Shown piece by piece: positions 1 to 64,000 of a DNA stretch of 64,000 bases. Position 1 is the first letter of the stretch, and each line of letters starts with the position of its first letter. Both the position numbers and the translations under genes were made by a program. The DNA is from Cruoricaptor ignavus (lineage in GTDB: Bacteria > Bacteroidota > Bacteroidia > Flavobacteriales > Weeksellaceae). The stretch spans positions 1-64,000 of the forward strand of contig NZ_FQYI01000006.1 of the NCBI RefSeq assembly GCF_900141665.1, written 5' to 3'. The notes under the pieces are model-generated. The model saw only the letters and a program-made list of their open reading frames with translations. It was not told the origin of the DNA and did not search any database.

Positions 1-387
1 CATATCTATCATTTCGGAAATCACGCCTTTGACGACATTCCGATCTTCATCATCTTTTAAATCTAGCCCGCAAAAAGCACTTCCATTAAAATCTGTATGC
101 AAATTGAGATAATAACTGGATGAAACAAGTATCGCCATTAAAGCTCTAAACTTTTTTGCTTCTGAGCCAAAATGCTTGTCTGCAATGTTAACAAACATTT
201 CCTCTCCGGCAGCCTCCCGTTCATCAGCTAGTTTCCTTAATGCAGATTTTGACTCGGACAATTCCCAAAGAATTATCTTCTGAAGCTCCTTATTTTTTTT
301 TAATTCATCAAATTGGCCGCTAAGTAAAACTTTTGCTAAAACCTTCCCTCCATCATTAATGTCTGTAGTCTCTACCAATTCGGATAA
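1..387 (-). pseudogene. TetR-type regulator, C-terminal part only (5' truncated, runs off left edge)
   Basis: An open minus-strand frame runs from about 387 to the left edge without a stop. It reads as the ligand-binding C-terminal half of a Bacteroidota TetR/AcrR-type regulator, with stretches such as LKKNKELQKIILWELSES and FCGLDLKDDEDR that resemble the last 120 residues of that family. The N-terminal HTH of about 60-70 residues is absent: upstream of residue S (382-384) the frame meets a stop at 388-390, exactly where a hipA-derived segment begins at 384. The gene was therefore cut by the rearrangement that placed the hipA copy here and cannot make a DNA-binding protein from this locus. 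The C-terminus lies outside the window. Family assignment is from pattern recognition only. Confidence 0.6.
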
Positions 388-825
388 TCACAAAGAATGG
401 CAACAACCACAAAAACAGATATTTTCGTATTTGCCGATTGGATTGGGATTAAAGAACCTACGCTTATCGGAGTCCTTACCGCACAGTTTGCAAAGGGGAG
501 AAAATCCTTTAGTTTCGGGTATGATAAACAATGGTTATTATCTCCTCATAAATTTTTATTAGATCCGGATATTCAGTTATTTTCAGGGAAACAGTTTCCT
601 AATGGAAAAGAAAATTTTGGTGTTTTTTTAGACAGTATGCCAGATACCTGGGGCAGAACTTTGATGAAGCGGAGAGCTTTACAAATTGCTAAAGAACTCG
701 ATGAAACTCCTAAAATTTTATACGATATTGATTATCTATTAGGTGTTTATGATGAAACCAGAATTGGAGCGCTTCGTTTCAAAACTGATTTAAACGGAGA
801 TTTTTTGGATAATAATCAAGATTAT
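384..825 (+). repeat. 442-bp direct repeat of 9116-9557 (hipA 5' region)
   Basis: The segment aligns without gaps to 9116-9557, from ATAATCACAAAG just before the start codon to AATCAAGATTAT inside the gene. About a dozen substitutions are visible, clustered in codons 2-5 and otherwise mostly synonymous. The breaks at both ends are sharp. The same orientation and about 8.7 kb of spacing make it a possible substrate for deletion of everything between the two copies. Confidence 0.85.
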
Positions 826-843
826 AAGCAAAAAGTGTACTGA
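397..843 (+). pseudogene. Truncated hipA copy (N-terminal third of a HipA-type kinase)
   Basis: The first 143 codons match the N-terminal domain of the intact hipA at 9129-10385 with only a handful of differences. The reading frame then leaves homology after the shared NNQDY and ends with KQKVY and a stop at 841-843. Everything needed for kinase activity (the GGARPKA loop, the SNTDDHLRNHGF catalytic motif and PAYDLNPS) is missing, and no hipB antitoxin precedes it. The 442-bp homology begins at the base corresponding to the end of hipB in the intact locus. It could still be translated as a 148-residue product, but no activity is expected. It is more likely a relic of recombination between two hip modules than a perfect recent duplication, because synonymous differences are present. 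Confidence 0.8.
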
Positions 844-912
844 TTTAGTTCAGAACTAAGATAGTTTTATTCATAATAAACAAAAAATACTCTCTAAGTA
901 AAAGTACACTTT
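832..912. repeat. 81-bp segment bounded by a perfect 10-bp inverted repeat
   Basis: AAAGTGTACT at 832-841 is repeated inverted as AGTACACTTT at 903-912. The interior is A+T-rich and holds a second palindrome, TTAGTTC-A-GAACTAA, at 845-859. It starts seven bases after the truncated hipA homology stops. The layout is what a tiny non-autonomous element or a recombination scar would leave, but no target-site duplication or transposase is visible, so its nature is unknown. Confidence 0.4.
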
Positions 913-1016
913 CTTTTGAAGACATACAGCAGCCAGTTAATACTCCGATCCAAGAAGAAACCAATGGAACTGTCAAACCAGTCACCAAGGGAACCTTCAT
1001 TTATATTGAGGAATAA
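849..1016 (+). pseudogene. Possible C-terminal remnant of an unknown protein
   Basis: After a stop at 846-848 an open frame without a start codon runs to a TAA at 1014-1016 and ends in KGTFIYIEE. The last 35 residues (from about 913) have protein-like composition, while the part inside the inverted repeat does not. It may be the tail of a gene whose body was lost in the rearrangement at 384-912. I do not recognise the family and cannot exclude chance. Confidence 0.25.
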
Positions 1017-1028
1017 ACCAACCACTCT

Positions 1029-1081
1029 AAAAATTGGCGGCAGACAAAAAAACATTTTTGAAAGTTCTTATTAATGCCGCC
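1029..1081 (-). terminator. Probable terminator of the six-gene operon
   Basis: Reading leftward, GGCGGCA (1075-1081) pairs with TGCCGCC (1036-1042). An inner CAAAAA/TTTTTG pairing shortens the loop, and AATTTTT follows. It lies 18 bp after the end of the DCC gene. The long loop makes it a weaker candidate than a classic hairpin. Confidence 0.45.
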
Positions 1082-1098
1082 CATTGACAAAGAATATT

Positions 1099-1440
1099 TT
1101 AGTTAAAAATTTTGGAGGATATAATATATCTATTTTTCGCAACAATTTTATATAAATAGTCGGTGATAGATATAGGAAGTAACAACCCAAAACTTATAAA
1201 ATAGTAAGGAAATTTAAAGTTTTTAAAAATATTGAAAACCGCCTGCGACCTGTTAAAGACCCTACCCCCGTTTACAAAATATATGGTTTGTAAGTCTATA
1301 AATTGAATCCCCCGCGCTCTAAGAATTTGGCGAGCTTCCTTACTCCTTACAGGAAGAGTAATAAATTTGTTATTGCTCCTTACACACCATTCTGAAAATT
1401 TAGTGCAGAAACCACACTTGTCATCATATATTATATTCAT
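1099..1440 (-). CDS. DCC-family (DUF393) thiol-disulfide oxidoreductase-like protein
   Basis: This 113-residue protein opens with a YDDKCGFC motif (residues 5-12). That matches the YDGxCxxC signature of the DUF393/DCC family, small thioredoxin-fold-like proteins presumed to exchange thiols and disulfides. A hydrophobic stretch near the C-terminus (YYFISFGLLLPISITDYLY) may sit at the membrane. It is the last gene of the leftward operon, one base after the outer-membrane gene. Genes of this family are often found beside HTTM membrane proteins, as here. Because the operon's secreted 80-residue peptide has a single cysteine, a role in its thiol chemistry is conceivable, but that is inference. Confidence 0.75.
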   Translation of the reverse strand: MNIIYDDKCGFCTKFSEWCVRSNNKFITLPVRSKEARQILRARGIQFIDLQTIYFVNGGRVFNRSQAVFNIFKNFKFPYYFISFGLLLPISITDYLYKIVAKNRYIISSKIFN

Positions 1441-1441
1441 A

Positions 1442-3502
1442 TTATTTCAGTCTATCTATGGTGTCATCATTGGTTTTCTCTTGATTACCCGGCTTGTAAG
1501 ATTTTCCTGTAACATTCCATTTTAAAATTACTCCAAAGCTTCTTACATCCGCGTATCTTTTTGTTCCATAAAAGTAGTTCGGAACCGTTGTTTCCTCCCA
1601 TGTCCTATTTGTTTTTAAAATATCATAAGCAAAAAACATAATGTTTAGATTTGAATTTATCTTTTTTGACAGGGTTATATCTAGTTTTTGATTTGTATAA
1701 TGTTTTATTAATCCGTCTTTATTCGTGGGATTAACCTCATAATTCACATTTAATTTAAAATCTCTCCCTATATTGATTATATTATTGGTTTCGAAAATTA
1801 ACGATGGGGTGCTTTTAGAAAGCATTCGGTTGTATTCTTTATCATCTATCTTCACATACTGCACTGCTGCAGATGCTTTTAAGATCCACTTCCTATTGAG
1901 AAAGGCATTATTATACTCCGTCCCCGCCTGGACTACATATAAATTTTCAAAATTTTTGTATGTTGAGTTTATCCTCCCATTCTCCAAATCATAGAAAGAG
2001 CTTGTAAAATCTTTCATATATCCTGCTAATGAAAATAATGACCATTTATTTTTCATTGTTTGATAGCTTACTGCAAAAAACTTCGTAGGGTTAATATCCG
2101 AGTCTCCCGATTCGTAGGTGATATCACTGCCCACCCGTTTAAAAGGGTTCAAATAATTATAGTTAGGGCGAAATATTTGCTTTCTAAAAGTAATATTATT
2201 TTCCCATTTGCCAGAAGATGTCCAATTATAACTTACATCATATAGTAAGTTTGTATAATCCTTCTTATTTTGATATTCTTTTATTCCTTCTCTGAAAGAG
2301 TAATTGATATAAGAGGTTTCTGAACGAAGGCCTATCCTTAATGAACGATTATTAGAAAATGAAAAAGATTGACTGATGTAGGATGCTAGCACTTTTTCAT
2401 TATATCTGAATGGGGCATCCAGTATAGAGTTTGTAAATATATCCTTATTATTATTTTCAACATTTATATTATGTAGTTTTATACCTGCACTTGTTTCTCC
2501 AAGCTTATTCTTGTTCTTATAATCTGCAAAAACAATTATTATCGGGGTCTTCGTGTCCACTTGTTGCTGATCTGTTTGCAACCCATTAAATGTTCCCAAA
2601 ATATCAGACTTCCCTTTATTAATAACTTGATGACTACCTATTTTCAGCGTATTATCATCATTAAAATTATGTTTGAGTGTTTCCGAAAATTGAAAAAAAT
2701 TACTCTTTGAATCTATTTCTATCCCCTTGTTGAAGGTTTCATTTTTACTTATTCCTACTTTATCAGAATTAGAGAGGGCATAGGTTCCTGAAAAATCTAT
2801 TATACTCTTCTCTCCTATATTTAAAGTTCCATTGATGAAAAATCGATGGCTTCTAAAGGTGTTATTGTCTTTATACCCTACTGATATTAAAGGATTTTCC
2901 TCGATAATCTGTTGAACTTCTGCCTTATTATTTGTAGGTGTATATCCAAAATTATAACTAGTATAGAATCTTAATTTTGTTCCGCTAAGCCCATAATTTA
3001 CCCCCGTTGAATTATAAAATTTAGTTTTTATCCCATTGGTTGTATTAATGCCCATTTGGTAACTTCCCTCTCTTTGAGTAAGTTGGACATTGATTACGGC
3101 ATATACTTCTGATCCATAAGAGGAGTCGGGTGTGGTATCAATAGTTATTTTTCTAATACTTTTAGGGTCTAGTGTCTTCAGATAACTTTCTAAGTCTGCA
3201 GCATCCATCTGCATCTGTATTCCATTCACCTCCAATATGGCTACTTTCCCCTGAACTTTTATTGGTGACCCGTCAGAAATGCTTAATAATGGAATTTGTT
3301 TCATTCCCTCCCAGACACTTGGTGTATCCTGGAAATCTTTCCCTACAACAGAAACTTCATATTTACCCTCTTTTTTTACAATTTTTGTCGTCTTTTCCGT
3401 CTTTATCACAACTTCTTCTATTGTCTTTTCTTTTTGATTAGACTGTCCGAAAGCGAGAGTGCCTGTTAGTATAAGTAGGGTAAATATGATATTTCTCTTC
3501 AT
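1442..3502 (-). CDS. Outer-membrane beta-barrel receptor-like protein (TonB-dependent receptor type)
   Basis: The protein has 686 residues. A signal peptide (about 1-19, ending LAFG) precedes a plug-like region to about residue 155, including EVNGIQMQ and a segment resembling the plug-domain stretch that ends in VINVQL. A long series of alternating aromatic/polar beta strands follows to the C-terminus. It resembles the outer-membrane beta-barrel family 3 proteins of Bacteroidota, which look like TonB-dependent receptors without the usual N-terminal carboxypeptidase-like domain. No SusD partner is present. Placed inside the peptide operon (23 bp after the preceding gene), it could export, import or sense the operon's product across the outer membrane, or serve as an immunity factor. 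The family is fairly sure; the substrate is unknown. Confidence 0.75.
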   Translation of the reverse strand: MKRNIIFTLLILTGTLAFGQSNQKEKTIEEVVIKTEKTTKIVKKEGKYEVSVVGKDFQDTPSVWEGMKQIPLLSISDGSPIKVQGKVAILEVNGIQMQMDAADLESYLKTLDPKSIRKITIDTTPDSSYGSEVYAVINVQLTQREGSYQMGINTTNGIKTKFYNSTGVNYGLSGTKLRFYTSYNFGYTPTNNKAEVQQIIEENPLISVGYKDNNTFRSHRFFINGTLNIGEKSIIDFSGTYALSNSDKVGISKNETFNKGIEIDSKSNFFQFSETLKHNFNDDNTLKIGSHQVINKGKSDILGTFNGLQTDQQQVDTKTPIIIVFADYKNKNKLGETSAGIKLHNINVENNNKDIFTNSILDAPFRYNEKVLASYISQSFSFSNNRSLRIGLRSETSYINYSFREGIKEYQNKKDYTNLLYDVSYNWTSSGKWENNITFRKQIFRPNYNYLNPFKRVGSDITYESGDSDINPTKFFAVSYQTMKNKWSLFSLAGYMKDFTSSFYDLENGRINSTYKNFENLYVVQAGTEYNNAFLNRKWILKASAAVQYVKIDDKEYNRMLSKSTPSLIFETNNIINIGRDFKLNVNYEVNPTNKDGLIKHYTNQKLDITLSKKINSNLNIMFFAYDILKTNRTWEETTVPNYFYGTKRYADVRSFGVILKWNVTGKSYKPGNQEKTNDDTIDRLK

Positions 3503-3525
3503 AGCTTTTCTTTTTTAAATTAATT

Positions 3526-3906
3526 CTACTTTTTGGCGGATTTAAATTCCTTATGAACCGAACTCATAGTCAGTCCTGTAATCTTATTTTTATCATCAAA
3601 TTTCATGATTACATCCATTGGTTGGTTTTCAAACCTTACATAGTAGTAATAAATTCCTTTTTCATCTTTGTTTATTTCTATAATACCTTTGTAGTCACCT
3701 AGTTTCTGTAATAGCAAATCTGTTTGCGAAAGTTTGCTTGCTGTAAGATCCTTTTTAAGATTATCACTAAAATAGGTGGTGACCTTATTATAATCTTTCT
3801 TTTGATAAAGATTATAGATACACTCTCTTCCTAACGCTTGTTGTGATTGTGCAAAACCAAATGCACTGAACATTGTAACGAATACAAATACTAATAAATG
3901 TCTCAT
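3526..3906 (-). CDS. Small secreted protein, DUF3887-like
   Basis: A 126-residue protein with a clear signal peptide (residues 1-19, ending SAFGFA). The mature part starts with a short helical segment and continues with an alpha/beta pattern (YYYYVRFENQPMDVIMKF) resembling DUF3887 or NTF2-like periplasmic domains. Its start codon overlaps the stop of the HTTM gene by four bases (ATGA), so the two are translationally coupled. It may assist maturation or bind the peptide in the periplasm; nothing in the sequence shows a catalytic site. The exact family is uncertain. Confidence 0.6.
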   Translation of the reverse strand: MRHLLVFVFVTMFSAFGFAQSQQALGRECIYNLYQKKDYNKVTTYFSDNLKKDLTASKLSQTDLLLQKLGDYKGIIEINKDEKGIYYYYVRFENQPMDVIMKFDDKNKITGLTMSSVHKEFKSAKK

Positions 3907-4763
3907 AATTTTTTATTGTTTATTGTTATATTAAAGTTGTAAAAATTGGTTAAATTCCAAATTATCATCATTGCAGAAAAGAAATATAAGTTTAAGAATA
4001 CCGCTATGCCTAAGTGCATTGATATCGTCAGAAACAGCCATATATTTCTTGTTTGTTTTATCCATATAAAAAGTGGATATGCCATTTCTATCACTATTGT
4101 TGCCCAGCCTATAATTATCAGTAGCGTTGGATTATTTCCTAAAAAGGAAAAATCAAATTGGAAATCCTGGTTAGCAAATGGAAGATGTATCGCCTTCCAA
4201 ATACTTTCTCCATTCCACCAGTTAAACCCTGTTACTTTTCCTAAGCCGGACAAAAAATATAAAATACTTAAATGGACTTGAAATAACCTCCTATATGGGG
4301 TTTTCTCCATATTATTGCAAGGAATTAAAATCAGGTAGAATAGTGACATACTCATAAAAAAGTCTATCCCATAGGTGTAAAATCCGCTACCTTTTACCAT
4401 TGCAATTTGCATTACAAGTAATATAAAGGCTACTATCCTTGTTCTTACTCCTGTTACTAACAGTACTCCTAATAAAATATATAGCATTTTGAATCCTATA
4501 AGAACTTGATCCTCTTGGATACCAAAAGTCTTTAAATAGGAAATTATCTTAGGTAGCGTTAACAGATAGTTAGGGACAAATACATCCATTATATCGCTAG
4601 GAACAAAACCCTTGGTTGAATATAGGTTATTAAAATCTGGAAGTATAGAGATTAAATGTAGTATTAGTAATACTCCTATAGATTGTCTAAAAAAGGTGAC
4701 CCACCTCTGATTTTTTAATTCTTGAAAAAAGAAGTTTTGTAATTTATGGGTTAGTGCTATCAT
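3903..4763 (-). CDS. HTTM-domain integral membrane protein, SdpB-like
   Basis: A 286-residue polytopic protein with about seven or eight membrane segments. Characteristic stretches are GFKMLYILLGVLLVTGVRTR, GIDFFMSMSLFYLIL, SGLGKVTGFNWWNG and a late EMAYPLFIW followed by SMHLGIAVF. These fit the HTTM family (horizontally transferred transmembrane, related to vitamin K-dependent carboxylase). Bacillus SdpB, which acts with SdpA in making the SdpC-derived toxin peptide, belongs to it. It overlaps the downstream secreted protein by four bases and the upstream anchored protein by four bases. That pairing, plus the peptide gene at the head of the operon, gives the SdpABC-like reading. HTTM membership is well supported; the reaction is unknown. 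Confidence 0.7.
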   Translation of the reverse strand: MIALTHKLQNFFFQELKNQRWVTFFRQSIGVLLILHLISILPDFNNLYSTKGFVPSDIMDVFVPNYLLTLPKIISYLKTFGIQEDQVLIGFKMLYILLGVLLVTGVRTRIVAFILLVMQIAMVKGSGFYTYGIDFFMSMSLFYLILIPCNNMEKTPYRRLFQVHLSILYFLSGLGKVTGFNWWNGESIWKAIHLPFANQDFQFDFSFLGNNPTLLIIIGWATIVIEMAYPLFIWIKQTRNIWLFLTISMHLGIAVFLNLYFFSAMMIIWNLTNFYNFNITINNKKL

Positions 4764-5317
4764 ACCTCATATTTTTTTATCATTGCTATTCGCGGTGCAG
4801 ATTGCTTATTGAAATTTTTGATCGATGGATAATCAAACAGATACATTTTCAGTTCTACCTTACTGCTTTTCGGGTGGTCTTTTTTAATTTTTATCGCCAC
4901 CTGTTTCATTACGATATCCAAATACCGGTCATGTCTCTCATCAATTTTGTCAAGCTTGTCTAAAAACATATGGTTCATACATGACAATCTCAATTTTCCT
5001 TCTTTCGAGTTAGTCGGGATTTCATTCAATTGTTTTATTATATTTCCTTTTTCATCATAGATTCGAATATTAAAAACGAAGTCGCTTGATACATTTGGTC
5101 CGAAAAATCCATATCCTGTTTCAAAACCGGTATATTTTCCAAAAAAATCAATAGGTGCCCATTTACTAAAAGCTTCCATTTTGTCTAAAAACTTAGGTCT
5201 ATCTTTTTTGTAAAAAGAATAATAACTTTCTAAATCTGACAAAATAGAAAAAGAACACATGATAATAAATATCACACTAACTATTATTACCGCACATAGT
5301 TTTTGTAATTTATTCAT
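4760..5317 (-). CDS. Membrane-anchored HTTM partner protein, SdpA-like by position
   Basis: A 185-residue protein with one N-terminal membrane segment (about residues 7-27) and a soluble, presumably extracytoplasmic domain. It contains YGFFGPN (69-75), a motif of the FF-x-PN kind often seen in proteins encoded directly upstream of HTTM genes. The gene overlaps the HTTM gene by four bases and follows the peptide gene by 60 bp. Size, single anchor and position match SdpA of the Bacillus Sdp system, which is needed with SdpB to produce the active peptide. I cannot claim sequence homology to SdpA by eye. Confidence 0.55.
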   Translation of the reverse strand: MNKLQKLCAVIIVSVIFIIMCSFSILSDLESYYSFYKKDRPKFLDKMEAFSKWAPIDFFGKYTGFETGYGFFGPNVSSDFVFNIRIYDEKGNIIKQLNEIPTNSKEGKLRLSCMNHMFLDKLDKIDERHDRYLDIVMKQVAIKIKKDHPKSSKVELKMYLFDYPSIKNFNKQSAPRIAMIKKYEV

Positions 5318-5377
5318 GATTTACCTTTTTAAAATACTGAGCGGAATTTAATATTACACCGCTCAGTATGATTGTTT

Positions 5378-5620
5378 TTAGTATTTGGACAGAATATTAT
5401 CCATTTTAGCTCCTGATTCTGTTTCCACTACATTATAGATATGTTCTGTGAAAAAGTCCATACATAAATGTTTGGTAGCCACACTAGCGCCTTCAGAATC
5501 CATATCCATTAAACTTTGCACTGATACTTCTTGAGCGCTTACCTGTTTGGTGTTTGCCTTTGTAAATGACATCGCTGTCAAACCCACTACCGCTACTAGC
5601 GGAAAAAATAGTTTTTTCAT
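5378..5620 (-). CDS. Secreted 80-residue peptide precursor, function unknown
   Basis: The first gene of the operon encodes 80 residues. A Sec-type signal peptide (MKK followed by a hydrophobic core, to about residue 22) precedes a mature part of about 58 residues, acidic in its first half (QSLMDMDSEG). A single cysteine lies at 53 (HLCMDFF) and the C-terminus is ILSKY. It sits 60 bp before the SdpA-like gene and about 185 bp after the lux-type promoter. Small size, secretion signal and neighbours suggest a toxin, bacteriocin or signal precursor, analogous in place to SdpC. Unlike the SdpC peptide it lacks a cysteine pair and a strongly hydrophobic mature core. I do not recognise homologues. 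Confidence 0.6.
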   Translation of the reverse strand: MKKLFFPLVAVVGLTAMSFTKANTKQVSAQEVSVQSLMDMDSEGASVATKHLCMDFFTEHIYNVVETESGAKMDNILSKY

Positions 5621-5805
5621 TTTTTTAACTTTTTTGATTTTTTTGTTTAATTATTGCTCCATTTGGTCTTGAGCTTCCGGTGACCTTATGTTAATTTTTC
5701 GTGTTCACATAGTCTCACTATTTACTTTTTTCTTTGAGTGTAACTCTCGCAATCTGTAGCTACTGGAATATTTTTTAGATAAATCTTTATTGTTTTTTTC
5801 TGATT

Positions 5806-5889
5806 CAAAAATGGAGTTTTATGCTTTCATTTTTGCTACACTTTGGTGTAGTTCTATGCTGTCGCCTGAAAAACTACACTTTGGTGTAG
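5806..5889 (-). promoter_or_regulatory. Promoter of the peptide operon with two CTACAC-N4-GTGTAG boxes
   Basis: Reading leftward, a -7-like element CATTTTTG (5806-5813) is preceded by two identical palindromes CTACACTTTGGTGTAG at 5836-5851 and 5874-5889, whose starts are 38 bp apart. The nearer box is centred 34 bp upstream of the -7 element, near -42 from the likely start. No TTTG-type -33 element is present between box and -7, as expected for an activator-dependent promoter. The farther box lies inside the last codons of the acyltransferase gene. The leader to the peptide gene would be about 180 nt. Confidence 0.7.
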
Positions 5890-6498
5890 TGTAGCCCAAG
5901 CTCTGGTCGAATTCATATTTTGTGGAAGCAAATGACTATTGTTATCAAGAAATTTTTTAAGCCCTGTATAGGTAAGCAGGACAGGAATAGTCTCAGAGCC
6001 TAAATAGTCTATCGAATCGGCAAGGGTAATTGCTTCAATCCCTAATAACTTTAGTACTCTTAGAAGCTTTGCGTCGCATTCTGCCAATGCAAAGCAGTCT
6101 TCGTTTTGGCAAACTTCATTTATAGCACAAACCATTAAGGTTTTAAAAACATTGAATCCCGTTTTATCGATCCCTTTTTTTATGGCGAATCTTCCAATGT
6201 GCCAAACATTATATTTATTATCTTGCCTAAGACCATCAATGTTGATGTTAAATAACTTCTGCATTGGTAGAACCTCTTTTCCATTCCATTTTGAAACCCT
6301 GATGGAACCTACTATTGAATGCTGGTCCATCGAAACAAATATTTTTGAATTATCCAGCTTCAACTCTTCAAGATATATTTCATCAACCTCTTTATCAAGT
6401 AATCGGTTGTTTATAAGATGATGGCTGTAATTTTCCTCTACAACAAATTTTGCCAATTCAAAGAGGTTTTGCCTGTCTAAAGAATAATAGTTGAGCAT
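5854..6498 (-). CDS. GNAT-fold N-acyltransferase, candidate signal synthase
   Basis: The 214-residue protein shows GNAT acyltransferase features. A beta strand IFVSMDQHSIVGSIRV (53-68) carries the usual GxxR-like turn. WHIGRFAIKKG (99-109) resembles the E-x-SRFAV region of LuxI-type and FeeM-type N-acyl amino acid or homoserine-lactone synthases. A helical segment and a late strand follow. It is divergent from a LuxR-type regulator and is itself preceded by a pair of lux-type boxes, the usual layout of an autoinducer synthase. The N-terminal arginine and tryptophan pattern of true LuxI is not evident, so a different acylated product is likely. It could also be a plain acetyltransferase. Its last codons contain a second-promoter box. 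Confidence 0.55.
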   Translation of the reverse strand: MLNYYSLDRQNLFELAKFVVEENYSHHLINNRLLDKEVDEIYLEELKLDNSKIFVSMDQHSIVGSIRVSKWNGKEVLPMQKLFNINIDGLRQDNKYNVWHIGRFAIKKGIDKTGFNVFKTLMVCAINEVCQNEDCFALAECDAKLLRVLKLLGIEAITLADSIDYLGSETIPVLLTYTGLKKFLDNNSHLLPQNMNSTRAWATLHQSVVFQATA

Positions 6499-6530
6499 AT
6501 AGTAATATTTTTAAATCGTTAAATTTTTAT

Positions 6531-6618
6531 CAAAAATATTTCTCTATCATGTTGTTATATGCTACACTTTTGTGTAGATTTGTTTAATTAAGCTAAATAC
6601 TACACTGTTGTGTAGTAT
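6531..6618 (-). promoter_or_regulatory. Acyltransferase promoter with paired lux-type boxes; luxR promoter on the opposite strand
   Basis: Leftward, TATTTTTG (6531-6538) is a TAnnTTTG -7 element. CTACACTTTTGTGTAG (6562-6577) is centred 35 bp upstream of it. A longer palindrome with 9-bp arms, ATACTACAC-TGTT-GTGTAGTAT (6597-6618), follows with the same 38-bp repeat distance seen at 5836/5874. Rightward, TTG (6552-6554), 20 bp, then TAGATTTG (6575-6582) make a plausible luxR promoter that overlaps the first box, while the second box is close to its expected start. A bound regulator would thus activate the synthase gene and could block its own. Confidence 0.7.
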
Positions 6619-6634
6619 TCTGAATTTTAGAGTT

Positions 6635-7393
6635 ATGGAAGAAAAAAATCAATTCTTTTCAGATAAAAACACGGTAAAGTCTATTTCCGAAAAAGATGCT
6701 GTACAAACCGGCAATTATTTAGAAATAGTGAAGGCATTTGCAAGAGTCACCTATATGAGTATCTATGTAATAGATTATCAAAATAAAGGTTTTGAATATG
6801 TATCCGATAATCCTCTTTTTCTTTGCGGTCTGACTCCTGACGAAGTACAGGAGTTAGGATATGGCTTTTATTTCCGGAATGTAAAACAGGAAGATTTACC
6901 GCTGTTACTAAAAATCAACGAGGTAGGATTTGATTTTTACGAAAAGTTGCCGTTAGAGGATAGGAAAAACTACACAATTTCTTATGACTTCCATATTATA
7001 AATGAAAAGAAAAACTCCATACTCATCAACCATAAGCTAACACCGATGTTTCTTACCGAGGATGGCAAAATATGGAAGGCGATGTGCATCGTGGCATTAT
7101 CCCCAAATCATACTGCAGGAAATATAACCATCTCTAAACAGGGGTCGGAAACATTTTGGAAATACAATTTGGAAAGGAAGAAATGGGTTGAGGAGGCGAA
7201 GGCTAAACTATCGGATAGAGAAATTGAGATATTAAGGCTTTACGCAAGAGGTCTTACGATTACTGAAATTGCAGAACAGATATTTGTATCGGCCGATACC
7301 GTTAAGTTCCATCGGAGGAAACTGTTTGAAAAAATAGGCGTGCAAAATATTACGGAAGCACTGGCATATGCTACTAACAATAAATTGTTATAA
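6635..7393 (+). CDS. LuxR-type transcriptional regulator with N-terminal PAS-like domain
   Basis: From the ATG at 6635 the product has 252 residues. Residues about 30-150 form a PAS-like sensor (YVIDYQNKGFEYVSDNPLFL and later beta strands). Residues about 188-250 form a GerE/LuxR helix-turn-helix (LSDREIEILRLYARGLTITE, then VSADTVKFHRRKLFEKI). An upstream TTG at 6608 in the same frame is unlikely to be used because it lies inside the operator palindrome. PAS-LuxR regulators are common in Bacteroidota; most have no known ligand. The divergent acyltransferase and the boxes at three promoters make this the likely binder of CTACAC-N4-GTGTAG. No receiver domain is present. Confidence 0.8.
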   Translation: MEEKNQFFSDKNTVKSISEKDAVQTGNYLEIVKAFARVTYMSIYVIDYQNKGFEYVSDNPLFLCGLTPDEVQELGYGFYFRNVKQEDLPLLLKINEVGFDFYEKLPLEDRKNYTISYDFHIINEKKNSILINHKLTPMFLTEDGKIWKAMCIVALSPNHTAGNITISKQGSETFWKYNLERKKWVEEAKAKLSDREIEILRLYARGLTITEIAEQIFVSADTVKFHRRKLFEKIGVQNITEALAYATNNKLL

Positions 7394-7394
7394 A

Positions 7395-7420
7395 AAAGCA
7401 GCCTTCTTAGGGACTGCTTT
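7395..7420. terminator. Bidirectional terminator between luxR-type gene and thiF-type gene
   Basis: AAAGCAG (7395-7401) pairs with CTGCTTT (7414-7420) around a 12-base loop, with A and T runs outside. It lies between two convergent genes whose stops are 33 bp apart. Confidence 0.7.
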
Positions 7421-7426
7421 CATAGT

Positions 7427-8176
7427 TTAATTTGATATTGAATTGATATAAAACTCGGGAAACTTTTTATATTTTTTTTGCGTGACTATATTGAACATTA
7501 TGTGGGTACACATACCTGCCACTATCCACGAAGCAACGGCTAATTGTGGGGGCGGTAAATTTTCTTTTTCCGATTTATAATCCTCGATAATTTTCTCTAA
7601 CCAAATATTTGGGTTTCCCCAAAATCTTGTGTAGCCAGAAACATACTCCACCATCTTAAGCTCGTTGAAGTTTTCTCCGGAAGTTAAGCTATCCAGTTTC
7701 AAACTGTCGGGAGTAATTACCGTTACAAGTCCTCCCCATCCAAGATTATATGGATGCAGTACGGTAATTCCCTTTTTTTGACAAAGCTCGTCAAAAACTA
7801 AAGGCACATCACTCGTAAAGTCTAATGCATTTATTGCAATCTGACAATTATCAACTATTTCATCTATATTTTCAGGAGTAATAAACTCGGAATGGAATTT
7901 AATATCCGCAGCTGGGTTTATAGCCTTTAAACGGTTGCAAAGTGCTTCAGCCTTATTTTCGGATATATTTTCTTCCGTATAATTTTGGCGATTTAGATTG
8001 GAAAGCTCCACTACATCTCCATCTACAACAGTTATGTCCTCAAATCCAAATCTTAGTGCGCATTCGGCAATATTGCTTCCTATACCACTCCCGGCAAGTA
8101 ATATCGGTGTTGTTTTTATTTTATCTTGCTCCTCGCCAGTTATATATAACCTATTTCTGGAATATCTTTCGTCCAT
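7427..8176 (-). CDS. ThiF/HesA/MoeB-type E1-like adenylyltransferase
   Basis: A 249-residue protein with the E1 superfamily nucleotide-binding core. GSGIGSN (29-35) is the glycine-rich loop, VDGDVVELSNLNRQ (51-64) supplies the aspartate and the NLNRQ motif that contacts ATP, and NKAEAL follows (74-79). Such enzymes adenylate the C-terminal carboxylate of a small protein or peptide (ThiS, MoaD, the MccA peptide of microcin C7) or activate other carboxylates. No CxxC zinc pair or rhodanese domain is seen. It has its own lux-type box, so it is predicted to be co-expressed with the peptide operon. Its substrate could be that peptide or the signal precursor; this is inference. Confidence 0.75.
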   Translation of the reverse strand: MDERYSRNRLYITGEEQDKIKTTPILLAGSGIGSNIAECALRFGFEDITVVDGDVVELSNLNRQNYTEENISENKAEALCNRLKAINPAADIKFHSEFITPENIDEIVDNCQIAINALDFTSDVPLVFDELCQKKGITVLHPYNLGWGGLVTVITPDSLKLDSLTSGENFNELKMVEYVSGYTRFWGNPNIWLEKIIEDYKSEKENLPPPQLAVASWIVAGMCTHIMFNIVTQKKYKKFPEFYINSISN

Positions 8177-8189
8177 TGTAATTTTTCTT

Positions 8190-8235
8190 CAAAATTATGG
8201 AGCTTAGGAAGTTTAACTGCTACACAAAAGTGTAG
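8190..8235 (-). promoter_or_regulatory. Promoter of the ThiF-type gene with a single lux-type box
   Basis: TAATTTTG (8190-8197, leftward) is a perfect TAnnTTTG element 13 bp before the start codon. CTACACAAAAGTGTAG (8220-8235) is centred 34 bp upstream of it, the same geometry as at 5806 and 6531, again without a -33 TTTG. No second box is found 38 bp away. Confidence 0.7.
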
Positions 8236-8779
8236 TTCTTTCCTGCAAAATAAGTTTTCATAAACGACCGTTTTTTGAAACACTATTTTTTTTATTCAAA
8301 CATTCATTATTTTAGTTCTCGGGTTGCTCCTCAGCAGAGCCCGATTCCGTTTCGGTTGGCGGGTACAAATTTCAAATGAAAAAACTATATTTACAAACTG
8401 TCAAAAAAGTAGACCACTTACCATCTGTATTTAAACTTATTTGACGATTTAGTAATTGAATTTTTGGCAACAATAAGTATGAATTTTTCAGAATCGTGGA
8501 TTTTTTCGGCTCCTTGGTTTTGTGTAGGCACCTCCCCTTTTCAGTATTGTTCAAAAATATTAATTTCTTTTAGTTTTTGTTGTTAAATGATATGGAAAAG
8601 TGGCCAAGAAAAGCGGCTGCCTTTGGGATGGCTTGCTGTCCATTTTTCCACATCACCGGTGATAAGCCTCCCAGCTCTTGTAAAATTAACCGAAAGTATT
8701 GCTGTCTTTTTTATACTAGGATCGGACGTTTTTCAAGTCGAACTACTCCAAGATTTTAAAATCCTTATAAAAAAATTAA
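8236..8779. other. Gene-free stretch with one imperfect hairpin
   Basis: Short frames here (for example 8372-8554 and 8587-8784) lack protein-like composition and conserved starts. A bulged hairpin, TCGGGTTGCT against AGCA-GAG-CCCGA (about 8319-8344), stands out. A region around 8400 (TGTCAAAAAAGTAGACC) looks like eroded insertion-sequence DNA, but no terminal repeats can be shown. Confidence 0.4.
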
Positions 8780-8784
8780 TTTGA

Positions 8785-8814
8785 TTGTTATTATAAACAT
8801 TTTTAGTAATTTTG
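8785..8814 (+). promoter_or_regulatory. Promoter of the hipBA-type operon
   Basis: TTG (8785-8787), a 19-bp spacer and TAATTTTG (8807-8814) match the Bacteroidota -33/-7 consensus. Transcription would start near 8818, which favours the ATG at 8832 over upstream in-frame starts for hipB. Confidence 0.65.
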
Positions 8815-8831
8815 TGTATAATATAAGACAA

Positions 8832-9119
8832 ATGAAAGTCAAGAAACAAATTATACTGCCCAAATATGAATCCACCTTACAGCAGATGGGTGAGAATTTT
8901 AAACTTGCCCGGAAAAGGAGAAATCTTTCAACGATACAAGTCGCCGAGCGGGCCGGAATTTCCAGGTCAACACTTTACCTTATTGAAAAGGGAGATGCAA
9001 AGGTTTCTATGGGGGCATATTTCAATGTGTTAAGAGTATTAGGATTGCAGGATGATTTTCTGAAATTAGCATCAGATGATGAACTCGGACGCAGATTACA
9101 GGATTTAGAACTTTTATAA
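8832..9119 (+). CDS. hipB: HipB-like XRE-family antitoxin/repressor
   Basis: The 95-residue protein carries an XRE helix-turn-helix (about residues 20-73: LARKRRNLSTIQVAERAGIS, then STLYLIEKGDAKVS). It ends 9 bp before hipA. HipB proteins bind operator DNA as dimers, repress their own operon and hold HipA inactive. The ATG at 8832 is chosen because the -7 element at 8807-8814 leaves no room for earlier starts. The intact pair contrasts with the antitoxin-less hipA fragment at 397. Confidence 0.8.
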   Translation: MKVKKQIILPKYESTLQQMGENFKLARKRRNLSTIQVAERAGISRSTLYLIEKGDAKVSMGAYFNVLRVLGLQDDFLKLASDDELGRRLQDLELL

Positions 9120-9128
9120 TCACAAAGA

Positions 9129-10385
9129 ATGGCTGCATCAATAAAAACAGATATTTTCGTGTTTGCCGATTGGATGGGTATTAAAGAACCTACGCTTATC
9201 GGAGTCCTTACAGCACAGTTCGCAAAGGGGAGAAAATCCTTTAGTTTCGGGTATGATAAACAATGGTTATTATCTCCTCATAAATTTTTATTAGATCCGG
9301 ATATTCAGTTATTTTCAGGGAAACAGTTTCCTAATGGAAAAGAAAATTTTGGTGTTTTTTTAGACAGTATGCCAGATACCTGGGGCAGAACTTTGATGAA
9401 GCGGAGAGCTTTACAAATTGCTAAAGAACTCGATGAAACCCCTAAAATTTTATACGATATTGATTATCTATTAGGTGTTTATGATGAAACCAGAATTGGA
9501 GCGCTTCGTTTTAAAACTGATTTAAACGGAGATTTTTTGGATAATAATCAAGATTATCCAACTCCGCCCTGGACATCTGTTAGAGAATTGCAATATGCCG
9601 TATCTCAATTGGAAAACGAAGACGAAAAGCACATTAAACAATGGTTGGAAATTCTCATTGCTCCGGGTTCTTCCCTCGGCGGTGCAAGACCAAAAGCTAA
9701 TATCTTGGATGAAAAGAACGAACTTTGGATTGCAAAATTTCCTTCAAAAAATGACACCATCAACAAAGGTGCTTGGGAATTTTTGGCTTATCGGTTGGCC
9801 CTGGATTGCGGTATTGAAATGTCTGAAAGCAAAATAGAGAAAATAAACCACCCTCATCATACTTTTTTTACCAAAAGATTTGACAGAAAAGGAAGGCAAA
9901 GAATCCACTTTTCTTCTGCAATGACGATGACAGGAAATAATGAAGAAAAATTGAAAGAACACACAGCGAGTTATCTTGATATTGCAGAGTTTCTCATGAA
10001 CAACGGTACAGATATAGACAACAACCTCAAACAACTCTGGCGAAGAATTGTCTTTAATATTGCCATTTCCAACACCGATGATCATTTGAGAAACCACGGA
10101 TTTATCCTAACTGAAAACGGCTGGATATTGTCTCCGGCTTACGACCTTAACCCTTCTGTTGATAAAAATGGCTTATCACTCAACATCAACTATGATGAAA
10201 ATGACATAGATATAGAATTAGCCAAAAGCGTTGGAGAATACTTCAGATTAAATAATACCGACATGAATCAAATCATTGATGAGGTTTTCGGTTCCGTAAA
10301 AAACTGGAGAAATGTCGCTACAGAAATAGGCATTTCAAGAGGCGAACAGGAATTGATGGCAAAGGCTTTTAAAAACTTCAAATAA
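9129..10385 (+). CDS. hipA: HipA-family serine/threonine kinase toxin
   Basis: A full-length 418-residue HipA. The N-terminal HipA_N-type domain (to about residue 140) is followed by the kinase-like core. The GGARPKA loop is at 184-190 (the GVQPK-like segment of E. coli HipA), the catalytic SNTDDHLRNHGF at 314-325, and the metal-binding PAYDLNPS at 336-343. E. coli HipA phosphorylates glutamyl-tRNA synthetase and causes growth arrest; targets of this branch are unknown. It forms an operon with the HipB-like gene. Its first 143 codons are duplicated at 397-825. All key residues appear intact, so the toxin should be functional. Confidence 0.85.
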   Translation: MAASIKTDIFVFADWMGIKEPTLIGVLTAQFAKGRKSFSFGYDKQWLLSPHKFLLDPDIQLFSGKQFPNGKENFGVFLDSMPDTWGRTLMKRRALQIAKELDETPKILYDIDYLLGVYDETRIGALRFKTDLNGDFLDNNQDYPTPPWTSVRELQYAVSQLENEDEKHIKQWLEILIAPGSSLGGARPKANILDEKNELWIAKFPSKNDTINKGAWEFLAYRLALDCGIEMSESKIEKINHPHHTFFTKRFDRKGRQRIHFSSAMTMTGNNEEKLKEHTASYLDIAEFLMNNGTDIDNNLKQLWRRIVFNIAISNTDDHLRNHGFILTENGWILSPAYDLNPSVDKNGLSLNINYDENDIDIELAKSVGEYFRLNNTDMNQIIDEVFGSVKNWRNVATEIGISRGEQELMAKAFKNFK

Positions 10386-10466
10386 TCAAATGAAACGATT
10401 TTGTAATTGCCACCATTCATTTCAGCCGTCATTATAATCCGTGATAAATTTTTGGTTTTTTTTACT

Positions 10467-11093
10467 TTAAAGCTCGATGTTTAAAAAGTGAAAAAGTTTA
10501 TAAATTTCAGCAACGCTCATTTCTTCATTCTCTTTATTAAATTCTCCTATTTTTTCAGCGCTTTTAATAGCGGTGGCTAAATTTGATTTAAGCCTATTGT
10601 ATATATTCTTTCTGACAAAGAAATCTTCTTTTTTCTCGTATTCAGGAAAATGCTTTTTTAATTCTTTATGAACCTGCGAACAGCCTTTGTAGGGCTTAGC
10701 AGTTTCTTGAAAATGTAAAAGAAACCAATATTCTAAACATGGGTTATTGATCAATATCTCAAGTTTATCATTAGTATATTTTTTAACAAATTCTTCTTTC
10801 AATCTCAAAAATTTTTTCAATGGCGTTTCTCCTCCTTTACCTGCGGAGTTTTCTTGTGCTAATAGCACATCCAAATCAACTATCCAGATAACTTTATCAT
10901 AGACTTGCAACTTTTCTTTTAAATCATAGAAGCAGGTTTGAATATCTTTTCGAGAAACCAAATCAGGCTTAATATCAAAATATTTTGGCTGCTCAATACG
11001 AGCCAATGCTGTGAGATACCATTTTTCGGTTTCACCATCTACAATAATTGCAGATTTTTTCTTTATTTCTCTATGGTTAATCCTCCTTGCCAT
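10467..11093 (-). CDS. RloB-like protein, partner of the AAA15 ATPase (AbiLii-like)
   Basis: From the ATG at 11093 (MARRINHREI) the product has about 208 residues. VDGETEKWYL near the N-terminus, WIVDLDV in the middle and NPCLEYWFLLHF further on are the signature of RloB, a TOPRIM-like nuclease-related family. The gene overlaps the end of the ATPase gene by 17 bp, so the two are coupled. A longer in-frame start at 11132 is less likely because it would overlap by 56 bp and add a segment unlike the family. RloA/RloB pairs and the lactococcal AbiL system have this two-gene design and act against phages, so an abortive-infection role is plausible. Confidence 0.75.
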   Translation of the reverse strand: MARRINHREIKKKSAIIVDGETEKWYLTALARIEQPKYFDIKPDLVSRKDIQTCFYDLKEKLQVYDKVIWIVDLDVLLAQENSAGKGGETPLKKFLRLKEEFVKKYTNDKLEILINNPCLEYWFLLHFQETAKPYKGCSQVHKELKKHFPEYEKKEDFFVRKNIYNRLKSNLATAIKSAEKIGEFNKENEEMSVAEIYKLFHFLNIEL

Positions 11094-12384
11094 TTCCATT
11101 AATGTAAGGGTCAGACAATTCGGGAACCGCACCTAATTTTCCAATTTTATACGCATTGTAAACAGAACTCGTGTTTCTGATAACCGAAGTATCAAAATCA
11201 ACTAAGCTGTATAAATCCGTAGAACCATTTTCCTGTTTTTCTGCAAACCAAACAGCATCAGGGCGGAAAAGGTCTTTTTCCATCAAAAATTCACGATAAT
11301 GCGAAGTGCAAATTATTTGCGAATTTTTGGAATTTACTAAATATAGCAGTAGAAAGTGCTTTAGTAAGTCCGGATGCAGGGAGGATTCTATTTCATCGAT
11401 CATTAATCCTGCTGAAGAATGAATGAGACTCGATAAAATTCCACTGAATTCATAATATCTCTTGGTTCCTTCTGATTCCATATCAAAAGGTAAATTGTAG
11501 GTATGTCCTTCAACCGTGTGCTTGAACATCAATTGCTGGGCTTCAATTTCGTTGGCCCCCCGGACAACATTTTCTTCAAAAATCTCTTTAAATTTATTGG
11601 GAACCAATGAACGCAATTCTTCTGTAACTTGTATTTTTACATTTTCTATGCTCACATCAGAAATTTTGAAATCAGCTTTCTGAAGCAATTCAATGATACT
11701 GGGTTTTAAAAAGGAATTATTCTTTAACAGGTTATTGGTGAACCCCATTAAGTCGGTATTTGGAACTATAATATCCCCCAAATATTGAGTGAAAAAATGT
11801 ACGGCATTTTGTAGATCCTTAGATTCCAAATTTGTTTTTAAATACCCACTTAATACAGAATTATTCCACAGAGTATTGGCTTCCAATATCTCCCTATCTG
11901 TTTTGCTGATTTTTACAGTAGATCCAAATGTAATTACTGTCGTTTCTGAATTAAGATTTGAAACCCTTTCAAAAACTAAGGATTTTCTAGTTTTAAGGTT
12001 GTATAACCTCTCGCTATGAACCGCTTTTCTGGTTAAGCTAATTTCATAAAGATATTTCGTCTGATCTGAATAAAATTCAACTTCAAATCGTGATAACTTT
12101 TCCAACGCATTTTCTTGAAATAAAAAAGGCATAAAATTAATTTCTTGATTTTTAACTCGTGGAGCTGCTAAAACAAAAGCTCTTAAAAATGTAATTGCCT
12201 TTATAATATTAGTTTTTCCTGACGCATTGGCACCATAAATAAAAGCCATTTTCAATAAACGGTCTTTATTATTCGGCTTTACAATATAATAGTCTTCCAA
12301 ATGGGTAGAATTATCTGCTTCCATAGATAGTATAACACGATCTTTTATCGAACCAAAATTTTCTACAGTGAATTTTGAAATCAT
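11077..12384 (-). CDS. AAA15-family ATPase (RloA/AbiLi-like)
   Basis: The 435-residue protein begins with the SMC/OLD-like ABC ATPase start (FTVENFGSIKDRV). Walker A is YGANASGKTN (50-59), and a late Walker B segment reads GLMIDEIESSLHP with catalytic glutamate and the D-loop-like histidine-proline. The middle is a long insertion typical of AAA15. It overlaps the RloB-like gene and appears to be the first gene of a two-gene operon. With RloB it resembles AbiL or RloAB anti-phage modules. Alternative names for the same family are OLD-like or ATP-binding protein; a defence role is inference from family and setting in a mobile element. Confidence 0.8.
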   Translation of the reverse strand: MISKFTVENFGSIKDRVILSMEADNSTHLEDYYIVKPNNKDRLLKMAFIYGANASGKTNIIKAITFLRAFVLAAPRVKNQEINFMPFLFQENALEKLSRFEVEFYSDQTKYLYEISLTRKAVHSERLYNLKTRKSLVFERVSNLNSETTVITFGSTVKISKTDREILEANTLWNNSVLSGYLKTNLESKDLQNAVHFFTQYLGDIIVPNTDLMGFTNNLLKNNSFLKPSIIELLQKADFKISDVSIENVKIQVTEELRSLVPNKFKEIFEENVVRGANEIEAQQLMFKHTVEGHTYNLPFDMESEGTKRYYEFSGILSSLIHSSAGLMIDEIESSLHPDLLKHFLLLYLVNSKNSQIICTSHYREFLMEKDLFRPDAVWFAEKQENGSTDLYSLVDFDTSVIRNTSSVYNAYKIGKLGAVPELSDPYINGNGKED

Positions 12385-12486
12385 TTTAAGTTTATTATTT
12401 GTAATTCATTTACAAATATAAGTATTAAAATCCTAAAAACAACATTTTAAATGTGTTATTGACTAAATATTTAAGACAACTTAATA

Positions 12487-13325
12487 TTAATTTTCCCTAC
12501 ACCACCACTCATTCAAATCATTACAATTGTGGTAAATCAGGGAGCAATCTTCCACATCTGAGTAAAGGTTTTTGATTTTTGTTTTTAGAGAAATTCCATT
12601 GTTGTCGTTGTCCAAAAACAGTAAGATCTTATCATATCCCCTTAAAATTTCTTCGGCTTTGAAAACATCGCCGTAGAATTTAAAATCAAATAATCACAAC
12701 TCGGTGTATTGTCTTGTTCTAAATTTCGGAAGGTTAAATAATCAAAGAAACCTTCAAAAAGAGCTATTTCTTTATGTTTTATTTCCGATTGAATCAGTGT
12801 AATATCCTTTTTCCCAAGGCAAATTTTTGAATAAGCATTCCTGATTTCAAAGCCTTTGGAATTATTTTGAAAACCAATTCCAAAGCCTTGTTTTCTGCCA
12901 AGTTGGTAATGGACTTCTTTTACTAAATCTTTTTGTTCAAGGACTTTGCGGGATTTCAGATAATCCAACAATGCCGGATGTTTAACTTCCTGAACGTTGA
13001 GAATTTGATAATTTTCCGGTTTGGGAGTGAGTGTTTTTGGAGTAAAATTCTGGTTGAGAACCACAAATTGAGACAGGTATTTCAAAGCGTCCGAAACAGA
13101 ACATTTTTTTAACTGCTGAACGATGGAAATTACATCATAGCTCTTGCCGGTTCCGAAGTCGAATGCTATTTTCTTCTCAAAATCTACACAAAGGCTGGGT
13201 TTTTCTTCTTCGCGATCCAGGGCGAAATAAAATGCCGTCTTTGAATGTTTTTTCGCCGGAAATTTTCCAAAGGACTCCAAAACCGTACGGATGTCGACTT
13301 TTTCTTTGATGTTTTTACAATTCAT
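12487..13325 (-). pseudogene. TOPRIM primase-like gene with a frameshift
   Basis: The N-terminal frame (from MNCKNIKEK at 13325) gives a CHC2-like N-terminal region and reads through LFEGFFDYLTFRNLEQ to LILNSTAMFSK, then ends early in PKKF. The next frame continues the expected protein as KAEEILRGYDKILLFLDNDNNG, the TOPRIM metal-binding segment, and ends in WWCREN at 12487. Adding one A to the AAA opposite 12658-12660 joins the two frames perfectly. The intact protein would be about 280 residues, the size of the primase-like proteins carried by Bacteroidota mobilizable elements. It is either a genuine inactivation or a sequencing error in a homopolymer. An earlier start at 13358 exists but is not needed. 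Confidence 0.75.
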
Positions 13326-13350
13326 TTTTTTTGTTTTTAGAGCAATTGAG

Positions 13351-13718
13351 TTATCCACATTTTCCTTTTAAATAAAAAAAGCTTTTTTATTACTTTTATA
13401 ATACTTTTAATGATTCTCGTTATCGCCTTTCAGCAAGGCGATAGAGCCACTTTTGGCAGGAGTGCAATTCCGAAAAATCAAGAGTGCAATTCCGAAAAAA
13501 GGCTGTTTTTCGCAGGAGTGCAATTCCGAATTGATTTTTTAATTTTGGCCTAATTTCCGATTTTATCCACAATTTCATGGGGTTATCCACAGGTTTTTTC
13601 GGTTCTTCAATCGGGACACGAGTGCAATTCCGAAAAGAGGTCGGTAAAAATTTTGATTTTAACATTTCCTTAAGTTTTAAGAGTGCAATTCCGAAAAGCA
13701 CAGGAGTGCAATTCCGAA
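13351..13718. other. oriV: Plasmid-type replication origin (DnaA boxes, A+T-rich tract, iterons)
   Basis: Three perfect DnaA boxes TTATCCACA lie at 13351-13359, 13563-13571 and 13583-13591. A very A+T-rich tract follows the first one (about 13370-13420). Six iterons lie at 13460-13718, immediately beside the Rep gene. This is the classic arrangement of an iteron-controlled plasmid origin, here inside a chromosomally integrated element. Confidence 0.8.
13460..13718 (+). repeat. Six iterons GAGTGCAATTCCGAA
   Basis: Perfect 15-bp copies start at 13460, 13482, 13516, 13620, 13681 and 13704, all in the same orientation, most preceded by A or CAG. The spacing is 22, 34, 104, 61 and 23 bp; the largest gap holds the two DnaA boxes. 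They are the presumed binding sites of the Rep protein encoded just to the right. Confidence 0.9.
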
Positions 13719-13719
13719 T

Positions 13720-14817
13720 TCATACAATAACGGGATACCCGTTCGGTAATAATTGTCCCATTTTGGTCTCCCCATAAATTTCAATAATGAAGCCCTGCAT
13801 CTGTTGCAAGAACGCTTTTCCCTGCCACTCTGTTGACTTGATATTGTTCTGCCGGCTGATCCTGACAAATCGTTTAAAAGCTTTCTCGATAAGCTCCCTG
13901 GTTTGTGCAATGTTTTGGTATTGGTAGGAAAACCGCTGCATTTCCTCTGTTTTTAGTCCATAGCGCTTACGGAAGTAAAGCAGCCTTCTGTTGACAGACT
14001 TTTTATCCTGCGAAATTTCAATGCTCTTTTCGGCCATAGGGTTTGGATTGGCAAAAGGAATTATCGTAATGAAATCGCCTTTATAATGGTAAAGAAACGA
14101 GCGGTCGTTGTATTGGTTAAACTTGAGCTTTGCGGGTTTTAAAAATTTGGAGCAGAAGTCGTTGGCGGTTCTATAGTTTAATCCGAATTTTTTATTTAAG
14201 GTGGAAAGTCTTAGCGGGACGCCTTCCTTGGGAAGTTTCGTTAACCATATCGCCAGAAGGATGTGCTTATTATTCCGGATATGGTACACCAGATTATACA
14301 GAACATAGTTATATTCAGGAATGACCAAGAGCTTTTTGAGCCAGTAGCTGCTTATGAGAAAGCGGGTGTATCCCCTCTGGTCGTAGGCGGGCGTGGAGAT
14401 CAACCCCCCGAAAGTTTTGATTTCTTTACCCTGCCGGTTTGTAGATTTATACCAGCCCATCTTAAACCTGGCGAGGAATTCATAAGCCTCTACCACCTGT
14501 TTCGTGGAACCGCTAGGAGATATTTTATGGTTCGGGATTTTAAGGGATACAAAAATATTGTTTTCGGTTTCAAATTCATCCTCAAACAATGAAAGCTGCT
14601 TAGGCCTGTCCTGCGGGCGAAACTGTTCGCTGCCGATTATAGAAACGATATTGAATATAACCCGTAAGGCATTGATGGGAATATCCGCCGCTTCCGCCCC
14701 TTCAAAAAGGAAATCATCTGCAAAAGAATTGCCCAACCGAATTTTTTCTGGCTCGGTCGTTTTGGGCGATTCAAATTGCTTTCGGATGATTTTTGAATCC
14801 TTCTCTGGCACGGTCAT
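13720..14817 (-). CDS. Plasmid replication initiator (RepB/Rep_3-like)
   Basis: A 365-residue basic protein. The central part (LISSYWLKKLLVIPEYNYVL, then NNKHILLAIWLTKLPKEGVP) looks like winged-helix domains of iteron-binding initiators. A helix-rich C-terminal tail contains RRLLYFRKRYGLKTEE. The gene ends two bases from the last iteron, so the origin lies downstream of its own initiator. Initiators of this class bind iterons as monomers to open the origin and repress copy number as dimers. No obvious frameshift is present, so the replicon may still be active after excision. The exact Rep family is inferred from context as much as from sequence. Confidence 0.7.
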   Translation of the reverse strand: MTVPEKDSKIIRKQFESPKTTEPEKIRLGNSFADDFLFEGAEAADIPINALRVIFNIVSIIGSEQFRPQDRPKQLSLFEDEFETENNIFVSLKIPNHKISPSGSTKQVVEAYEFLARFKMGWYKSTNRQGKEIKTFGGLISTPAYDQRGYTRFLISSYWLKKLLVIPEYNYVLYNLVYHIRNNKHILLAIWLTKLPKEGVPLRLSTLNKKFGLNYRTANDFCSKFLKPAKLKFNQYNDRSFLYHYKGDFITIIPFANPNPMAEKSIEISQDKKSVNRRLLYFRKRYGLKTEEMQRFSYQYQNIAQTRELIEKAFKRFVRISRQNNIKSTEWQGKAFLQQMQGFIIEIYGETKMGQLLPNGYPVIV

Positions 14818-14855
14818 TCTGCTATCTCGATATAGAATAATGTCTATTATAATTT

Positions 14856-15590
14856 CTAATTATGGCCTAATTCTTCGGGGACTTTGATGTCGGGGATTGG
14901 TAGAATTGCATTTAATTCTTGATTTGAATTCTCCCTCATATACGGCAATAGCTGTTTTAAGGCTAGCCTCCAATTGGTAATGGGACGATTGGAGTTGTTC
15001 TTCCACCCATTGCCTTTCCAGAAGCTATACTTTTGGATTAGTTCAGAGTGAAGCGGTGGCACGAAGGCGTCCAGGGTTTGGGCATATTCTAAAAACTCAT
15101 CCAAAGTGGGAATGCAGGATTGATGCCCAATATTTGGCGTACTGGTTTGCGGGAGTTCTCCCTCACTTGAATTGAGATTCCTATTGCTATCCTTATCATT
15201 TCGCTTTTGTTTTTGATGGTAAGGCGTTAAAGCAGTTTCCTCTTCAGGCTTCTTATCCCTGCTATATTTCTTCCGCTCTGTCTCTTTGCGACAAACAGCC
15301 CCGGCCTCCCGGAAAGGATAATCCACAATAATCCTGTATGATCCGGAGATGCCATTTTTAGTCCCATACTCAATGAGTCCGAGTTTGTTTAATTTCTGCT
15401 TGGTGGCCTTCACGGTTTTTCTGGTTATGCCCAAAGCCCTGCCTACTGCGACATCGGAAGCCGTGACTGCATATCCGTTGGCATCTTTTGCTAACTTTAA
15501 AAGGTAGAGGTACATCGCAATGGCAGTGGCCCCGATGTTGATTTTTTCATTGAATTTCCAAAATTTATGGATGAGTTCCGAATAATACAT
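14856..15590 (-). CDS. Replication-associated winged-helix protein of the element
   Basis: The 244-residue protein starts with a helix-turn-helix segment (INIGATAIAMYLYLLKLAKD, then ASDVAVGRALGITRKTVKA) like DnaD or phage replication proteins. It continues through a charged, low-complexity linker (KKPEEETALTPYHQKQKRND) to a C-terminal domain containing FWKGNGWKNNSNRPITNWRL. This C-terminal signature is frequent in replication proteins of Bacteroidota mobile elements, where it resembles the DnaC/DnaB-loading helper. It lies between rep and the DUF3853 genes on the same strand, 3 bp from its upstream neighbour, so they form one operon. Precise function unknown. Confidence 0.55.
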   Translation of the reverse strand: MYYSELIHKFWKFNEKINIGATAIAMYLYLLKLAKDANGYAVTASDVAVGRALGITRKTVKATKQKLNKLGLIEYGTKNGISGSYRIIVDYPFREAGAVCRKETERKKYSRDKKPEEETALTPYHQKQKRNDKDSNRNLNSSEGELPQTSTPNIGHQSCIPTLDEFLEYAQTLDAFVPPLHSELIQKYSFWKGNGWKNNSNRPITNWRLALKQLLPYMRENSNQELNAILPIPDIKVPEELGHN

Positions 15591-15593
15591 CGC

Positions 15594-15848
15594 CTATGAT
15601 GCTTCGTCAAAAAGCTTTAACGCCTTCTCCTTATTGGTAACGATTAAATGCTTTCTCTGAAAGATGGCACCTTTTAATATCCCTGATGATTTTATTTTTG
15701 ATGCCGTGGAAACAGAACAGCCTAAAAGATCTGCCAAACCTTGCAAGCCAAAGGTATATTTACTTTCTCTCTGTATCTGATTTGAAACATCTATAAATTC
15801 CTCTACAGTAAGCTTCCAAATCGGGGTTTTAGGGTCTATGTTTTTCAT
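15594..15848 (-). CDS. DUF3853-family protein, copy 2
   Basis: This 84-residue protein has the family layout. A PIWKLTVEEFIDVSN opening is followed by a helix-turn-helix-like segment GLQGLADLLGCSVSTASKIK and then a short beta hairpin with a C-terminal KALKLFDEAS. It is clearly paralogous to the gene just upstream, with which it overlaps by four bases. DUF3853 proteins occur in Bacteroidota integrative elements near replication genes and probably bind DNA; no role has been settled. Confidence 0.75.
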   Translation of the reverse strand: MKNIDPKTPIWKLTVEEFIDVSNQIQRESKYTFGLQGLADLLGCSVSTASKIKSSGILKGAIFQRKHLIVTNKEKALKLFDEAS

Positions 15849-16129
15849 AGGTTTTTATTGAATAATTTTAATACCTTCTCTGAGTCAATGATAATCTTTC
15901 TGCCGTTTTGGATGATGGCCTCATCAAACATCCCCGTGCTTTTGAGCTTGCTGGCATGGTTTTTTGAGCAGCCTAAAATTTTGGCTAAGCCGGCAAGCCC
16001 GTAGACATAGTTTTTATTCAGAGTTTCGGAGTCTGCTTCTTCTGTTTTTGTTGAAGGAATTTTGGAGTCTAATAATTCTACAAACTCTCCAATGGTTAAT
16101 TGCCATAAAGGCTTGCTTAAATCTTCCAT
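15845..16129 (-). CDS. DUF3853-family protein, copy 1
   Basis: A 94-residue paralogue of the gene downstream. It has PLWQLTIGEFVELLD at the start, GLAGLAKILGCSKNHASKLK as the helix-turn-helix-like core and KVLKLFNKNL at the end. It is the first gene of the leftward run that continues through the second DUF3853 gene and the replication protein toward rep. Its promoter overlaps the palindromic operator shared with the divergent repressor gene. The tandem pair suggests duplication and possible heterodimer formation. Confidence 0.75.
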   Translation of the reverse strand: MEDLSKPLWQLTIGEFVELLDSKIPSTKTEEADSETLNKNYVYGLAGLAKILGCSKNHASKLKSTGMFDEAIIQNGRKIIIDSEKVLKLFNKNL

Positions 16130-16233
16130 TTATGTTTTTTATTTTTAGCTTATTCCGTTCCTCAGTATCTTAACTTTAGCTCCTATATTACAAAATAGTG
16201 TTAATTGTCTAAAAAAAGATACTTTCATGTTAT

Positions 16234-16290
16234 TTTGCATTGTAATATATTATTTTAACTATATTTGCATTGTACAACATTGCAAATATA
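16234..16290. promoter_or_regulatory. Palindromic operator overlapping two opposed promoters
   Basis: TATATTTGCA (16260-16269) and TGCAAATATA (16281-16290) are perfect inverted 10-mers around TTGTACAACAT. Each arm begins with TATATTTG, a -7 element: the left one reads right toward the repressor gene at 16347 and the right one reads left toward the DUF3853 genes. An extra half-site TTTGCATTGTA at 16234-16244 repeats the sequence at 16264-16274 at a 30-bp distance. This looks like a repressor switch. Confidence 0.7.
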
Positions 16291-16346
16291 TAGATTTTAA
16301 TCTATGTAAATAAAGCTTTTTAAACAAAAATACAATCTTACATATC

Positions 16347-16793
16347 ATGACAATCACAGAAAGGCTTCAAGCCTATATGGCGCACAAAGGCTTAAACCCG
16401 AACAGGATTACTGTGGAGGCGGGGTTATCGAACGGGTTAATCGGAAGGGCGATTAAGAATAACTCCGGATTAAACTCTGACACTATAGAAAAAATACTAT
16501 CTGCTTACGACGATTTAAGCCCGGAGTGGTTTATTTCTGAAATTGGATCAATGCTAAAAACCAATCACCAGTCTAACCATAACGGTAACGGCAACAATGT
16601 AAACAGCAATATTAATGGGAACATCAGTGGAAATGTTACTATTTCCCATAGTGAGTTTTCCAATATGATTGACATCCAGAAAGGTTATCAGGAAATGCAG
16701 CGTGAGCTTAGCGATCGATTGAAGACCTGCCAGGAGCAGCTATCAGATAGTATGAAACAAGTAGCTTCTCTAATTGAACTCATTAAAAAATAG
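16347..16793 (+). CDS. Phage-repressor-like helix-turn-helix protein
   Basis: The 148-residue protein has an N-terminal helix-turn-helix (MTITERLQAYMAHKGLNPNR, then VEAGLSNGLIGRAIKNNSGL). A low-complexity Asn/Gly/Ser linker occupies about residues 73-100, and the C-terminal segment is a coiled coil (QEMQRELSDRLKTCQEQLSD). This architecture is common in Bacteroidota prophage and ICE regulators. It is divergent from the DUF3853 operon across the palindromic operator, which it probably binds, controlling both its own gene and the replication operon. Confidence 0.7.
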   Translation: MTITERLQAYMAHKGLNPNRITVEAGLSNGLIGRAIKNNSGLNSDTIEKILSAYDDLSPEWFISEIGSMLKTNHQSNHNGNGNNVNSNINGNISGNVTISHSEFSNMIDIQKGYQEMQRELSDRLKTCQEQLSDSMKQVASLIELIKK

Positions 16794-16869
16794 AAAACTT
16801 TCTATAATTTATTAAAGACTATTCTCGATTTTTCAATCAAAAACAAATTATAAACTTCAAAATAAAACT

Positions 16870-17160
16870 ATGCAAATAGAAAATGAGATAATAATAAAAA
16901 AGCTCGATCGTATAGAGAAATATATTTTCGGACTCAAAGATATTCTAAATGTGGAAGAACTTTCACACTATACAGGATTAAGAAAATCCTATATATACAA
17001 ATTAGTCCATAAAAACCTTATCCCTTACTCTAAACCTAATGGAAAAGTCTTATTTTTTGAAAGAAAAAAAATAGATTTATGGCTAACAAGTAATAGTACT
17101 AAATCCACTTCAGAAATAGAGCAAGAGATGGAAGACTATTTAAGTAATAAAAGAGAATAG
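16870..17160 (+). CDS. Excisionase-type helix-turn-helix protein
   Basis: A 96-residue protein with a MerR/Xis-like winged-helix segment: ILNVEELSHYTGLRKSYIYK, then LIPYSKPNGKVLFFERKKID with the aromatic W in WLTSN. Such proteins are typical excisionases or regulators beside tyrosine integrases of Bacteroidota elements. Here the gene converges on the integrase, which ends 40 bp away. It follows the repressor by 76 bp and may be in its transcript. Its function as the recombination directionality factor is inference. Confidence 0.7.
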   Translation: MQIENEIIIKKLDRIEKYIFGLKDILNVEELSHYTGLRKSYIYKLVHKNLIPYSKPNGKVLFFERKKIDLWLTSNSTKSTSEIEQEMEDYLSNKRE

Positions 17161-17199
17161 TAAATTATTTTACAACACGATAGAGGTATAAAGAATTAG

Positions 17200-18414
17200 T
17201 TACAATAAAACTTCCATCGCCTCATCAATAACCGAACTTTCAAGATCTTTAAGATAGACCTGCGTAATTGAAACATTTTGATGTCCCATTGCCTCAGAAA
17301 TAATATCTGTCGAAATACCCTTCTGTTTTAGATTTGTTGCAAAGCTATGTCTTGCTACATAACTGGTAATTTTTGCATCAATTCCACACAATTCTGCTAT
17401 TTTTTTCAAATCTTTATTAAATTTCTTTAAAACTTTATCTTTTCTATATTCAATTTGCATCGGAGTTAAGTTATCACTTAGTAAAATTGGGAAAATATAG
17501 CTTGTATTATTCTTATTATTTTCTTTATAAAAATCTAAAATTTTCCTCACAGGAGGAGTAATTTTAATACTAAAATTTGTTTTTGTCTTTCTTCTTTTAT
17601 AGATAATTTTTTCATTTTCAATATTACTCCAAGTAAGCATCATCATATCATAAAAATTCATTCCTCTAGTAAAATAACTAAACAAATAGTAGTTTTTCGA
17701 ATTAAGCAATGTTGGATAATTTTCACAATTAAAATTTTTAATTTTTTCCATATCCTCAATTGCTAAAGCCCTCTTATTGCTAGAAGATTTTAATTTAGAT
17801 ATTTTATAAACATCAAAAGGATAATCATCTTTGGAAGCGATTTTTTCTTTAATAGCAGCATTAAACAAGGCTCTAATTGTCCTCATTTTCACAGAAATAC
17901 CTCCATCAGTCCCGTTATTTGATCTTAAAAAAACTTCATAATTATTAAGTAGCGATGGGGTGATATATTTGAAATCAATACTTTTTTCAGATCCAAGAAA
18001 TTTGAAAAAACTTCTTTTTGCATCTTTATAAGCTCTAGCATTTCCGGTTTGTTTAGATTTAACCAGCATTTCAATTTTATTCTCCCAAAATTGATTAACA
18101 GTAATTTTTTTATTCCTTTTGAAATCATAAAAAATTTCTTCAAATTCGTTTATTGACAAATCCTTCCCATCAGAAAAACTATCCAGAAATATTTTTTCAC
18201 ATCTATTTTTAAGTTTAAGAATAGATGCATTTTTTTGTTGATATTCAGGACAGTTTTTTCTAAATTCTGAAGTTTTATCATTCCATTGAGATTTTTCGCA
18301 TGAAAATCCGGTAGAAATATATTTCCTTTTTCTATCTTTAGTAATTCGAAGAAAAATTGGATACAATCCATTTGAAAGAACTTTATCTTTAAGAACTAAT
18401 TTTGATGTTGCCAT
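17200..18414 (-). CDS. Tyrosine-type site-specific integrase
   Basis: The 404-residue protein has an N-terminal arm-binding region (KDRKRKYISTGFSCEKSQWN), a SAM-like core-binding domain around 105-200 and a C-terminal catalytic domain. Recognisable catalytic parts are the first arginine in FTRGMNFYD (about 250), ARHSFATNL (the R-H pair) and GHQNVSITQVYL with the histidine and nucleophilic tyrosine. Its start is 156 bp from the tRNA-Arg remnant that marks the element end, as expected for an integrase adjacent to its attachment site. A -7 element TAAATTTG (18452-18459, leftward) precedes it. The protein appears complete and probably integrates the element into tRNA-Arg(TCT). Confidence 0.9.
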   Translation of the reverse strand: MATSKLVLKDKVLSNGLYPIFLRITKDRKRKYISTGFSCEKSQWNDKTSEFRKNCPEYQQKNASILKLKNRCEKIFLDSFSDGKDLSINEFEEIFYDFKRNKKITVNQFWENKIEMLVKSKQTGNARAYKDAKRSFFKFLGSEKSIDFKYITPSLLNNYEVFLRSNNGTDGGISVKMRTIRALFNAAIKEKIASKDDYPFDVYKISKLKSSSNKRALAIEDMEKIKNFNCENYPTLLNSKNYYLFSYFTRGMNFYDMMMLTWSNIENEKIIYKRRKTKTNFSIKITPPVRKILDFYKENNKNNTSYIFPILLSDNLTPMQIEYRKDKVLKKFNKDLKKIAELCGIDAKITSYVARHSFATNLKQKGISTDIISEAMGHQNVSITQVYLKDLESSVIDEAMEVLL

Positions 18415-18569
18415 AGTTCAATCTCATATCTTGGGTTACACATAGGTAACACAAATTTACGAAATAAAAGATAAAAATAGATAACATAAGAAAAAAAACA
18501 AATTACACAATCGATTAAATATCAATTAATTACAAAATAAAGGAAAACAAGAGAAAATAAAAAATTACA

Positions 18570-18614
18570 GCCTTCTAAGCAGACGGTCATAGGTTCGAAT
18601 CCTATCGCGCTCAC
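18570..18614 (+). other. Attachment site: 3' part of a tRNA-Arg(TCT) gene
   Basis: GCCTTCTAAGCAGACGGTC is the anticodon loop (TCT) and 3' stem of flavobacterial tRNA-Arg. It continues with ATAGG-TTCGAAT-CCTAT as the T arm and CGCGCTC as the acceptor 3' strand. The 5' half of the tRNA is absent: upstream is A+T-rich element DNA. The segment is therefore the 45-bp core left on the chromosomal side when the element integrated. The reconstituted tRNA should lie at the left end, outside the window. Confidence 0.8.
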
Positions 18615-18645
18615 AAAAGCCGCTTTTTTAAGGATCGGTTTTTTT
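18615..18645 (+). terminator. Terminator of the displaced tRNA-Arg 3' end
   Basis: AAAAGCCG (18615-18622) pairs with CGGTTTTT (18636-18643), allowing one G-T pair, and more Ts follow. It fits a factor-independent terminator of the original tRNA gene. Confidence 0.55.
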
Positions 18646-18708
18646 CGTTTCAAAAATTTGCGCTATAATTGGCAATGTAAAATATTTTATAAGTTTGCAA
18701 AACAAGAT

Positions 18709-18789
18709 GGCAATATAGTAGAGTCATGATGTCGGAACGGCGGCTGGCCTAGCCAGTAGGAGTGGGTTCGAGTCCCACCGCTTATTGTC
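18709..18789 (+). other. tRNA-like or degenerate tRNA sequence
   Basis: GGCAATA (18709-18715) can pair over seven bases with TATTGTC (18783-18789). A perfect T arm, GTGGG-TTCGAGT-CCCAC, lies at about 18762-18778. A segment GATGTCGGAACGG resembles a class II D arm. Between them CTGGC-CTA-GCCAG forms a tight hairpin, and no seven-base anticodon loop with a U33 can be drawn. It is probably a tRNA relic or tRNA-shaped RNA, not a working tRNA. Confidence 0.4.
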
Positions 18790-19053
18790 ATCTTATTTTT
18801 TTTACAGTGCCTGCTTAAATTCTTTTGGATTAACTACTGTTCGTACTGATAAGATATTACCACTTTAGTTTTACCTTTTTTTTGTCTGGATGGATTGTGA
18901 GCTTGTTTCTAATATCCATATACTAAAATACTGCTCCCATTTTCAAAATATAAGTGCATCTTTTTTCTGTTGTGTGAAAATCTACAATTGCGGATTCAGA
19001 AGCAATAATAACAGAGGTATAATATTTGCTGAGGTCTTGGCAGATTTTATTTT
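18790..19053. other. Intergenic stretch without recognisable gene
   Basis: A+T-rich DNA between the tRNA-like sequence and the DJ-1/PfpI gene. I see no coding frame with a credible start and no clear hairpin. The promoter of the downstream gene is presumably here, but no exact TAnnTTTG match at a suitable distance stands out. Confidence 0.4.
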
Positions 19054-19734
19054 ATGAAAAAAATCCTAATTATCATTACCTCTCACGCTGATATGCTCAA
19101 CACCAATACCAAAACTGGTGTTTGGCTGGGAGAATTTACTGAACCTTATTACAAATTCCTGGATGCCGGACACGAAGTCACACTAGCTTCTTTGGCTGGA
19201 GGTCGTCCGCCCATTGATGAAACAAGCCAGCTAACAGAAAATATTACTGGCGCTAACCGCCGCTTCAACGATGACAATGCTGCGCAGGAAGCCTTCAACA
19301 ATACTTTAAAGCTTACCGAAATCAACGCTGCCGATTATGACGCGGTATTTTTTCCGGGAGGGCACGGCCCAATGTTCGATTTGGCAGATGACGATGCCAC
19401 AGGAAGAATTATTCTGGAATTTTACAAAAACAACAAACCGATTTCCACAGTGTGCCACGGACCTGCGGCACTAATTGCAGCAACCAAACATCAGCCTAAT
19501 TTCCTGAAAGACAAGAAGATAAGCTGCTTCAGCAATGCCGAAGAAGCATTGGTTTTCAAAAAAGACAATGTGCCTTATCTGCTAGAAGACCGTATGAAAG
19601 AACTTGGCGCTGAGATTGATAATTCTGTGATTCCTTTTGCGCCACATTCCGTGCAGGATGGCAACCTGATTACCGGGCAAAATCCGCTTTCTTCAGGGAA
19701 AGTGGCAGATGCACTTTTGGAAGCGCTAAAATAA
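19054..19734 (+). CDS. DJ-1/PfpI-family (type 1 glutamine amidotransferase-like) protein
   Basis: The 226-residue protein has the nucleophile elbow STVCHGPAAL (cysteine about residue 133), the preceding FFPGGHGPMFDL, and the acidic residue at EFTEPYYKF near residue 27. These are all hallmarks of the Hsp31-like branch of DJ-1/PfpI. Members act as glyoxalases, deglycases or holding chaperones toward reactive aldehydes; which applies here cannot be told. It is a single gene, first of the core genome after the element, with a strong terminator directly behind it shared with purE on the other strand. Confidence 0.85.
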   Translation: MKKILIIITSHADMLNTNTKTGVWLGEFTEPYYKFLDAGHEVTLASLAGGRPPIDETSQLTENITGANRRFNDDNAAQEAFNNTLKLTEINAADYDAVFFPGGHGPMFDLADDDATGRIILEFYKNNKPISTVCHGPAALIAATKHQPNFLKDKKISCFSNAEEALVFKKDNVPYLLEDRMKELGAEIDNSVIPFAPHSVQDGNLITGQNPLSSGKVADALLEALK

Positions 19735-19755
19735 TTTCAGTTAAAAACTTTTCAG

Positions 19756-19780
19756 AGCGGCATTCACAAGCCGCTTTTTT
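19756..19780. terminator. Terminator between DJ-1/PfpI gene and purE
   Basis: AGCGGC (19756-19761) and GCCGCT (19770-19775) form a compact hairpin with an eight-base loop and a T run to 19780. It lies between convergent genes and overlaps the last codon region of purE. Confidence 0.8.
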
Positions 19781-20282
19781 ATTTATCGAAAAAGTTAGGA
19801 TGCTCGTTCTGAATTTCCCCAACAGAATCTAAAACTTTTTGCTTTAACGAATCCTGATAATTTTTCAGTTTTTTTGCGATTTCTTCATTTGAGGTTCCGA
19901 GGATTTTCGCGGCTAAAATCCCGGCGTTTGTCGCACCGTTCAGCGCAACCGTTGCCACTGGAATTCCAGACGGCATCTGTAAAATCGACAATATAGAATC
20001 CCAGCCGTCAATCGAATTGGAAGACAAAATCGGCACGCCAATCACAGGCAAAGTGGTGCAGCTTGCCACCATTCCCGGCAAATGCGCAGCGCCGCCAGCA
20101 CCAGCGATGATGACTTTTATGCCGCGATCTGCAGCTGTTTTCGCATAATCGAACATTCGTTCCGGTGTTCTGTGTGCAGAAACTATCGTCAGCTCAAACG
20201 AAATCTCCATCGATTTTAAAAAATCTGCAGCCTGAGACATCATGGGTAAATCACTCTTGCTGCCCATTATTATACCAATCAT
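19779..20282 (-). CDS. purE: 5-(carboxyamino)imidazole ribonucleotide mutase
   Basis: The 167-residue protein is a class I PurE. It has [13 protein letters not shown] at the N-terminus (substrate phosphate loop), SAHRTPERM (catalytic histidine region) and the [13 protein letters not shown] loop. It converts N5-CAIR to CAIR in purine synthesis. It lies 60 bp after purK on the same strand, so the two consecutive steps form an operon. Confidence 0.95.
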
Positions 20283-20342
20283 ACCTTTGCGAATTTTTAC
20301 AAAATATTACGAATTATTGAGAATTCAATAAATGCTAAAAAA

Positions 20343-21452
20343 TTATTCTGATACAACCTTCACAAGTTCCTTCACCTTCATTAATTTCTCCAAAACTTCT
20401 GCCCTGCTTTCACCCAAAACATTGATGTGCCCCATCTTTCTGCCCGGTTTTGTTATGTTTTTTCCGTAAAGATGCACAAAAGTCTGCGGCATTTTCAGCA
20501 CTTCATCCAGCCCTTCGTACTTCACTTTTCCGCTGAAACCATCGGCACCAACCAAGTTGGCCATCCCAGAAAATTTCAGATTGTCCGTATCTGCCAAAGG
20601 CAAATTTTTCAGTGTGCGGTACATCTGCTCAAACTGCGAGTTGGAATTACCTTCCTGAGACTGATGCCCGGAATTGTGCAGCCTTGGCGCAGTTTCATTC
20701 ACCCACACTTTACCGGCTTTGTCCAGAAGCAATTCAATTGCAAAAATTCCCGCAGAATCTGCCGCTTCAATAAACTTCGCTGCAATCTCATCTATCTGAT
20801 TCTGAACACTTTCCGAAATTTCAGCCGGCGAAATATTAAAGTCCAGCAGGTTCAGTTTCGGATCCGCCACCATCTCAGTTACCGGGAAAGTTTTCGTCTC
20901 GCCGCTTTCATTCTTCGCCACGATTACGGAAAGTTCTTTGTCAATAGCAATCAGCGTTTCAATCACGGAAGGCTCATCCCAAAGATTCGCCTTATCTTCC
21001 TCATTTCTAATCAGTTGCACACCTTTTCCATCGTAACCGCCGGTGTTTAGTTTTTGAACGAACGGCAGCGGAAAATCCACTTCGGATTTGCTGTGAACAA
21101 TCTGAAAATCAGGCGTTGGAATGCCTTTGCTCTGGTAAAACTGCTTCTGCAAAATTTTCTGTTGGATGATGCTGATGATTTTCGGCGAAGGAATCACCTT
21201 CACACCCTGAGCCTCCAGCTCGAAAAGCGCATCGGCATTAATGTGCTCAATCTCAATCGTCACCACATCTTTATCCTGACCAAAATCCATAACTGCCTGA
21301 TAATCATTGAAATCGCCAACCATTAATTTCGAAATTCCCGCGCAGGAACATTCCGGATTTGGATCCAAAACAAAAAATTCATCGTCGTATTTCAGGGCGT
21401 TTTGTATGAACATCCTGCCCAATTGCCCGCCGCCTAAAATGCCAATTTTCAT
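20343..21452 (-). CDS. purK: 5-(carboxyamino)imidazole ribonucleotide synthase
   Basis: A 369-residue ATP-grasp enzyme. It begins with GILGGGQLGRMF, carries the lid and metal-binding region (FAIELLLDKAGKVWVNETAP) and RLHNSGHQSQEG typical of PurK, and ends with a small C-terminal domain. It uses ATP and bicarbonate to make N5-CAIR from AIR, the substrate of PurE encoded next. It follows mvaD by 12 bp and may share its transcript. Confidence 0.95.
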   Translation of the reverse strand: MKIGILGGGQLGRMFIQNALKYDDEFFVLDPNPECSCAGISKLMVGDFNDYQAVMDFGQDKDVVTIEIEHINADALFELEAQGVKVIPSPKIISIIQQKILQKQFYQSKGIPTPDFQIVHSKSEVDFPLPFVQKLNTGGYDGKGVQLIRNEEDKANLWDEPSVIETLIAIDKELSVIVAKNESGETKTFPVTEMVADPKLNLLDFNISPAEISESVQNQIDEIAAKFIEAADSAGIFAIELLLDKAGKVWVNETAPRLHNSGHQSQEGNSNSQFEQMYRTLKNLPLADTDNLKFSGMANLVGADGFSGKVKYEGLDEVLKMPQTFVHLYGKNITKPGRKMGHINVLGESRAEVLEKLMKVKELVKVVSE

Positions 21453-21464
21453 AAAATTGAAGTT

Positions 21465-22529
21465 TCAATAAAATTTCATAAAGTCTCGAACTATGCCTCC
21501 TTTCTGCGAAAACTTAATTAAATTATTTACAATAAAATCACATATTTTTTGAGAATCTTCATTTTCAGGAAAAAGCAGGTGAACATTGGCACCGGCATCC
21601 AAAGTAAAAAAAAGTGGCAAGCCTGTTTCCTTCCGGAAATTCCATATTTTATGGATGACTTCCACGGTGCCTGCCTGCATCAAAATGAAAGCCGGATCGC
21701 TCACCATCATCATTGCGTGTAGCGTGAGCGCTTCGTGTTCGGTTAGTTTTATAAACCCTTGTAAATCACCGCTTTTCAGAATCTTTTCAAGCGTGAAAAA
21801 ATTATCTCTTGCTTCCTGAAAACGCCGTTCTGCATAGGGATTAGTTTTCATCAAACTGTGGCCTAAGGTAGAGCTAACCGCTTTTTCGCCTTCGTGAATC
21901 AGCAGAATCCAATCGTTGAAATTCTTAAATATCGGATGGATTTTTTCTGGCGGAAAAGAAACGGCAAATAAATCCGAACTGCCTTTCACCACAGGCGTTT
22001 CGCCCCAAACAATCAGTCCGTTCTCAATGCTTCGCGCCGCACTTCCGCTGCCCAATCTTGCAAGAAAAGAAGTTTTTTTCAGATGAAATTCGTCCGAAAC
22101 CTTTCCGCAAAAAAACCCATCAAGCTGCATCAGGCACTTTGCAATCGCACCAAAACCTGATGCTGAGCTTGCAATTCCGGAACTATGCGGAAAGGTATTT
22201 TCAGTTCTGATTACAAAACTTCCCTGCAAAATCCACGGTAAATAGCGTTCGATACTTTTGAAGAATTTCTCAATTTTTTCGGAAAATTTTGAATTTTCTT
22301 CATTTGCCAAAAATGTCCGAACAGAGAAATTTTCGCCAGCCTTAAATTCAATTTCCGTGTTGGTTTTGGAATTGTTCAGAGTATAGCTGATGCTCGGATT
22401 TGCAGGCACCTGATTCTCATATTTCCCCCAATATTTTATGATGGCAATATTGCTTGGGCAGGATGCAGAAACCTTTGCATCATTCACTGTAAATTCCTGA
22501 TTTCCAATAAATTCCGTGTCCTGAATCAT
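21465..22529 (-). CDS. mvaD: Diphosphomevalonate decarboxylase
   Basis: This 354-residue GHMP-superfamily enzyme contains ASCPSNIAIIKYWGK (23-37), the typical opening of MvaD, then HSSGIASSASGFGA as the phosphate-binding loop and RLGSGSAARSIENG. It makes isopentenyl diphosphate from diphosphomevalonate in the ATP-dependent mevalonate pathway, which flavobacteria use instead of the MEP route. Its start overlaps the end of the acyl-CoA synthetase gene by four bases. All motif residues appear present. Confidence 0.93.
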   Translation of the reverse strand: MIQDTEFIGNQEFTVNDAKVSASCPSNIAIIKYWGKYENQVPANPSISYTLNNSKTNTEIEFKAGENFSVRTFLANEENSKFSEKIEKFFKSIERYLPWILQGSFVIRTENTFPHSSGIASSASGFGAIAKCLMQLDGFFCGKVSDEFHLKKTSFLARLGSGSAARSIENGLIVWGETPVVKGSSDLFAVSFPPEKIHPIFKNFNDWILLIHEGEKAVSSTLGHSLMKTNPYAERRFQEARDNFFTLEKILKSGDLQGFIKLTEHEALTLHAMMMVSDPAFILMQAGTVEVIHKIWNFRKETGLPLFFTLDAGANVHLLFPENEDSQKICDFIVNNLIKFSQKGGIVRDFMKFY

Positions 22530-24286
22530 TTGTATAAATTCTCAATTTCCTGGGCGTATTTCTGCATCAGAATCCTACGCTTGATTTTCAGCGTTGGCGT
22601 TATTTCGCCGGTTTCCAATGAAAATTCCTGCGGCATCAGCTTGAATTTTTTTATTTTATCCACCTTGGAAGCAGCGGCTTGAAGGTACCCAATTTTTTTT
22701 TCATAAAATTCATTAACAGCAGAATTCGACAAGACTTCTTTCCAATTGGTAAATTCTACATTCAGCGAAGCAAGTTCCTTTTCCAGCAAAGGGAAATTCG
22801 GCACTATCAGCGCAGACAGATAAGGCCTGCCTTCAGCCACAAGCATTATCTGCTCGATGAAATCATCCTCAGTCAATTGATTTTCAATAGGTTGGGGTGC
22901 TATATATTTCCCATTGGAGGTTTTCATCAAATCTTTAATCCTGTCTGTGATGATAAGAAACCCGTTCTCATCTAGCTCTCCGGCATCCCCGGTGCGAAAC
23001 CAGCCATCCTGGGTGAAAGCAGCCGCCGTGTCCTCAAGTTTCTTCCAGTAGCCCAGCATCACATTTTCGCCCTTCACCTGCACCTCATTTTCCTCCCCGA
23101 TCCGTATTTCCGTTTTCCCGAATGCAGCGCCGTTAGTCCCGTGTACATAGCCTGTGAGCGGGCTGGCGGCTACAGTGGCAGTGGTTTCCGTAAGTCCGTA
23201 TCCCGCGATGATGTGAATTCCGATTGCATCGAAAAACCGCGTGATTTCGGGAGAAATGGCTGCGCCGCCGCACGGCAGAAACCTAAGTTTTCCGCCCAGT
23301 TTAATCTTGATTTTATTGAAAACCAGAGCATCTGCTATTTTTTTTTGCATTGCTAATACTGGCGGCAGTTTTCTGTCCTTTCTCCTCAGTTCAGCAGCTC
23401 GTGCTCCCACACCCATTGCCCAGCGGAAAAGTTTCTGAATAGCCTTACTGCCGTTATTGATATTTCCACGGATGCCGGCATATATTTTTTGGTAAAACCT
23501 GGGCACGGAGCACATCATCGTTGGGCGTACCTCCGGCAGTGTGTCGGCAATAGCCTTTGGGTCTTCCAGAAACGAAACCTTCGCCCCGCCATCCAGGCAG
23601 AGCAGCGTCCAGGCACGCTCAAATACATGAGTGAGCGGCAGAAACGCCAGCGAATGTTCCTTCTCGAAGTTTTTAAACCGAAAATATTCGTGGTGCGCAC
23701 GGAAGGTGCTTCGGAAATTGCCGTGAGAAAGCATCACGCCTTTCGGCTCCCCGGAAGTGCCAGAGGTGTAAATCACGGTGGCAAGATCTTCCGCATTTTT
23801 GGAGACAATTTCAAAAGTCTCCGGCATCGTAGCAATAAAATCCTCGAGGTAAATGCCGATTCTATCCTTTTGCCAGACAGATTTTTTTGAAATGATTATC
23901 TTCTGAATATCAACACCTTCCGCTAGCAAACCAATTAAAATATCATATTGAGCCTGCCCGCCGGCAAGGATTATTTTGGCATCTGCATCCTCCAAAATAT
24001 ATCTTACCTCCTCCCTGCCGTTGGTGGCATAAATTGGCACCGTAACTGCGCCCAAACTCAATACTGCCAAATCAAAGGAAATCCATTCGGCAGAGTTTTC
24101 CGAAAATATCGCCACACGGTCGCCCTGCTGAACGCCGGCATTCTTCAGCGCATTCGCAATTTTGAACACCAGAATGCGGAACCTCTTCCAGTCCAAATCA
24201 TTCCAGGCATTGTTTTTTTGGAAACCGATGGCTGGCCTTGTCGGAAATTTTTCAGCGTTGATGTTCAGAAGTTCGGCTATGTTCAT
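22526..24286 (-). CDS. Long-chain fatty acid-CoA ligase (AMP-forming)
   Basis: A 586-residue adenylate-forming enzyme. The P-loop motif ATVIYTSGTSGEPKG is at about 169-183, the GYGLTETTA motif around 369 and the hinge TGDAGELDENGF further on. A C-terminal domain ends with the catalytic-lysine segment PTLKIKRRIL, as in long-chain acyl-CoA synthetases of the FAA1 type. It activates fatty acids as CoA thioesters at the membrane. It is translationally coupled to mvaD and follows the epimerase gene by 4 bp. Confidence 0.92.
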   Translation of the reverse strand: MNIAELLNINAEKFPTRPAIGFQKNNAWNDLDWKRFRILVFKIANALKNAGVQQGDRVAIFSENSAEWISFDLAVLSLGAVTVPIYATNGREEVRYILEDADAKIILAGGQAQYDILIGLLAEGVDIQKIIISKKSVWQKDRIGIYLEDFIATMPETFEIVSKNAEDLATVIYTSGTSGEPKGVMLSHGNFRSTFRAHHEYFRFKNFEKEHSLAFLPLTHVFERAWTLLCLDGGAKVSFLEDPKAIADTLPEVRPTMMCSVPRFYQKIYAGIRGNINNGSKAIQKLFRWAMGVGARAAELRRKDRKLPPVLAMQKKIADALVFNKIKIKLGGKLRFLPCGGAAISPEITRFFDAIGIHIIAGYGLTETTATVAASPLTGYVHGTNGAAFGKTEIRIGEENEVQVKGENVMLGYWKKLEDTAAAFTQDGWFRTGDAGELDENGFLIITDRIKDLMKTSNGKYIAPQPIENQLTEDDFIEQIMLVAEGRPYLSALIVPNFPLLEKELASLNVEFTNWKEVLSNSAVNEFYEKKIGYLQAAASKVDKIKKFKLMPQEFSLETGEITPTLKIKRRILMQKYAQEIENLYK

Positions 24287-24290
24287 TGAT

Positions 24291-25307
24291 TTATTTTTTC
24301 CTGGAATTATGATCAGTGATATAGTTATTTACATGAAAGTCAATACTTTGATCTACAGGAATGAAATTAAATTTCAAAGTCTCGCGGATTTTATTATTGG
24401 AAATCCTGTTGATCCCCGTCATAGCGTTGATATTGTAAGGCGTTGCTAGCCTCAGTGGCGGAACGAGCCAAGAGAGAAACGGGCTGATTTTCACAAGCAT
24501 ATGCAGCGGTTTCTCTGGTATTTTTGCTGCGGGTTTTAGTCCTAACTTTCTCCTCACCATATTCCCTACCTGCAGGTAAGGAAGGTTCTGGGAAATGAGA
24601 ATAAAGCGCTCGCCAAAGTGGTTTCCTTCCATAAGTTCTATAGATGCGTGTGCCACATCGCGAACATCTACAAAAGAGCCAGTGCCGGGAAACATCAGTT
24701 TATTTTTCTCGTAAGTGGAAAATATGCTACCGCTGCTCTGCCCCCAGTTTCCGCTACCGATAATCATTCCTGGCACCACTACGATGACCTTCAGGCCTTC
24801 CGCTGAGGCACGCCAAACTTCCATTTCTGCGAAGTGCTTGGAAATCGGGTACGCAGCGTGATCCAGCTTAGGATTGTAGGCAGAATCCTCGTCCAGCTCA
24901 CCCTTTTCATTCGGCTCATCCAGCACGGAAATCGAGCTCACGAAAAGGAATTTTTCTACCGCAGAATTTTCCACGGCATACAGCAAATTCTGAGTTCCTG
25001 TAATATTGGTGTCGAAAATTTTCCTATCGTCCCTTGGATCAAAACCAACTGCCGCCGCACAATGGTAAACTTCGGAAATGCCTTCCAGCGCAGCTTCCAG
25101 CGAATTGACATCGGTAAAATCCACATCCACCCATTCAATTTCCGCAAAAAGTTCGGCGTAGTTTTCGGTGTAGAACCGCCACGATGCCTGCACTTCGGAA
25201 AGTATGCTGCCCGGCCTTTTGGTGGCACGCACCTTCATACCGCGTTGCAGCAGCTGCAGCACAATCACCCTGCCCAAAATTCCCGTAGCACCCGTTACTA
25301 AAACCAT
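24291..25307 (-). CDS. NAD-dependent epimerase/dehydratase family protein
   Basis: Starting from the ATG at 25307 gives about 338 residues beginning MVLVTGATGILGR, the Rossmann GxxGxxG motif. A serine-SSIS segment (FVSSISVL) and YPISKHFAE, the YxxxK catalytic pair, complete an extended SDR. A possible hydrophobic or membrane-proximal C-terminal third recalls 3-beta-hydroxysteroid dehydrogenase-like or dihydroflavonol reductase-like SDRs. The substrate is unknown. The longer in-frame start at 25325 would lie inside the -7 element, so the shorter form is preferred. First gene of the leftward run to purE. Confidence 0.85.
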   Translation of the reverse strand: MVLVTGATGILGRVIVLQLLQRGMKVRATKRPGSILSEVQASWRFYTENYAELFAEIEWVDVDFTDVNSLEAALEGISEVYHCAAAVGFDPRDDRKIFDTNITGTQNLLYAVENSAVEKFLFVSSISVLDEPNEKGELDEDSAYNPKLDHAAYPISKHFAEMEVWRASAEGLKVIVVVPGMIIGSGNWGQSSGSIFSTYEKNKLMFPGTGSFVDVRDVAHASIELMEGNHFGERFILISQNLPYLQVGNMVRRKLGLKPAAKIPEKPLHMLVKISPFLSWLVPPLRLATPYNINAMTGINRISNNKIRETLKFNFIPVDQSIDFHVNNYITDHNSRKK

Positions 25308-25312
25308 CTTCG

Positions 25313-25320
25313 CAAAGATA
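25313..25320 (-). promoter_or_regulatory. -7 element TATCTTTG, 5 nt before the epimerase start
   Basis: A perfect TAnnTTTG match leftward. Only five bases separate it from the ATG at 25307, implying a leaderless or nearly leaderless message and deciding the start codon. No convincing -33 TTTG was found. Confidence 0.5.
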
Positions 25321-25331
25321 GGCAAATGCTA

Positions 25332-26111
25332 TTAACTGCCGAGAAAATCGGCAACCGCCGCATTGAAATCCGCAGGATTGTCGGCGTGAAGCCAGTGCGC
25401 TGCATCAGCGATGCTAACTATCTTATAATCAGGGAATTGCTGCTTTATCGCCAGCTCATCCTGTGGCAAAATATAGTTGGAATTTTCGCCACGGATAAAA
25501 AGCGTTTTCCCGGGAAAAACTCCAAATTTTATATTATTCGCCACAAAATCCTGATATTTTTTGTCGAGAATTTCCAGATTAAAACGCCACGCCAACTTCT
25601 TGTCATCCGTCCAGTAAAGGCTTTTCATCAAGAACTGCCGCACAAATTCTTCGGGAATGTACTGTTTCAGCACTTCATCCACATCGCTTCGCGATTTCAC
25701 CTCATCGAAATTTACGCTCTGCAAACCCTTGATAATTCCCTGATGATGCGGCGGATAGGATTTCGGCGCAATATCTGCCACGATGAGTTTTTCCGTTTTA
25801 TCGGGATGATTTATGGCAAACTGCATCACTGCTTTTCCGCCGAGAGAATGCCCGAGAAGATGGGCTTTTTCGATGTTTTTCGATTGCATATAAATCAGGA
25901 TGTCCGCCGCCATTGCATCGTGCGACATCTCATCGGAATGGAAACTTCTGCCGTGGTTCCGCAAATCAAGCAAGTGCACCGGCATTTTCTCACCGAATTC
26001 TTTGCCGAAACTTCCCCAGTTGTCGAGCATTCCGAAAAGCCCGTGCAAAACCAGCAGCGGTGTTCCGCCCTGTTTTTTCCCATAAATTTTTGAGTGCAAA
26101 ATTTGTTGCAT
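25332..26111 (-). CDS. Alpha/beta-fold hydrolase (YbfF-like esterase)
   Basis: A 259-residue hydrolase with LLVLHGLFGMLDNW (oxyanion region), the nucleophile elbow LLGHSLGGKAVMQ (GxSxG), an aspartate in LFIRGENSNYI and the catalytic histidine in DAAHWLHADNPADF. The pattern LRNHGRS is typical of the YbfF/ABHD11 branch, esterases acting on short acyl esters. It follows pdxJ by 23 bp in the mscS-pdxJ-hydrolase run. All triad residues appear in place. Confidence 0.88.
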   Translation of the reverse strand: MQQILHSKIYGKKQGGTPLLVLHGLFGMLDNWGSFGKEFGEKMPVHLLDLRNHGRSFHSDEMSHDAMAADILIYMQSKNIEKAHLLGHSLGGKAVMQFAINHPDKTEKLIVADIAPKSYPPHHQGIIKGLQSVNFDEVKSRSDVDEVLKQYIPEEFVRQFLMKSLYWTDDKKLAWRFNLEILDKKYQDFVANNIKFGVFPGKTLFIRGENSNYILPQDELAIKQQFPDYKIVSIADAAHWLHADNPADFNAAVADFLGS

Positions 26112-26134
26112 TTTTTTAACTTGCTAAGTTGTCG

Positions 26135-26854
26135 TTAAGCTAGCGAAAGCCGTTTTAGATAAGCCTGAATGGTATTTTCCAACCCTAAATATAAGGCTTC
26201 TGAAATTAAAGCGTGGCCAATGGACACCTCTAACAAATTCGGAATATTTTCGACAAAATATTGAATATTCTCTAAATTCAAATCGTGGCCTGCATTAAGA
26301 CCTAATCCAAAATTTGCCGCTTCTTCAGCAGTTTTGATATAATCTTCAATCGCCGCTGCTTTATTCTGCGTAAAATTTTTCGCGTAAGATTCCGTGTAAA
26401 GCTCGATTCTATCAGTGTTTGTGTCGGCTGCATATTTTACCATTTCAGGATTTGGGTCGAGAAAAATGGAAGTCCGGATGCCTGCATTTTTAAATTCAGA
26501 AATGACTTCGCGCAAAAATTTCTGATTCGTTTTGCAATCCCAGCCAGCGTTTGAAGTGAGCGCATCATCTGCATCGGGAACCAGCGTAACCTGCTCAGGC
26601 TGCACTTCTAGCACCATTTCTACAAAATTTCTGTGCGGATTTCCCTCTATGTTAAATTCCGTGGTGATGAGCGGTTTCAAATCATAGACATCTCTTCTCG
26701 TGATGTGCCTTTCATCAGGCCTTGGATGAACCGTAATTCCCTGAGCGCCAAACTTTTGCGCATCAACTGCAACCTGCGTAACGCTCGGAAGATTTCCCCC
26801 GCGTGAATTTCTCAGCGTTGCGATTTTATTAATATTTACCGATAATTTAGTCAT
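26135..26854 (-). CDS. pdxJ: Pyridoxine 5'-phosphate synthase
   Basis: The 239-residue TIM-barrel protein starts with [20 protein letters not shown] and carries HPRPDERHI and [14 protein letters not shown], both diagnostic of PdxJ, with the catalytic glutamate in [12 protein letters not shown]. It condenses 1-deoxy-D-xylulose 5-phosphate with 3-amino-2-oxopropyl phosphate to make pyridoxine 5'-phosphate. The start codon overlaps the end of the MscS gene by eight bases. Confidence 0.95.
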
Positions 26855-28130
26855 TTTCTGTAATTCCGTTAATTCGTGTTACCTGTAAAATCACAAGATC
26901 AAATTCTTTGGCTGCAGTAAGCAGGTGGTCGAAAATGTCTGCCATTATAGTTTCATATTTTTTCCATTCGGAGGTTTTTGTAAAGCATATAATCTCCAAG
27001 GGCATACCCGTGGGCGTGACTTCCAGCTGCCTTACCATTAGGTTGAGATTTTGATCAATGTAGGGATTACTCTCAAGATATCGGTAAATATAATGTCTGT
27101 AGACCCCGATGTTGGTAAGCTGCCTGCCGTTTATGATTTCTTCCTGATTGTCCAGCAGGGCGCGCTCTCTGTTCAAAATTGTCTCCGATTCCGAGAGGTA
27201 ATCTTTAATGAGATTTATTTTGCTGAGCCTCGCAAGCAGCTCCTCATCCAAAAAGTTGAAAGATTTGACATTCAGTACTATGGACCGCTTGATGCGCCGC
27301 CGGTTATTGTCCAGCATCACCTGGAAGTTTTTAATCTCGGTACTCATCAGATCATAGGTCGGTATCGTGGAAACCGTGCGGTCCAAATTTTTTATTTTAG
27401 TCGTCAGCAGGCTGATGTCTTCAATATTTCCCTCAATCTGATATTTCGGGATAATGACCCAATCGCCCACTTTTACAATCCTCGATGTGGAGACATGGAT
27501 GCCGGTAACGAATCCCAGAATCGTGTCGCGGAATACCAGGAGGATGACCGCCGTAAGGGCACCGAGCACCCCGAGAATGGCGCTGGCACTAACGCCGAAA
27601 AGCACTGTAATGCCGATGAACCCGAAGATGAAGATCCCCACGATGTCCAGTGAGGAGGTCACTGCGCGCATCGCCGTCATTCGATAAAAATCTTTTTTAA
27701 TGATAAAGTATCGGTCTACAGTAGTAAGAATCCTGTGGTAGAGGACATAACCGGCGATGATCATTAGCACAGCAAAAATCCTCGATAGAACCTCAAAACT
27801 ATTGGGGTGGCGGTAAAAAATCGGTTGAACGGAAGCCCTGCCTATAAAAAGCGCAATAAAATTCGCCACGGAATCCAGCACTTTGCTTTGGTAAAGCGCC
27901 GCCACCACGGCATTGTCTTTAAGCTTATTATAAAACAGCGAGCGGAAACTCTTCAGAAAATACCAGGCGATAAAATTAAAAATGGCTACAACCGCCAGCA
28001 GGAGCAGAATTTTTAACGATATCTGAGAAAAAAGTATAAAGCCTTCCGGCACTGCGCGGAAAGTCCAGCGGTGGATCTCATCACTGAGAGTCTGAAGGAG
28101 ACCCTGCGTACCTATTAACTCGTCTTTCAC
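26847..28130 (-). CDS. Small-conductance mechanosensitive channel, MscS family (YbdG-like)
   Basis: A 427-residue protein with about five membrane segments in the first half. The MscS pore helix is seen in [20 protein letters not shown], followed by [20 protein letters not shown], and a cytoplasmic beta domain follows. The size and long middle region match YbdG-like members, which open under hypo-osmotic stress. The GTG at 28130 is chosen because a TAnnTTTG element ends five bases before it. First gene of the operon with pdxJ. Confidence 0.88.
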
Positions 28131-28135
28131 TTTTA

Positions 28136-28143
28136 CAAATTTA
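28136..28143 (-). promoter_or_regulatory. -7 element TAAATTTG, 5 nt before the mscS-type GTG start
   Basis: An exact TAnnTTTG match reading leftward; the spacing supports a leaderless transcript and GTG initiation. Confidence 0.5.
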
Positions 28144-28198
28144 GCAAAGTTTTATTGCTGACTTATATTTTTTTCTAATTTTAACCAAACTTTAAAAT

Positions 28199-28684
28199 AT
28201 GAAAATGCCACTTGCCACACTCGCCGCCTCTATGATGATGCTCTGCTGCACCGCCAACCCCCGGGAAAACCCCAGCGAAAAAAAAGCAGCAGTGCAGAAT
28301 TCTCAATACGAAGAGAGTAAGGCTAAAACAATCACGCTGAAACTGGGCGAAAACCAGTTCGTGCAGGAAGCCGAAATGAATATCACCTTCCTTCGCCTTG
28401 TGCAGGATTCACGCTGCCCGGAAAATGTAAACTGCGTTCACGCGGGAAATGCAACCATCGAGCTTGAGCTGATGGCCACCTATTCCAGGCCGATAAAGGT
28501 GCAGCTGAGCACTTCTGACGACAAGGCGAAAGAGCAATTTTCATCGGCAAGTTTTAACGGAAACCTCATCACGCTTACAAATCTGAAACCTACGAAAAAT
28601 GCTGACGGGAAAATCAACGGGCTGTATTCCGCGACCTTGAAAATTGAAAAAGGCGAAACAAAGCAGCCTGTAATAGTGAGATAA
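28199..28684 (+). CDS. Putative secreted or lipoprotein-like protein, function unknown
   Basis: A 161-residue protein. The N-terminus (residues 1-20, MMMLCCTANPRE) looks like a signal with a lipobox-like cysteine pair at 16-17. The mature part holds DSRCPENVNCVHAGNATIEL, a two-cysteine segment found in small Bacteroidota lipoproteins, inside an all-beta pattern. It is divergent from mscS by 68 bp and ends three bases before the end of ung. No function can be assigned. Confidence 0.65.
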   Translation: MKMPLATLAASMMMLCCTANPRENPSEKKAAVQNSQYEESKAKTITLKLGENQFVQEAEMNITFLRLVQDSRCPENVNCVHAGNATIELELMATYSRPIKVQLSTSDDKAKEQFSSASFNGNLITLTNLKPTKNADGKINGLYSATLKIEKGETKQPVIVR

Positions 28685-28687
28685 TTT

Positions 28688-29329
28688 TCACCAATTTATT
28701 GGCTGAAATCCTTTGGAAATCAAATAGTTATTGATTTTTGAGAAAGGCTTACTGCCGAAAAATCCACGGTGCGCAGAAAGCGGCGAAGGATGCGCTGATT
28801 TGATGACGAAATGCCTGGATTCATCGATGAACTCTGCCTTTTTCTGTGCGAATGAACCCCAAAGAACGAAGGCCACGCTTTCTTTCCGCTCAGAAATTTG
28901 TTGGATGATATAGTTCGTGAAATTTTCCCAGCCCAAATCTTTGTGCGAATTGGCGCTGTAAGCCCGTACTGTAAGCGTAGAATTCAGCAGAAGGACGCCC
29001 TGTTTTGCCCAGTCGTCAAGTTCTGTGGAAGTTCGCGAAATTCCTAAATCAGCGTGCAGTTCTTTGAAAATATTTTTGAGAGAAGGCGGCGCTTCCACAT
29101 TTTCCGAAACGGAAAAGCAGAGCCCATTTGCCTGAAAATCACCGTGATACGGATCCTGACCGATGATAACGACCTTCACCTCATCAAACGGCGTAAGCTC
29201 AATGGCACGGAAAATCTGATGCTTTGGCGGGAAAATTTTAGCCGTGGCATATTCGGTTTTCACTTTTGCCCACAGCGTTTTAAACTCGTCGGAATTCTTT
29301 ACCGGCGCCAAAATTTCAGTCCAGTTCAT
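28688..29329 (-). CDS. ung: Uracil-DNA glycosylase
   Basis: The 213-residue protein contains the water-activating loop VVIGQDPYHGDFQANGLCFS (about 54-73), the uracil-specificity strand VLLLNSTLTVR and the DNA-intercalating loop SAHPSPLSAHRGF near the C-terminus. It removes uracil from DNA to start base-excision repair. A TAATTTTG element (29346-29353, leftward) lies 16 nt before the start. The gene is divergent from mutS2, so two repair genes share the intergenic region. Confidence 0.95.
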   Translation of the reverse strand: MNWTEILAPVKNSDEFKTLWAKVKTEYATAKIFPPKHQIFRAIELTPFDEVKVVIIGQDPYHGDFQANGLCFSVSENVEAPPSLKNIFKELHADLGISRTSTELDDWAKQGVLLLNSTLTVRAYSANSHKDLGWENFTNYIIQQISERKESVAFVLWGSFAQKKAEFIDESRHFVIKSAHPSPLSAHRGFFGSKPFSKINNYLISKGFQPINW

Positions 29330-29397
29330 ATCAGAAAATCAACTGCAAAATTAGAGCAAATCTGATGAAACCGAAATTTTATTTGGCGGCGAAAGCC

Positions 29398-29405
29398 TAA
29401 ATTTG
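29398..29405 (+). promoter_or_regulatory. -7 element TAAATTTG, 4 nt before the mutS2 GTG start
   Basis: Exact TAnnTTTG match. Only four bases separate it from GTG at 29410, suggesting a leaderless message. On the opposite strand TAATTTTG at 29346-29353 serves ung. Confidence 0.5.
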
Positions 29406-29409
29406 CGTT

Positions 29410-31554
29410 GTGATTATTCAGCAGGAAGATTTGGACGAGCTTGAATTTCCGGCATTGCTTGCGGAAATTTCGCCATTTGCCTTTTCCCGAAAAACAGCGG
29501 AAATGATTGCGCAGCTTCGCCCGATGCCAATCGATGAAGCGGAAATTTCTTTGAAAAAAACTTCGGAATTTCTCGCAAGTTTTGAGAGCGAAAACACCAT
29601 TCCGTTTAATGAATTTGATGACATTGAAACGGAGCTAAAGCTGATGCTGATTGAAAACTATCGGCTTGATAATCAGAGTTTTGTAAAGATAAAACAGCTG
29701 GCGGAACAAATCGGCAGACTTCAGAAATTTTTCTCATCGTTTAAGGAAGCTTTCCCGATTCTTTCGGAAGAAATTTCCGCAATTGAATTCAGGAAAGAAA
29801 TCATCGAAAAAATAGACCGTGTCTTCAACCGTTTTGCCGAGGTGAAAAGCGATGCATCGCCCAGCCTGAAAAACATCCGCACGGAAATTCAGCAATCGAG
29901 GAAAGCCATTGATGAAAATTTCAGCAGAGCCTTGTCGCAAAACGCTGATTTTCTGGAAGATATAAGGGAAACCATCATTGATGACCAGAGAGTTCTGGCG
30001 GTAAAATCAGGCTTCAAAAAAAGAGTTTCCGGCAGAGTTCTCGGCATTTCGAAAACGGGCTCTATCACCTATATTCAGCCGGAAAGCGTGATCAAGCATC
30101 ACTTCAAACTTCGGGAAAACCAGGAAGAAGAAAAGCGGGAAATTGATAAAATCTTACGGAAACTAACTGCCGAAATTGCGGAGTTTCAGCCGCAGCTCTC
30201 GGATTATCAGCACTACATTTTCGATTTGGATTTAACGATGGCAAAGGCGAAATTTGCCCTGAAAATCAACGGCGTTCTGCCGAAAATCAACCGCCACCAA
30301 ACGCTCAGGCTTCGCGATGCCTATCATCCGCTACTTTTCATCCAGAACAAAAATGAGGGCAAAAAAATTCTTCCGCAATCGCTGACTTTAACGGAGCACA
30401 ACAGGATAATCGCAATTTCGGGACCAAATGCCGGCGGAAAATCCATCACGCTGAAAACCGTAGGGCTTCTTCAACTGATGCTTCAAAGTGGAATTTTAGT
30501 GCCGGTACATCCAAAATCGGAAATGTTCTTTTTCGGGAAAATAATGACGGACATTGGTGATAATCAGTCGATTGAAAATCACCTATCCACCTATTCTTCC
30601 CGCTTGAAAAAAATGGCAGCGATGATTCGCGAAGCCGACAGACATTCGCTGCTTCTCATCGATGAATTTGGCACAGGTTCCGATCCTGAATTGGGTGGCG
30701 CTCTGGCGGAAAGTTTCCTGGAATTCTTTTACGATAAAAAATCCTTCGCCATCATCACCACGCATTACACCAACATAAAACTGCTGGTGGAGCAGCTTCC
30801 GAACGCTACAAATGCTGCGATGCTTTTCGATGAAAAAACGCTGGAGCCGCTGTACAAACTGGAAATAGGGCAGGCAGGAAGTTCGTTCACCTTTGAAGTG
30901 GCGGAGAAGAATAAAATCCCGAGATTCATCATCAAAAATGCGCGGAAAAAGGTGGAGAAAGATGTGGTGAACCTGGATAAAACCATCGTGAAACTGCAGC
31001 AGGAGAAGTTTGAAGTGGAGAAGCTGAAAACGAACCTTACGGAGCAGCGTGAATCTGTGGAGGATAAGCGCGAAAACCTGCAGAAACTGAATGAGCAACT
31101 GGAGCAGAAGCTGTTTAATTTCCAAAAACTTTACGAGGAGGAGCACCGCAAGCTGCAGTTCGGGAACAAAATTGAGGGCTTCATCAAATCATACATCAAT
31201 GGAAAACCGCGGAAGGATTTGGTACGGGATTTCGTGAAAATCCTGGAGCAGGAAAAATTCCGAAAGCTTGGTGCAGACAAGGATGAGAGCAAACGGCTAC
31301 AAGTGATAAAGCGGAAAATAACGCAGCAGCTGAAGAAGCAGGATGTTCAAGAAAAAATCGCGGAAACAAACGAGAAACTCGAGGAAAAACGAAAGAAGGA
31401 GCGGGCAGTTTGGCTGAAACCCGGACAAAGAGTGCGCATAAAAGGCTCGACTTCTGTAGGCACCATAGAAAACATCGACAAAAACGGCAAAGTAACCGTG
31501 AACTACGGCAGCTTCAAAACTCAGATTTCGGGTGATGAGCTGGAGAGGATATGA
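29410..31554 (+). CDS. mutS2: MutS2-family endonuclease/ribosome-rescue protein
   Basis: The 714-residue protein has the MutS clamp-like N-terminal half and an ABC ATPase with Walker A SGPNAGGKSITLKT (about 336-349) and Walker B LLLIDEFGTGSDPELGG. A long coiled coil (about 520-620) follows, and the tail is KOW-like (RVRIKGSTSVGTIENIDKNG). Proteins of this family suppress homologous recombination or split collided ribosomes. The usual C-terminal Smr nuclease domain is not evident: the chain ends with the KOW-like part. Its 3' end overlaps the convergent ogt gene by 34 bp. Confidence 0.9.
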   Translation: MIIQQEDLDELEFPALLAEISPFAFSRKTAEMIAQLRPMPIDEAEISLKKTSEFLASFESENTIPFNEFDDIETELKLMLIENYRLDNQSFVKIKQLAEQIGRLQKFFSSFKEAFPILSEEISAIEFRKEIIEKIDRVFNRFAEVKSDASPSLKNIRTEIQQSRKAIDENFSRALSQNADFLEDIRETIIDDQRVLAVKSGFKKRVSGRVLGISKTGSITYIQPESVIKHHFKLRENQEEEKREIDKILRKLTAEIAEFQPQLSDYQHYIFDLDLTMAKAKFALKINGVLPKINRHQTLRLRDAYHPLLFIQNKNEGKKILPQSLTLTEHNRIIAISGPNAGGKSITLKTVGLLQLMLQSGILVPVHPKSEMFFFGKIMTDIGDNQSIENHLSTYSSRLKKMAAMIREADRHSLLLIDEFGTGSDPELGGALAESFLEFFYDKKSFAIITTHYTNIKLLVEQLPNATNAAMLFDEKTLEPLYKLEIGQAGSSFTFEVAEKNKIPRFIIKNARKKVEKDVVNLDKTIVKLQQEKFEVEKLKTNLTEQRESVEDKRENLQKLNEQLEQKLFNFQKLYEEEHRKLQFGNKIEGFIKSYINGKPRKDLVRDFVKILEQEKFRKLGADKDESKRLQVIKRKITQQLKKQDVQEKIAETNEKLEEKRKKERAVWLKPGQRVRIKGSTSVGTIENIDKNGKVTVNYGSFKTQISGDELERI

Positions 31555-32057
31555 TGCGATTTCTGTTCAAAATTTATCAGCCACTTTTTCCGCCAGACGC
31601 CGCCTCGGTAGCCGCCGATCTTCCCCGAGGATGTGAGCACGCGGTGGCAGGGAATGAGGATGCAAATTCTGTTGGCGGCATTGGCTGCAGCAGCGGCTCG
31701 GATCGCCGACGCAGAGCCCATCATCTCTGCCTGCCTCCGGTAGGAAACGGCTTTCCCAAAAGGGATTTCCGAGAGAGCTTGCCACGCCTTCTGCTGAAAA
31801 TCCGTGCCACGAGGGGAAACTTTCACGCTGAAACCCTCCCTCTTTCCGGAAAAATATTCTTCAAGCTCTGATACCAATGAGCAGAGCACTGGATTCTCTT
31901 GTGTTGATATTTGCATTTGGGAATGCTGCCTTATTTTTGCCGTCTCCCCTTCCAGCTTTTCATCATCCCTGAAAAGCAGTAGCAGCACGCCATTGGCATT
32001 TGCTATTGCCAGCATTTCCCCAATCGGTGTATCTATGTTTGTGCTGAATAAATCCAC
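31521..32057 (-). CDS. ogt: Methylated-DNA-protein cysteine methyltransferase
   Basis: The 178-residue protein carries the active-site ILIPCHRVLTSSGKIGGYRG with the acceptor cysteine in PCHRV, and the helix-turn-helix segment FGKAVSYRRQAEMMGSASAI. It repairs O6-alkylguanine by transferring the alkyl group to itself. The 3' end overlaps the convergent mutS2 gene by 34 bp, an unusual sharing of coding DNA between two repair genes. Confidence 0.93.
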   Translation of the reverse strand: MDLFSTNIDTPIGEMLAIANANGVLLLLFRDDEKLEGETAKIRQHSQMQISTQENPVLCSLVSELEEYFSGKREGFSVKVSPRGTDFQQKAWQALSEIPFGKAVSYRRQAEMMGSASAIRAAAAANAANRICILIPCHRVLTSSGKIGGYRGGVWRKKWLINFEQKSHHILSSSSPEI

Positions 32058-32096
32058 GGCATAAATTTAGTAAATATCAAAATTCTAATACTTTGC

Positions 32097-32129
32097 TTTG
32101 CATATTACATTTTAATTTTTATATCTTTG
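32097..32129 (+). promoter_or_regulatory. Promoter of padR-pspC
   Basis: TTTG (32097-32100), a 21-bp spacer and TATCTTTG (32122-32129) match both elements of the Bacteroidota consensus; the start codon is 19 nt beyond. Confidence 0.7.
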
Positions 32130-32148
32130 CAACAGAAAATTAGCATAG

Positions 32149-32496
32149 ATGAATTTGGAAAACACGCAGGCACAAATGCGCAAAGGCATCCTGGAATACG
32201 CGATACTTAGCCTCATAAACATTCAGGAAATGTATGTAGCCGACTTGCTGGCAGCGCTTCGAAAGGGAGGGCTGCAAGTGGTGGAAGGCACCGTATATCC
32301 GCTGCTGACGCGCCTGAAGAATGCTGAAATCCTAGCCTACCGCTGGGAGGAATCTACGGGCGGACCGCCCAGGAAATATTACAGAATCACGGAAAAAGGC
32401 AGAGAATTTTTAACCGAGCTGGAGAAAACCTGGACCGAACTGAGCACGGCGATCAATTCAATCACTTCACAAAATAAAACTAAAGATCATGAATAA
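32149..32496 (+). CDS. PadR-family transcriptional regulator
   Basis: A 115-residue winged-helix repressor. LEYAILSLINIQEMYVADLL is the N-terminal helix pair, EGTVYPLLTRLKNAEIL the recognition helix region and GGPPRKYYRITEKGREFL the wing, all standard PadR motifs. It overlaps the PspC gene by eight bases. In flavobacteria this pair is a common unit in which PadR probably represses its own operon in response to envelope or antimicrobial stress. Confidence 0.9.
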   Translation: MNLENTQAQMRKGILEYAILSLINIQEMYVADLLAALRKGGLQVVEGTVYPLLTRLKNAEILAYRWEESTGGPPRKYYRITEKGREFLTELEKTWTELSTAINSITSQNKTKDHE

Positions 32497-34126
32497 GACA
32501 ATATCGGTAGCGCTTGCAGGCTACTCTTTCATCATCGATGAATTCGCTTACATCAAGCTAAGTGACTATTTATCGGCGCTGCGAAACACGCTGGATGCTG
32601 CAGAAGCCGACGAGGTAATGCACGACATCGAAATACGGATGGTGGAAATCTTCCGCGAAGAACTCGGAAAACGGGAAGTTATCAACGAAAGCGATGTGCA
32701 GAAAGTCATCACACAAATTGGAAACCCCGAAGAAATAGAGATGCAGAACGAAGGCTACACCGCAAATCCTGAAGTGCAGCAAGCGCAGCAAAAGTTTTAC
32801 GAGAAACCGCTGTTCCGCGATCCTACCAACGCAAAAATCGGCGGCGTTTGTTCCGGGCTGGCGCATTATTTCGGCATACAGCCGTACATTATGCAGCTGA
32901 TTTGGGCGGCAGTTGCCGTGCTTGGAATTTTCACGGCGCACATTTCCACACTGCTTATCGTATTGATTTACTGCCTGTTATGGATTATCATCCCAAATGC
33001 TGTAACGGCGTCAGACTTCCTGAAAATGAAAGGGCAGCCCTTGGGTTTTGACAATCTGAAAGCGGAATCTGCGAAAAATGCAAAATTCATCATCGAGCCA
33101 AATTCTGGAAATGCGGTGAGAAAAAATGGCAGCCAAAAGGCGTTCAGCAGCATCTGGAATGTTCTCCGCTACTTTATCGGCGGTATTTTTGCGCTGGTTG
33201 GCATCGCCCTGATTTTCGGTGCAATGTCGGTAGTTTTCGCATCATTTTCCGAAAATATGCTGCAGCTTCCGGGCAAGTTTCGTTTCTATCTGGACGACCC
33301 GCTTTTGCGCTACCTCTTCCTGGCATTCACGCTCATCAGCATTTTGCTTCCGGCATCGCTCTTCATTTATTTCGCCATAAAATTGCTCTCGCCAAAAACC
33401 ACGCTAAAATCCACAGGCTATGTTTTCGGCGGAATGCTGATTTCCTGGTTCGTGCTTCTCATCGTGCTTTCGGCGCTATTTTTCCGCAAGGAATTCCGCT
33501 ATTCCGGCGAAAACAGCGATGTGCAGAATGTGGCGATAAATTCAGCATCGGACTCGATTTTCATCGAGCAGAAAAAAATTCAGATTCCGGTAAATTTCAA
33601 GGCGGTAGGCCACGATTATTTCAGTGATAAAAAAACGGTTTACGATGGTGAAACGCCGGAAATCCGCATTACCAGAAAGGAAGGCGATGTGAAGCCCTAC
33701 CTTATCATTACCAAAGAAGCCGACGGCTATAATCTTCCACTAAAATCCAAAGTGGCGGTGGAAGTTTTGGATAATAAAGTATTGATTCCCAATTACATAA
33801 GCTATCCATATTCTGAAATTGGGAGAGGGTACCGCACGAATTATGAGCTGGTAATTCCGGCAAATAAAACCATTATCAACAATTTTCCAAAATCAATAAT
33901 TGAAGATTCTGCCGATGATTATGATGATGACAATGCGGACGAAAACGGCGACGAAGATTATGGCACTACGCTGAGAATCAGCGGAGACAGCATTTTTGTA
34001 AACGGAAAGCAAGTGACTGAAAATCAGGCAGAAAAAATGCTGCGTGATGCCAAAAACAGTGAAGCCAAAAGCGTGAGCGTAAAAATCGAAAACGGCAAAA
34101 AAGAAATCACAATAAAGGCCAGGTAG
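32489..34126 (+). CDS. PspC-domain membrane protein
   Basis: The 545-residue protein starts with a soluble segment of about 90 residues. A PspC domain follows (KPLFRDPTNAKIGGVCSGLA, then VLGIFTAHISTLLIVLIYCL), then several membrane helices to about residue 330. The C-terminal domain is soluble, beta-rich and interrupted by an acidic run (DDYDDDNADENGDEDYG). Bacteroidota PspC proteins of this layout accompany PadR regulators and are thought to act in membrane stress. Function is inferred from the family. Confidence 0.85.
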   Translation: MNKTISVALAGYSFIIDEFAYIKLSDYLSALRNTLDAAEADEVMHDIEIRMVEIFREELGKREVINESDVQKVITQIGNPEEIEMQNEGYTANPEVQQAQQKFYEKPLFRDPTNAKIGGVCSGLAHYFGIQPYIMQLIWAAVAVLGIFTAHISTLLIVLIYCLLWIIIPNAVTASDFLKMKGQPLGFDNLKAESAKNAKFIIEPNSGNAVRKNGSQKAFSSIWNVLRYFIGGIFALVGIALIFGAMSVVFASFSENMLQLPGKFRFYLDDPLLRYLFLAFTLISILLPASLFIYFAIKLLSPKTTLKSTGYVFGGMLISWFVLLIVLSALFFRKEFRYSGENSDVQNVAINSASDSIFIEQKKIQIPVNFKAVGHDYFSDKKTVYDGETPEIRITRKEGDVKPYLIITKEADGYNLPLKSKVAVEVLDNKVLIPNYISYPYSEIGRGYRTNYELVIPANKTIINNFPKSIIEDSADDYDDDNADENGDEDYGTTLRISGDSIFVNGKQVTENQAEKMLRDAKNSEAKSVSVKIENGKKEITIKAR

Positions 34127-34141
34127 CATTTCCTTTTTTCT

Positions 34142-34181
34142 TATATTTGTGAAGTATAACCGCTATGGTTATACTTTTTTA
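34142..34181 (+). terminator. Terminator hairpin preceded by a -7 element
   Basis: AAGTATAACC (34152-34161) and GGTTATACTT (34167-34176) form a perfect 10-bp stem with a GCTAT loop and a T run. TATATTTG (34142-34149), an exact -7 match, lies just upstream on the same strand. It ends padR-pspC; a transcript starting at the -7 would carry the hairpin in its leader to the acyltransferase at 34190. Confidence 0.75.
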
Positions 34182-34189
34182 TTTTTCGG

Positions 34190-34771
34190 ATGAGAAAGTT
34201 TCTTGGCAAAGCCATTTTGAAAATTATCGGCTGGAAAGTGGTGCTGGACGGCGATGCGGACAACCTGGACAGGTGCATCCTCGTGGTAGTGCCGCATACG
34301 CATAACTCAGACTACCTCATTGGGAATTTTGCCTATATGGCGCTAGGCAAAGACCTGAGAATCATTATAAAGGACAAACACACGCGCGCCTGGTACGGGG
34401 GGCTGGTAAAGAGCATCGGCGGCATCGGGATAGACCGGAGCAGAAAAAATGACCTCGTAAACTTCGTGGCAGAGCAGCTGGAGAATAAAGATTTCAGCCT
34501 CGTGATAGCCCCGGAAGGCACAAGGACGCGGGTAGAGCGCTGGCGCAGCGGCTTTTACCAGATGGCGCTTGCGGCAAAAGTACCCATCGTAATAGGTGCG
34601 GGAGATTATGCCACAAAAACCGTTTACCTCGGATATAAAATTCCTTACGAAAGAATTTTAAAAATCGGCTATGCAGGCGTGCTGCAGGAAATAAGCGATT
34701 ATGTAGAGGAAAAAAATCTTGTGCCTGCCGTCCCTGAGAATTGGAACCCAAATTTTACTATAAATGACTGA
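34190..34771 (+). CDS. 1-acyl-sn-glycerol-3-phosphate acyltransferase-like protein
   Basis: A 193-residue PlsC-type protein with the catalytic motif VVPHTHNSDYLIG (H-x4-D) around 31-44, a KSIGGIGIDRS segment and the phosphate-binding APEGTRTR. These small, single-domain members transfer acyl chains to lysophosphatidic acid or related lipids. The gene overlaps the thioesterase gene by eight bases and starts the acyltransferase-thioesterase-isochorismate synthase run. Confidence 0.85.
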   Translation: MRKFLGKAILKIIGWKVVLDGDADNLDRCILVVVPHTHNSDYLIGNFAYMALGKDLRIIIKDKHTRAWYGGLVKSIGGIGIDRSRKNDLVNFVAEQLENKDFSLVIAPEGTRTRVERWRSGFYQMALAAKVPIVIGAGDYATKTVYLGYKIPYERILKIGYAGVLQEISDYVEEKNLVPAVPENWNPNFTIND

Positions 34772-35189
34772 GCAGAAAAAAGAAATAACACTCCAGCGGC
34801 TGAACACCTGGGGATCCGAAACAATGCTGGATACTCTAGAAATCCGCTTTACAGATATAAGCGAAGACAGCCTCACAGCTACTATGCCGGTAAGCCCGCG
34901 CGTACACCAGCCGATGGGCTTGCTGCACGGCGGCGCCACAGCAGCACTTGCAGAAACACTAGGCTCCACCCTCTCATTCCTGCACATAGATCAGAAAAAA
35001 CAGGTTCCGGTAGGTACCAACCTCAGCTGCAACCACCTGCGTTCCGCCACTTCCGGGTTGGTAACGGGCGTTGCGAGATTTATCCGGAAAGGCAACACGA
35101 TGCATGTATCGGAAATAATGGTAAAGGATGAAAACGATAACCTTATCTCTCATATCGTGATGACCAACAATATCATCACAAAGCCTTGA
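34764..35189 (+). CDS. Hotdog-fold thioesterase (PaaI/MenI-like)
   Basis: The 141-residue protein has the hotdog core VHQPMGLLHGGATAALAETL with the conserved histidine-glycine-glycine and catalytic glutamate, and GTNLSCNHLRSATSG. It fits 1,4-dihydroxy-2-naphthoyl-CoA or phenylacetyl-CoA-type thioesterases. Its neighbour downstream is an isochorismate synthase, the first step of menaquinone synthesis, so a MenI role is attractive. It overlaps that gene by four bases (TTGA). Confidence 0.85.
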   Translation: MTEQKKEITLQRLNTWGSETMLDTLEIRFTDISEDSLTATMPVSPRVHQPMGLLHGGATAALAETLGSTLSFLHIDQKKQVPVGTNLSCNHLRSATSGLVTGVARFIRKGNTMHVSEIMVKDENDNLISHIVMTNNIITKP

Positions 35190-36136
35190 TTATCTTCCGT
35201 TTACCCGATGGGGTTTTCCATACTTGCTATGGAGAAGGCGGAGATTCTGTGGCATTTCATACCTTCGGTGGAGAAAGATCATCCGTATTTAAAGGGAAAT
35301 TTAAGCCCCTAAGCGCAGATGAAATCCGGGCTCTGGATTTCAAGCAGCTGCCGGCAACCCCGGAATTTAGCCAGGAGAGCAGGGAAGATTATCTTGAAAA
35401 AATCAACCGGGCAATTGGTGTAGTTAACGAAAACCAGCTTCAGAAAATAGTCATCGCGAGGAAAATCGGGGTTGATTTTAATGATATAAATATCTCCGAA
35501 AGCTTCCTCAATCTTTCCAAAAATTATCCCAATGCATTTGTGTATTTTTTCCGGGATGAGAGCCAAAGCTGGATTGGTGCATTTTCCGAACTTCTCGGGA
35601 AATTTGATAAAAAAAGCCAAAAGTTTACCACTATGAGCCTTGCGGGAACCCTGCCCGTGGAGGAGCAGTGGACTCCGAAAGAAATTGAGGAACAGGCACC
35701 CGTTACAGATTTTATCTTAAAAATTCTGCGCCAATACGCTGATGATGTAGAGGTTTCCGAAACCTATGATCACATTTCGGGCAGCATCAAACATCTCCGT
35801 ACAGATTTTAGTGCGGACATCAATCTTGAGGATCTCGAAACTCTTATTTCTGAGCTTCACCCTACGCCTGCGGTCTGCGGATTTCCTAAAGACCTATGTA
35901 AATCCGCAATAAAGTCCCTGGAGAATTTTAACCGCGAACTTTACGCCGGCTATTCCCGAACGGAGACGGAAACTGCAGTTTATTATTTTGTAAATCTGCG
36001 TTGCGCAAAACTTTTTAGGAATCGAGCGATGCTTTTCGCCGGCGGGGGAATAACCAGCAAGAGCCTCCCGCAGAAGGAGTGGCGCGAAACAGAGCTGAAG
36101 TCCCGTGCCATACTGGATAATCTCGCTATCTTTTAG
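35186..36136 (+). CDS. menF: Isochorismate synthase
   Basis: A 316-residue chorismate-binding enzyme. KIVIARKIGVD and AGTLPVEEQWTPKE precede the C-terminal catalytic block with TPAVCGFPKD, YAGYSRTETETAVYYFVNLR and FAGGGITSKSLPQKEWRETE, which carries the metal-binding glutamates. It is shorter than proteobacterial MenF at the N-terminus, as usual in this phylum. It commits chorismate to menaquinone. Start is TTG, overlapping the thioesterase stop by four bases. Confidence 0.9.
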   Translation: MIIFRLPDGVFHTCYGEGGDSVAFHTFGGERSSVFKGKFKPLSADEIRALDFKQLPATPEFSQESREDYLEKINRAIGVVNENQLQKIVIARKIGVDFNDINISESFLNLSKNYPNAFVYFFRDESQSWIGAFSELLGKFDKKSQKFTTMSLAGTLPVEEQWTPKEIEEQAPVTDFILKILRQYADDVEVSETYDHISGSIKHLRTDFSADINLEDLETLISELHPTPAVCGFPKDLCKSAIKSLENFNRELYAGYSRTETETAVYYFVNLRCAKLFRNRAMLFAGGGITSKSLPQKEWRETELKSRAILDNLAIF

Positions 36137-36320
36137 CCCCCAACTGAGACCAGGTGTTCATCACCACCGTCAGCAGCATCCCGATGAGTGCTGCAGCGAT
36201 TGAGAATACAAATTTGGTATTTTCAGTATGCATTATTCCCAGTTGCCAATCGAAAAAATAAAGGTTGGCAGCTATAATTATTGCAAAAATTATTAAAAAT
36301 ACTTTGTAAACCGTTTTCAT
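36126..36320 (-). CDS. Small two-helix membrane protein, unknown function
   Basis: A 64-residue protein with two hydrophobic segments (about 4-24 and 38-58) separated by a short polar loop. It ends with SQLGAKR, overlapping the 3' end of menF by 11 bp in convergent orientation. It is probably a real small gene because both helices are intact and the phase fits, but no family is recognised. Confidence 0.55.
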   Translation of the reverse strand: MKTVYKVFLIIFAIIIAANLYFFDWQLGIMHTENTKFVFSIAAALIGMLLTVVMNTWSQLGAKR

Positions 36321-36349
36321 TTATTATATTTTGATGCGAAGTATGCAAA

Positions 36350-36949
36350 TTAATTAAATTCGATATAAGTTTGTACCAATTGTGCAAAATTAGCAGTAAA
36401 AAGTTTGATAGAAATAGCCAGAAGGATAATCCCGAAGACTTTCTGGAGTACCTGCAGGGTACCTGCCCCGAGCTTCTTCTCAATCCAGTCCGCAGATTTC
36501 AAAACAAGGTAAACGATAAGGCAGTTGATAATGATAGCAAGGATAATGTTAATATCGTGATACTCAGCACGGAGCGAAAGTATAGTGGTAAGCGTGCCGG
36601 CACCGGCGATCAGGGGAAACGCTATGGGCACTATGCTCGCTGAGGAGGCTTCGGTATTTTTCTGTATTTCTATGCCCAAAATCATCTCCAGTGCAATTAC
36701 GAAAATCACGAGTGCTCCCGCTATGGCAAATGAGTTTACATCAACACCGATAAGCCCGAGGATCTGCTTCCCGATGAAGAGAAAGGAAATCATAAGCACG
36801 CCAGCAACAATCGACGCCTTTTCCGCCTCTATTCGGCCAAATTTCTGCTTTAGGGAAACGATGATCGGCACTGAGCCGATGATGTCGATGAGGGCAAAAA
36901 GCACCATGGTGCAGGTGAGAATTTCGCGGAAAGAGAGCTGTTGCAGCAT
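36350..36949 (-). CDS. MarC-family integral membrane protein
   Basis: From the ATG at 36949 the product has 199 residues and six membrane helices, with IDIIGSVPIIVSLKQKFG and IVPIAFPLIAGAGTLTTIL as family signatures. MarC proteins resemble transporters but were shown not to be the multidrug efflux pump once assumed. A TATTTTTG element (36965-36972, leftward) overlaps the longer in-frame start at 36967, so the shorter start is preferred. Single gene. Confidence 0.88.
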   Translation of the reverse strand: MLQQLSFREILTCTMVLFALIDIIGSVPIIVSLKQKFGRIEAEKASIVAGVLMISFLFIGKQILGLIGVDVNSFAIAGALVIFVIALEMILGIEIQKNTEASSASIVPIAFPLIAGAGTLTTILSLRAEYHDINIILAIIINCLIVYLVLKSADWIEKKLGAGTLQVLQKVFGIILLAISIKLFTANFAQLVQTYIEFN

Positions 36950-36964
36950 ACAGTTAATTTTTCG

Positions 36965-36972
36965 CAAAAATA
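36965..36972 (-). promoter_or_regulatory. -7 element TATTTTTG of marC
   Basis: Exact TAnnTTTG match 15 nt before the ATG at 36949; it excludes the upstream start at 36967. Confidence 0.5.
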
Positions 36973-36990
36973 GAATATAATTGGTAAAAA

Positions 36991-38724
36991 TTACTTAATC
37001 TGAGAAAAAATATCCTTAGCTTCTTCAAGAAGGTAAGCTGGAGTATCAGCCTCTCTCATCGGGGAATATTTCTCGATTTTTACTCGGCTGATCAGCTGGG
37101 CATAGCGCTGAGCAAGGGCGTATCCATATTTATCCTCAAGATACTGCGCAGTATTCTGGCGATATTTCCGTACCAGGAACTCGTTTACTTCAAAATCCAT
37201 CGTATAGAAAGTTTTGAAAAATTCCTCAATGTTTCCCTCCCTGATTAATTTCGAAAGATATTCCAGATCGGCAGAAATATCCGGAGCCTGCCGATCGCGC
37301 AAAAGTTTTTCCGTTTCGGCAAGGCTTAAAGCGCTATCTTCGCCCTGGGGAACTTTCGCTCTGGATTTTCGGAAATAATAAAAACCTGCACCCAGCGCCC
37401 CCGCCGCAACTGCGAAAATACCAAAATTCCCCAGCACGGTGCTCCAGCTGATCCCCTCATCCCGGTCTATTATCAGTTTCCGCGTCCCAAGCACCGGAGT
37501 TTCTACGGTTTGCAGTACGGAGTTGGAATAGTCGTTCACGCGCTGCATCACAGCCGTATTACTGCCCACTGCTTCCTCCTGCACCTCCACTATCAGCGTT
37601 TTCCCGCTAATTTCTTTATACTCGCCGCGTTTTGGGTTAAAAAAAGTTAAACCCTCTGTTCCGATACTGAGCATTCCCGACTTTTTGGGTACCACGATAT
37701 AGTGCGCCGTGTACACCCCGCTTTTCCCCATTTCAGTGTCTATCAGCTCTGTGCTGATTTTCGGTTTGTAGAAAGTATAGTCATCCGACTCCAGAAGCCC
37801 CGGCAGCTTATCTACGCTGAGATTTCCCTCGCCCGATACCTTCAGGTAGATATCAATCGGCTTATTGAGCGGCACTTTTTTCCGGACATTTTTGCCGGTG
37901 AGCGACATCTTGTAGCGCCCTACGGTTTGGTCAAAAGTTTTCGGTGCCTTCCCGGGCAATGTCTTCACCACCAATTTTTGCTTATTGGTAAAGAGTTTCA
38001 CCGGCTTCTGCTCCGTGCGGTATTCCGCCATCACGGGGTTCAGCTCTATTTCTCCAAGTTTGTCGGGAATAATCGTGAGTACCGCTATCACCTGGGAAGC
38101 CATTTTACTCTCCTCGTCCTGCTCTATCTCCGCCTTTTCGAGGGATACGGGCGTTACCGTGACGCCGGACTGTGCCTGCCAGTGCACCTTCCCCACATTT
38201 CTGAGTTTGTTGTAATCTGTGCTGTAAGCGCGTACTGTAGCCACAACCGGCTGATTTTCAAAGGTGTTTTTACTATTGAGGTGCATCGCGAGGTGCACCT
38301 GCCCCCCCTCCTGGCGCGCCGGTTTTTCCGGCGCCATATTTTCCCGAACCAGGATATCGATGGGCTCAGTCTTGTAGCGCACCCCGCTTACATCCACCAT
38401 TGCGGAGCCTATGCGCTGCCTGCCTGGGTTTTTAGGAGAAATCACCCACTGATAGACTACTTGGTTCACAGCTATTTTCTTTGCGGGATCAATGAAAGCG
38501 TTGCGCTCAGAAGCATTCCCCACCACCTGAAACTTCGAAAAATCAGGAAGATACAGGGGCGATTCTTGCACCAGATCCTGCCCCTCTATCCTCAGCACAA
38601 AATTTACCGTGACCTGCTCGCCAACCCTATACTCCCTGTCCTTCACAGCGGTGATGAGCGTAACCTGCCCCTGCGCTATGCCGGCAAAAAACAAATAGAA
38701 TATGAAATGTAAACTTCCCCTCAC
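36991..38724 (-). CDS. batD: BatD-family protein (aerotolerance operon)
   Basis: A 577-residue protein with a signal peptide (about 1-19), several Ig-like beta domains, a membrane segment near residue 430 (FGIFAVAAGALGAGFYYFRK) and a cytoplasmic helical tail. This is the typical BatD layout. It is the last gene of the moxR-DUF58-batABCD run and overlaps the TPR gene by four bases. In Bacteroides the Bat proteins contribute to aerotolerance; the biochemical role is unknown, though the VWA and MoxR partners suggest a chaperone-like envelope complex. Confidence 0.85.
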   Translation of the reverse strand: MRGSLHFIFYLFFAGIAQGQVTLITAVKDREYRVGEQVTVNFVLRIEGQDLVQESPLYLPDFSKFQVVGNASERNAFIDPAKKIAVNQVVYQWVISPKNPGRQRIGSAMVDVSGVRYKTEPIDILVRENMAPEKPARQEGGQVHLAMHLNSKNTFENQPVVATVRAYSTDYNKLRNVGKVHWQAQSGVTVTPVSLEKAEIEQDEESKMASQVIAVLTIIPDKLGEIELNPVMAEYRTEQKPVKLFTNKQKLVVKTLPGKAPKTFDQTVGRYKMSLTGKNVRKKVPLNKPIDIYLKVSGEGNLSVDKLPGLLESDDYTFYKPKISTELIDTEMGKSGVYTAHYIVVPKKSGMLSIGTEGLTFFNPKRGEYKEISGKTLIVEVQEEAVGSNTAVMQRVNDYSNSVLQTVETPVLGTRKLIIDRDEGISWSTVLGNFGIFAVAAGALGAGFYYFRKSRAKVPQGEDSALSLAETEKLLRDRQAPDISADLEYLSKLIREGNIEEFFKTFYTMDFEVNEFLVRKYRQNTAQYLEDKYGYALAQRYAQLISRVKIEKYSPMREADTPAYLLEEAKDIFSQIK

Positions 38725-39458
38725 CAGTCTTTCGGCCTGCTCCGCGGCGCGGAATAGGCATTGTTGTTTAAAATTTTTCTCGCAGTTTCGCGCTCCTTAT
38801 CTCCTGCGCGGTTCAGCAGCTGGTCCTCCAGCTCCTTCGGCATTCCCCTCCTCTCTTCGCCATTGTTTTGCGGCATTCTCCCGCTGCCGTCCCTGCCATT
38901 CTCGCCGCCGTTCTCGCCGCCATCCTGAGGCGTTTGCCCTTTGCCGTCCTGCGGAGAATCGCCATTTTTGTTGTCCTGAGATTTATCCTGATCCCGTTGT
39001 TCAGGCTTATTTTTTTTCTGCTTCTGCTCCTGTTTTTTTATCGCAATCTGGTAATTCTTCCTCGCCGCCTCATTAAACTGATCCATCTTCAGAGCTTTTT
39101 TGTAAAACTCCGCAGCCTCCATATTCCTGCCCGCCTGCATCAGAGCATTCCCGCGGTTGTAGGTTGCGGCAGCTTTGTCTTCCCGGGTTTTGGCAAGGTT
39201 TTCTGCCTTGGCATACTCCGCCTCCGCCTCGGCGAACATTTTTCTTTTGTAAAATGAATTTCCCAGATTGTAGTGCGCGGCAAAATCATTGGGCTGCTGC
39301 CTCGCCGCATCGCCGAATTTTGAGGAAGAGCCTTCGTAATCCTTATTCCGGAATGCCTGGTTGCCTTCAAAAATCAGGGCATTATAGTTCTTCTGGGCAG
39401 TAGCCAGCCCGGAAGATATTAACGAAAAAAAGAGAAACAACCTGTAAAGATGCACCAT
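38721..39458 (-). CDS. batC: BatC-like tetratricopeptide protein
   Basis: The 245-residue protein has a signal peptide, three or four TPR repeats (DFAAHYNLGNSFYKRKMFAE, then AATYNRGNALMQAGRNMEAA). The C-terminus is low-complexity, rich in Q, K, D, G and N (about 160-205), before a short end. TPR plus polar tail is the BatC pattern. It lies 100 bp after batB and is coupled to batD. Probably a periplasmic scaffold for the VWA proteins. Confidence 0.82.
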   Translation of the reverse strand: MVHLYRLFLFFSLISSGLATAQKNYNALIFEGNQAFRNKDYEGSSSKFGDAARQQPNDFAAHYNLGNSFYKRKMFAEAEAEYAKAENLAKTREDKAAATYNRGNALMQAGRNMEAAEFYKKALKMDQFNEAARKNYQIAIKKQEQKQKKNKPEQRDQDKSQDNKNGDSPQDGKGQTPQDGGENGGENGRDGSGRMPQNNGEERRGMPKELEDQLLNRAGDKERETARKILNNNAYSAPRSRPKDW

Positions 39459-39558
39459 ATTCAGGATGCAAATTTATTTGATTATGTGTTAAAAAACCAC
39501 CTCTCCTACTGTTAAAATAGGGTTAAAATGAGCAAAAAATTTTGGCAGAAAATCTGGT

Positions 39559-40566
39559 TTAAAAATTCAGATCTCTCTTTGGGTTGGTAAGATAAAGCAC
39601 GAAAAAGAGCAGCAGCGACACGCCAAGAAAATATTGATAATAATGTACAGGATTCTGCGATTTTACCATAATAGAGGAGTCCGACGACTGCTTGGCAACT
39701 TCCGCTGCCAGCTTCTGCACCGCCTGTTCCATATCATTGCCATCGATGTATTCTCCGCCCGTGGCAGCTGCCATTTCCTTCAGGGCAGATACGGCACGGC
39801 GGGAAATCACCGTATTCCCGTTCATATCGGTTTTGTAGCCCATCAGCTGGCCGTAGAGGTATTCCGGCACCGGCGCGCCTTCTTCCGTGCCTATGCCCAC
39901 TGCTATTATCTTTATACCCTCCTTTTTTGCGAGTTTCGCCGCCTCGGCATCATTGCCTTCATTATCCTCCCCATCGCTGATGAGGATTACCTGCCTGGCA
40001 CCAGGAGGGATTTTTTTAAACTTCTCTGCCGCTGTCTTTACAGCCTGCAGGAAATCCGTTCCCTGTACTTTCAGCACGCTGGTCTCCATCGCCGATATGT
40101 AATTTTCTGCAGCTGCGAAATCGGTGGTAAGCGGCATTACACTGGCTGCCTGCCCGGCGAAAACCACGATGCCTACGCGGTCGTTCTGGAATTTATCCAG
40201 GGAATTGGTGATAATGTTCCTCGCCTGTGCCAGCCGGCTGGGCTCTACATCTTCGGCATTCATTGAATTGGAAAGATCCAATGCAAACACTAGATTGTTT
40301 ACTTTCTGTTTGGCAATGGCCTCCTCGCTGCCTGCAAGGAAATCAATTATCGAAAAAATTAGAAATAGCAGCGCAGCTAAATAGAGCATCGGGAAAAGCT
40401 TTCTGAAACGCCCTGCCTTCCCGAAAATTGCCTCTCGAAAGCGCGGCTCGGCGAAGGCATCCTGCTTTGCCTTCCGCCAGCGGATGAAGCGCAGAAGCAG
40501 CAGCCCAGCCAGCGCGGGCACCAAGAGCAGAAGGAGATATCGGTAATTGTCAATATAAAAATTCAT
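39559..40566 (-). CDS. batB: BatB-like von Willebrand factor A membrane protein
   Basis: A 335-residue protein with two N-terminal membrane helices (about 8-27 and 57-78), a VWA domain with the MIDAS start FALDLSNSMNAED and the later VILISDGEDNEGND, and a C-terminal helix (HYYQYFLGVSLLLFFVLYL). The start ATG abuts the stop of batA. It is one of two consecutive VWA proteins in the operon that probably interact with the MoxR ATPase. Confidence 0.88.
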   Translation of the reverse strand: MNFYIDNYRYLLLLLVPALAGLLLLRFIRWRKAKQDAFAEPRFREAIFGKAGRFRKLFPMLYLAALLFLIFSIIDFLAGSEEAIAKQKVNNLVFALDLSNSMNAEDVEPSRLAQARNIITNSLDKFQNDRVGIVVFAGQAASVMPLTTDFAAAENYISAMETSVLKVQGTDFLQAVKTAAEKFKKIPPGARQVILISDGEDNEGNDAEAAKLAKKEGIKIIAVGIGTEEGAPVPEYLYGQLMGYKTDMNGNTVISRRAVSALKEMAAATGGEYIDGNDMEQAVQKLAAEVAKQSSDSSIMVKSQNPVHYYQYFLGVSLLLFFVLYLTNPKRDLNF

Positions 40567-41567
40567 TATTGCAGTGTCTTAAAAACTACCCAGCGCAGCA
40601 GCGCGTCCAGCAGCAGCGCGAGGAGCGCTACCCAGAGAAACGGGCGGAAATACTCCGTGTAGCTGTAGAGCTTCCGGCTTTTTACATCGCTTTTTTCCAA
40701 TTGGTTGATCTCCTGATACACTTCCGCAAGGCTCCTATTAGTAGTCGCCCGGAAGTATCTGCCGCCCGTCATCGCAGCGATATCGCGCAGCACACCTTCA
40801 TCAATTTTCACCTCGGTATGATTGAACACCAGATCTCCAAAAACATCGATCGCGGTGGGCATCAGCGCAAAGCCATTGGTACCAATCCCGATGGTGTAAA
40901 CCTTAATCCCGTTGTTTTTCGCAACTTCCGCGGCGGTGTGTGGCGGCATCGCGTTCGCGACGGTGTTCACGCCATCGGTCATCAGGATTACGATTTTGCT
41001 TTTAGACTTACCGTTTTTCAGGTGGTTCACGGCGGTAATGAGCCCCTCACCTATCGCCGTGCCAGGCTCAAGCTCCATCGGGTTCAGCAGATCCAGCTCT
41101 TCCTGCATCACATCGTGGTCGGTGGTTACGGGCACCTTCGTAATGGCCTCGCCGGAATAGGTCACCAGCCCGATGCGGTCGTTCGGCCTCTGCCTTACAA
41201 AATCCTTGGCGATGCCCTGCAGGGCGGTGAGGCGGTCCGGATCCAGATCCCGGGAGAGCATGGAGAGCGACACATCCACGGTGAGCATAATGTCGACCCC
41301 CTTGTTATCGTCCTGAGCGCTCATCACCGTAAAGCTTCTAGGCCTAGCCATGGCGATTATCATTGAACTGAGGATGATATATTTTAAAAGTTTCAGCAAA
41401 GCCAGCGCCCCCAGGATACCGGCAGATTCCTGCATGCCGGCGGTGGCCGGTACGGGAATACCCTTTCTCTCGCGCGCGGAAATATCCCGCAGAAATAGCG
41501 GAATCATCAGGGCGAAAAGCAGCAGAAACCACGGGGAGTGAAATTCAAAATTCCCGAATCTAAACAT
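40566..41567 (-). CDS. batA: BatA-like von Willebrand factor A membrane protein
   Basis: This 333-residue protein has an N-terminal helix region, the MIDAS motif TVDVSLSMLSRD (about 92-103), a threonine-containing loop VPVTTDH, IVILMTDGVN and a C-terminal membrane segment. It is paralogous to the following batB and overlaps the upstream gene by eight bases. The MIDAS residues are intact, so it should bind a metal and a protein partner. Confidence 0.88.
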   Translation of the reverse strand: MFRFGNFEFHSPWFLLLFALMIPLFLRDISARERKGIPVPATAGMQESAGILGALALLKLLKYIILSSMIIAMARPRSFTVMSAQDDNKGVDIMLTVDVSLSMLSRDLDPDRLTALQGIAKDFVRQRPNDRIGLVTYSGEAITKVPVTTDHDVMQEELDLLNPMELEPGTAIGEGLITAVNHLKNGKSKSKIVILMTDGVNTVANAMPPHTAAEVAKNNGIKVYTIGIGTNGFALMPTAIDVFGDLVFNHTEVKIDEGVLRDIAAMTGGRYFRATTNRSLAEVYQEINQLEKSDVKSRKLYSYTEYFRPFLWVALLALLLDALLRWVVFKTLQ

Positions 41568-42462
41568 CCTGCCTAAGGTTTTGAAGTTCCAAATCTTTTG
41601 ATGATCTTTTCACAAAGGCTTTAATATTCTCAAAATCCTGAACTGCCTGCTGAGGCTCGGGGAATATTTTTGCAAATTTCGCATTGTCTCCGCGCAGCAG
41701 AACACCAGAGACAGCTTTTTCGTTTTCTTCAGAAATCGTACTGTTTTTTTGCAAATATTCAATTAAATCTTCTGTGAGAAGCACCTCAGCGGGAAAGTGG
41801 TACTGGGTGGAAAGAAAGTGGCGCGTAATTTCTATTAAACCCACATAAAAACTGCGGAAATCCCCTGCCTGCAGATAATTTTTTTTCCTTAAATCTTCCA
41901 GCTGCCGCAGCGTGGAGTTGGTGGCTCGCACTTCCGGGCGGCGCATTTTCTTTCCATAACGAAGTATTTGCCATATTGCGACAGCCAACGCCACAGCAGT
42001 GAGCGTCGCGAGAACATACCATTTGTACATCTCCCAGTAGTCGCGGATGCCCAGCGGCAGCTCCTTGTTGTTCATTATATCGATGATGGGGTCGCCCGCC
42101 TGCGCGGGATTGGTCACTTTAATCTCGTAAGGGATGGTGCTGATTTTTCGTCCGTCGATCACGAAATCCAGCGGCGGTATTCGGAAATCCCCCTCCTGGA
42201 AAATTGAGAATTCCACAGTGCGCTCGTACAGATCCTGCGACCGTATGATGGAATCCTTTATAACTTCAAAATGAAACGGCAGCAGCTCGTTCTTTGGTGC
42301 TGCAGCTACATCTTTAGCGTTGACGCCATCTATTTTTATCCGGTAAACATTGGGCTCGCCAACCTCCACAATGTTCTTGTCCAGGGAGGAATAAAGGGTT
42401 TGGCCACGAAGAGAGGCGGCAAAGGAAAAAATAAATAATATGTAAATGCGAAAAAGCTTCAT
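41560..42462 (-). CDS. Bat-operon membrane protein with beta domain, unknown function
   Basis: A 300-residue protein: signal peptide (about 1-20, ending AASLRGQ), an Ig-like beta region to about 135, a membrane helix (WYVLATLTAVALAVAIWQIL) and a cytoplasmic helical domain (FRSFYVGLIEITRHFLSTQY). The fold order resembles a short BatD and it sits between DUF58 and batA in the conserved operon. It is often annotated only as hypothetical. Confidence 0.75.
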   Translation of the reverse strand: MKLFRIYILFIFSFAASLRGQTLYSSLDKNIVEVGEPNVYRIKIDGVNAKDVAAAPKNELLPFHFEVIKDSIIRSQDLYERTVEFSIFQEGDFRIPPLDFVIDGRKISTIPYEIKVTNPAQAGDPIIDIMNNKELPLGIRDYWEMYKWYVLATLTAVALAVAIWQILRYGKKMRRPEVRATNSTLRQLEDLRKKNYLQAGDFRSFYVGLIEITRHFLSTQYHFPAEVLLTEDLIEYLQKNSTISEENEKAVSGVLLRGDNAKFAKIFPEPQQAVQDFENIKAFVKRSSKDLELQNLRQDV

Positions 42463-42467
42463 TTTCC

Positions 42468-43337
42468 TCAGCTTTTTTGAAAAAAACGGTAAAGCTCGCG
42501 GGCATAGTCGCTGCCCGTAGCCAGATTAAGGAAAGTAGCGGATGCGGATTCGAACTCGCTGCCAAGCATTCTCACCCTCTGCTTCTGCTGCTCGGCAAAA
42601 TTATACCGCCACCTTGGGCTGGAGGTATTTGCCCAAAATTCTCTGCCGGTTTCCGCATCGCGCAGCAAGGCATAGCCTACATCAGGGATTATCTCGTCTT
42701 TTTCATCGAAAATCCTTATGGCGAGGAGCGCGTTTTTCTTGGCTGCAATCTTCAGGATTTTCCTGTCAAAATCTTCTCCGAAATCGGAAAACAAGAATAA
42801 AAAACCTCTCCTGCGGTTAAGTTTTACGGCGAGATTCAGGGCTTCATCGAGATTTGCCGCGGCAGGCCGATAGTCGGCAGAGAGGATGCTAGCAATGATG
42901 GTAAGAATGTGCGAGCGCCCCTTCTTAGGCGGAATGATTTTATGAACTTTATCCGAATATAAAATCAGCCCCACCCTGTCGTTGTTTGCCGCGGCGGAGA
43001 AGCCGAGACTTGCGCAGATCTCCGCCACGAATTCCCTCTTCAGCGCCGTTTTAGTTCCATAGTCCATCGATGCCGAAACATCCACCAGGAAGAAAACGCT
43101 GAGCTCCCGCTCTTCCTCCATTACTTTCACAAAGGTATCCTGGAATCTTGCGGTTTTATTCCAGTCAATCCTGCGAACCTCGTCTCCCGGCTCATATTGG
43201 CGCACTTCGGCAAAGCTCATCCCCTGCCCCTGGAAGGTGCTCCGGTATTGCCCCATCATCGCGGCGTGCGTTCGCCTGCGGGTGCGGATTTCTATCTGGC
43301 GTACTTTTTTGAGGATTTCCCTGATTTCCAACTGCAA
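42468..43337 (-). CDS. DUF58-family protein
   Basis: A 289-residue protein with the DUF58 core around YEPGDEVRRIDWNKTARFQD, and a VWA-like segment FFLVDVSASMDYGTK with MIDAS-type residues. DUF58 proteins are regular partners of MoxR ATPases. Here the gene follows moxR by 24 bp and precedes the Bat genes by five. Its helical N-terminus suggests a cytoplasmic location; the exact activity is unknown. Confidence 0.88.
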   Translation of the reverse strand: MQLEIREILKKVRQIEIRTRRRTHAAMMGQYRSTFQGQGMSFAEVRQYEPGDEVRRIDWNKTARFQDTFVKVMEEERELSVFFLVDVSASMDYGTKTALKREFVAEICASLGFSAAANNDRVGLILYSDKVHKIIPPKKGRSHILTIIASILSADYRPAAANLDEALNLAVKLNRRRGFLFLFSDFGEDFDRKILKIAAKKNALLAIRIFDEKDEIIPDVGYALLRDAETGREFWANTSSPRWRYNFAEQQKQRVRMLGSEFESASATFLNLATGSDYARELYRFFQKS

Positions 43338-43361
43338 CTTTTTGCTTTGAGGATTAAAAAA

Positions 43362-44366
43362 TTAAGGCGCCTGAATTTTCGCAAGAATCTGAGACACAAG
43401 GTTTTCCGCCGAAATATCTTCCGCCTCCGCTTCATAAGTAAGGCCTATGCGGTGGCGCAGAACATCCACGGCGAGCTCCTTCACATCTTCCGGGATTACA
43501 AATGCCCTATTCTTCAGAAATGCATTGGCTCGGGCAGCGATGGCAAGGTTGATGGACGCTCGGGGAGATGCGCCGAAGGAAATGTAATTTTTTAAATGCG
43601 GCAAGCCGTACCGCTCCGGGTAGCGCGTAGCGAAAATCATATCGAGGATATAGGTCTCTATTTTTTCATCAAGGTAAATCTGGTTGATGAGCGCCTTGGC
43701 ATCCACCACATTCTGCAGCGAAATCACAGGCTGGATCTTCGGCTGATGCGCAGTGGAAACCATCCTCATCACCTTTCTCTCATCCTCCAGCTCGGGGTAG
43801 TCTATCCGGCACTTCAGCATAAAACGGTCGCTCTGCGCTTCCGGCAGCGTGTAGGTACCTTCCTGATCTATAGGGTTTTGCGTAGCCAAAACCAGGAAAG
43901 GCCGCGGCAGCGGAAGGGTTTCCTCCCCGATGGTTACCTGCTTTTCCTGCATAGCTTCCAGCAATGCCGACTGCACCTTGGATGGTGACCGGTTGATCTC
44001 GTCTGCCAATACGAAATTCGCAAAAATAGGCCCTTTTTTTATGGAAAAATTATTTTCCCTGATGTTATAAATTTGCGTGCCTACCACATCAGCAGGCAGG
44101 AGGTCCGGCGTAAACTGTATGCGGGAAAATTCCCCGTGTACCGCCTCTGCCAAAGTTTTGATTGCGAGCGTTTTCGCAAGCCCGGGTACGCCTTCCAGGA
44201 GGATATGCCCGTTCCCCAAAAGGCCGATCAGCAGGCGGTCCACCATATACTGCTGCCCGATTATGACCTTATTGATCTCCTGCCTTAGGAGGCTGAAAAA
44301 ATAATTCTGCTCGCGTACGCGTTCAGTCAGCTGCCGAATATCATCGGACTGATTTGCTTCTGCCAT
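43362..44366 (-). CDS. MoxR-family AAA+ ATPase
   Basis: The 334-residue ATPase has Walker A LLEGVPGLAKTLAIK (about 56-70), Walker B IFANFVLADEINRS, sensor I FLVLATQNPIDQEG and a C-terminal lid with GASPRASINLAIAARA. MoxR ATPases mature or insert cofactors in VWA-bearing complexes. It is the first gene of the seven-gene Bat operon. Confidence 0.93.
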   Translation of the reverse strand: MAEANQSDDIRQLTERVREQNYFFSLLRQEINKVIIGQQYMVDRLLIGLLGNGHILLEGVPGLAKTLAIKTLAEAVHGEFSRIQFTPDLLPADVVGTQIYNIRENNFSIKKGPIFANFVLADEINRSPSKVQSALLEAMQEKQVTIGEETLPLPRPFLVLATQNPIDQEGTYTLPEAQSDRFMLKCRIDYPELEDERKVMRMVSTAHQPKIQPVISLQNVVDAKALINQIYLDEKIETYILDMIFATRYPERYGLPHLKNYISFGASPRASINLAIAARANAFLKNRAFVIPEDVKELAVDVLRHRIGLTYEAEAEDISAENLVSQILAKIQAP

Positions 44367-44609
44367 TTTTTTATTAAAAAATAAGTGGTAAAATTGCGAT
44401 AATTCCCGCTATTAATCAAGCTGGCAAAGTCTAATTTTGGTTAAAATTTGTTAAAGCCAATTAACGCTCCTGCCAGATTTTCTAAAACTCCCTCGGAATC
44501 TTAATATGCAGAACCCAATTTTGAAGCCTGATTTCCGTTGCCGAATTTACAAATCTATTGATTTTAATTTTCTAAAAACTTTATCCTTACTTTTGGAAAA
44601 AGTTTCCCG
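44367..44609. promoter_or_regulatory. Divergent intergenic region between moxR and the DinB gene
   Basis: It holds a rightward TACTTTTG (44588-44595), a TAnnTTTG match 14 nt before the DinB start. No clear element was found for the leftward moxR operon. No hairpin or other gene is seen. Confidence 0.5.
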
Positions 44610-45089
44610 ATGAATTTTCATTTCCAGGCGCACCGGCAGATCAGACTAAACCTCCGCCAGCTGCTGCGCGAGACCCCTACGGAAGACCTTCTGCTGATCC
44701 CGGACGGATTCAATAACAATATGTACTGGAACATTGCGCACAGCGTGGCCACGCAGCAGCTGCTGCACTACTACCTTAGCGGGAACCCCTTCCGTATAGA
44801 TAAATACTGGATCGAGACTTACAAAAAGGGTACGCTGCCGAACCTGAGCGTAAATGCATCCGAGATTGAAGATCTGGATTTTTTGCTGACGGAGACATCG
44901 AAGATACTGCTGAAGGACTATGATGCGGATTTCTTCCCGGAATACCAGAAATATACCACCAGTTTCGGGCTGGTACTGCACGACATTCAGGAAGCCATTA
45001 TCTTCAACAATATGCACGAATGCCAGCACTACGGCTACGCGCTGGCGCAGAAAAGGGCCATCCTCGGCGAGAGGAGCTGGGAGGAGTGA
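44610..45089 (+). CDS. DinB-family protein
   Basis: A 159-residue four-helix protein with histidines placed as in DinB/YfiT metal-binding folds: NIAHSVATQQLLHYYL (about 48) and HECQHYGYALAQKRA near the C-terminus. Members of this superfamily include thiol transferases using bacillithiol or mycothiol, but substrate cannot be told here. Single-gene unit with its own -7 element, upstream of rlmB. Confidence 0.8.
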   Translation: MNFHFQAHRQIRLNLRQLLRETPTEDLLLIPDGFNNNMYWNIAHSVATQQLLHYYLSGNPFRIDKYWIETYKKGTLPNLSVNASEIEDLDFLLTETSKILLKDYDADFFPEYQKYTTSFGLVLHDIQEAIIFNNMHECQHYGYALAQKRAILGERSWEE

Positions 45090-45132
45090 TCCATATTTTT
45101 AAAAAATCCCGAAATTTGCGAAAAATTTACAT

Positions 45133-45894
45133 TTGAATAAGGAGAAAAAAGAAGACTTCATTTTCGGGATCCGCCCCGTGATGGAGGCTCTGGATGCTGG
45201 GAAAACTATTGACAAAGTTTTCCTTCAGCAAGGCCTCCAGGGGCAGAACTATGCCGAGCTGAAAGCCCTTCTGGCGAAGCAGAAAATAAAGCCGAACATT
45301 GTGCCCCCCGAAAAGCTGAACCGCTTCACCCGGAAGAACCACCAGGGCGTGGTGGCATTCATCTCAGATGTTCCTTTTTACAAAATTGAGGATGTGCTGC
45401 CGGGTATTTTTGAGCAAGGGGAAACTCCCTTCCTTCTCATCCTGGACAGGCTTACGGATGTACGGAATTTCGGGGCGATATGCCGCACGGCGGAGTGCAC
45501 GGGCGTTCACGCCATCATCATCCCGGAGAAGGGCGCGGCGCCGGTAAATTCCGATGCGATAAAAACTTCTGCGGGTGCCATTTACAACCTTAAAATCTGC
45601 AAGGAAAGCAATCTCGCGCACACTCTGGACTACCTGCAGCAGAGTGGCGTCCAGGTTTTTGCGGCTACAGAAAAGGCCGAAAAATACATCTATGATGCCG
45701 ACCTGCGAGAGCCCTGCGCCATTGTAATGGGGAATGAGGAGGCGGGAATCTCGAAGGAAGTTCTGCATCACGCCGATGAAAAAGTAAAGCTGCCCCTCCT
45801 TGGCAAAACGCAGAGCCTGAATGTGTCCGTAGCGTGCGGAGCGATCCTCTACGAGGCGGTACGGCAGAAATCCGGCGGCGGAAATTTAAAATAA
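45133..45894 (+). CDS. rlmB: 23S rRNA (guanosine-2'-O)-methyltransferase RlmB-type (SpoU family)
   Basis: A 253-residue SPOUT methyltransferase. The N-terminal substrate-binding domain (EDFIFGIRPVMEALDAG) is followed by the knot with ILDRLTDVRNFGAICRTAEC, IIIPEKGAAPVNSDAIKTSA, IVMGNEEAGIS and LGKTQSLNVSVACG. It methylates the 2'-hydroxyl of a conserved 23S guanosine. The TTG at 45133 is the only start that gives the full N-terminal domain. A TAnnTTTG-like string overlaps it, so the true promoter must lie further upstream. Confidence 0.9.
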   Translation: MNKEKKEDFIFGIRPVMEALDAGKTIDKVFLQQGLQGQNYAELKALLAKQKIKPNIVPPEKLNRFTRKNHQGVVAFISDVPFYKIEDVLPGIFEQGETPFLLILDRLTDVRNFGAICRTAECTGVHAIIIPEKGAAPVNSDAIKTSAGAIYNLKICKESNLAHTLDYLQQSGVQVFAATEKAEKYIYDADLREPCAIVMGNEEAGISKEVLHHADEKVKLPLLGKTQSLNVSVACGAILYEAVRQKSGGGNLK

Positions 45895-45965
45895 AAAATC
45901 TCCGGCTCTCCTGCAGAATTCGGCATAGAAATAGCAGAGTTGCCAATCTAAAAAAAATCATCAGA

Positions 45966-47030
45966 ATGAAAAAAATAACAGCAATCGCGCTGATCGGCAT
46001 AGCTCTCACCGGGTGCAAAAAGGACGGGCAAACCGCCAGCAAGGAGACGAATAAAGCAGGAAAAGCCAGTGCAGAAGCGCCCGCAAATACGGAGCGGACG
46101 GAGGAGCCTGCCCCCGAGATAGCCGAAGTGAAGCCCGCTATTTCCGACTCTGCGGGGGTCTACACGCAATCTTACAAACTGGTGCCGGGGCAGAGCTACC
46201 CGCTGACGACTTATACGAAAAATGTACAGACACTTACCGCTCCAGACGGCAAGGCGGTCTCCGGAACTTCGGAGGCGACTGACGAGATGAGCTTTAGGGT
46301 GAATAAATTTGAAAATAATATTTATGACATCACGATAAACCTCATCGGGAAGAAGAATTCTGAAACAGCGAACGGGCAGAAAATTTCCATAGATACCAAC
46401 TCCCCCGAGCCGAAGGACGAGAACCTGAAACTGATGTGGGCGGTGAACAAGGCACTGGCTGGCAACCAGCTGAAAATGATGATGAAGCCGGATGGCACAG
46501 TGCTGTCCGTTTCTGGTTTTGACAATATTTACACTAAGGTGGAAAGTGTGATAAAAAAACACCTGAAAAGTGCCGAACAGCAGCAAAATTTTATGGCTGG
46601 TTTTAAACAAAGTTTAAGTGATAGGTCGCTAAAAGAGCAGCTGGAAAAGAACTTGAATGTTTTACCAAAAAAGGGGGCGAAAATCGGGGAAAGCTGGACG
46701 CACACGGAAAATGCCTCTCCTGATGGCTCCGTAAAACTTACTACTACCTACACTCTGAAATCGGTAGATGATACCAGAGCTATCCTCAGCGTATCCGGAG
46801 GGATTCCGAAGAAGTCTGACAAGCGTAGCAAAGACGGGATGACGCACAGCATCAGCTCGGAAATGAGCCAGAGCGGCACGGTAATTTTCGACCGGAATAC
46901 GGGGTGGGTCTACAATCAGAACATCGCCGTGAAGACTAGCCAGAGCGAAAGCATCTCGGATGGGAAACAGAGCCAGACGATAAAAAACAATGCGGTGACC
47001 ACAGTAATCGTAAACCCGGGTAATAAATAG
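45966..47030 (+). CDS. Lipoprotein, DUF6263-like
   Basis: From the ATG at 45966 the product has 354 residues with a lipoprotein signal (MKKITAIALIGIALTGCKKD, lipobox cysteine at 17). A low-complexity Ala/Glu/Thr-rich spacer follows to about residue 60, then a large beta-rich domain of the DUF6263 type. The upstream frame to 45834 overlaps rlmB and is not used because the lipobox start is so clear. It is followed by a small membrane protein five bases on. Function unknown. Confidence 0.8.
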   Translation: MKKITAIALIGIALTGCKKDGQTASKETNKAGKASAEAPANTERTEEPAPEIAEVKPAISDSAGVYTQSYKLVPGQSYPLTTYTKNVQTLTAPDGKAVSGTSEATDEMSFRVNKFENNIYDITINLIGKKNSETANGQKISIDTNSPEPKDENLKLMWAVNKALAGNQLKMMMKPDGTVLSVSGFDNIYTKVESVIKKHLKSAEQQQNFMAGFKQSLSDRSLKEQLEKNLNVLPKKGAKIGESWTHTENASPDGSVKLTTTYTLKSVDDTRAILSVSGGIPKKSDKRSKDGMTHSISSEMSQSGTVIFDRNTGWVYNQNIAVKTSQSESISDGKQSQTIKNNAVTTVIVNPGNK

Positions 47031-47035
47031 ACGCC

Positions 47036-47239
47036 ATGAAATACATCCTGGAACTTATCCTGAGTACTGCCATCGTCTTCTTTGTTTGGAACTGGCTGCA
47101 GGGCTTTTTTCCCCAGAGAAGATTCAGCAGGAAACCGAAGGAAGAAAATTTTCCGAAAGGAACTTCGGGTAAAATCAAGTGGGATGCGGAGACGGCTGAG
47201 TACGAGGAAATTCCTAATGAACCGAACAATACAAAATAA
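47036..47239 (+). CDS. Small membrane protein, DUF4834-like
   Basis: The 67-residue protein has one membrane helix (about 4-24) and a charged C-terminal half (GTSGKIKWDAETAEYEEI) typical of the flavobacterial DUF4834 family. It follows the lipoprotein gene by five bases and is ended by a strong terminator. Role unknown. Confidence 0.7.
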   Translation: MKYILELILSTAIVFFVWNWLQGFFPQRRFSRKPKEENFPKGTSGKIKWDAETAEYEEIPNEPNNTK

Positions 47240-47240
47240 A

Positions 47241-47264
47241 ACCGCGGGTTCGCGGTCTTTTTTT
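47241..47264 (+). terminator. Terminator after the DUF4834-like gene
   Basis: ACCGCG (47241-47246) and CGCGGT (47251-47256) with a GGTT loop, followed by a run of eight Ts. Confidence 0.9.
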
Positions 47265-47288
47265 TGGCGACTGCCAAAATCCACAGAA

Positions 47289-47319
47289 TTGCGGATGGCG
47301 CGCATACTTCGTAATTTTG
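47289..47319 (+). promoter_or_regulatory. uvrC promoter
   Basis: TTG (47289-47291), 20 bp, then TAATTTTG (47312-47319). The ATG at 47324 is only four bases beyond, so the message should be leaderless or nearly so. Confidence 0.65.
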
Positions 47320-47323
47320 CCCT

Positions 47324-49114
47324 ATGAATTCTGAGCTGGAACTTCAATTGAAATCTCTGCCGAATGAACCGGGCGTCTACAGATATTACGACAAGAACAA
47401 TCAGCTACTGTATGTAGGAAAGGCTAAGAACCTGAAAAACAGGGTATTATCTTACTTCAACAAAAACCTTTCCGGCTACAGAACGCGGATAATGGTAGGG
47501 AAAATACACCGGCTGGAAACCACGATAGTACCAAGCGAGTACGATGCCCTGCTGCTGGAAAACAACCTGATAAAGGAACATCAGCCCTTCTATAATGTAA
47601 ATATGAAGGACGATAAAAGCTACCCGTGGATCTGCATCAAGAACGAACATTTCCCCAGAATCTTCCTGACAAGAAGGGTGATAAAAGACGGCTCCGAATA
47701 CTACGGCCCTTACGCCAAGGTAAAGCCAGCCAGGGTGCTGCTGGATACGATAAGGCACATCTACAAAATCCGCACCTGCAACCTGAACCTTAGCCCAGAG
47801 AAAATAGCCGAGGGAAAATACAAGGTGTGCCTGGAGTACCACATAAAAAACTGCGCCGGGCCGTGCGAAATGCTGGAAGCGGAGGACGAATACAACCGGA
47901 AAATCAATGCCATCCGTGGAATTATCAAGGGGGATTTCCGCTTGGCGAAGGCCTATCTTACGGAGGAAATGATGCGCTACGCCGAAAACCTGGAATTTGA
48001 AAACGCACAGCTCGTGAAGGAACGGATGGACCTGCTGGAAAACTACCAGGCGAAGCATACCGTGGTAAACCCAGCGGTAAACGATGTGGATGTTTTCGGG
48101 ATGGCGAGTGATGAAACGGCTGCCTATGTCAATTATTTCAAAATTCAGAATGGGAACATCATCCAAAGCTACACTACGGAAATAAAGAAGGTGCTGGAAG
48201 AAAGCGACGAGGAAATCCTAGAAGAAGCGCTGATAGAAATCCGGCAGAAATTCGCTTCAGAATCAAAGGAAATCCTGTTGCCATTCCACCTGAATTTCGA
48301 AATACCTGGCGTGAAATTCATAGTGCCGCAAATTGGCGATAAAAAGCGTCTGGTAGAGCTTTCCGCACAAAACGCGAAGGAATACCGCATCGAAAAACTG
48401 AAGCAGATCCAAATCGTAGATCCCGATAGGCACACCAACCGAATAATGGCAGAGATGCAGAAAAACCTGAGAATGCCCGAAGAACCGAGGCATATAGAAG
48501 GCTTTGACAACTCGAACATTCAGGGCAGCAACCCTGTTTCAGCCTGCGTGGTTTTTAAGGACGGCAAACCGAGCAAGGCAGATTACCGCATCTTCCATCC
48601 CAAAACTGTGGAAGGGCCGAACGACTTTGCCACGATGGAAGAAGTGATCTTCCGCCGCTACAAAAGGTTGCTGGATGAGGAAGAGCCTTTGCCACAGCTC
48701 ATCGTGATAGATGGTGGGAAGGGCCAGCTTTCCGCCGCAGTAAAATCGCTGAAGCAACTTGGGCTGTACGGCAATATCACAGTCATCGGCATTGCGAAAA
48801 GGCTGGAAGAAATATTCTTCCCAGAAGATCCCATTCCGCTATATCTGGATAAAAAATCTGAGACGCTAAAAATCCTGCAAAGAGTGCGAGACGAAGCGCA
48901 CAGGTTTGGCGTAAGGCACCACAGAACGCGCCGGAAAAATTCAACGATAAAAACCGAGCTGGACGAAATTCCGGGCGTTGGTCCGAAAAGCGTGCAGCTG
49001 CTTTTCACGAAGCTGAAATCCGTGAAGCGCATAAAGGAAGCACCGCTGGAAACGCTGGAAGAAATCCTGGGCAAAAGCAAAGGAAAAGTGGTGTGGGAGT
49101 ATTTTAATGGGTAA
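47324..49114 (+). CDS. uvrC: UvrABC system protein C
   Basis: A 596-residue excinuclease subunit. It has the GIY-YIG nuclease (GVYRYYDKNNQLLYVGKAKN, about 18-37), a UVR helical segment around residues 200-235 and the RNase H-like C-terminal nuclease (IEGFDNSNIQGSNPVSACVV). The HhH tail is ELDEIPGVGPKSVQLLFTKL. It makes both incisions in nucleotide excision repair. Length and all domains are as in the family. Confidence 0.95.
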   Translation: MNSELELQLKSLPNEPGVYRYYDKNNQLLYVGKAKNLKNRVLSYFNKNLSGYRTRIMVGKIHRLETTIVPSEYDALLLENNLIKEHQPFYNVNMKDDKSYPWICIKNEHFPRIFLTRRVIKDGSEYYGPYAKVKPARVLLDTIRHIYKIRTCNLNLSPEKIAEGKYKVCLEYHIKNCAGPCEMLEAEDEYNRKINAIRGIIKGDFRLAKAYLTEEMMRYAENLEFENAQLVKERMDLLENYQAKHTVVNPAVNDVDVFGMASDETAAYVNYFKIQNGNIIQSYTTEIKKVLEESDEEILEEALIEIRQKFASESKEILLPFHLNFEIPGVKFIVPQIGDKKRLVELSAQNAKEYRIEKLKQIQIVDPDRHTNRIMAEMQKNLRMPEEPRHIEGFDNSNIQGSNPVSACVVFKDGKPSKADYRIFHPKTVEGPNDFATMEEVIFRRYKRLLDEEEPLPQLIVIDGGKGQLSAAVKSLKQLGLYGNITVIGIAKRLEEIFFPEDPIPLYLDKKSETLKILQRVRDEAHRFGVRHHRTRRKNSTIKTELDEIPGVGPKSVQLLFTKLKSVKRIKEAPLETLEEILGKSKGKVVWEYFNG

Positions 49115-49140
49115 GAGCCCAGAGCCAAGGAAAAAGGAAA

Positions 49141-49320
49141 AAGGCAAAAGGTAAAAGGTAAAAGGTAAAAGTGTCGTCCCGCTGAACTTGCCGAAGCGTT
49201 TAAATTTTTCAATCTAAACCTTAAAAATTTTTTGCCCTTCGACAAGCTCAGGTGACAATCCGCTCAAACTTAATCTCCGCCTAAACCTCAATCTCAACCT
49301 TAACCTAAAACTTAACCTCA
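49141..49320. repeat. Low-complexity and REP-like repeat region
   Basis: It starts with three tandem GGTAAAA units (about 49150-49170). An imperfect inverted pair follows, GTCCCGCTGAACTTGCCGAAG against CTTCGACAAGCTCAGGTGAC, a REP-type palindrome. Tandem, degenerate AACCTNAACCTAAA units then run to about 49325. Part of it can form a hairpin behind uvrC. The same AACCTTAACC motif recurs at about 50170-50240. Confidence 0.65.
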
Positions 49321-49336
49321 GCCCAAACCTTACTTT

Positions 49337-50077
49337 TTATTTCGCCCTTTTATAAACCGTTCTCGCAAAATTGCCGTCGTTTGTTGGGATTTCGATGATT
49401 AAATCATTGCCATCGAAATAGCCCAGCGCAAAATTGCCGTTTTCCAATTTGCAGTGGTAAACATCGCGCTTTCCGGACTGCGTGAAAGTTGCAAAAGGCA
49501 CAGAACTGGAAGCGTTCGACAAGATAAATTGTTTGGAATTGAGATTGATTCTGCTGAGAGAAATGGTGCCATTGCTGTAGATTTCCGCTTTGGAATTCGT
49601 GGTGGAATTCGGTTCCGTTTTCGCCGGCGTTTCAGCTATCTTCGGAGCTTCGGTTTTGGCAAAATCCTTCTGCACAGGCTTCGATTCCGGAAGGCTGGCA
49701 AGCGCCTTGTTCAGCGCATCGGGATAGCCGGTGTCGTAATCCTTATCGTTGGAAGCGCCCGTGAAACTTGCGATTTGCCTGCCATTACAATCCGAGAAAT
49801 TCACGGTGATTTTATTCTTCAGCAGGCTGGAAGAATTGGCGATTTCTGCGCTGAGGACATTGCAGTTGTTCTGCGCTTCGGCAGGCCATTCCTGCTGCTT
49901 TCCTTCCAGCACGGCATAGTTTTTCGCGTTCAGTTTTTGCTTCAGGATTTTCGGTAGGCCGTAATCATTTTTTCGGAAGTCCTTCATTTCGGAAGGCACG
50001 GCAATGTATTTGTAATCCTGAATTTGCGCCGAGAAAAGCGGGGCGAAAAACAGCGGAAGGTATGCCAACTTTTTCAT
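49337..50077 (-). CDS. Secreted protein, unknown function
   Basis: A 246-residue protein: signal peptide (about 1-17, ending APLFSAQ), an alpha/beta domain with NCNVLSAEIANSSS and SDCNGRQIASFTG, a low-complexity Ala/Thr/Glu/Pro spacer (about 135-165) and a short beta domain. It is common in flavobacteria as a hypothetical, and I recognise no family. It is monocistronic between two repeat-rich regions. Confidence 0.65.
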   Translation of the reverse strand: MKKLAYLPLFFAPLFSAQIQDYKYIAVPSEMKDFRKNDYGLPKILKQKLNAKNYAVLEGKQQEWPAEAQNNCNVLSAEIANSSSLLKNKITVNFSDCNGRQIASFTGASNDKDYDTGYPDALNKALASLPESKPVQKDFAKTEAPKIAETPAKTEPNSTTNSKAEIYSNGTISLSRINLNSKQFILSNASSSVPFATFTQSGKRDVYHCKLENGNFALGYFDGNDLIIEIPTNDGNFARTVYKRAK

Positions 50078-50155
50078 TGGGAAAAAATTTTCGTAAAGAT
50101 AGGAAAAAGAGCCAAGAGCAAATTGCGTTTCATTGCTTCTACCTTAAAATTTTGC

Positions 50156-50240
50156 CCACCCTAAGACTTAACCTAAAACTTAATATCAACCTTAACCTAA
50201 AATTTTATAATATTGCATTAAATTTGCTTGAAGGATTTAA
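50156..50240. repeat. Degenerate AACCTTAACCTAAA repeat
   Basis: Four to five imperfect copies of an ACTTAACCTAAA-like unit, matching those at about 49270-49325 on the other side of the secreted-protein gene. At its right edge TAAATTTG (50219-50226) can serve as the -7 element of the GLPGLI gene. Confidence 0.5.
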
Positions 50241-50275
50241 CCTAAACATTATAAATTTATCAAAAAAAAAGAATT

Positions 50276-51109
50276 ATGAGAAAAATTTTGCTAATGGCAT
50301 TAAGCCTTGTTTTCGCGAATGTTTTCGCGCAAACCAACCGCTTCGTTTATGAATACAAAAGCAAAAAACCGGATTGGAACAACTACACCCAACTCTATAT
50401 GGCGCTGGATGTAAACCCTGATGAGACGAAGTTTTACGATTATAAATTCATCGAGACGGACTCTCTCACAAAGAAAACGCCGGGGCATAACTTCCGCACG
50501 AACTCACAGAGCGGACAGGTGCTGAAGCGGAAGAGAAATTCCAACGAAAACATTTCTTACCTCACCAACAACCGTGGCGATTATTTCCAGCTGAAAACCA
50601 AGGACGAAATGAAATGGAAGCTGGGCAAGGAAACGAAAACGGTGGACGGCTACAAGCTGCAAAAAGCGGAAACGGATTTCGGCGGAAGGCACTGGACGGC
50701 GTGGTTTGCCCACGATGTGAACATCAACGAAGGGCCGTACAAATTCCGCGGCTTGCCCGGCTTAATCTTCGAGATTTCCGATGATGAGCAGCTATTCATC
50801 TACAAACTTGTGAAGAACAAGATGCTGAAGGAAACCTACAACACTACGGATTTCGTGGAAACGCACTACGGCGCACAGCCAATAGCGGTAAGCTGGAAGC
50901 AGTACGAGAAAATAAAGCTGGATGATTATGAAAATCCGTTCGAGAATTTGATTCGGGTTTTGAAAGATGGCGGCACGGTAACGATTGACAATCAGCCGAT
51001 TACATCGCCTACACAGCTGGACCAAAGAAGGCTGGCACAGCAGAAAGCGATAAGAAACAGCCAAAACCCACTCGAGAAAAACATGTGGATAAAGTATCCC
51101 GAGAAGTGA
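50276..51109 (+). CDS. GLPGLI-family protein
   Basis: A 277-residue secreted protein. It has a signal peptide (about 1-19, ending VFAQ) and a beta-rich domain with the literal RGLPGLIFEISDD motif (about 160) that names the family, preceded by WTAWFAHDVNINEGPYKF. The family is confined mainly to Bacteroidota; its function is unknown. Confidence 0.9.
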   Translation: MRKILLMALSLVFANVFAQTNRFVYEYKSKKPDWNNYTQLYMALDVNPDETKFYDYKFIETDSLTKKTPGHNFRTNSQSGQVLKRKRNSNENISYLTNNRGDYFQLKTKDEMKWKLGKETKTVDGYKLQKAETDFGGRHWTAWFAHDVNINEGPYKFRGLPGLIFEISDDEQLFIYKLVKNKMLKETYNTTDFVETHYGAQPIAVSWKQYEKIKLDDYENPFENLIRVLKDGGTVTIDNQPITSPTQLDQRRLAQQKAIRNSQNPLEKNMWIKYPEK

Positions 51110-51122
51110 TTTTGTTTTTTTT

Positions 51123-51130
51123 TAGTTTTG
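51123..51130 (+). promoter_or_regulatory. -7 element TAGTTTTG of the small toxin-antitoxin pair
   Basis: Exact TAnnTTTG match 13 nt before the ATG at 51144, which supports that start over GTG at 51138. Confidence 0.5.
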
Positions 51131-51143
51131 CAGAAAAGTGGCG

Positions 51144-51371
51144 ATGCAGTATTTGAAGGATTCTCAGGGAAATACAACCGGCGTTTACATTCCGGCGGAA
51201 GAATGGAAGGTAATTTCTAGTGATTTCCTTGGCGAAGATTTAACCGACGAAATCCCGGAATTCCACAAGCCAATTTTGAAACAGCGGCTGGAAGAACTGG
51301 ATAGAGACGGTGCGGAAGGCACCGGGCTTGAAGCTGCAATGCTGAGCCTGAAGAAAAAGTATGGATTTTAG
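51144..51371 (+). CDS. Antitoxin-like small protein
   Basis: The 75-residue protein starts MQYLKDSQGNTTGVYIPAEE, a beta strand and turn like the DNA-binding end of addiction-module antitoxins. It continues with an acidic middle and a helical C-terminus (LEAAMLSLKKKYGF). It overlaps the RelE/ParE-type gene by 11 bp and precedes it, as antitoxins do. Family assignment is contextual. Confidence 0.7.
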   Translation: MQYLKDSQGNTTGVYIPAEEWKVISSDFLGEDLTDEIPEFHKPILKQRLEELDRDGAEGTGLEAAMLSLKKKYGF

Positions 51372-51666
51372 TTGGAAATCCATCATCCGTCCATCAGCTT
51401 ATCTGGACATCGAGGAAGCAGCGGATTATTATTTTGCCATCGAGCCAAAATTAGCGCGGCGTTTCATCATCAGTTTTCATAAAACCGTTGAAAAAATCCT
51501 TGTAAATCCTTTAGGCTACGAAATAAAATTTAGCGGGAAAATCCGCACTGTACTTGTCAAAAATTTTCCTTATAAAATTTATTTTGTGGTGATGGATGAA
51601 ACCGTAGTAATTCTCGCCGTGCTTCACGCCAAAAGTTTGCGCGAAAAACGTTTCTTAGATTTGTAA
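51361..51666 (+). CDS. RelE/ParE-family toxin
   Basis: A 101-residue protein with the RelE/ParE layout: helices DIEEAADYYFAIEPKLARRF, then PYKIYFVVMDETVVILAVLH, and the C-terminal basic tail AKSLREKRFLDL. It follows the antitoxin with an 11-bp overlap. The ParE branch poisons gyrase and RelE cuts mRNA; residues do not distinguish them here. The pair lies between the GLPGLI gene and yfhO in otherwise core DNA, suggesting a small insertion. Confidence 0.8.
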   Translation: MDFSWKSIIRPSAYLDIEEAADYYFAIEPKLARRFIISFHKTVEKILVNPLGYEIKFSGKIRTVLVKNFPYKIYFVVMDETVVILAVLHAKSLREKRFLDL

Positions 51667-51683
51667 TTTAATTTTAAACTCTT

Positions 51684-51722
51684 AAACTTTGGTTTGCTAT
51701 TTTTGCGAGACCAAAGTTTTTT
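51684..51722 (+). terminator. Terminator with a -7 element in its loop
   Basis: AAACTTTGGT (51684-51693) and ACCAAAGTTT (51710-51719) are perfect 10-bp arms with a 16-bp loop and a T run. The loop contains TATTTTTG (51698-51705), an exact -7 match, 18 nt before the YfhO start at 51724. It ends the toxin transcript and probably starts the next. Confidence 0.75.
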
Positions 51723-51723
51723 T

Positions 51724-54309
51724 ATGCAAAAGAACCAACGAAACTGGCTGTACATTCTCGCTTGCCTACTGCTTTTCGTGCTGCTGGGCTTCATTTATGC
51801 TAACCCTGTGCTTTCCGGGCAGAAGCTTTTCCAGCACGACATCATCCAGTACAAAGGCGGTGCGAAGGAACTGCTGGATTACCGCGAAGCGCACGGCAAG
51901 GAAACCTACTGGAGCAACAGTATGTTCGGCGGAATGCCCACTTATCAAATGGGTGCCCGTTTCAGCGGCGATGTTATCAACAAAATTGACAATGTGCTGA
52001 ACATTTTCCCGAAACCTGTAAACTACCTGTTCACGCTGTTTGCAGGCTTTTTCCTTCTGGGAATGGTGGCCGTGCGAAACTGGAAGTACGCACTTCTCGG
52101 CGCTTTATTCTTCGGGCTTTCCACCTATTTCTACATCATCATAGCGGCAGGGCACAACGGCAAAGTGCACACCATATCGTACTTTGCACCGCTTTTAGCC
52201 GGTATCTTGCTGGTTTACATCCGCAAAAAATATTTGCTCGGTTTCATCGTCACCGCTTTATTTATGGGGCTTCAGGTGGCTGCCAACCATCCACAAATGA
52301 CCTATTATCTGTTCATTGCGCTGGCATTTCTGTTCATTTCAGAGTTAATCCGCGCCATTCAGAAAAAATCCTCGTGGAAGCACTTCCTGATTTCCACCGG
52401 AATCGTGGGCATCGCCTGCGTTTTGGGTGTTGGGATGAATGCACAGCGCCTGATGGCGAACGCTGAATATGTGACAGAAACTGTGCGCGGAAAGAAAATA
52501 TTGCAGGATGAAGGCGGCTCTTCCACAAAATCCGGGATGGATAAGGAAAGTATGCTAATGTGGAGCTACGGCAAAATGGAAACGCTTAACTTATTGATAC
52601 CCAGACTGATGGGTGGTGCAAGTGATGAGCCAGGTTCGGAAAAAATGATGCAGGAGATATCGCAGATTGTGCAAGACAATGTAAAATCTGAAAACGAGTT
52701 ACAGAACATTTACCGCGGCCTTCAAAGCCCGACTTACTGGGGTGAGCAGCCGGGAACTTCCGGACCGGCTTATCAGGGTGCGGTGGTGATTTTCCTGGCA
52801 TGTCTAGGGTTTTTCTTCGCACCGAAAAATTACCGCTACTGGATTTTAGCCGCCACAATTCTCACCATAATGCTGGCCTGGGGCAGCAATCTAATGTGGC
52901 TATCCGATATCTTCATCGAATTTGTGCCGCTGTACAACAAGTTCCGCGCGCCAAGTTCCATACTTGTAGTACCAGAATTATTGTTGCCATTAATTGCAAT
53001 GGTCGGGCTTTATTATTTTTTCCAACCCAATGAAAATCAAAAAATTACAAAAAATGAAAAGCTGAAATTTGAAGCAGAAAGTAATGCTAAATTCATCAAT
53101 CTGAAAGAAAACCCGAAAGCTAAAACGCTGGTTTTCCTGACTGCTGGATTTGTAGGATTTTTGCTTTTGCTGATGATTTTTGGGAAACCTATTTTAGGTT
53201 TCTACAGCGAGAATGAAAAGACTTACCTTCCACCCTATCTGCTTGATTATCTGATAGATGAGCGCCACAGAATGTTTCAGGCAGATACTCTGAAAGCCAT
53301 AATTTATATCGTGATAACCGCCGCTGCGATGCTCCTTGCTGTTTCCAAAAAAATCTCAGGGAATGTGGCGCTTATTGTCATTGCACTCGTGAGCACTTTC
53401 GATTTGTGGACGGTGAATAGGCGCTATTTGAACAATGATAATTTCGTGGAAAAAGTTTTCGCCGATCATCCTTTCCAAACTGAATTCGATGAGCGTATGA
53501 TGGAAAATCCCAAACTTGAACCACTTTTAGCAAGCATCGGAATCAACAGACGCCTTGAAGAAATCGCAGAAAAAGACCAGAATCATTACAGAATTTACAA
53601 TCAGGCTTTGGGCACTTTCAGCGAAACAAACACCTCCTATTTTAAATCTTCGGTGGGTGGATATTCTGCTGCAAAGCTTAGGCGGTACGATGATTTAATC
53701 GGGAAATACTTTTCGCCGAAGGATTCCATCGAAGAAAAAAAGACGTTGGAGATTCTTAATATGCTGAACGCCAAATACTTTGTGCTTGGCACTGAAAGTG
53801 GACAGGTGATTGCCAATCCGAACAACAATGGAAATGCGTGGCTTGTTTCCGAAGTTCAGTTTGCTAATACACCAAACGAAGAAATTGAAAAAATCGGTGA
53901 AATCGACACTAAAAAATTCGCAATAATTTCGGCAAATGACAAGGAATATTTCAATGGGAAAAATTTGCAGCGTGATTCTTTGGCGAGCATCCAACTAACA
54001 AGCTACCAACCGAATGAGTTGCATTTTAAAACTAACAGTTCCACATCACAACTGGCAGTTTTCTCAGAAATATTTTATCCGCACGGCTGGAAAATGTTTT
54101 TGGATGGTGAGGAAGTGCCGTACATCAAGGCGAATTACTTGCTTCGTGCGCTGCACATTCCAGCCGGAAAGCACGATGTGAAAATGATTTTCGAGCCGGA
54201 AGTTTTACAGCGCGGCAAACTTTTTTCCTGGATCTCCTTCGGTTTATTTTTAGCGCTGAGCCTTGCCGGAATTTTCTATTTCAGAAAACAGAAAAATTTT
54301 GCAAAGTAA
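51724..54309 (+). CDS. YfhO-family polytopic membrane protein
   Basis: From the ATG at 51724 the product has 861 residues. About a dozen membrane helices fill the first 600 residues, with the conserved loops KETYWSNSMFGGMPTYQ and NHPQMTYYLFIALA. A soluble C-terminal region (SSTSQLAVFSEIFYPHGWKM) and a final helix follow. YfhO proteins resemble GT-C glycosyltransferases and act in envelope glycosylation. The preceding -7 element rules out the longer frame. It overlaps the next gene by 11 bp. Confidence 0.85.
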   Translation: MQKNQRNWLYILACLLLFVLLGFIYANPVLSGQKLFQHDIIQYKGGAKELLDYREAHGKETYWSNSMFGGMPTYQMGARFSGDVINKIDNVLNIFPKPVNYLFTLFAGFFLLGMVAVRNWKYALLGALFFGLSTYFYIIIAAGHNGKVHTISYFAPLLAGILLVYIRKKYLLGFIVTALFMGLQVAANHPQMTYYLFIALAFLFISELIRAIQKKSSWKHFLISTGIVGIACVLGVGMNAQRLMANAEYVTETVRGKKILQDEGGSSTKSGMDKESMLMWSYGKMETLNLLIPRLMGGASDEPGSEKMMQEISQIVQDNVKSENELQNIYRGLQSPTYWGEQPGTSGPAYQGAVVIFLACLGFFFAPKNYRYWILAATILTIMLAWGSNLMWLSDIFIEFVPLYNKFRAPSSILVVPELLLPLIAMVGLYYFFQPNENQKITKNEKLKFEAESNAKFINLKENPKAKTLVFLTAGFVGFLLLLMIFGKPILGFYSENEKTYLPPYLLDYLIDERHRMFQADTLKAIIYIVITAAAMLLAVSKKISGNVALIVIALVSTFDLWTVNRRYLNNDNFVEKVFADHPFQTEFDERMMENPKLEPLLASIGINRRLEEIAEKDQNHYRIYNQALGTFSETNTSYFKSSVGGYSAAKLRRYDDLIGKYFSPKDSIEEKKTLEILNMLNAKYFVLGTESGQVIANPNNNGNAWLVSEVQFANTPNEEIEKIGEIDTKKFAIISANDKEYFNGKNLQRDSLASIQLTSYQPNELHFKTNSSTSQLAVFSEIFYPHGWKMFLDGEEVPYIKANYLLRALHIPAGKHDVKMIFEPEVLQRGKLFSWISFGLFLALSLAGIFYFRKQKNFAK

Positions 54310-55588
54310 AAAAGTCCTCATCGTCACCTACTACTGGCCGCCTGCTGGCGGACCAGGTGTTCAGCGCTGGCTAAAGTTTGCGAAATACCTTCCGGAGTTT
54401 GGTTTCGAGCCAGTAATCTACGCACCGGAAAATCCAAGCTACCCGATTTCTGACGAATCACTTTTGAAGGAAGTGCCTGAAAACCTGAAAGTTATAAGAA
54501 AAAAAATATGGGAACCGTACCGTTTTGCAGAGAAATTAAATCCGCAAAATAAAAAATTTAAAGCTGGGCAATTTGATGTCGGGAAACACCAATCCTGGAA
54601 ATCAAAACTTTCAGTTTGGATTCGCGGCAATTTTTTCATTCCGGATGCAAGAGTTTTCTGGGTGAAGCCATCCGTAAATTTTCTGAAAAGGTATTTAATT
54701 AAAAATCAAATAGATACAGTAATCACAACCGGTCCGCCACATTCTTTGCATCTCATCGGATTAGCATTGAAAAAGGCAAATCTCAAACTAAAATGGATTG
54801 CAGATTTCCGTGATCCCTGGACAGAAATTTCATACTATAAACATCTGAGGCTCAGCAAGCTAGCCAATTCCATTCACCATAAACTTGAGCGGAAAGTTTT
54901 TAAAACTGCCGATATTACAATTGCCACCAGCTTTACAGATGCTGAGAAATTCAGAGAAAGAGGCGCAAAGTCTGTGACCATAACTAATGGTTTCGATTTT
55001 GTACCAGGAGTTTCAAATTATAAAACTGAAAAATTTACGCTGAGCTATATCGGTGTTTTGGAGCAATTACGAAATCCTGAAATTTTATGGCAGATCTTAG
55101 AGAAATTGATAAAACAGAATGCTGAATTTGCCAATGATTTTCAACTCAAATTTGTCGGCAAAATAGATGAGAAAATTTTACAGGATTTGGAAAGAAAAAT
55201 TTTAAAAAACCACATCAAGAATTTGGGTTATCTTTCTCACGACGAATCCTATCGGGAAATGCAAAGCTCTGATTTACTGTTAATTACAAATTTCCCCCAG
55301 GAAAATTCCCGTGGAATCATTCCCGGAAAACTTTTCGAATATTTGTCAACAGGAAACCATATTATTTCCTTCGGACCAAAAAATGCAGATGTTGAAAAAA
55401 TTCTTGAAAAAACAAATTCTGGAAAACACTTCCAATTTAATGATTCCGCAAAGATTGAAGAATTTATCTTAAAAACCTACAATCAATGGAAATTAGGAAA
55501 TTCTCAAAATAAGACGAGCAATATTGAAGAATTCTCAAGAAGAAATCTCACGAAAAAATTAGCGGAAGTTTTGAACGGCTTATCTTAA
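54299..55588 (+). CDS. Glycosyltransferase, GT-B fold (GT4-like)
   Basis: From TTG at 54299 the product has 429 residues. The N-terminal domain starts KKVLIVTYYWPPAGGPGVQR and carries ADFRDPW and ATSFTDAEKF. The C-terminal domain carries FVGKIDEKI, GYLSHDESYREMQSSDLLLI and GIIPGKLFEYLSTGNHIISF with the E of the EX7E-type motif. The start is inside the yfhO end, so they are coupled and likely act in the same envelope-sugar pathway. Substrate unknown. Confidence 0.85.
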   Translation: MQSKKVLIVTYYWPPAGGPGVQRWLKFAKYLPEFGFEPVIYAPENPSYPISDESLLKEVPENLKVIRKKIWEPYRFAEKLNPQNKKFKAGQFDVGKHQSWKSKLSVWIRGNFFIPDARVFWVKPSVNFLKRYLIKNQIDTVITTGPPHSLHLIGLALKKANLKLKWIADFRDPWTEISYYKHLRLSKLANSIHHKLERKVFKTADITIATSFTDAEKFRERGAKSVTITNGFDFVPGVSNYKTEKFTLSYIGVLEQLRNPEILWQILEKLIKQNAEFANDFQLKFVGKIDEKILQDLERKILKNHIKNLGYLSHDESYREMQSSDLLLITNFPQENSRGIIPGKLFEYLSTGNHIISFGPKNADVEKILEKTNSGKHFQFNDSAKIEEFILKTYNQWKLGNSQNKTSNIEEFSRRNLTKKLAEVLNGLS

Positions 55589-56565
55589 AGCCAGCCCATT
55601 TCCTTCATCCAATCATCGTTGTAAACCTTGCCCACATACCGCGAACCGTGATCGTGAAGTAAAACCACAACTACATCATTTTCAGTAAATTGCGACTGCA
55701 TTTGCTTGATTGCCGAAATCGCACTTCCCGCAGAATATCCGCAAAAAATCCCTTCTTCCTTTGCTAATTTTCTCGTAAATAGTGCGCCATCCTTGTCAGT
55801 TACTTTTTCGAAATGGTCAATTACTGAAAAATCATAATTCTGCGGAATAATATCTTCACCGATGCCTTCGGTAATGTAGGCATACGCATTTTCCGGCCTG
55901 TATTCACCGGTTTCCTTGAATTCTTTCAAAATCGAGCCATAGGTATCCACACCGATAATTTTGATGTCCGGATTTTTTTCCTTGAAGAATTTTCCGCAAC
56001 CTGTTATCGTTCCGCCGGTTCCTGCACCCACCACGAAATGCGTGAGCTTCCCTTCAGTTTGCTCCCAAATTTCCGGCGCCGTTTGTTCGTAATGAGCCTG
56101 CCGGTTTGACAAATTGTCATACTGATTCACATACCAGCTGTTCGGCGTTTCATTTGCAAGTCGCTGAGAAACAGAGTAATACGAGCGCTCATCATCCGGT
56201 GCCACATCATCTGGGCACACCACAACTTCCGCACCCATAGCCTTCATCACATCTACTTTTTCCTTCGACTGTTTATCGTTCGTCACGAAAATGCAGCGGT
56301 AGCCTTTCACGATGGCAGCTAGCGCCAAACCCATACCGGTATTGCCGGAAGTCCCTTCAATAATGGTTCCGCCGGGCTTCAGCCTTCCGTCTTTCTCTGC
56401 ATCTTCCACCATTTTCAGCGCCATCCTATCCTTCACAGAATTTCCAGGATTAAAAGTTTCGATTTTTGCCAAAACAAGCGCAGGAAAATCATCGCCCAAA
56501 ACTCGGTTAAGCTTTACAAGTGGCGTATTCCCAATGGTTTCAAGAATATTATTTGCGTAATTCAT
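55585..56565 (-). CDS. cysK: PLP-dependent cysteine synthase
   Basis: A 326-residue fold type II PLP enzyme. It has NTPLVKLNRVLG, the Schiff-base lysine in FNPGNSVKDRMAL, the phosphate-binding GTSGNTGMGLA and GAGTGGTITGCGKFF. It closely resembles O-acetylserine sulfhydrylase or the CBS-like branch common in flavobacteria, so cysK, cysM and a cystathionine synthase-like role are all possible. No CBS tail is present. A TAACTTTG -7 element lies at 56584-56591. It converges on the glycosyltransferase with a 4-bp overlap. Confidence 0.88.
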   Translation of the reverse strand: MNYANNILETIGNTPLVKLNRVLGDDFPALVLAKIETFNPGNSVKDRMALKMVEDAEKDGRLKPGGTIIEGTSGNTGMGLALAAIVKGYRCIFVTNDKQSKEKVDVMKAMGAEVVVCPDDVAPDDERSYYSVSQRLANETPNSWYVNQYDNLSNRQAHYEQTAPEIWEQTEGKLTHFVVGAGTGGTITGCGKFFKEKNPDIKIIGVDTYGSILKEFKETGEYRPENAYAYITEGIGEDIIPQNYDFSVIDHFEKVTDKDGALFTRKLAKEEGIFCGYSAGSAISAIKQMQSQFTENDVVVVLLHDHGSRYVGKVYNDDWMKEMGWL

Positions 56566-56602
56566 TCGGAAAATTTAAAGCCGCAAAGTTATCGCTTTAA
56601 AA

Positions 56603-57832
56603 TTAACTGTAGCGAATTGAGCGTACGGGTGAGATTTTGCTGATGAGATAGCTGGGCAAAATCAGTGTAAGAGCCGATATAATCAGCATCCCGAGCGAAA
56701 TGGAAAGGATAAGTATCGGATTTAAGTCCACAGGAACTTCGCTGACATAATAATTTTCCGGATTGAGCTTTATTATGCCAAAATATTTCTGAAGCAGAAG
56801 CAAGCCAATCCCGATGAGATTTCCGAAAAGCAGCCCAGGCAGCATGATGATAAGTGTGTAATAAATAAAAATCTGCCGTATGCAGCGGTTATTTGCGCCC
56901 AAAGTTTTTAGGATCCCGATGCTGTTGGTGCGCTCGATAATGAGAATCAAAAGCACCATTATAATGTTGATTATTACCACCGCAAGCATTATCCCGATGA
57001 TCAGCGCTATATTGACATCAAAAATACTGATCCAGTCCACTATCTGCGGGTAATTGTCTGTGACTTTTTCAACATAATTTTTGTAGCCAGCCAATTGCTG
57101 GATCTCCGCTGCAAGTCTGTCTGTCCCGGAGCGGTTGTCCAGGAAAATGTCGTAACCACCAACATCGTCATTGCCCAAACCTGTAATTTTTCTGGCGTGA
57201 TTAATACCTCCAATGATGTAGAGATCATCAATCATTTTGATGTCGGTGCTGTAAATCCCAGAGATACGGAATTTTCGGTACAGCGGCTTCTGGTCTTCTT
57301 TCGAGAAAATCGCGACCACGCTGTCGCCCACTTTTTTGCCTAAATCCACAGCAATTTTTTGCGAAAGCACGATATTCCCGTTGAATCCATCTTCTGTGAC
57401 CTGAGGAGTCTCCCCCGCTACCAAGAATTTTTTGAACCGTGCGTGGTCAAAATCTTTACCGACTCCCTTGAAAATAATCCCGGCAAAATTGTCTTTCGTG
57501 CGCAGGATCCCGCTTGCGGTTACAAACTTCTGCATTCCTTCCACCCCCTGCAGCCGTTTTATTTCAGGAAGATTCAATGCCTCCGTACTGAGGGCGGAAG
57601 AGTTGTACGAGGTATTAGACCGGGTAGATTTCAGCATAAGCTCGCCGGTGAAATCCGCCAGCCGGTCCCTGATAGCGTATTTGGAACCAAGCCCCGTAGA
57701 TACTGTAATGAGGGAGACGATGACGCCCAACGCTACGGAAAGCCTCCCGATAAAGATGATAACCCGCGAAAGGTTATTTTTAGAACTTTTCGCTAAAGCA
57801 ATTTTATTGGCGTAATAAAGTGGAAAACTCAA
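56603..57832 (-). CDS. ABC transporter permease, LolC/E-FtsX-like
   Basis: A 409-residue permease. It has an N-terminal membrane helix (VIIFIGRLSVALGVIVSLI), a periplasmic domain of about 200 residues and three C-terminal helices around the FtsX core (IIERTNSIGILKTLGANNRC, YTLIIMLPGLLFGNLIGIGL). This is the LolE/LolC type that releases lipoproteins from the inner membrane. No ATPase gene is adjacent. Function by family. Confidence 0.85.
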   Translation of the reverse strand: MSFPLYYANKIALAKSSKNNLSRVIIFIGRLSVALGVIVSLITVSTGLGSKYAIRDRLADFTGELMLKSTRSNTSYNSSALSTEALNLPEIKRLQGVEGMQKFVTASGILRTKDNFAGIIFKGVGKDFDHARFKKFLVAGETPQVTEDGFNGNIVLSQKIAVDLGKKVGDSVVAIFSKEDQKPLYRKFRISGIYSTDIKMIDDLYIIGGINHARKITGLGNDDVGGYDIFLDNRSGTDRLAAEIQQLAGYKNYVEKVTDNYPQIVDWISIFDVNIALIIGIMLAVVIINIIMVLLILIIERTNSIGILKTLGANNRCIRQIFIYYTLIIMLPGLLFGNLIGIGLLLLQKYFGIIKLNPENYYVSEVPVDLNPILILSISLGMLIISALTLILPSYLISKISPVRSIRYS

Positions 57833-57844
57833 AATCCAGGAAAT

Positions 57845-58048
57845 TTAATCAAAATCTGGTCCCCTGCCGGAGTCTCTGTTTTTATAAAGTATAAAAAGCC
57901 CTATGCTGAGGCCCAACACGCCGGCTACGGCATTCAACAACGCCCTCGGAAGGCGGTCGGGAGCTTCACTACCGAGGTAATTCATCAAAAATACGATGAT
58001 AAATGTAAGCACTGACACTACGATATGATTTCTGCCAAAGAGTTTCAT
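57845..58048 (-). CDS. Small two-helix membrane protein, unknown
   Basis: From ATG at 58048 the product has 67 residues with two hydrophobic segments (HIVVSVLTFIIVFLMNYL and NAVAGVLGLSIGLFILY) and a polar end. The start is chosen because it lies two bases after the previous gene; the longer in-frame start would overlap that gene by 100 bp. No family recognised. Confidence 0.55.
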   Translation of the reverse strand: MKLFGRNHIVVSVLTFIIVFLMNYLGSEAPDRLPRALLNAVAGVLGLSIGLFILYKNRDSGRGPDFD

Positions 58049-58049
58049 T

Positions 58050-58676
58050 TTACTTAATTTTATAGGAAACCATAATGCCGCCTCGGTACGGGAGCCACTC
58101 TCCGCTGCGGTTCCAGCCGTCCCCGTGGTCTGTATCGTAGCGGTCGCCACTCAGCTTGTCGTAGCCTTTATATCTATCCTGCGCGTTCCCGAATGCAAGA
58201 AACACATCCAGATTCCACCGCTCTTTCCAGCTAAACTGATAGCCACCGACAGCACCGATTATAAAACTGTAGCCCTTCTGGTAAAGATTTGAGTTGATGT
58301 ACGGGGTAATCTCGCCTTGTTTGTTTTTGTAGAATTCATTGTTCCAGTAGTTCCACTTTGATATGTTGAATGCGGCACCCGAGACATTAGCACCTACATA
58401 CCAGCCGCTAAAGGCTTCTTTAAAGTAATATCTCCCGTCCACCCCTGCGATCATAAAGCGGGCATTGTGCCCCGCAAAAGACTTCCAGGGAGAAAGTGTG
58501 GCATCACCCTGCAGGGTGATTTTTGGCGCTAACTGAAACTCCGCTGCCGCATTAATAATGCCGACCGGCAGCAGTAGGGCATTCCCCTTTACGAAAACCT
58601 GCCGCTCCTCTGCTTGCTGGGAAAAAAGAATTCCACTCCAAACAACAAAAAAACTTACCCAGATTCTAAAGTTCAT
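58050..58676 (-). CDS. Outer-membrane-like beta-barrel protein, DUF3575-like
   Basis: The 208-residue protein has a signal peptide (about 1-20) and a chain of amphipathic strands with aromatic residues at their ends (FKEAFSGWYVGANVSGAAFN, GYSFIIGAVGGYQFSWKERW) ending in a C-terminal strand. This matches the DUF3575 family of small outer-membrane proteins common in Bacteroidota. It overlaps the thioredoxin-like gene by 11 bp. Function unknown. Confidence 0.75.
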   Translation of the reverse strand: MNFRIWVSFFVVWSGILFSQQAEERQVFVKGNALLLPVGIINAAAEFQLAPKITLQGDATLSPWKSFAGHNARFMIAGVDGRYYFKEAFSGWYVGANVSGAAFNISKWNYWNNEFYKNKQGEITPYINSNLYQKGYSFIIGAVGGYQFSWKERWNLDVFLAFGNAQDRYKGYDKLSGDRYDTDHGDGWNRSGEWLPYRGGIMVSYKIK

Positions 58677-59832
58677 TGAGCAGCTCTTTCACGGGGTTGG
58701 TATCGAGGTTTCCGCTTTCCGCAAGCTGCAGCGCGCGCTCGGCAAACATCCTGGCCTCCTGTTTTTTTCCTGTTTTCAGATAAATCTTTGCCAAGGCATA
58801 GGTATTCTGCACGGTTTCGCGCGACATCACAGATTTTTCCAGCCAGGCGGAGGCAGTTTTTAGCGACCGGGCATCATTGCTGTGTTCGGAGATGAGCATT
58901 GCCGGCTGCACAAGATCAGCAGGATCAAAGCCATTTCCATCTTTAAAAAATGCCAAGGCTGTTTCTTCAAATTTCTCAAAATTACCTGAGGTGAGGTAGA
59001 AATTCATCTCATACCTTGCTAAGCCTGCTTCAGCCTCGTCCGCCGGTACTTTCCCTGCTATTTCCTTGAGGTATACCCCGGCATTTATGCTGCCATCGCT
59101 GGTGTTGATGGCCTTCGCCAGCGCATCGCTTATTAAGATTTGCTCATTGAATTGGCGGTACACTTCCTCCGGGAGCAACTTCGTGATTTCTGCCTTGTTT
59201 TCAAAGAAATATTTATAATTAGCGTCGTTCGTTGACCGTATGTAAGACAAAAGCATCGATAATTCTTCCCTGCTTAGCTGGCGGTCTTTTTTATTGGCAA
59301 AATAGCGCTCGCTTACCTTTTTGGCAAATTCCGGATCAGTAGCCGCAAAGAGCTGTACGGCAGATTTCAGGAATTCCGGATCTTTTTCACCCTTTTCGAA
59401 GCGCTCTTTTGCGTTTCCTTCTTTTACAAGCGGGTTTGCCACCCTCCTACCCAGGCTGATAAAATCATCAGGCTCAAGATATCCGCCGCCGCGATAAAGC
59501 ACCTCGCCATTAGCATTTAAAAAAAGATAGGTGGGATAGGAGTATACCTGATACTTTCGGGCAATTTCCCTGCCCTCGCCCTTTTCCATATCCAGGTGGG
59601 CGTTTATAAAATTTTCATTATAAAAATCTGCAACTTCCTTCTTTACAAATACATTCCGCTCCATCATTTTACAAGGTCCGCACCAGCTTGCGTAGGCATC
59701 TAGGAATACGGGCTTGCCCTCCCTGCCTGCTTTTGCGAGTATTTCACTCATTGGCAGTTCTTCAAATTTGATGGACTGCGCTGAGAAGAAGGACGCGGCA
59801 AAAAGGCTCGCCGCTGTGATATAGAATTTCAT
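58666..59832 (-). CDS. Secreted thioredoxin-domain protein with C-terminal repeats
   Basis: A 388-residue protein: signal peptide (about 1-18, ending SFFSAQ), then a thioredoxin domain with YASWCGPCKMMERNVF (WCGPC redox motif, about 47-62) and a cis-proline region YSYPTYLFLNANG. A long helical, TPR-like C-terminal part follows. It is of the periplasmic disulfide-reductase type. A TATATTTG -7 element is at 59849-59856. Its target is unknown. Confidence 0.85.
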   Translation of the reverse strand: MKFYITAASLFAASFFSAQSIKFEELPMSEILAKAGREGKPVFLDAYASWCGPCKMMERNVFVKKEVADFYNENFINAHLDMEKGEGREIARKYQVYSYPTYLFLNANGEVLYRGGGYLEPDDFISLGRRVANPLVKEGNAKERFEKGEKDPEFLKSAVQLFAATDPEFAKKVSERYFANKKDRQLSREELSMLLSYIRSTNDANYKYFFENKAEITKLLPEEVYRQFNEQILISDALAKAINTSDGSINAGVYLKEIAGKVPADEAEAGLARYEMNFYLTSGNFEKFEETALAFFKDGNGFDPADLVQPAMLISEHSNDARSLKTASAWLEKSVMSRETVQNTYALAKIYLKTGKKQEARMFAERALQLAESGNLDTNPVKELLNEL

Positions 59833-59872
59833 CCGCGAAGTTTGGCTACAAATATAAATATCTTTTTTTGTA

Positions 59873-60736
59873 CTATTCGCTCACGAGCTTCTTCAGATAA
59901 TTCCCATACCCACTCTTGCCGTATTTATCGGCGGTTTCCAGGAGTTTTTCGTCGGTGATGAATTTATTGCGCCACGCAATCTCCTCGATGCAGCCTATTT
60001 TGTAGCCCTGCCGCTTTTCTATGACGCGCACAAATTCCGATGCATCGTGTAGGGAATCGAAAGTGCCAGTATCCAGCCAGGCTGTGCCTCTGTCCAAAAC
60101 GCCGACCTCCAGCTTGCCTTTTTGAAGATAGACATTGTTCACATCGGTAATTTCCAGTTCGCCACGAGCCGAAGGCTTGATGTTTCTCGCAATTTCCACC
60201 ACCTCATTATCGTAAAAATAAAGCCCGGGAACTGCATAGTTGGATTTTGGGTGCTGCGGTTTTTCCTCAATGGATACCGCTCTGAAATTCTCATCAAATT
60301 CCACAACGCCGTACCTTTCCGGATCGGCGACATGGTAGGCGAAAACTACGCCGCCATCAGGATTGGTTTTCTCCTTCAGCAGCTGGCCCATACCATAGCC
60401 GTAGAAAATATTATCGCCAAGAACCAGTGCTGCGGAATCATTCCCGATAAAATCTGCACCCAAAATAAACGCCTGCGCCAAGCCGTCTGGCGAATGCTGC
60501 ACCACATACTCAATCTGGCAGCCGATTTGCGAACCATCGCCCAAAAGTTTTTTAAAGCCTTGCTGATCGTGCGGCGTGGTGATGACCAATATTTCACGGA
60601 TTCCCGCCAAAAGCAGCGTGGAAAGCGGATAGTAAATCATCGGCTTGTCGTACACCGGCATCAGCTGCTTGGAAACAGCGATGGTCAGCGGATAAAGTCT
60701 TGTGCCGGATCCCCCGGCGAGAATAATTCCTTTCAT
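59873..60736 (-). CDS. rfbA: Glucose-1-phosphate thymidylyltransferase
   Basis: The 287-residue enzyme starts [16 protein letters not shown], the nucleotide-binding signature, and holds [33 protein letters not shown] and [18 protein letters not shown]. It makes dTDP-glucose, first step of dTDP-rhamnose synthesis, with rfbB and rfbC downstream on the same strand order rfbC, rfbB, rfbA. Confidence 0.95.
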
Positions 60737-60797
60737 TTTAAAACTGCTTTAGGCTTTAGGCAGGAAGCTTTTCACCTTTTATTTTTAATTTTGATGC

Positions 60798-61892
60798 TTA
60801 CAGCTTACCGCTTTCAGCATATTGCTCACTATAATATTTCTGATAATCTCCGCTGGTCACATTTTCCAGCCATTCCTGATTTTCAAGGAACCAATCGATG
60901 GTTTGGGAAAGGCCTTCCTCAAAGGTTACGGAAGGCTTCCAGCCTAAGTCTTTGTGAAGTTTCGTAGCGTCTATTGCGTAGCGCTTATCGTGGCCTGGCC
61001 TGTCTTTCACGAAGGTTATCAGCTTTTCGGAATAGCCTGCAGGCTTGCCGGTTTTCTCATCAACCTGGCGGATTAATTCCTTTACCAAGTCAATATTCTG
61101 CCACTCATTCCAGCCACCGATGTTGTAGGTTTCGCCGGTTTTCGCTTCGTGGAAAATTTGGAAAATAGCTTTAGCGTGGTCAATCACGAAAAGCCAGTCC
61201 CTGGTATATTTTCCATCGCCATAAATTGGTAAAGGCTTCTCGTTCAGGATGTTATGGATGCAAAGCGGAATCAGCTTTTCCGGAAAATGGTTCGGGCCGT
61301 AATTATTCGAGCAGTTGGACACGATGAACGGCAGGCCGTAGGTATTGCCGTAGGCCCTCACCAGATGATCGGAAGCTGCCTTGCTTGCGGAATACGGCGA
61401 TTTCGGATCGTAGGCAGTTTCCTCCGTGAAGAATCCGGTTTCTCCCAAGGCACCGTAAACCTCATCCGTGGAAATGTGGTAGAACAGGTTTTTGCGTCTC
61501 TCATCCGGGAAATTTCCGTGCGTATGCTCAGGGTTCAGCTCCCAGAATTCGCGGCAAAGATTCAGCAGATTTGCCGTGCCGAAAACATTGGTATTGATGA
61601 AGGCATTCGGATTGGAAATGCTCCTATCCACATGGCTTTCTGCGGCAAGGTGCACCACGGCATCAGGCTTGTGCTTTTCAAAAACGCGGCGCAGTTCTTC
61701 GGTTTTGGTAATGTCCGCCCTTTCAAAAATATAGTTAGGCTCGTTCTCAATATCCTTCAGGTTTTCCAGATTTCCGGCGTATGTGAGCGCATCCAGATTG
61801 ATGATTTTCGTATCGGGAAGGTTTTTCACGAATTCCCGCACAACATGCGAACCTATGAAACCGGCTCCTCCGGTGATAATGATGGACTGCAT
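60798..61892 (-). CDS. rfbB: dTDP-glucose 4,6-dehydratase
   Basis: A 364-residue extended SDR. It has IIITGGAGFIGSHVVREF (NAD loop), HLAAESHVDRSI, the catalytic region HISTDEVYGALG, and the YSASKAASDHLVRAYGNTYG segment with the YxxxK pair. It converts dTDP-glucose to the 4-keto-6-deoxy intermediate. It precedes rfbA on the transcript with 61 bp between. Confidence 0.95.
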   Translation of the reverse strand: MQSIIITGGAGFIGSHVVREFVKNLPDTKIINLDALTYAGNLENLKDIENEPNYIFERADITKTEELRRVFEKHKPDAVVHLAAESHVDRSISNPNAFINTNVFGTANLLNLCREFWELNPEHTHGNFPDERRKNLFYHISTDEVYGALGETGFFTEETAYDPKSPYSASKAASDHLVRAYGNTYGLPFIVSNCSNNYGPNHFPEKLIPLCIHNILNEKPLPIYGDGKYTRDWLFVIDHAKAIFQIFHEAKTGETYNIGGWNEWQNIDLVKELIRQVDEKTGKPAGYSEKLITFVKDRPGHDKRYAIDATKLHKDLGWKPSVTFEEGLSQTIDWFLENQEWLENVTSGDYQKYYSEQYAESGKL

Positions 61893-61997
61893 TCTATTTT
61901 AGGATTAAAAAATTCAAATTAACGATTAAAAGATTTTTACTGTCTATTGTTGTTTGTATGACAAGTCTTATGTCTTGCATCATGGCAACATCTAATC

Positions 61998-62543
61998 TCA
62001 AAAATTCCCCTCCGAGAATTTTGCCTGAACCTTGTCTTTTTCTGAAAGAATGATGTCAGAAGCCGGAAGTTTCCAGTCGATATTCAAATCGGCATCGTTC
62101 CAAAGCACGCCGCCTTCCGATTCTTTGTTGTAGAAATTATCACATTTGTAAGCGAAAATCGCCGTTTCGCTCAGCACCGAAAATCCGTGGCCGAAACCTC
62201 TTGGCACATAGAACTGCAGCTTGTTCTCCGCGGAAAGTTCCACGCCGTACCATTTACCGAAAGTCGGCGAATCTTTTCGCAAATCCACAGCCACATCGAA
62301 AACTTTCCCTTCCAGGCAGGAAACTAATTTTGCCTGGGCATTTTCACCTTTCTGCAGATGGATGCCGCGCAAAACGCCGTAGCAGGATTTTGAAATATTA
62401 TCCTGAACAAAGTGGCCGTTCAATCTTGTCAGCTCCTCGAACTTTTTCTCGTTGAACTTTTCGTAAAAATAGCCTCTATCATCCTCGAAAATTGTGGGCT
62501 CGATGATGTAGCAGTCTTTTAAAGGTGTCTCAATCAGCTTCAT
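61998..62543 (-). CDS. rfbC: dTDP-4-dehydrorhamnose 3,5-epimerase
   Basis: The 181-residue cupin has the RGIHLQKGENAQAKLVSCLE stretch with the catalytic histidine, DVAVDLRKDSPTFGKW, and YVPRGFGHGFSVLSE. It epimerises the 4-keto-6-deoxy sugar. The next gene, a cytidylyltransferase, lies ten bases to its left. rfbD, the last step, does not appear in the window. Confidence 0.95.
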   Translation of the reverse strand: MKLIETPLKDCYIIEPTIFEDDRGYFYEKFNEKKFEELTRLNGHFVQDNISKSCYGVLRGIHLQKGENAQAKLVSCLEGKVFDVAVDLRKDSPTFGKWYGVELSAENKLQFYVPRGFGHGFSVLSETAIFAYKCDNFYNKESEGGVLWNDADLNIDWKLPASDIILSEKDKVQAKFSEGNF

Positions 62544-62553
62544 ACGATTTTAA

Positions 62554-63006
62554 CTATTTGCTGGCATCCTGTTTTTTTAGTTTTTCGGCTTCCTGTTCGT
62601 AAACGGCTTTCTTCAGTCCGGAACTGGAAAACCGGTGGTCGCGTTTGTTATAGTAAATTTCAATGCCTTTTTCCTCGCAGTATTTTTTCCCTGTGAATTC
62701 CTTGTCTCTATAATCGTCACCAATGATGCGGATATCAATTATGAAAGAGCGCAGGATGTCCTCCAGATCCTGCTCGGTAACATAGGGTACAATTTCGTCC
62801 ACATCCTTGCAGGCTTTCAACTGGATGTAGCGCTCCACGATGGTCTGCGTCGGCTTATTTTTATGCGCCCTCTCCATTGAGGGGTCTATTTGGAGACCTA
62901 CAATTAAATAATCGCAAACTGTTTTAGCTTCCTCCAGCATTTTTATGTGCCCGGCATGCAGCAAATCGAACGCGGAGAATGTGATTCCAACTTTTTTATC
63001 TTTCAT
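62554..63006 (-). CDS. Glycerol-3-phosphate cytidylyltransferase-like nucleotidyltransferase
   Basis: From ATG at 63006 the product has about 150 residues of the nucleotidyltransferase fold, with the HxGH-like TFSAFDLLHAGHIKML and the RxSSxxLK-like motif FSSSGLKKAVY (ISSTxLK type). A TagD-like enzyme makes CDP-glycerol or a related CDP-sugar. Its place in the surface-polysaccharide locus fits. The upstream in-frame start at 63036 adds a nonconserved decapeptide and is not preferred. Confidence 0.8.
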   Translation of the reverse strand: MKDKKVGITFSAFDLLHAGHIKMLEEAKTVCDYLIVGLQIDPSMERAHKNKPTQTIVERYIQLKACKDVDEIVPYVTEQDLEDILRSFIIDIRIIGDDYRDKEFTGKKYCEEKGIEIYYNKRDHRFSSSGLKKAVYEQEAEKLKKQDASK

Positions 63007-63076
63007 AATATTATAATTGCCACAAAGAAAAGGCAAATATGCAAAATGAACAAATAATTAAAGCCGCCATCGGTTA

Positions 63077-64000
63077 TTAGTAAGCCTGCTCATCACCGCG
63101 GAAAATATTATAAACGGTAAGGAAAATAATTTTCAGATCCAGGAAGAAAGACCAGTTCTGGATGTACCACACATCTTTTTCGACGCGGCGCTGCATATCT
63201 TTCTCGCTGAAAATTTCTCCACGGGCACCTGTAACCTGCGCCCAACCTGTGATGCCGGGCTTCACCATATGGCGCAGCATATACCTGTCGGTAATTTCTG
63301 AATAAATTTCAGTTTGGGACAACATATGCGGGCGCGGCCCTACGACGGACATATCCCCTACGAGGACATTAAAAAACTGCGGCAATTCATCGATACTCGT
63401 TTTCCTCATAAAGGCCCCGAAATTGGTAACCCGCCTGTCATTTTTAGTAGCGACTTTTAAATCCGCGTCTTTGTTTATAGTCATACTGCGGAATTTAATG
63501 CAGTTGAACGGCTTATTATCCAAACCGGAACGGAGCTGCGTGAAAAACACTGGGCCCTTACTTTCTGCCCTGATGATGATGGCGATAATCGGCGTAAGCC
63601 ATGAAAGAATGAAAATAATGACAAACAGCGAAAATAAAATATCGAACGCCCTTTTTACGAAGGCTTTTTCGGGAATCTGCAAGGGTTCTGGCATTAGTTT
63701 GAACAAGGGAACATCGCCCACCACTTTCAGCGAAGTAGCCGGTAGAAAACTTGAAAACCCAGGTAGAAAGAAAATCCTAACCATCTGATTTTCAGCCTTT
63801 TTCAAAATAGGACGATAAATTTCCTCCACATCACCGCTGTCACAAATGATGATATTGTCAATCTTCTCACCATTCAAATCGCGAAGCAAATCGTCCAAAG
63901 TTCCGAGATATTTTCCCTTTTTAATGCCAACACCCTCAGTCACAGTATAAAATCCCTTCACACCCAAACCTTGGCGGAAGCTTTTATTCTGTAAAAATTC
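63077..64000 (-). CDS. Undecaprenyl-phosphate sugar transferase (polyprenol glycosylphosphotransferase), 5' part cut off
   Basis: The frame runs from the stop at 63077 to the right edge without a break, about 308 residues. It covers a cytosolic domain (GEKIDNIIICDSGDVEEIYR), a membrane helix (IIFILSWLTPIIAIIIRAE) and the WbaP-type catalytic domain: PVFFTQLRSGLDNKPFNCIK, SIDELPQFFNVLVGDMSVVG and MLRHMVKPGITGWAQVTGAR. It starts a capsule or exopolysaccharide unit by loading a sugar phosphate on the lipid carrier. The N-terminal membrane domain lies beyond the window. Confidence 0.9.
   Translation of the reverse strand, partial: EFLQNKSFRQGLGVKGFYTVTEGVGIKKGKYLGTLDDLLRDLNGEKIDNIIICDSGDVEEIYRPILKKAENQMVRIFFLPGFSSFLPATSLKVVGDVPLFKLMPEPLQIPEKAFVKRAFDILFSLFVIIFILSWLTPIIAIIIRAESKGPVFFTQLRSGLDNKPFNCIKFRSMTINKDADLKVATKNDRRVTNFGAFMRKTSIDELPQFFNVLVGDMSVVGPRPHMLSQTEIYSEITDRYMLRHMVKPGITGWAQVTGARGEIFSEKDMQRRVEKDVWYIQNWSFFLDLKIIFLTVYNIFRGDEQAY

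Follow-up and report, generated by a model that had tools for sequence, protein, structure and literature searches.

In Bacteroidota, N-acyl-cyclolysines (ACLs) reportedly arise from acylation of lysine and ATP-dependent cyclization by the enzyme AclA, and the receptor AclR is said to sense ACLs and to drive co-located operons as well as the ACLs' own synthesis. The discovery of these compounds in Bacteroidota is attributed to Linares-Otoya et al. in a passage of a 2026 review (PMC13419125), which cites the work as Nature 2025, 646:423 (doi 10.1038/s41586-025-09418-9). Searches of the literature for FeeM or LuxR quorum sensing in Bacteroidetes, or for SdpB, found nothing useful. Another described system for comparison is LuxI/LuxR with its class II lux box at -42.5.

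Here, we compare with these systems a cassette of Cruoricaptor ignavus, situated in the first 64,000 nucleotides of contig NZ_FQYI01000006.1, the stretch of DNA analyzed and hereafter called the window. As judged from the sequence, which fits in every visible part, the cassette is a new instance of the published ACL signaling system. The features of an ACL cassette that a sequence can reveal are present, namely, an AclA-type enzyme, a FeeM/LuxI-fold acyltransferase next to it, a neighboring LuxR-type regulator, and, alongside, a secreted-product operon with a signal-peptide protein and genes of membrane/export type, together with a promoter layout of the autoinduction type, and no contradictory feature was seen. 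With LuxI/LuxR, the cassette shares a palindromic operator overlapping the -33/-35 region and an activator gene divergent from the synthase gene in a positive-feedback layout, but box sequence, receptor sensor domain, synthase family, and predicted signal chemistry all differ, and the promoters use the Bacteroidota -7 element TAnnTTTG instead of a -10 element. The components of the cassette are as follows.

1099 to 1440, minus strand: DCC1-like thiol-disulfide oxidoreductase (domain match), last cargo gene
1442 to 3502, minus strand: outer membrane beta-barrel protein (OMP_b-brl_3; domain match), cargo
3526 to 3906, minus strand: DUF3887 secreted protein (domain match), cargo
3903 to 4763, minus strand: 286-aa multipass membrane protein, with weak SdpB/DoxX similarity
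4760 to 5317, minus strand: 185-aa membrane-anchored protein, SdpA-like solely by position
5378 to 5620, minus strand: 80-aa secreted peptide with a signal peptide, weakly DUF6520-like (below cut-off), first cargo gene
5806 to 5813, minus strand: -7 element CATTTTTG of the cargo promoter, 22-bp gap to the box
5836 to 5851, unstranded (promoter reads on the minus strand): promoter-proximal AclR-type box of the cargo promoter, exact palindrome, kept 3' of the synthase gene in homologues
5854 to 6498, minus strand: FeeM/LuxI-fold N-acyltransferase, the signal synthase, 214 aa (PF21926 and fold)
5874 to 5889, unstranded: distal twin box of the cargo promoter, exact palindrome, 38 bp upstream of the proximal box and within the 3' end of the synthase gene
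6531 to 6538, minus strand: -7 element TATTTTTG of the synthase promoter, 23-bp gap to the box
6562 to 6577, unstranded: promoter-proximal box of the synthase promoter, exact palindrome, kept in homologues
6600 to 6615, unstranded: distal twin box of the synthase promoter, exact palindrome, 38 bp upstream of the proximal box
6635 to 7393, plus strand: LuxR-type receptor/activator, AclR-like, with a GerE HTH (PF00196, 62 bits)
7427 to 8176, minus strand: E1-like ThiF-family adenylating enzyme, AclA orthologue (sequence and structure match to 9EGB)
8190 to 8197, minus strand: -7 element TAATTTTG of the thiF/aclA promoter, 22-bp gap to the box
8220 to 8235, unstranded: lone box of the thiF/aclA promoter, exact palindrome, kept in homologues

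The ThiF-family enzyme matched 9EGB, an entry titled "AclA from Tenacibaculum discolor in complex with substrate," both in sequence (E 1e-107) and in structure, where the model aligned over its full length of 249 residues with 64% identity, Z 40.2, and an rmsd of 1.0, with the next-best E1 far below (Z 25.7). Adenylation fold, GxGxxG, the NRQ motif, K75, and D119 are shared with the E1-like proteins ThiF, MoeB, MccB, and TcdA, but the enzyme belongs to a separate family, of which AclA is the solved member. A gene for a ubiquitin-like partner was not seen in the cassette. An early guess that the enzyme makes an azlactone or a lactone was dropped upon the match to AclA. Because of this orthology, ligand and operator of the cassette would agree with those of the ACL system.

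The acyltransferase passed the curated cut-off of the FeeM family PF21926 (34 bits versus 27), and its predicted structure (pLDDT 89) had as its best neighbor the N-acyl amino acid synthase FeeM (2G0B; Z 16.3 and rmsd 2.8 over 169 residues). The two proteins are only 10% identical, and the synthase differs further in that its gene stands in a cassette together with genes for a regulator and an E1-like enzyme. The neighbors that followed were LasI (Z 15.6), RpaI (Z 15.5), BjaI, and TofI; since the top rows lie within about one Z unit, the fold assigns the synthase to the FeeM/LuxI group and no closer. A sequence search of the PDB with the synthase profile gave no match; its structural relatives came to light only in the fold comparison. 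In the regulator, whose gene is divergent from that of the acyltransferase, only the GerE/HTH end scored in Pfam, with no match to the N-terminal domain; its profile matched 3CLO over residues 71 to 252. Its own genome encodes no close paralogue.

An earlier note on this DNA had described five CTACAC-N4-GTGTAG boxes with class II lux-box geometry at three promoters and had called the same spacing at three independent promoters very unlikely by chance. All five were recovered from the sequence as exact palindromes, each at the coordinates given there. Allowing up to two mismatches, the window held 6 matches, while shuffles averaged 0.52 and none reached 6, and the 2.23-Mb genome has six exact copies, of which five are inside the cassette. 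The single exact copy elsewhere (C21:7199) has a GC-rich spacer, GCCG, and no TAnnTTTR at the correct position on either strand. The genome-wide count that the earlier note had proposed thus found copies that are not scattered over the genome, and its judgment on chance stands. At up to two mismatches, 47 matches were counted genome-wide, below the 74 of a reversed-pattern control, which argues against a hidden genome-wide regulon; a genome-wide repeat was rejected on the same count. The combination of box, 22-bp gap, and TANNTTTR, again with up to two mismatches, gave 3 matches in this genome, all on the same strand.

The three promoters, those of the synthase gene, thiF/aclA, and the cargo operon, all read on the minus strand. 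Remeasured from box center to -7 center, the spacings were 34 bp (8190), 35 bp (6531), and 34 bp (5806), in agreement with the earlier values; the cargo -7 element deviates from the consensus. To follow this geometry into homologues, we drew on synthase relatives, which were present in 43 of 296 genomes sampled from the source family and in 12 of 395 genomes of a phylum sample. A scan of named genomes yielded 123 relatives, in Chryseobacterium, Kaistella, Riemerella, Flavobacterium, Tenacibaculum, Aquimarina, Kordia, Zobellia, Hymenobacter, Saccharicrinis, and others. In the inspected loci, the synthase nearly always adjoins the regulator (55 to 75% identical), ThiF (53 to 76% identical) is mostly nearby, and all three genes stand together in most loci. 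The spacing was surveyed in 80 named loci plus the window (81 in total) by searching for a box with a gap of 21 to 23 bp to TANNTTTR. This arrangement occurs at 73 of 81 synthase promoters and 45 of 61 thiF promoters and, past the synthase gene, in 43 of 81 downstream regions. Shuffles averaged between 0 and 0.04 such cases, and reversed controls gave none; when all gaps up to 60 bp were tallied, the histogram had its main peak at 22. The cargo promoter of the window was missed in this survey because of its -7 element. The earlier note had named loss of the spacing in homologous loci as a refutation; at synthase, thiF, and synthase-downstream regions, the spacing is kept. Shuffles, genome count, and homologous-locus controls together led us to reject chance palindromes. 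A recognizable box with a -7 element is missing at 16 of the 61 thiF promoters and at 38 of the 81 synthase-downstream regions, and thus the regulon varies among species.

A search restricted to gaps of 22 and 23 bp collected 152 distinct promoters from the window and related loci, which take in related species and are not independent events: 151 have a gap of 22 bp, and one, the synthase promoter of the window, has 23 bp. Half of them (76/152) carry a twin box 38 bp upstream. The 22-bp spacer is conserved in length and hardly in sequence, with an information content mostly below 0.3 bit, a combination that common descent by itself would hardly account for. The absence of a -33 TTTG, pointed out for the three promoters in the earlier note, extends to the whole set, with TTTG found 17 to 22 nt upstream of the -7 element in 0 of 152; some box spacers contain TTTG, at the wrong distance for a -33 element. 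Two marks of a class II layout, an operator at a fixed distance overlapping the -33 region and a missing -33 element, are present. The reading of the boxes as lux-box-like class II operators of the adjacent LuxR-type activator remains the best one, with genome count and homologue spacing in agreement. In 24 of 56 distinct synthase genes, counted manually, the downstream box also encodes the last residues and the stop codon of the synthase, as in C TAC ACT TTT GTG TAG (Y-T-F-V-stop); the C-terminus Y-[TSP]-[FLI]-V-stop is found at loci L088, L092, L105, L123, L136, and others.

Regulators occurring without a synthase provide a link between boxes and their putative reader. Several Chryseobacterium-group genomes without a synthase encode such solo regulators (62 to 66% identical), whose divergent promoter has the same boxes with the 22-bp gap kept. 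Likewise, a 105-kb replicon of Riemerella anatipestifer, typed as a plasmid (NZ_CP072187; L037), carries regulator and ThiF with the boxes kept and no synthase nearby. Two paralogues (L191 and L192), 45% identical, adjoin CTATAC-N4-GTATAG boxes and have DTVKFHRRK or DTVKFHRKK as the recognition helix, versus STIKFHRSK in the regulator. Since box and recognition helix differ together in the paralogues and the solos keep the boxes, these comparisons point to the regulator as the predicted protein reading the boxes. The paralogous LuxR family is a candidate for a second circuit with its own box. Upstream of the paralogues' own genes, an element resembling a -7 was also observed, again 22 bp from the box.

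We consider it highly probable that the boxes serve as operators of the regulator encoded at 6635 to 7393, a predicted ACL receptor, which would activate synthase, thiF, and cargo as a positive-feedback switch; the five palindromes very probably are ACL receptor operators. The FeeM/LuxI-fold enzyme would acylate an amino acid, which in the published system is lysine; the AclA orthologue would then activate the carboxylate with ATP and cyclize the acylated product. A dimer of the ligand-bound regulator would bind the boxes, centered near -42 from the expected start, and substitute for the missing -33 contact, so that synthase, thiF, and cargo operons would all be activated in positive feedback and the secreted-peptide operon would be switched on at high cell density. 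Boxes, geometry and its conservation, gene families, and folds are shown here, and from there we infer that the receptor binds the boxes, which ligand it senses, in which direction it regulates, and that cell density matters.

Some LuxR-family proteins act as repressors, and boxes near -42, which overlap the expected position of a -33 element, might block RNA polymerase until the ligand frees them; the distal synthase box, about 20 bp ahead of the luxR start codon, would also suit such a role. However, no promoter of the 152 has the -33 TTTG, and the spacing is constant to one base pair. This would be expected of a polymerase contact, where a repressor site would tolerate shifts. The geometry thus supports activation over repression, and we regard a repressor as improbable. 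Even less credible is a genuine acyl-homoserine-lactone (AHL) system of the LuxI/LuxR type, despite the presence of LasI, RpaI, and BjaI among the top structural neighbors of the synthase and of a WHIGRFA motif that recalls the LuxI motif WExSRFxV. The synthase passes the FeeM family cut-off and had no match to the Pfam autoinducer synthase (LuxI) family up to E 0.1, the Pfam LuxR autoinducer-binding domain was not matched by the regulator, and the AclA orthologue, conserved along with them, is not known to take part in making AHLs; membership in this class was rejected on the unmatched synthase and sensor domains. Finally, perfect inverted repeats, some of them at gene ends, could be a dispersed repeat or a terminator-like element kept by descent only. 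This reading has a negligible probability, considering the one other copy in the genome and the spacer that keeps its length while its sequence varies, as found in the homologue and 152-promoter surveys. We thus retain activation by a predicted ACL receptor.

The cargo probably placed under this control differs among relatives. The 80-aa peptide has a homologue in Riemerella columbina (L136; 64%). The 286-aa protein scored 33.3 bits against the SdpB model TIGR04033, far under the cut-off of 178.4, and membership in a sporulation-delaying peptide (SDP) operon was rejected; there is at most a resemblance. In relatives, the third type of promoter precedes class I lanthipeptide precursors with LanB and LanC-like enzymes, NHLP leader peptides with their exporter, radical-SAM peptide maturases resembling cyclophane formers, or SdpB-like operons, and some loci have different or unrecognized cargo. 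The system likely serves to control secreted peptides of the antimicrobial type according to cell density. In the synthase-less loci L177, L187, L194, and L202, the solo regulator faces a protein of about 127 aa with one membrane segment, a homologue of which (L052:12305-12685) is encoded in another species inside an SdpB-like ACL-linked operon. This gene facing the solo receptors, which lies behind a promoter of the box-bearing type, is possibly an immunity gene. We tentatively suggest, at rather less than even confidence, that a strict class II operator replaces the -33 contact throughout the phylum and that many receptor-only Chryseobacterium may eavesdrop to switch on immunity.

The entire cassette is flanked by a 442-bp direct repeat, 97% identical (window positions 384 to 825 and 9116 to 9557), with a truncated hipA start in the left copy and an intact hipBA pair at the right, as if the cassette had entered by recombination at hipBA. 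Positions 1 to 20000, cassette included, have 32 to 37% GC, and positions 20000 to 64000 have 44 to 48%. A tyrosine integrase (17200 to 18414) and an RloB and AAA ATPase pair (10467 to 12384) are located near the cassette. Low GC content and these neighbors indicate that the region is probably a genomic island.

Relative to the ACL pathway, three features may be new: the strict operator geometry, the box that doubles as coding sequence, and the receptors that occur without a synthase. The same may hold for the abundance of lanthipeptide, NHLP, radical-SAM peptide, and SdpB-like operons among the cargo. Sequence alone yields the cis-regulatory signature of a major quorum-sensing system of Bacteroidota. 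This signature flags operons under predicted ACL control in any genome, here often antimicrobial-peptide-like, and also predicts bacteria that would only listen, without signaling themselves.
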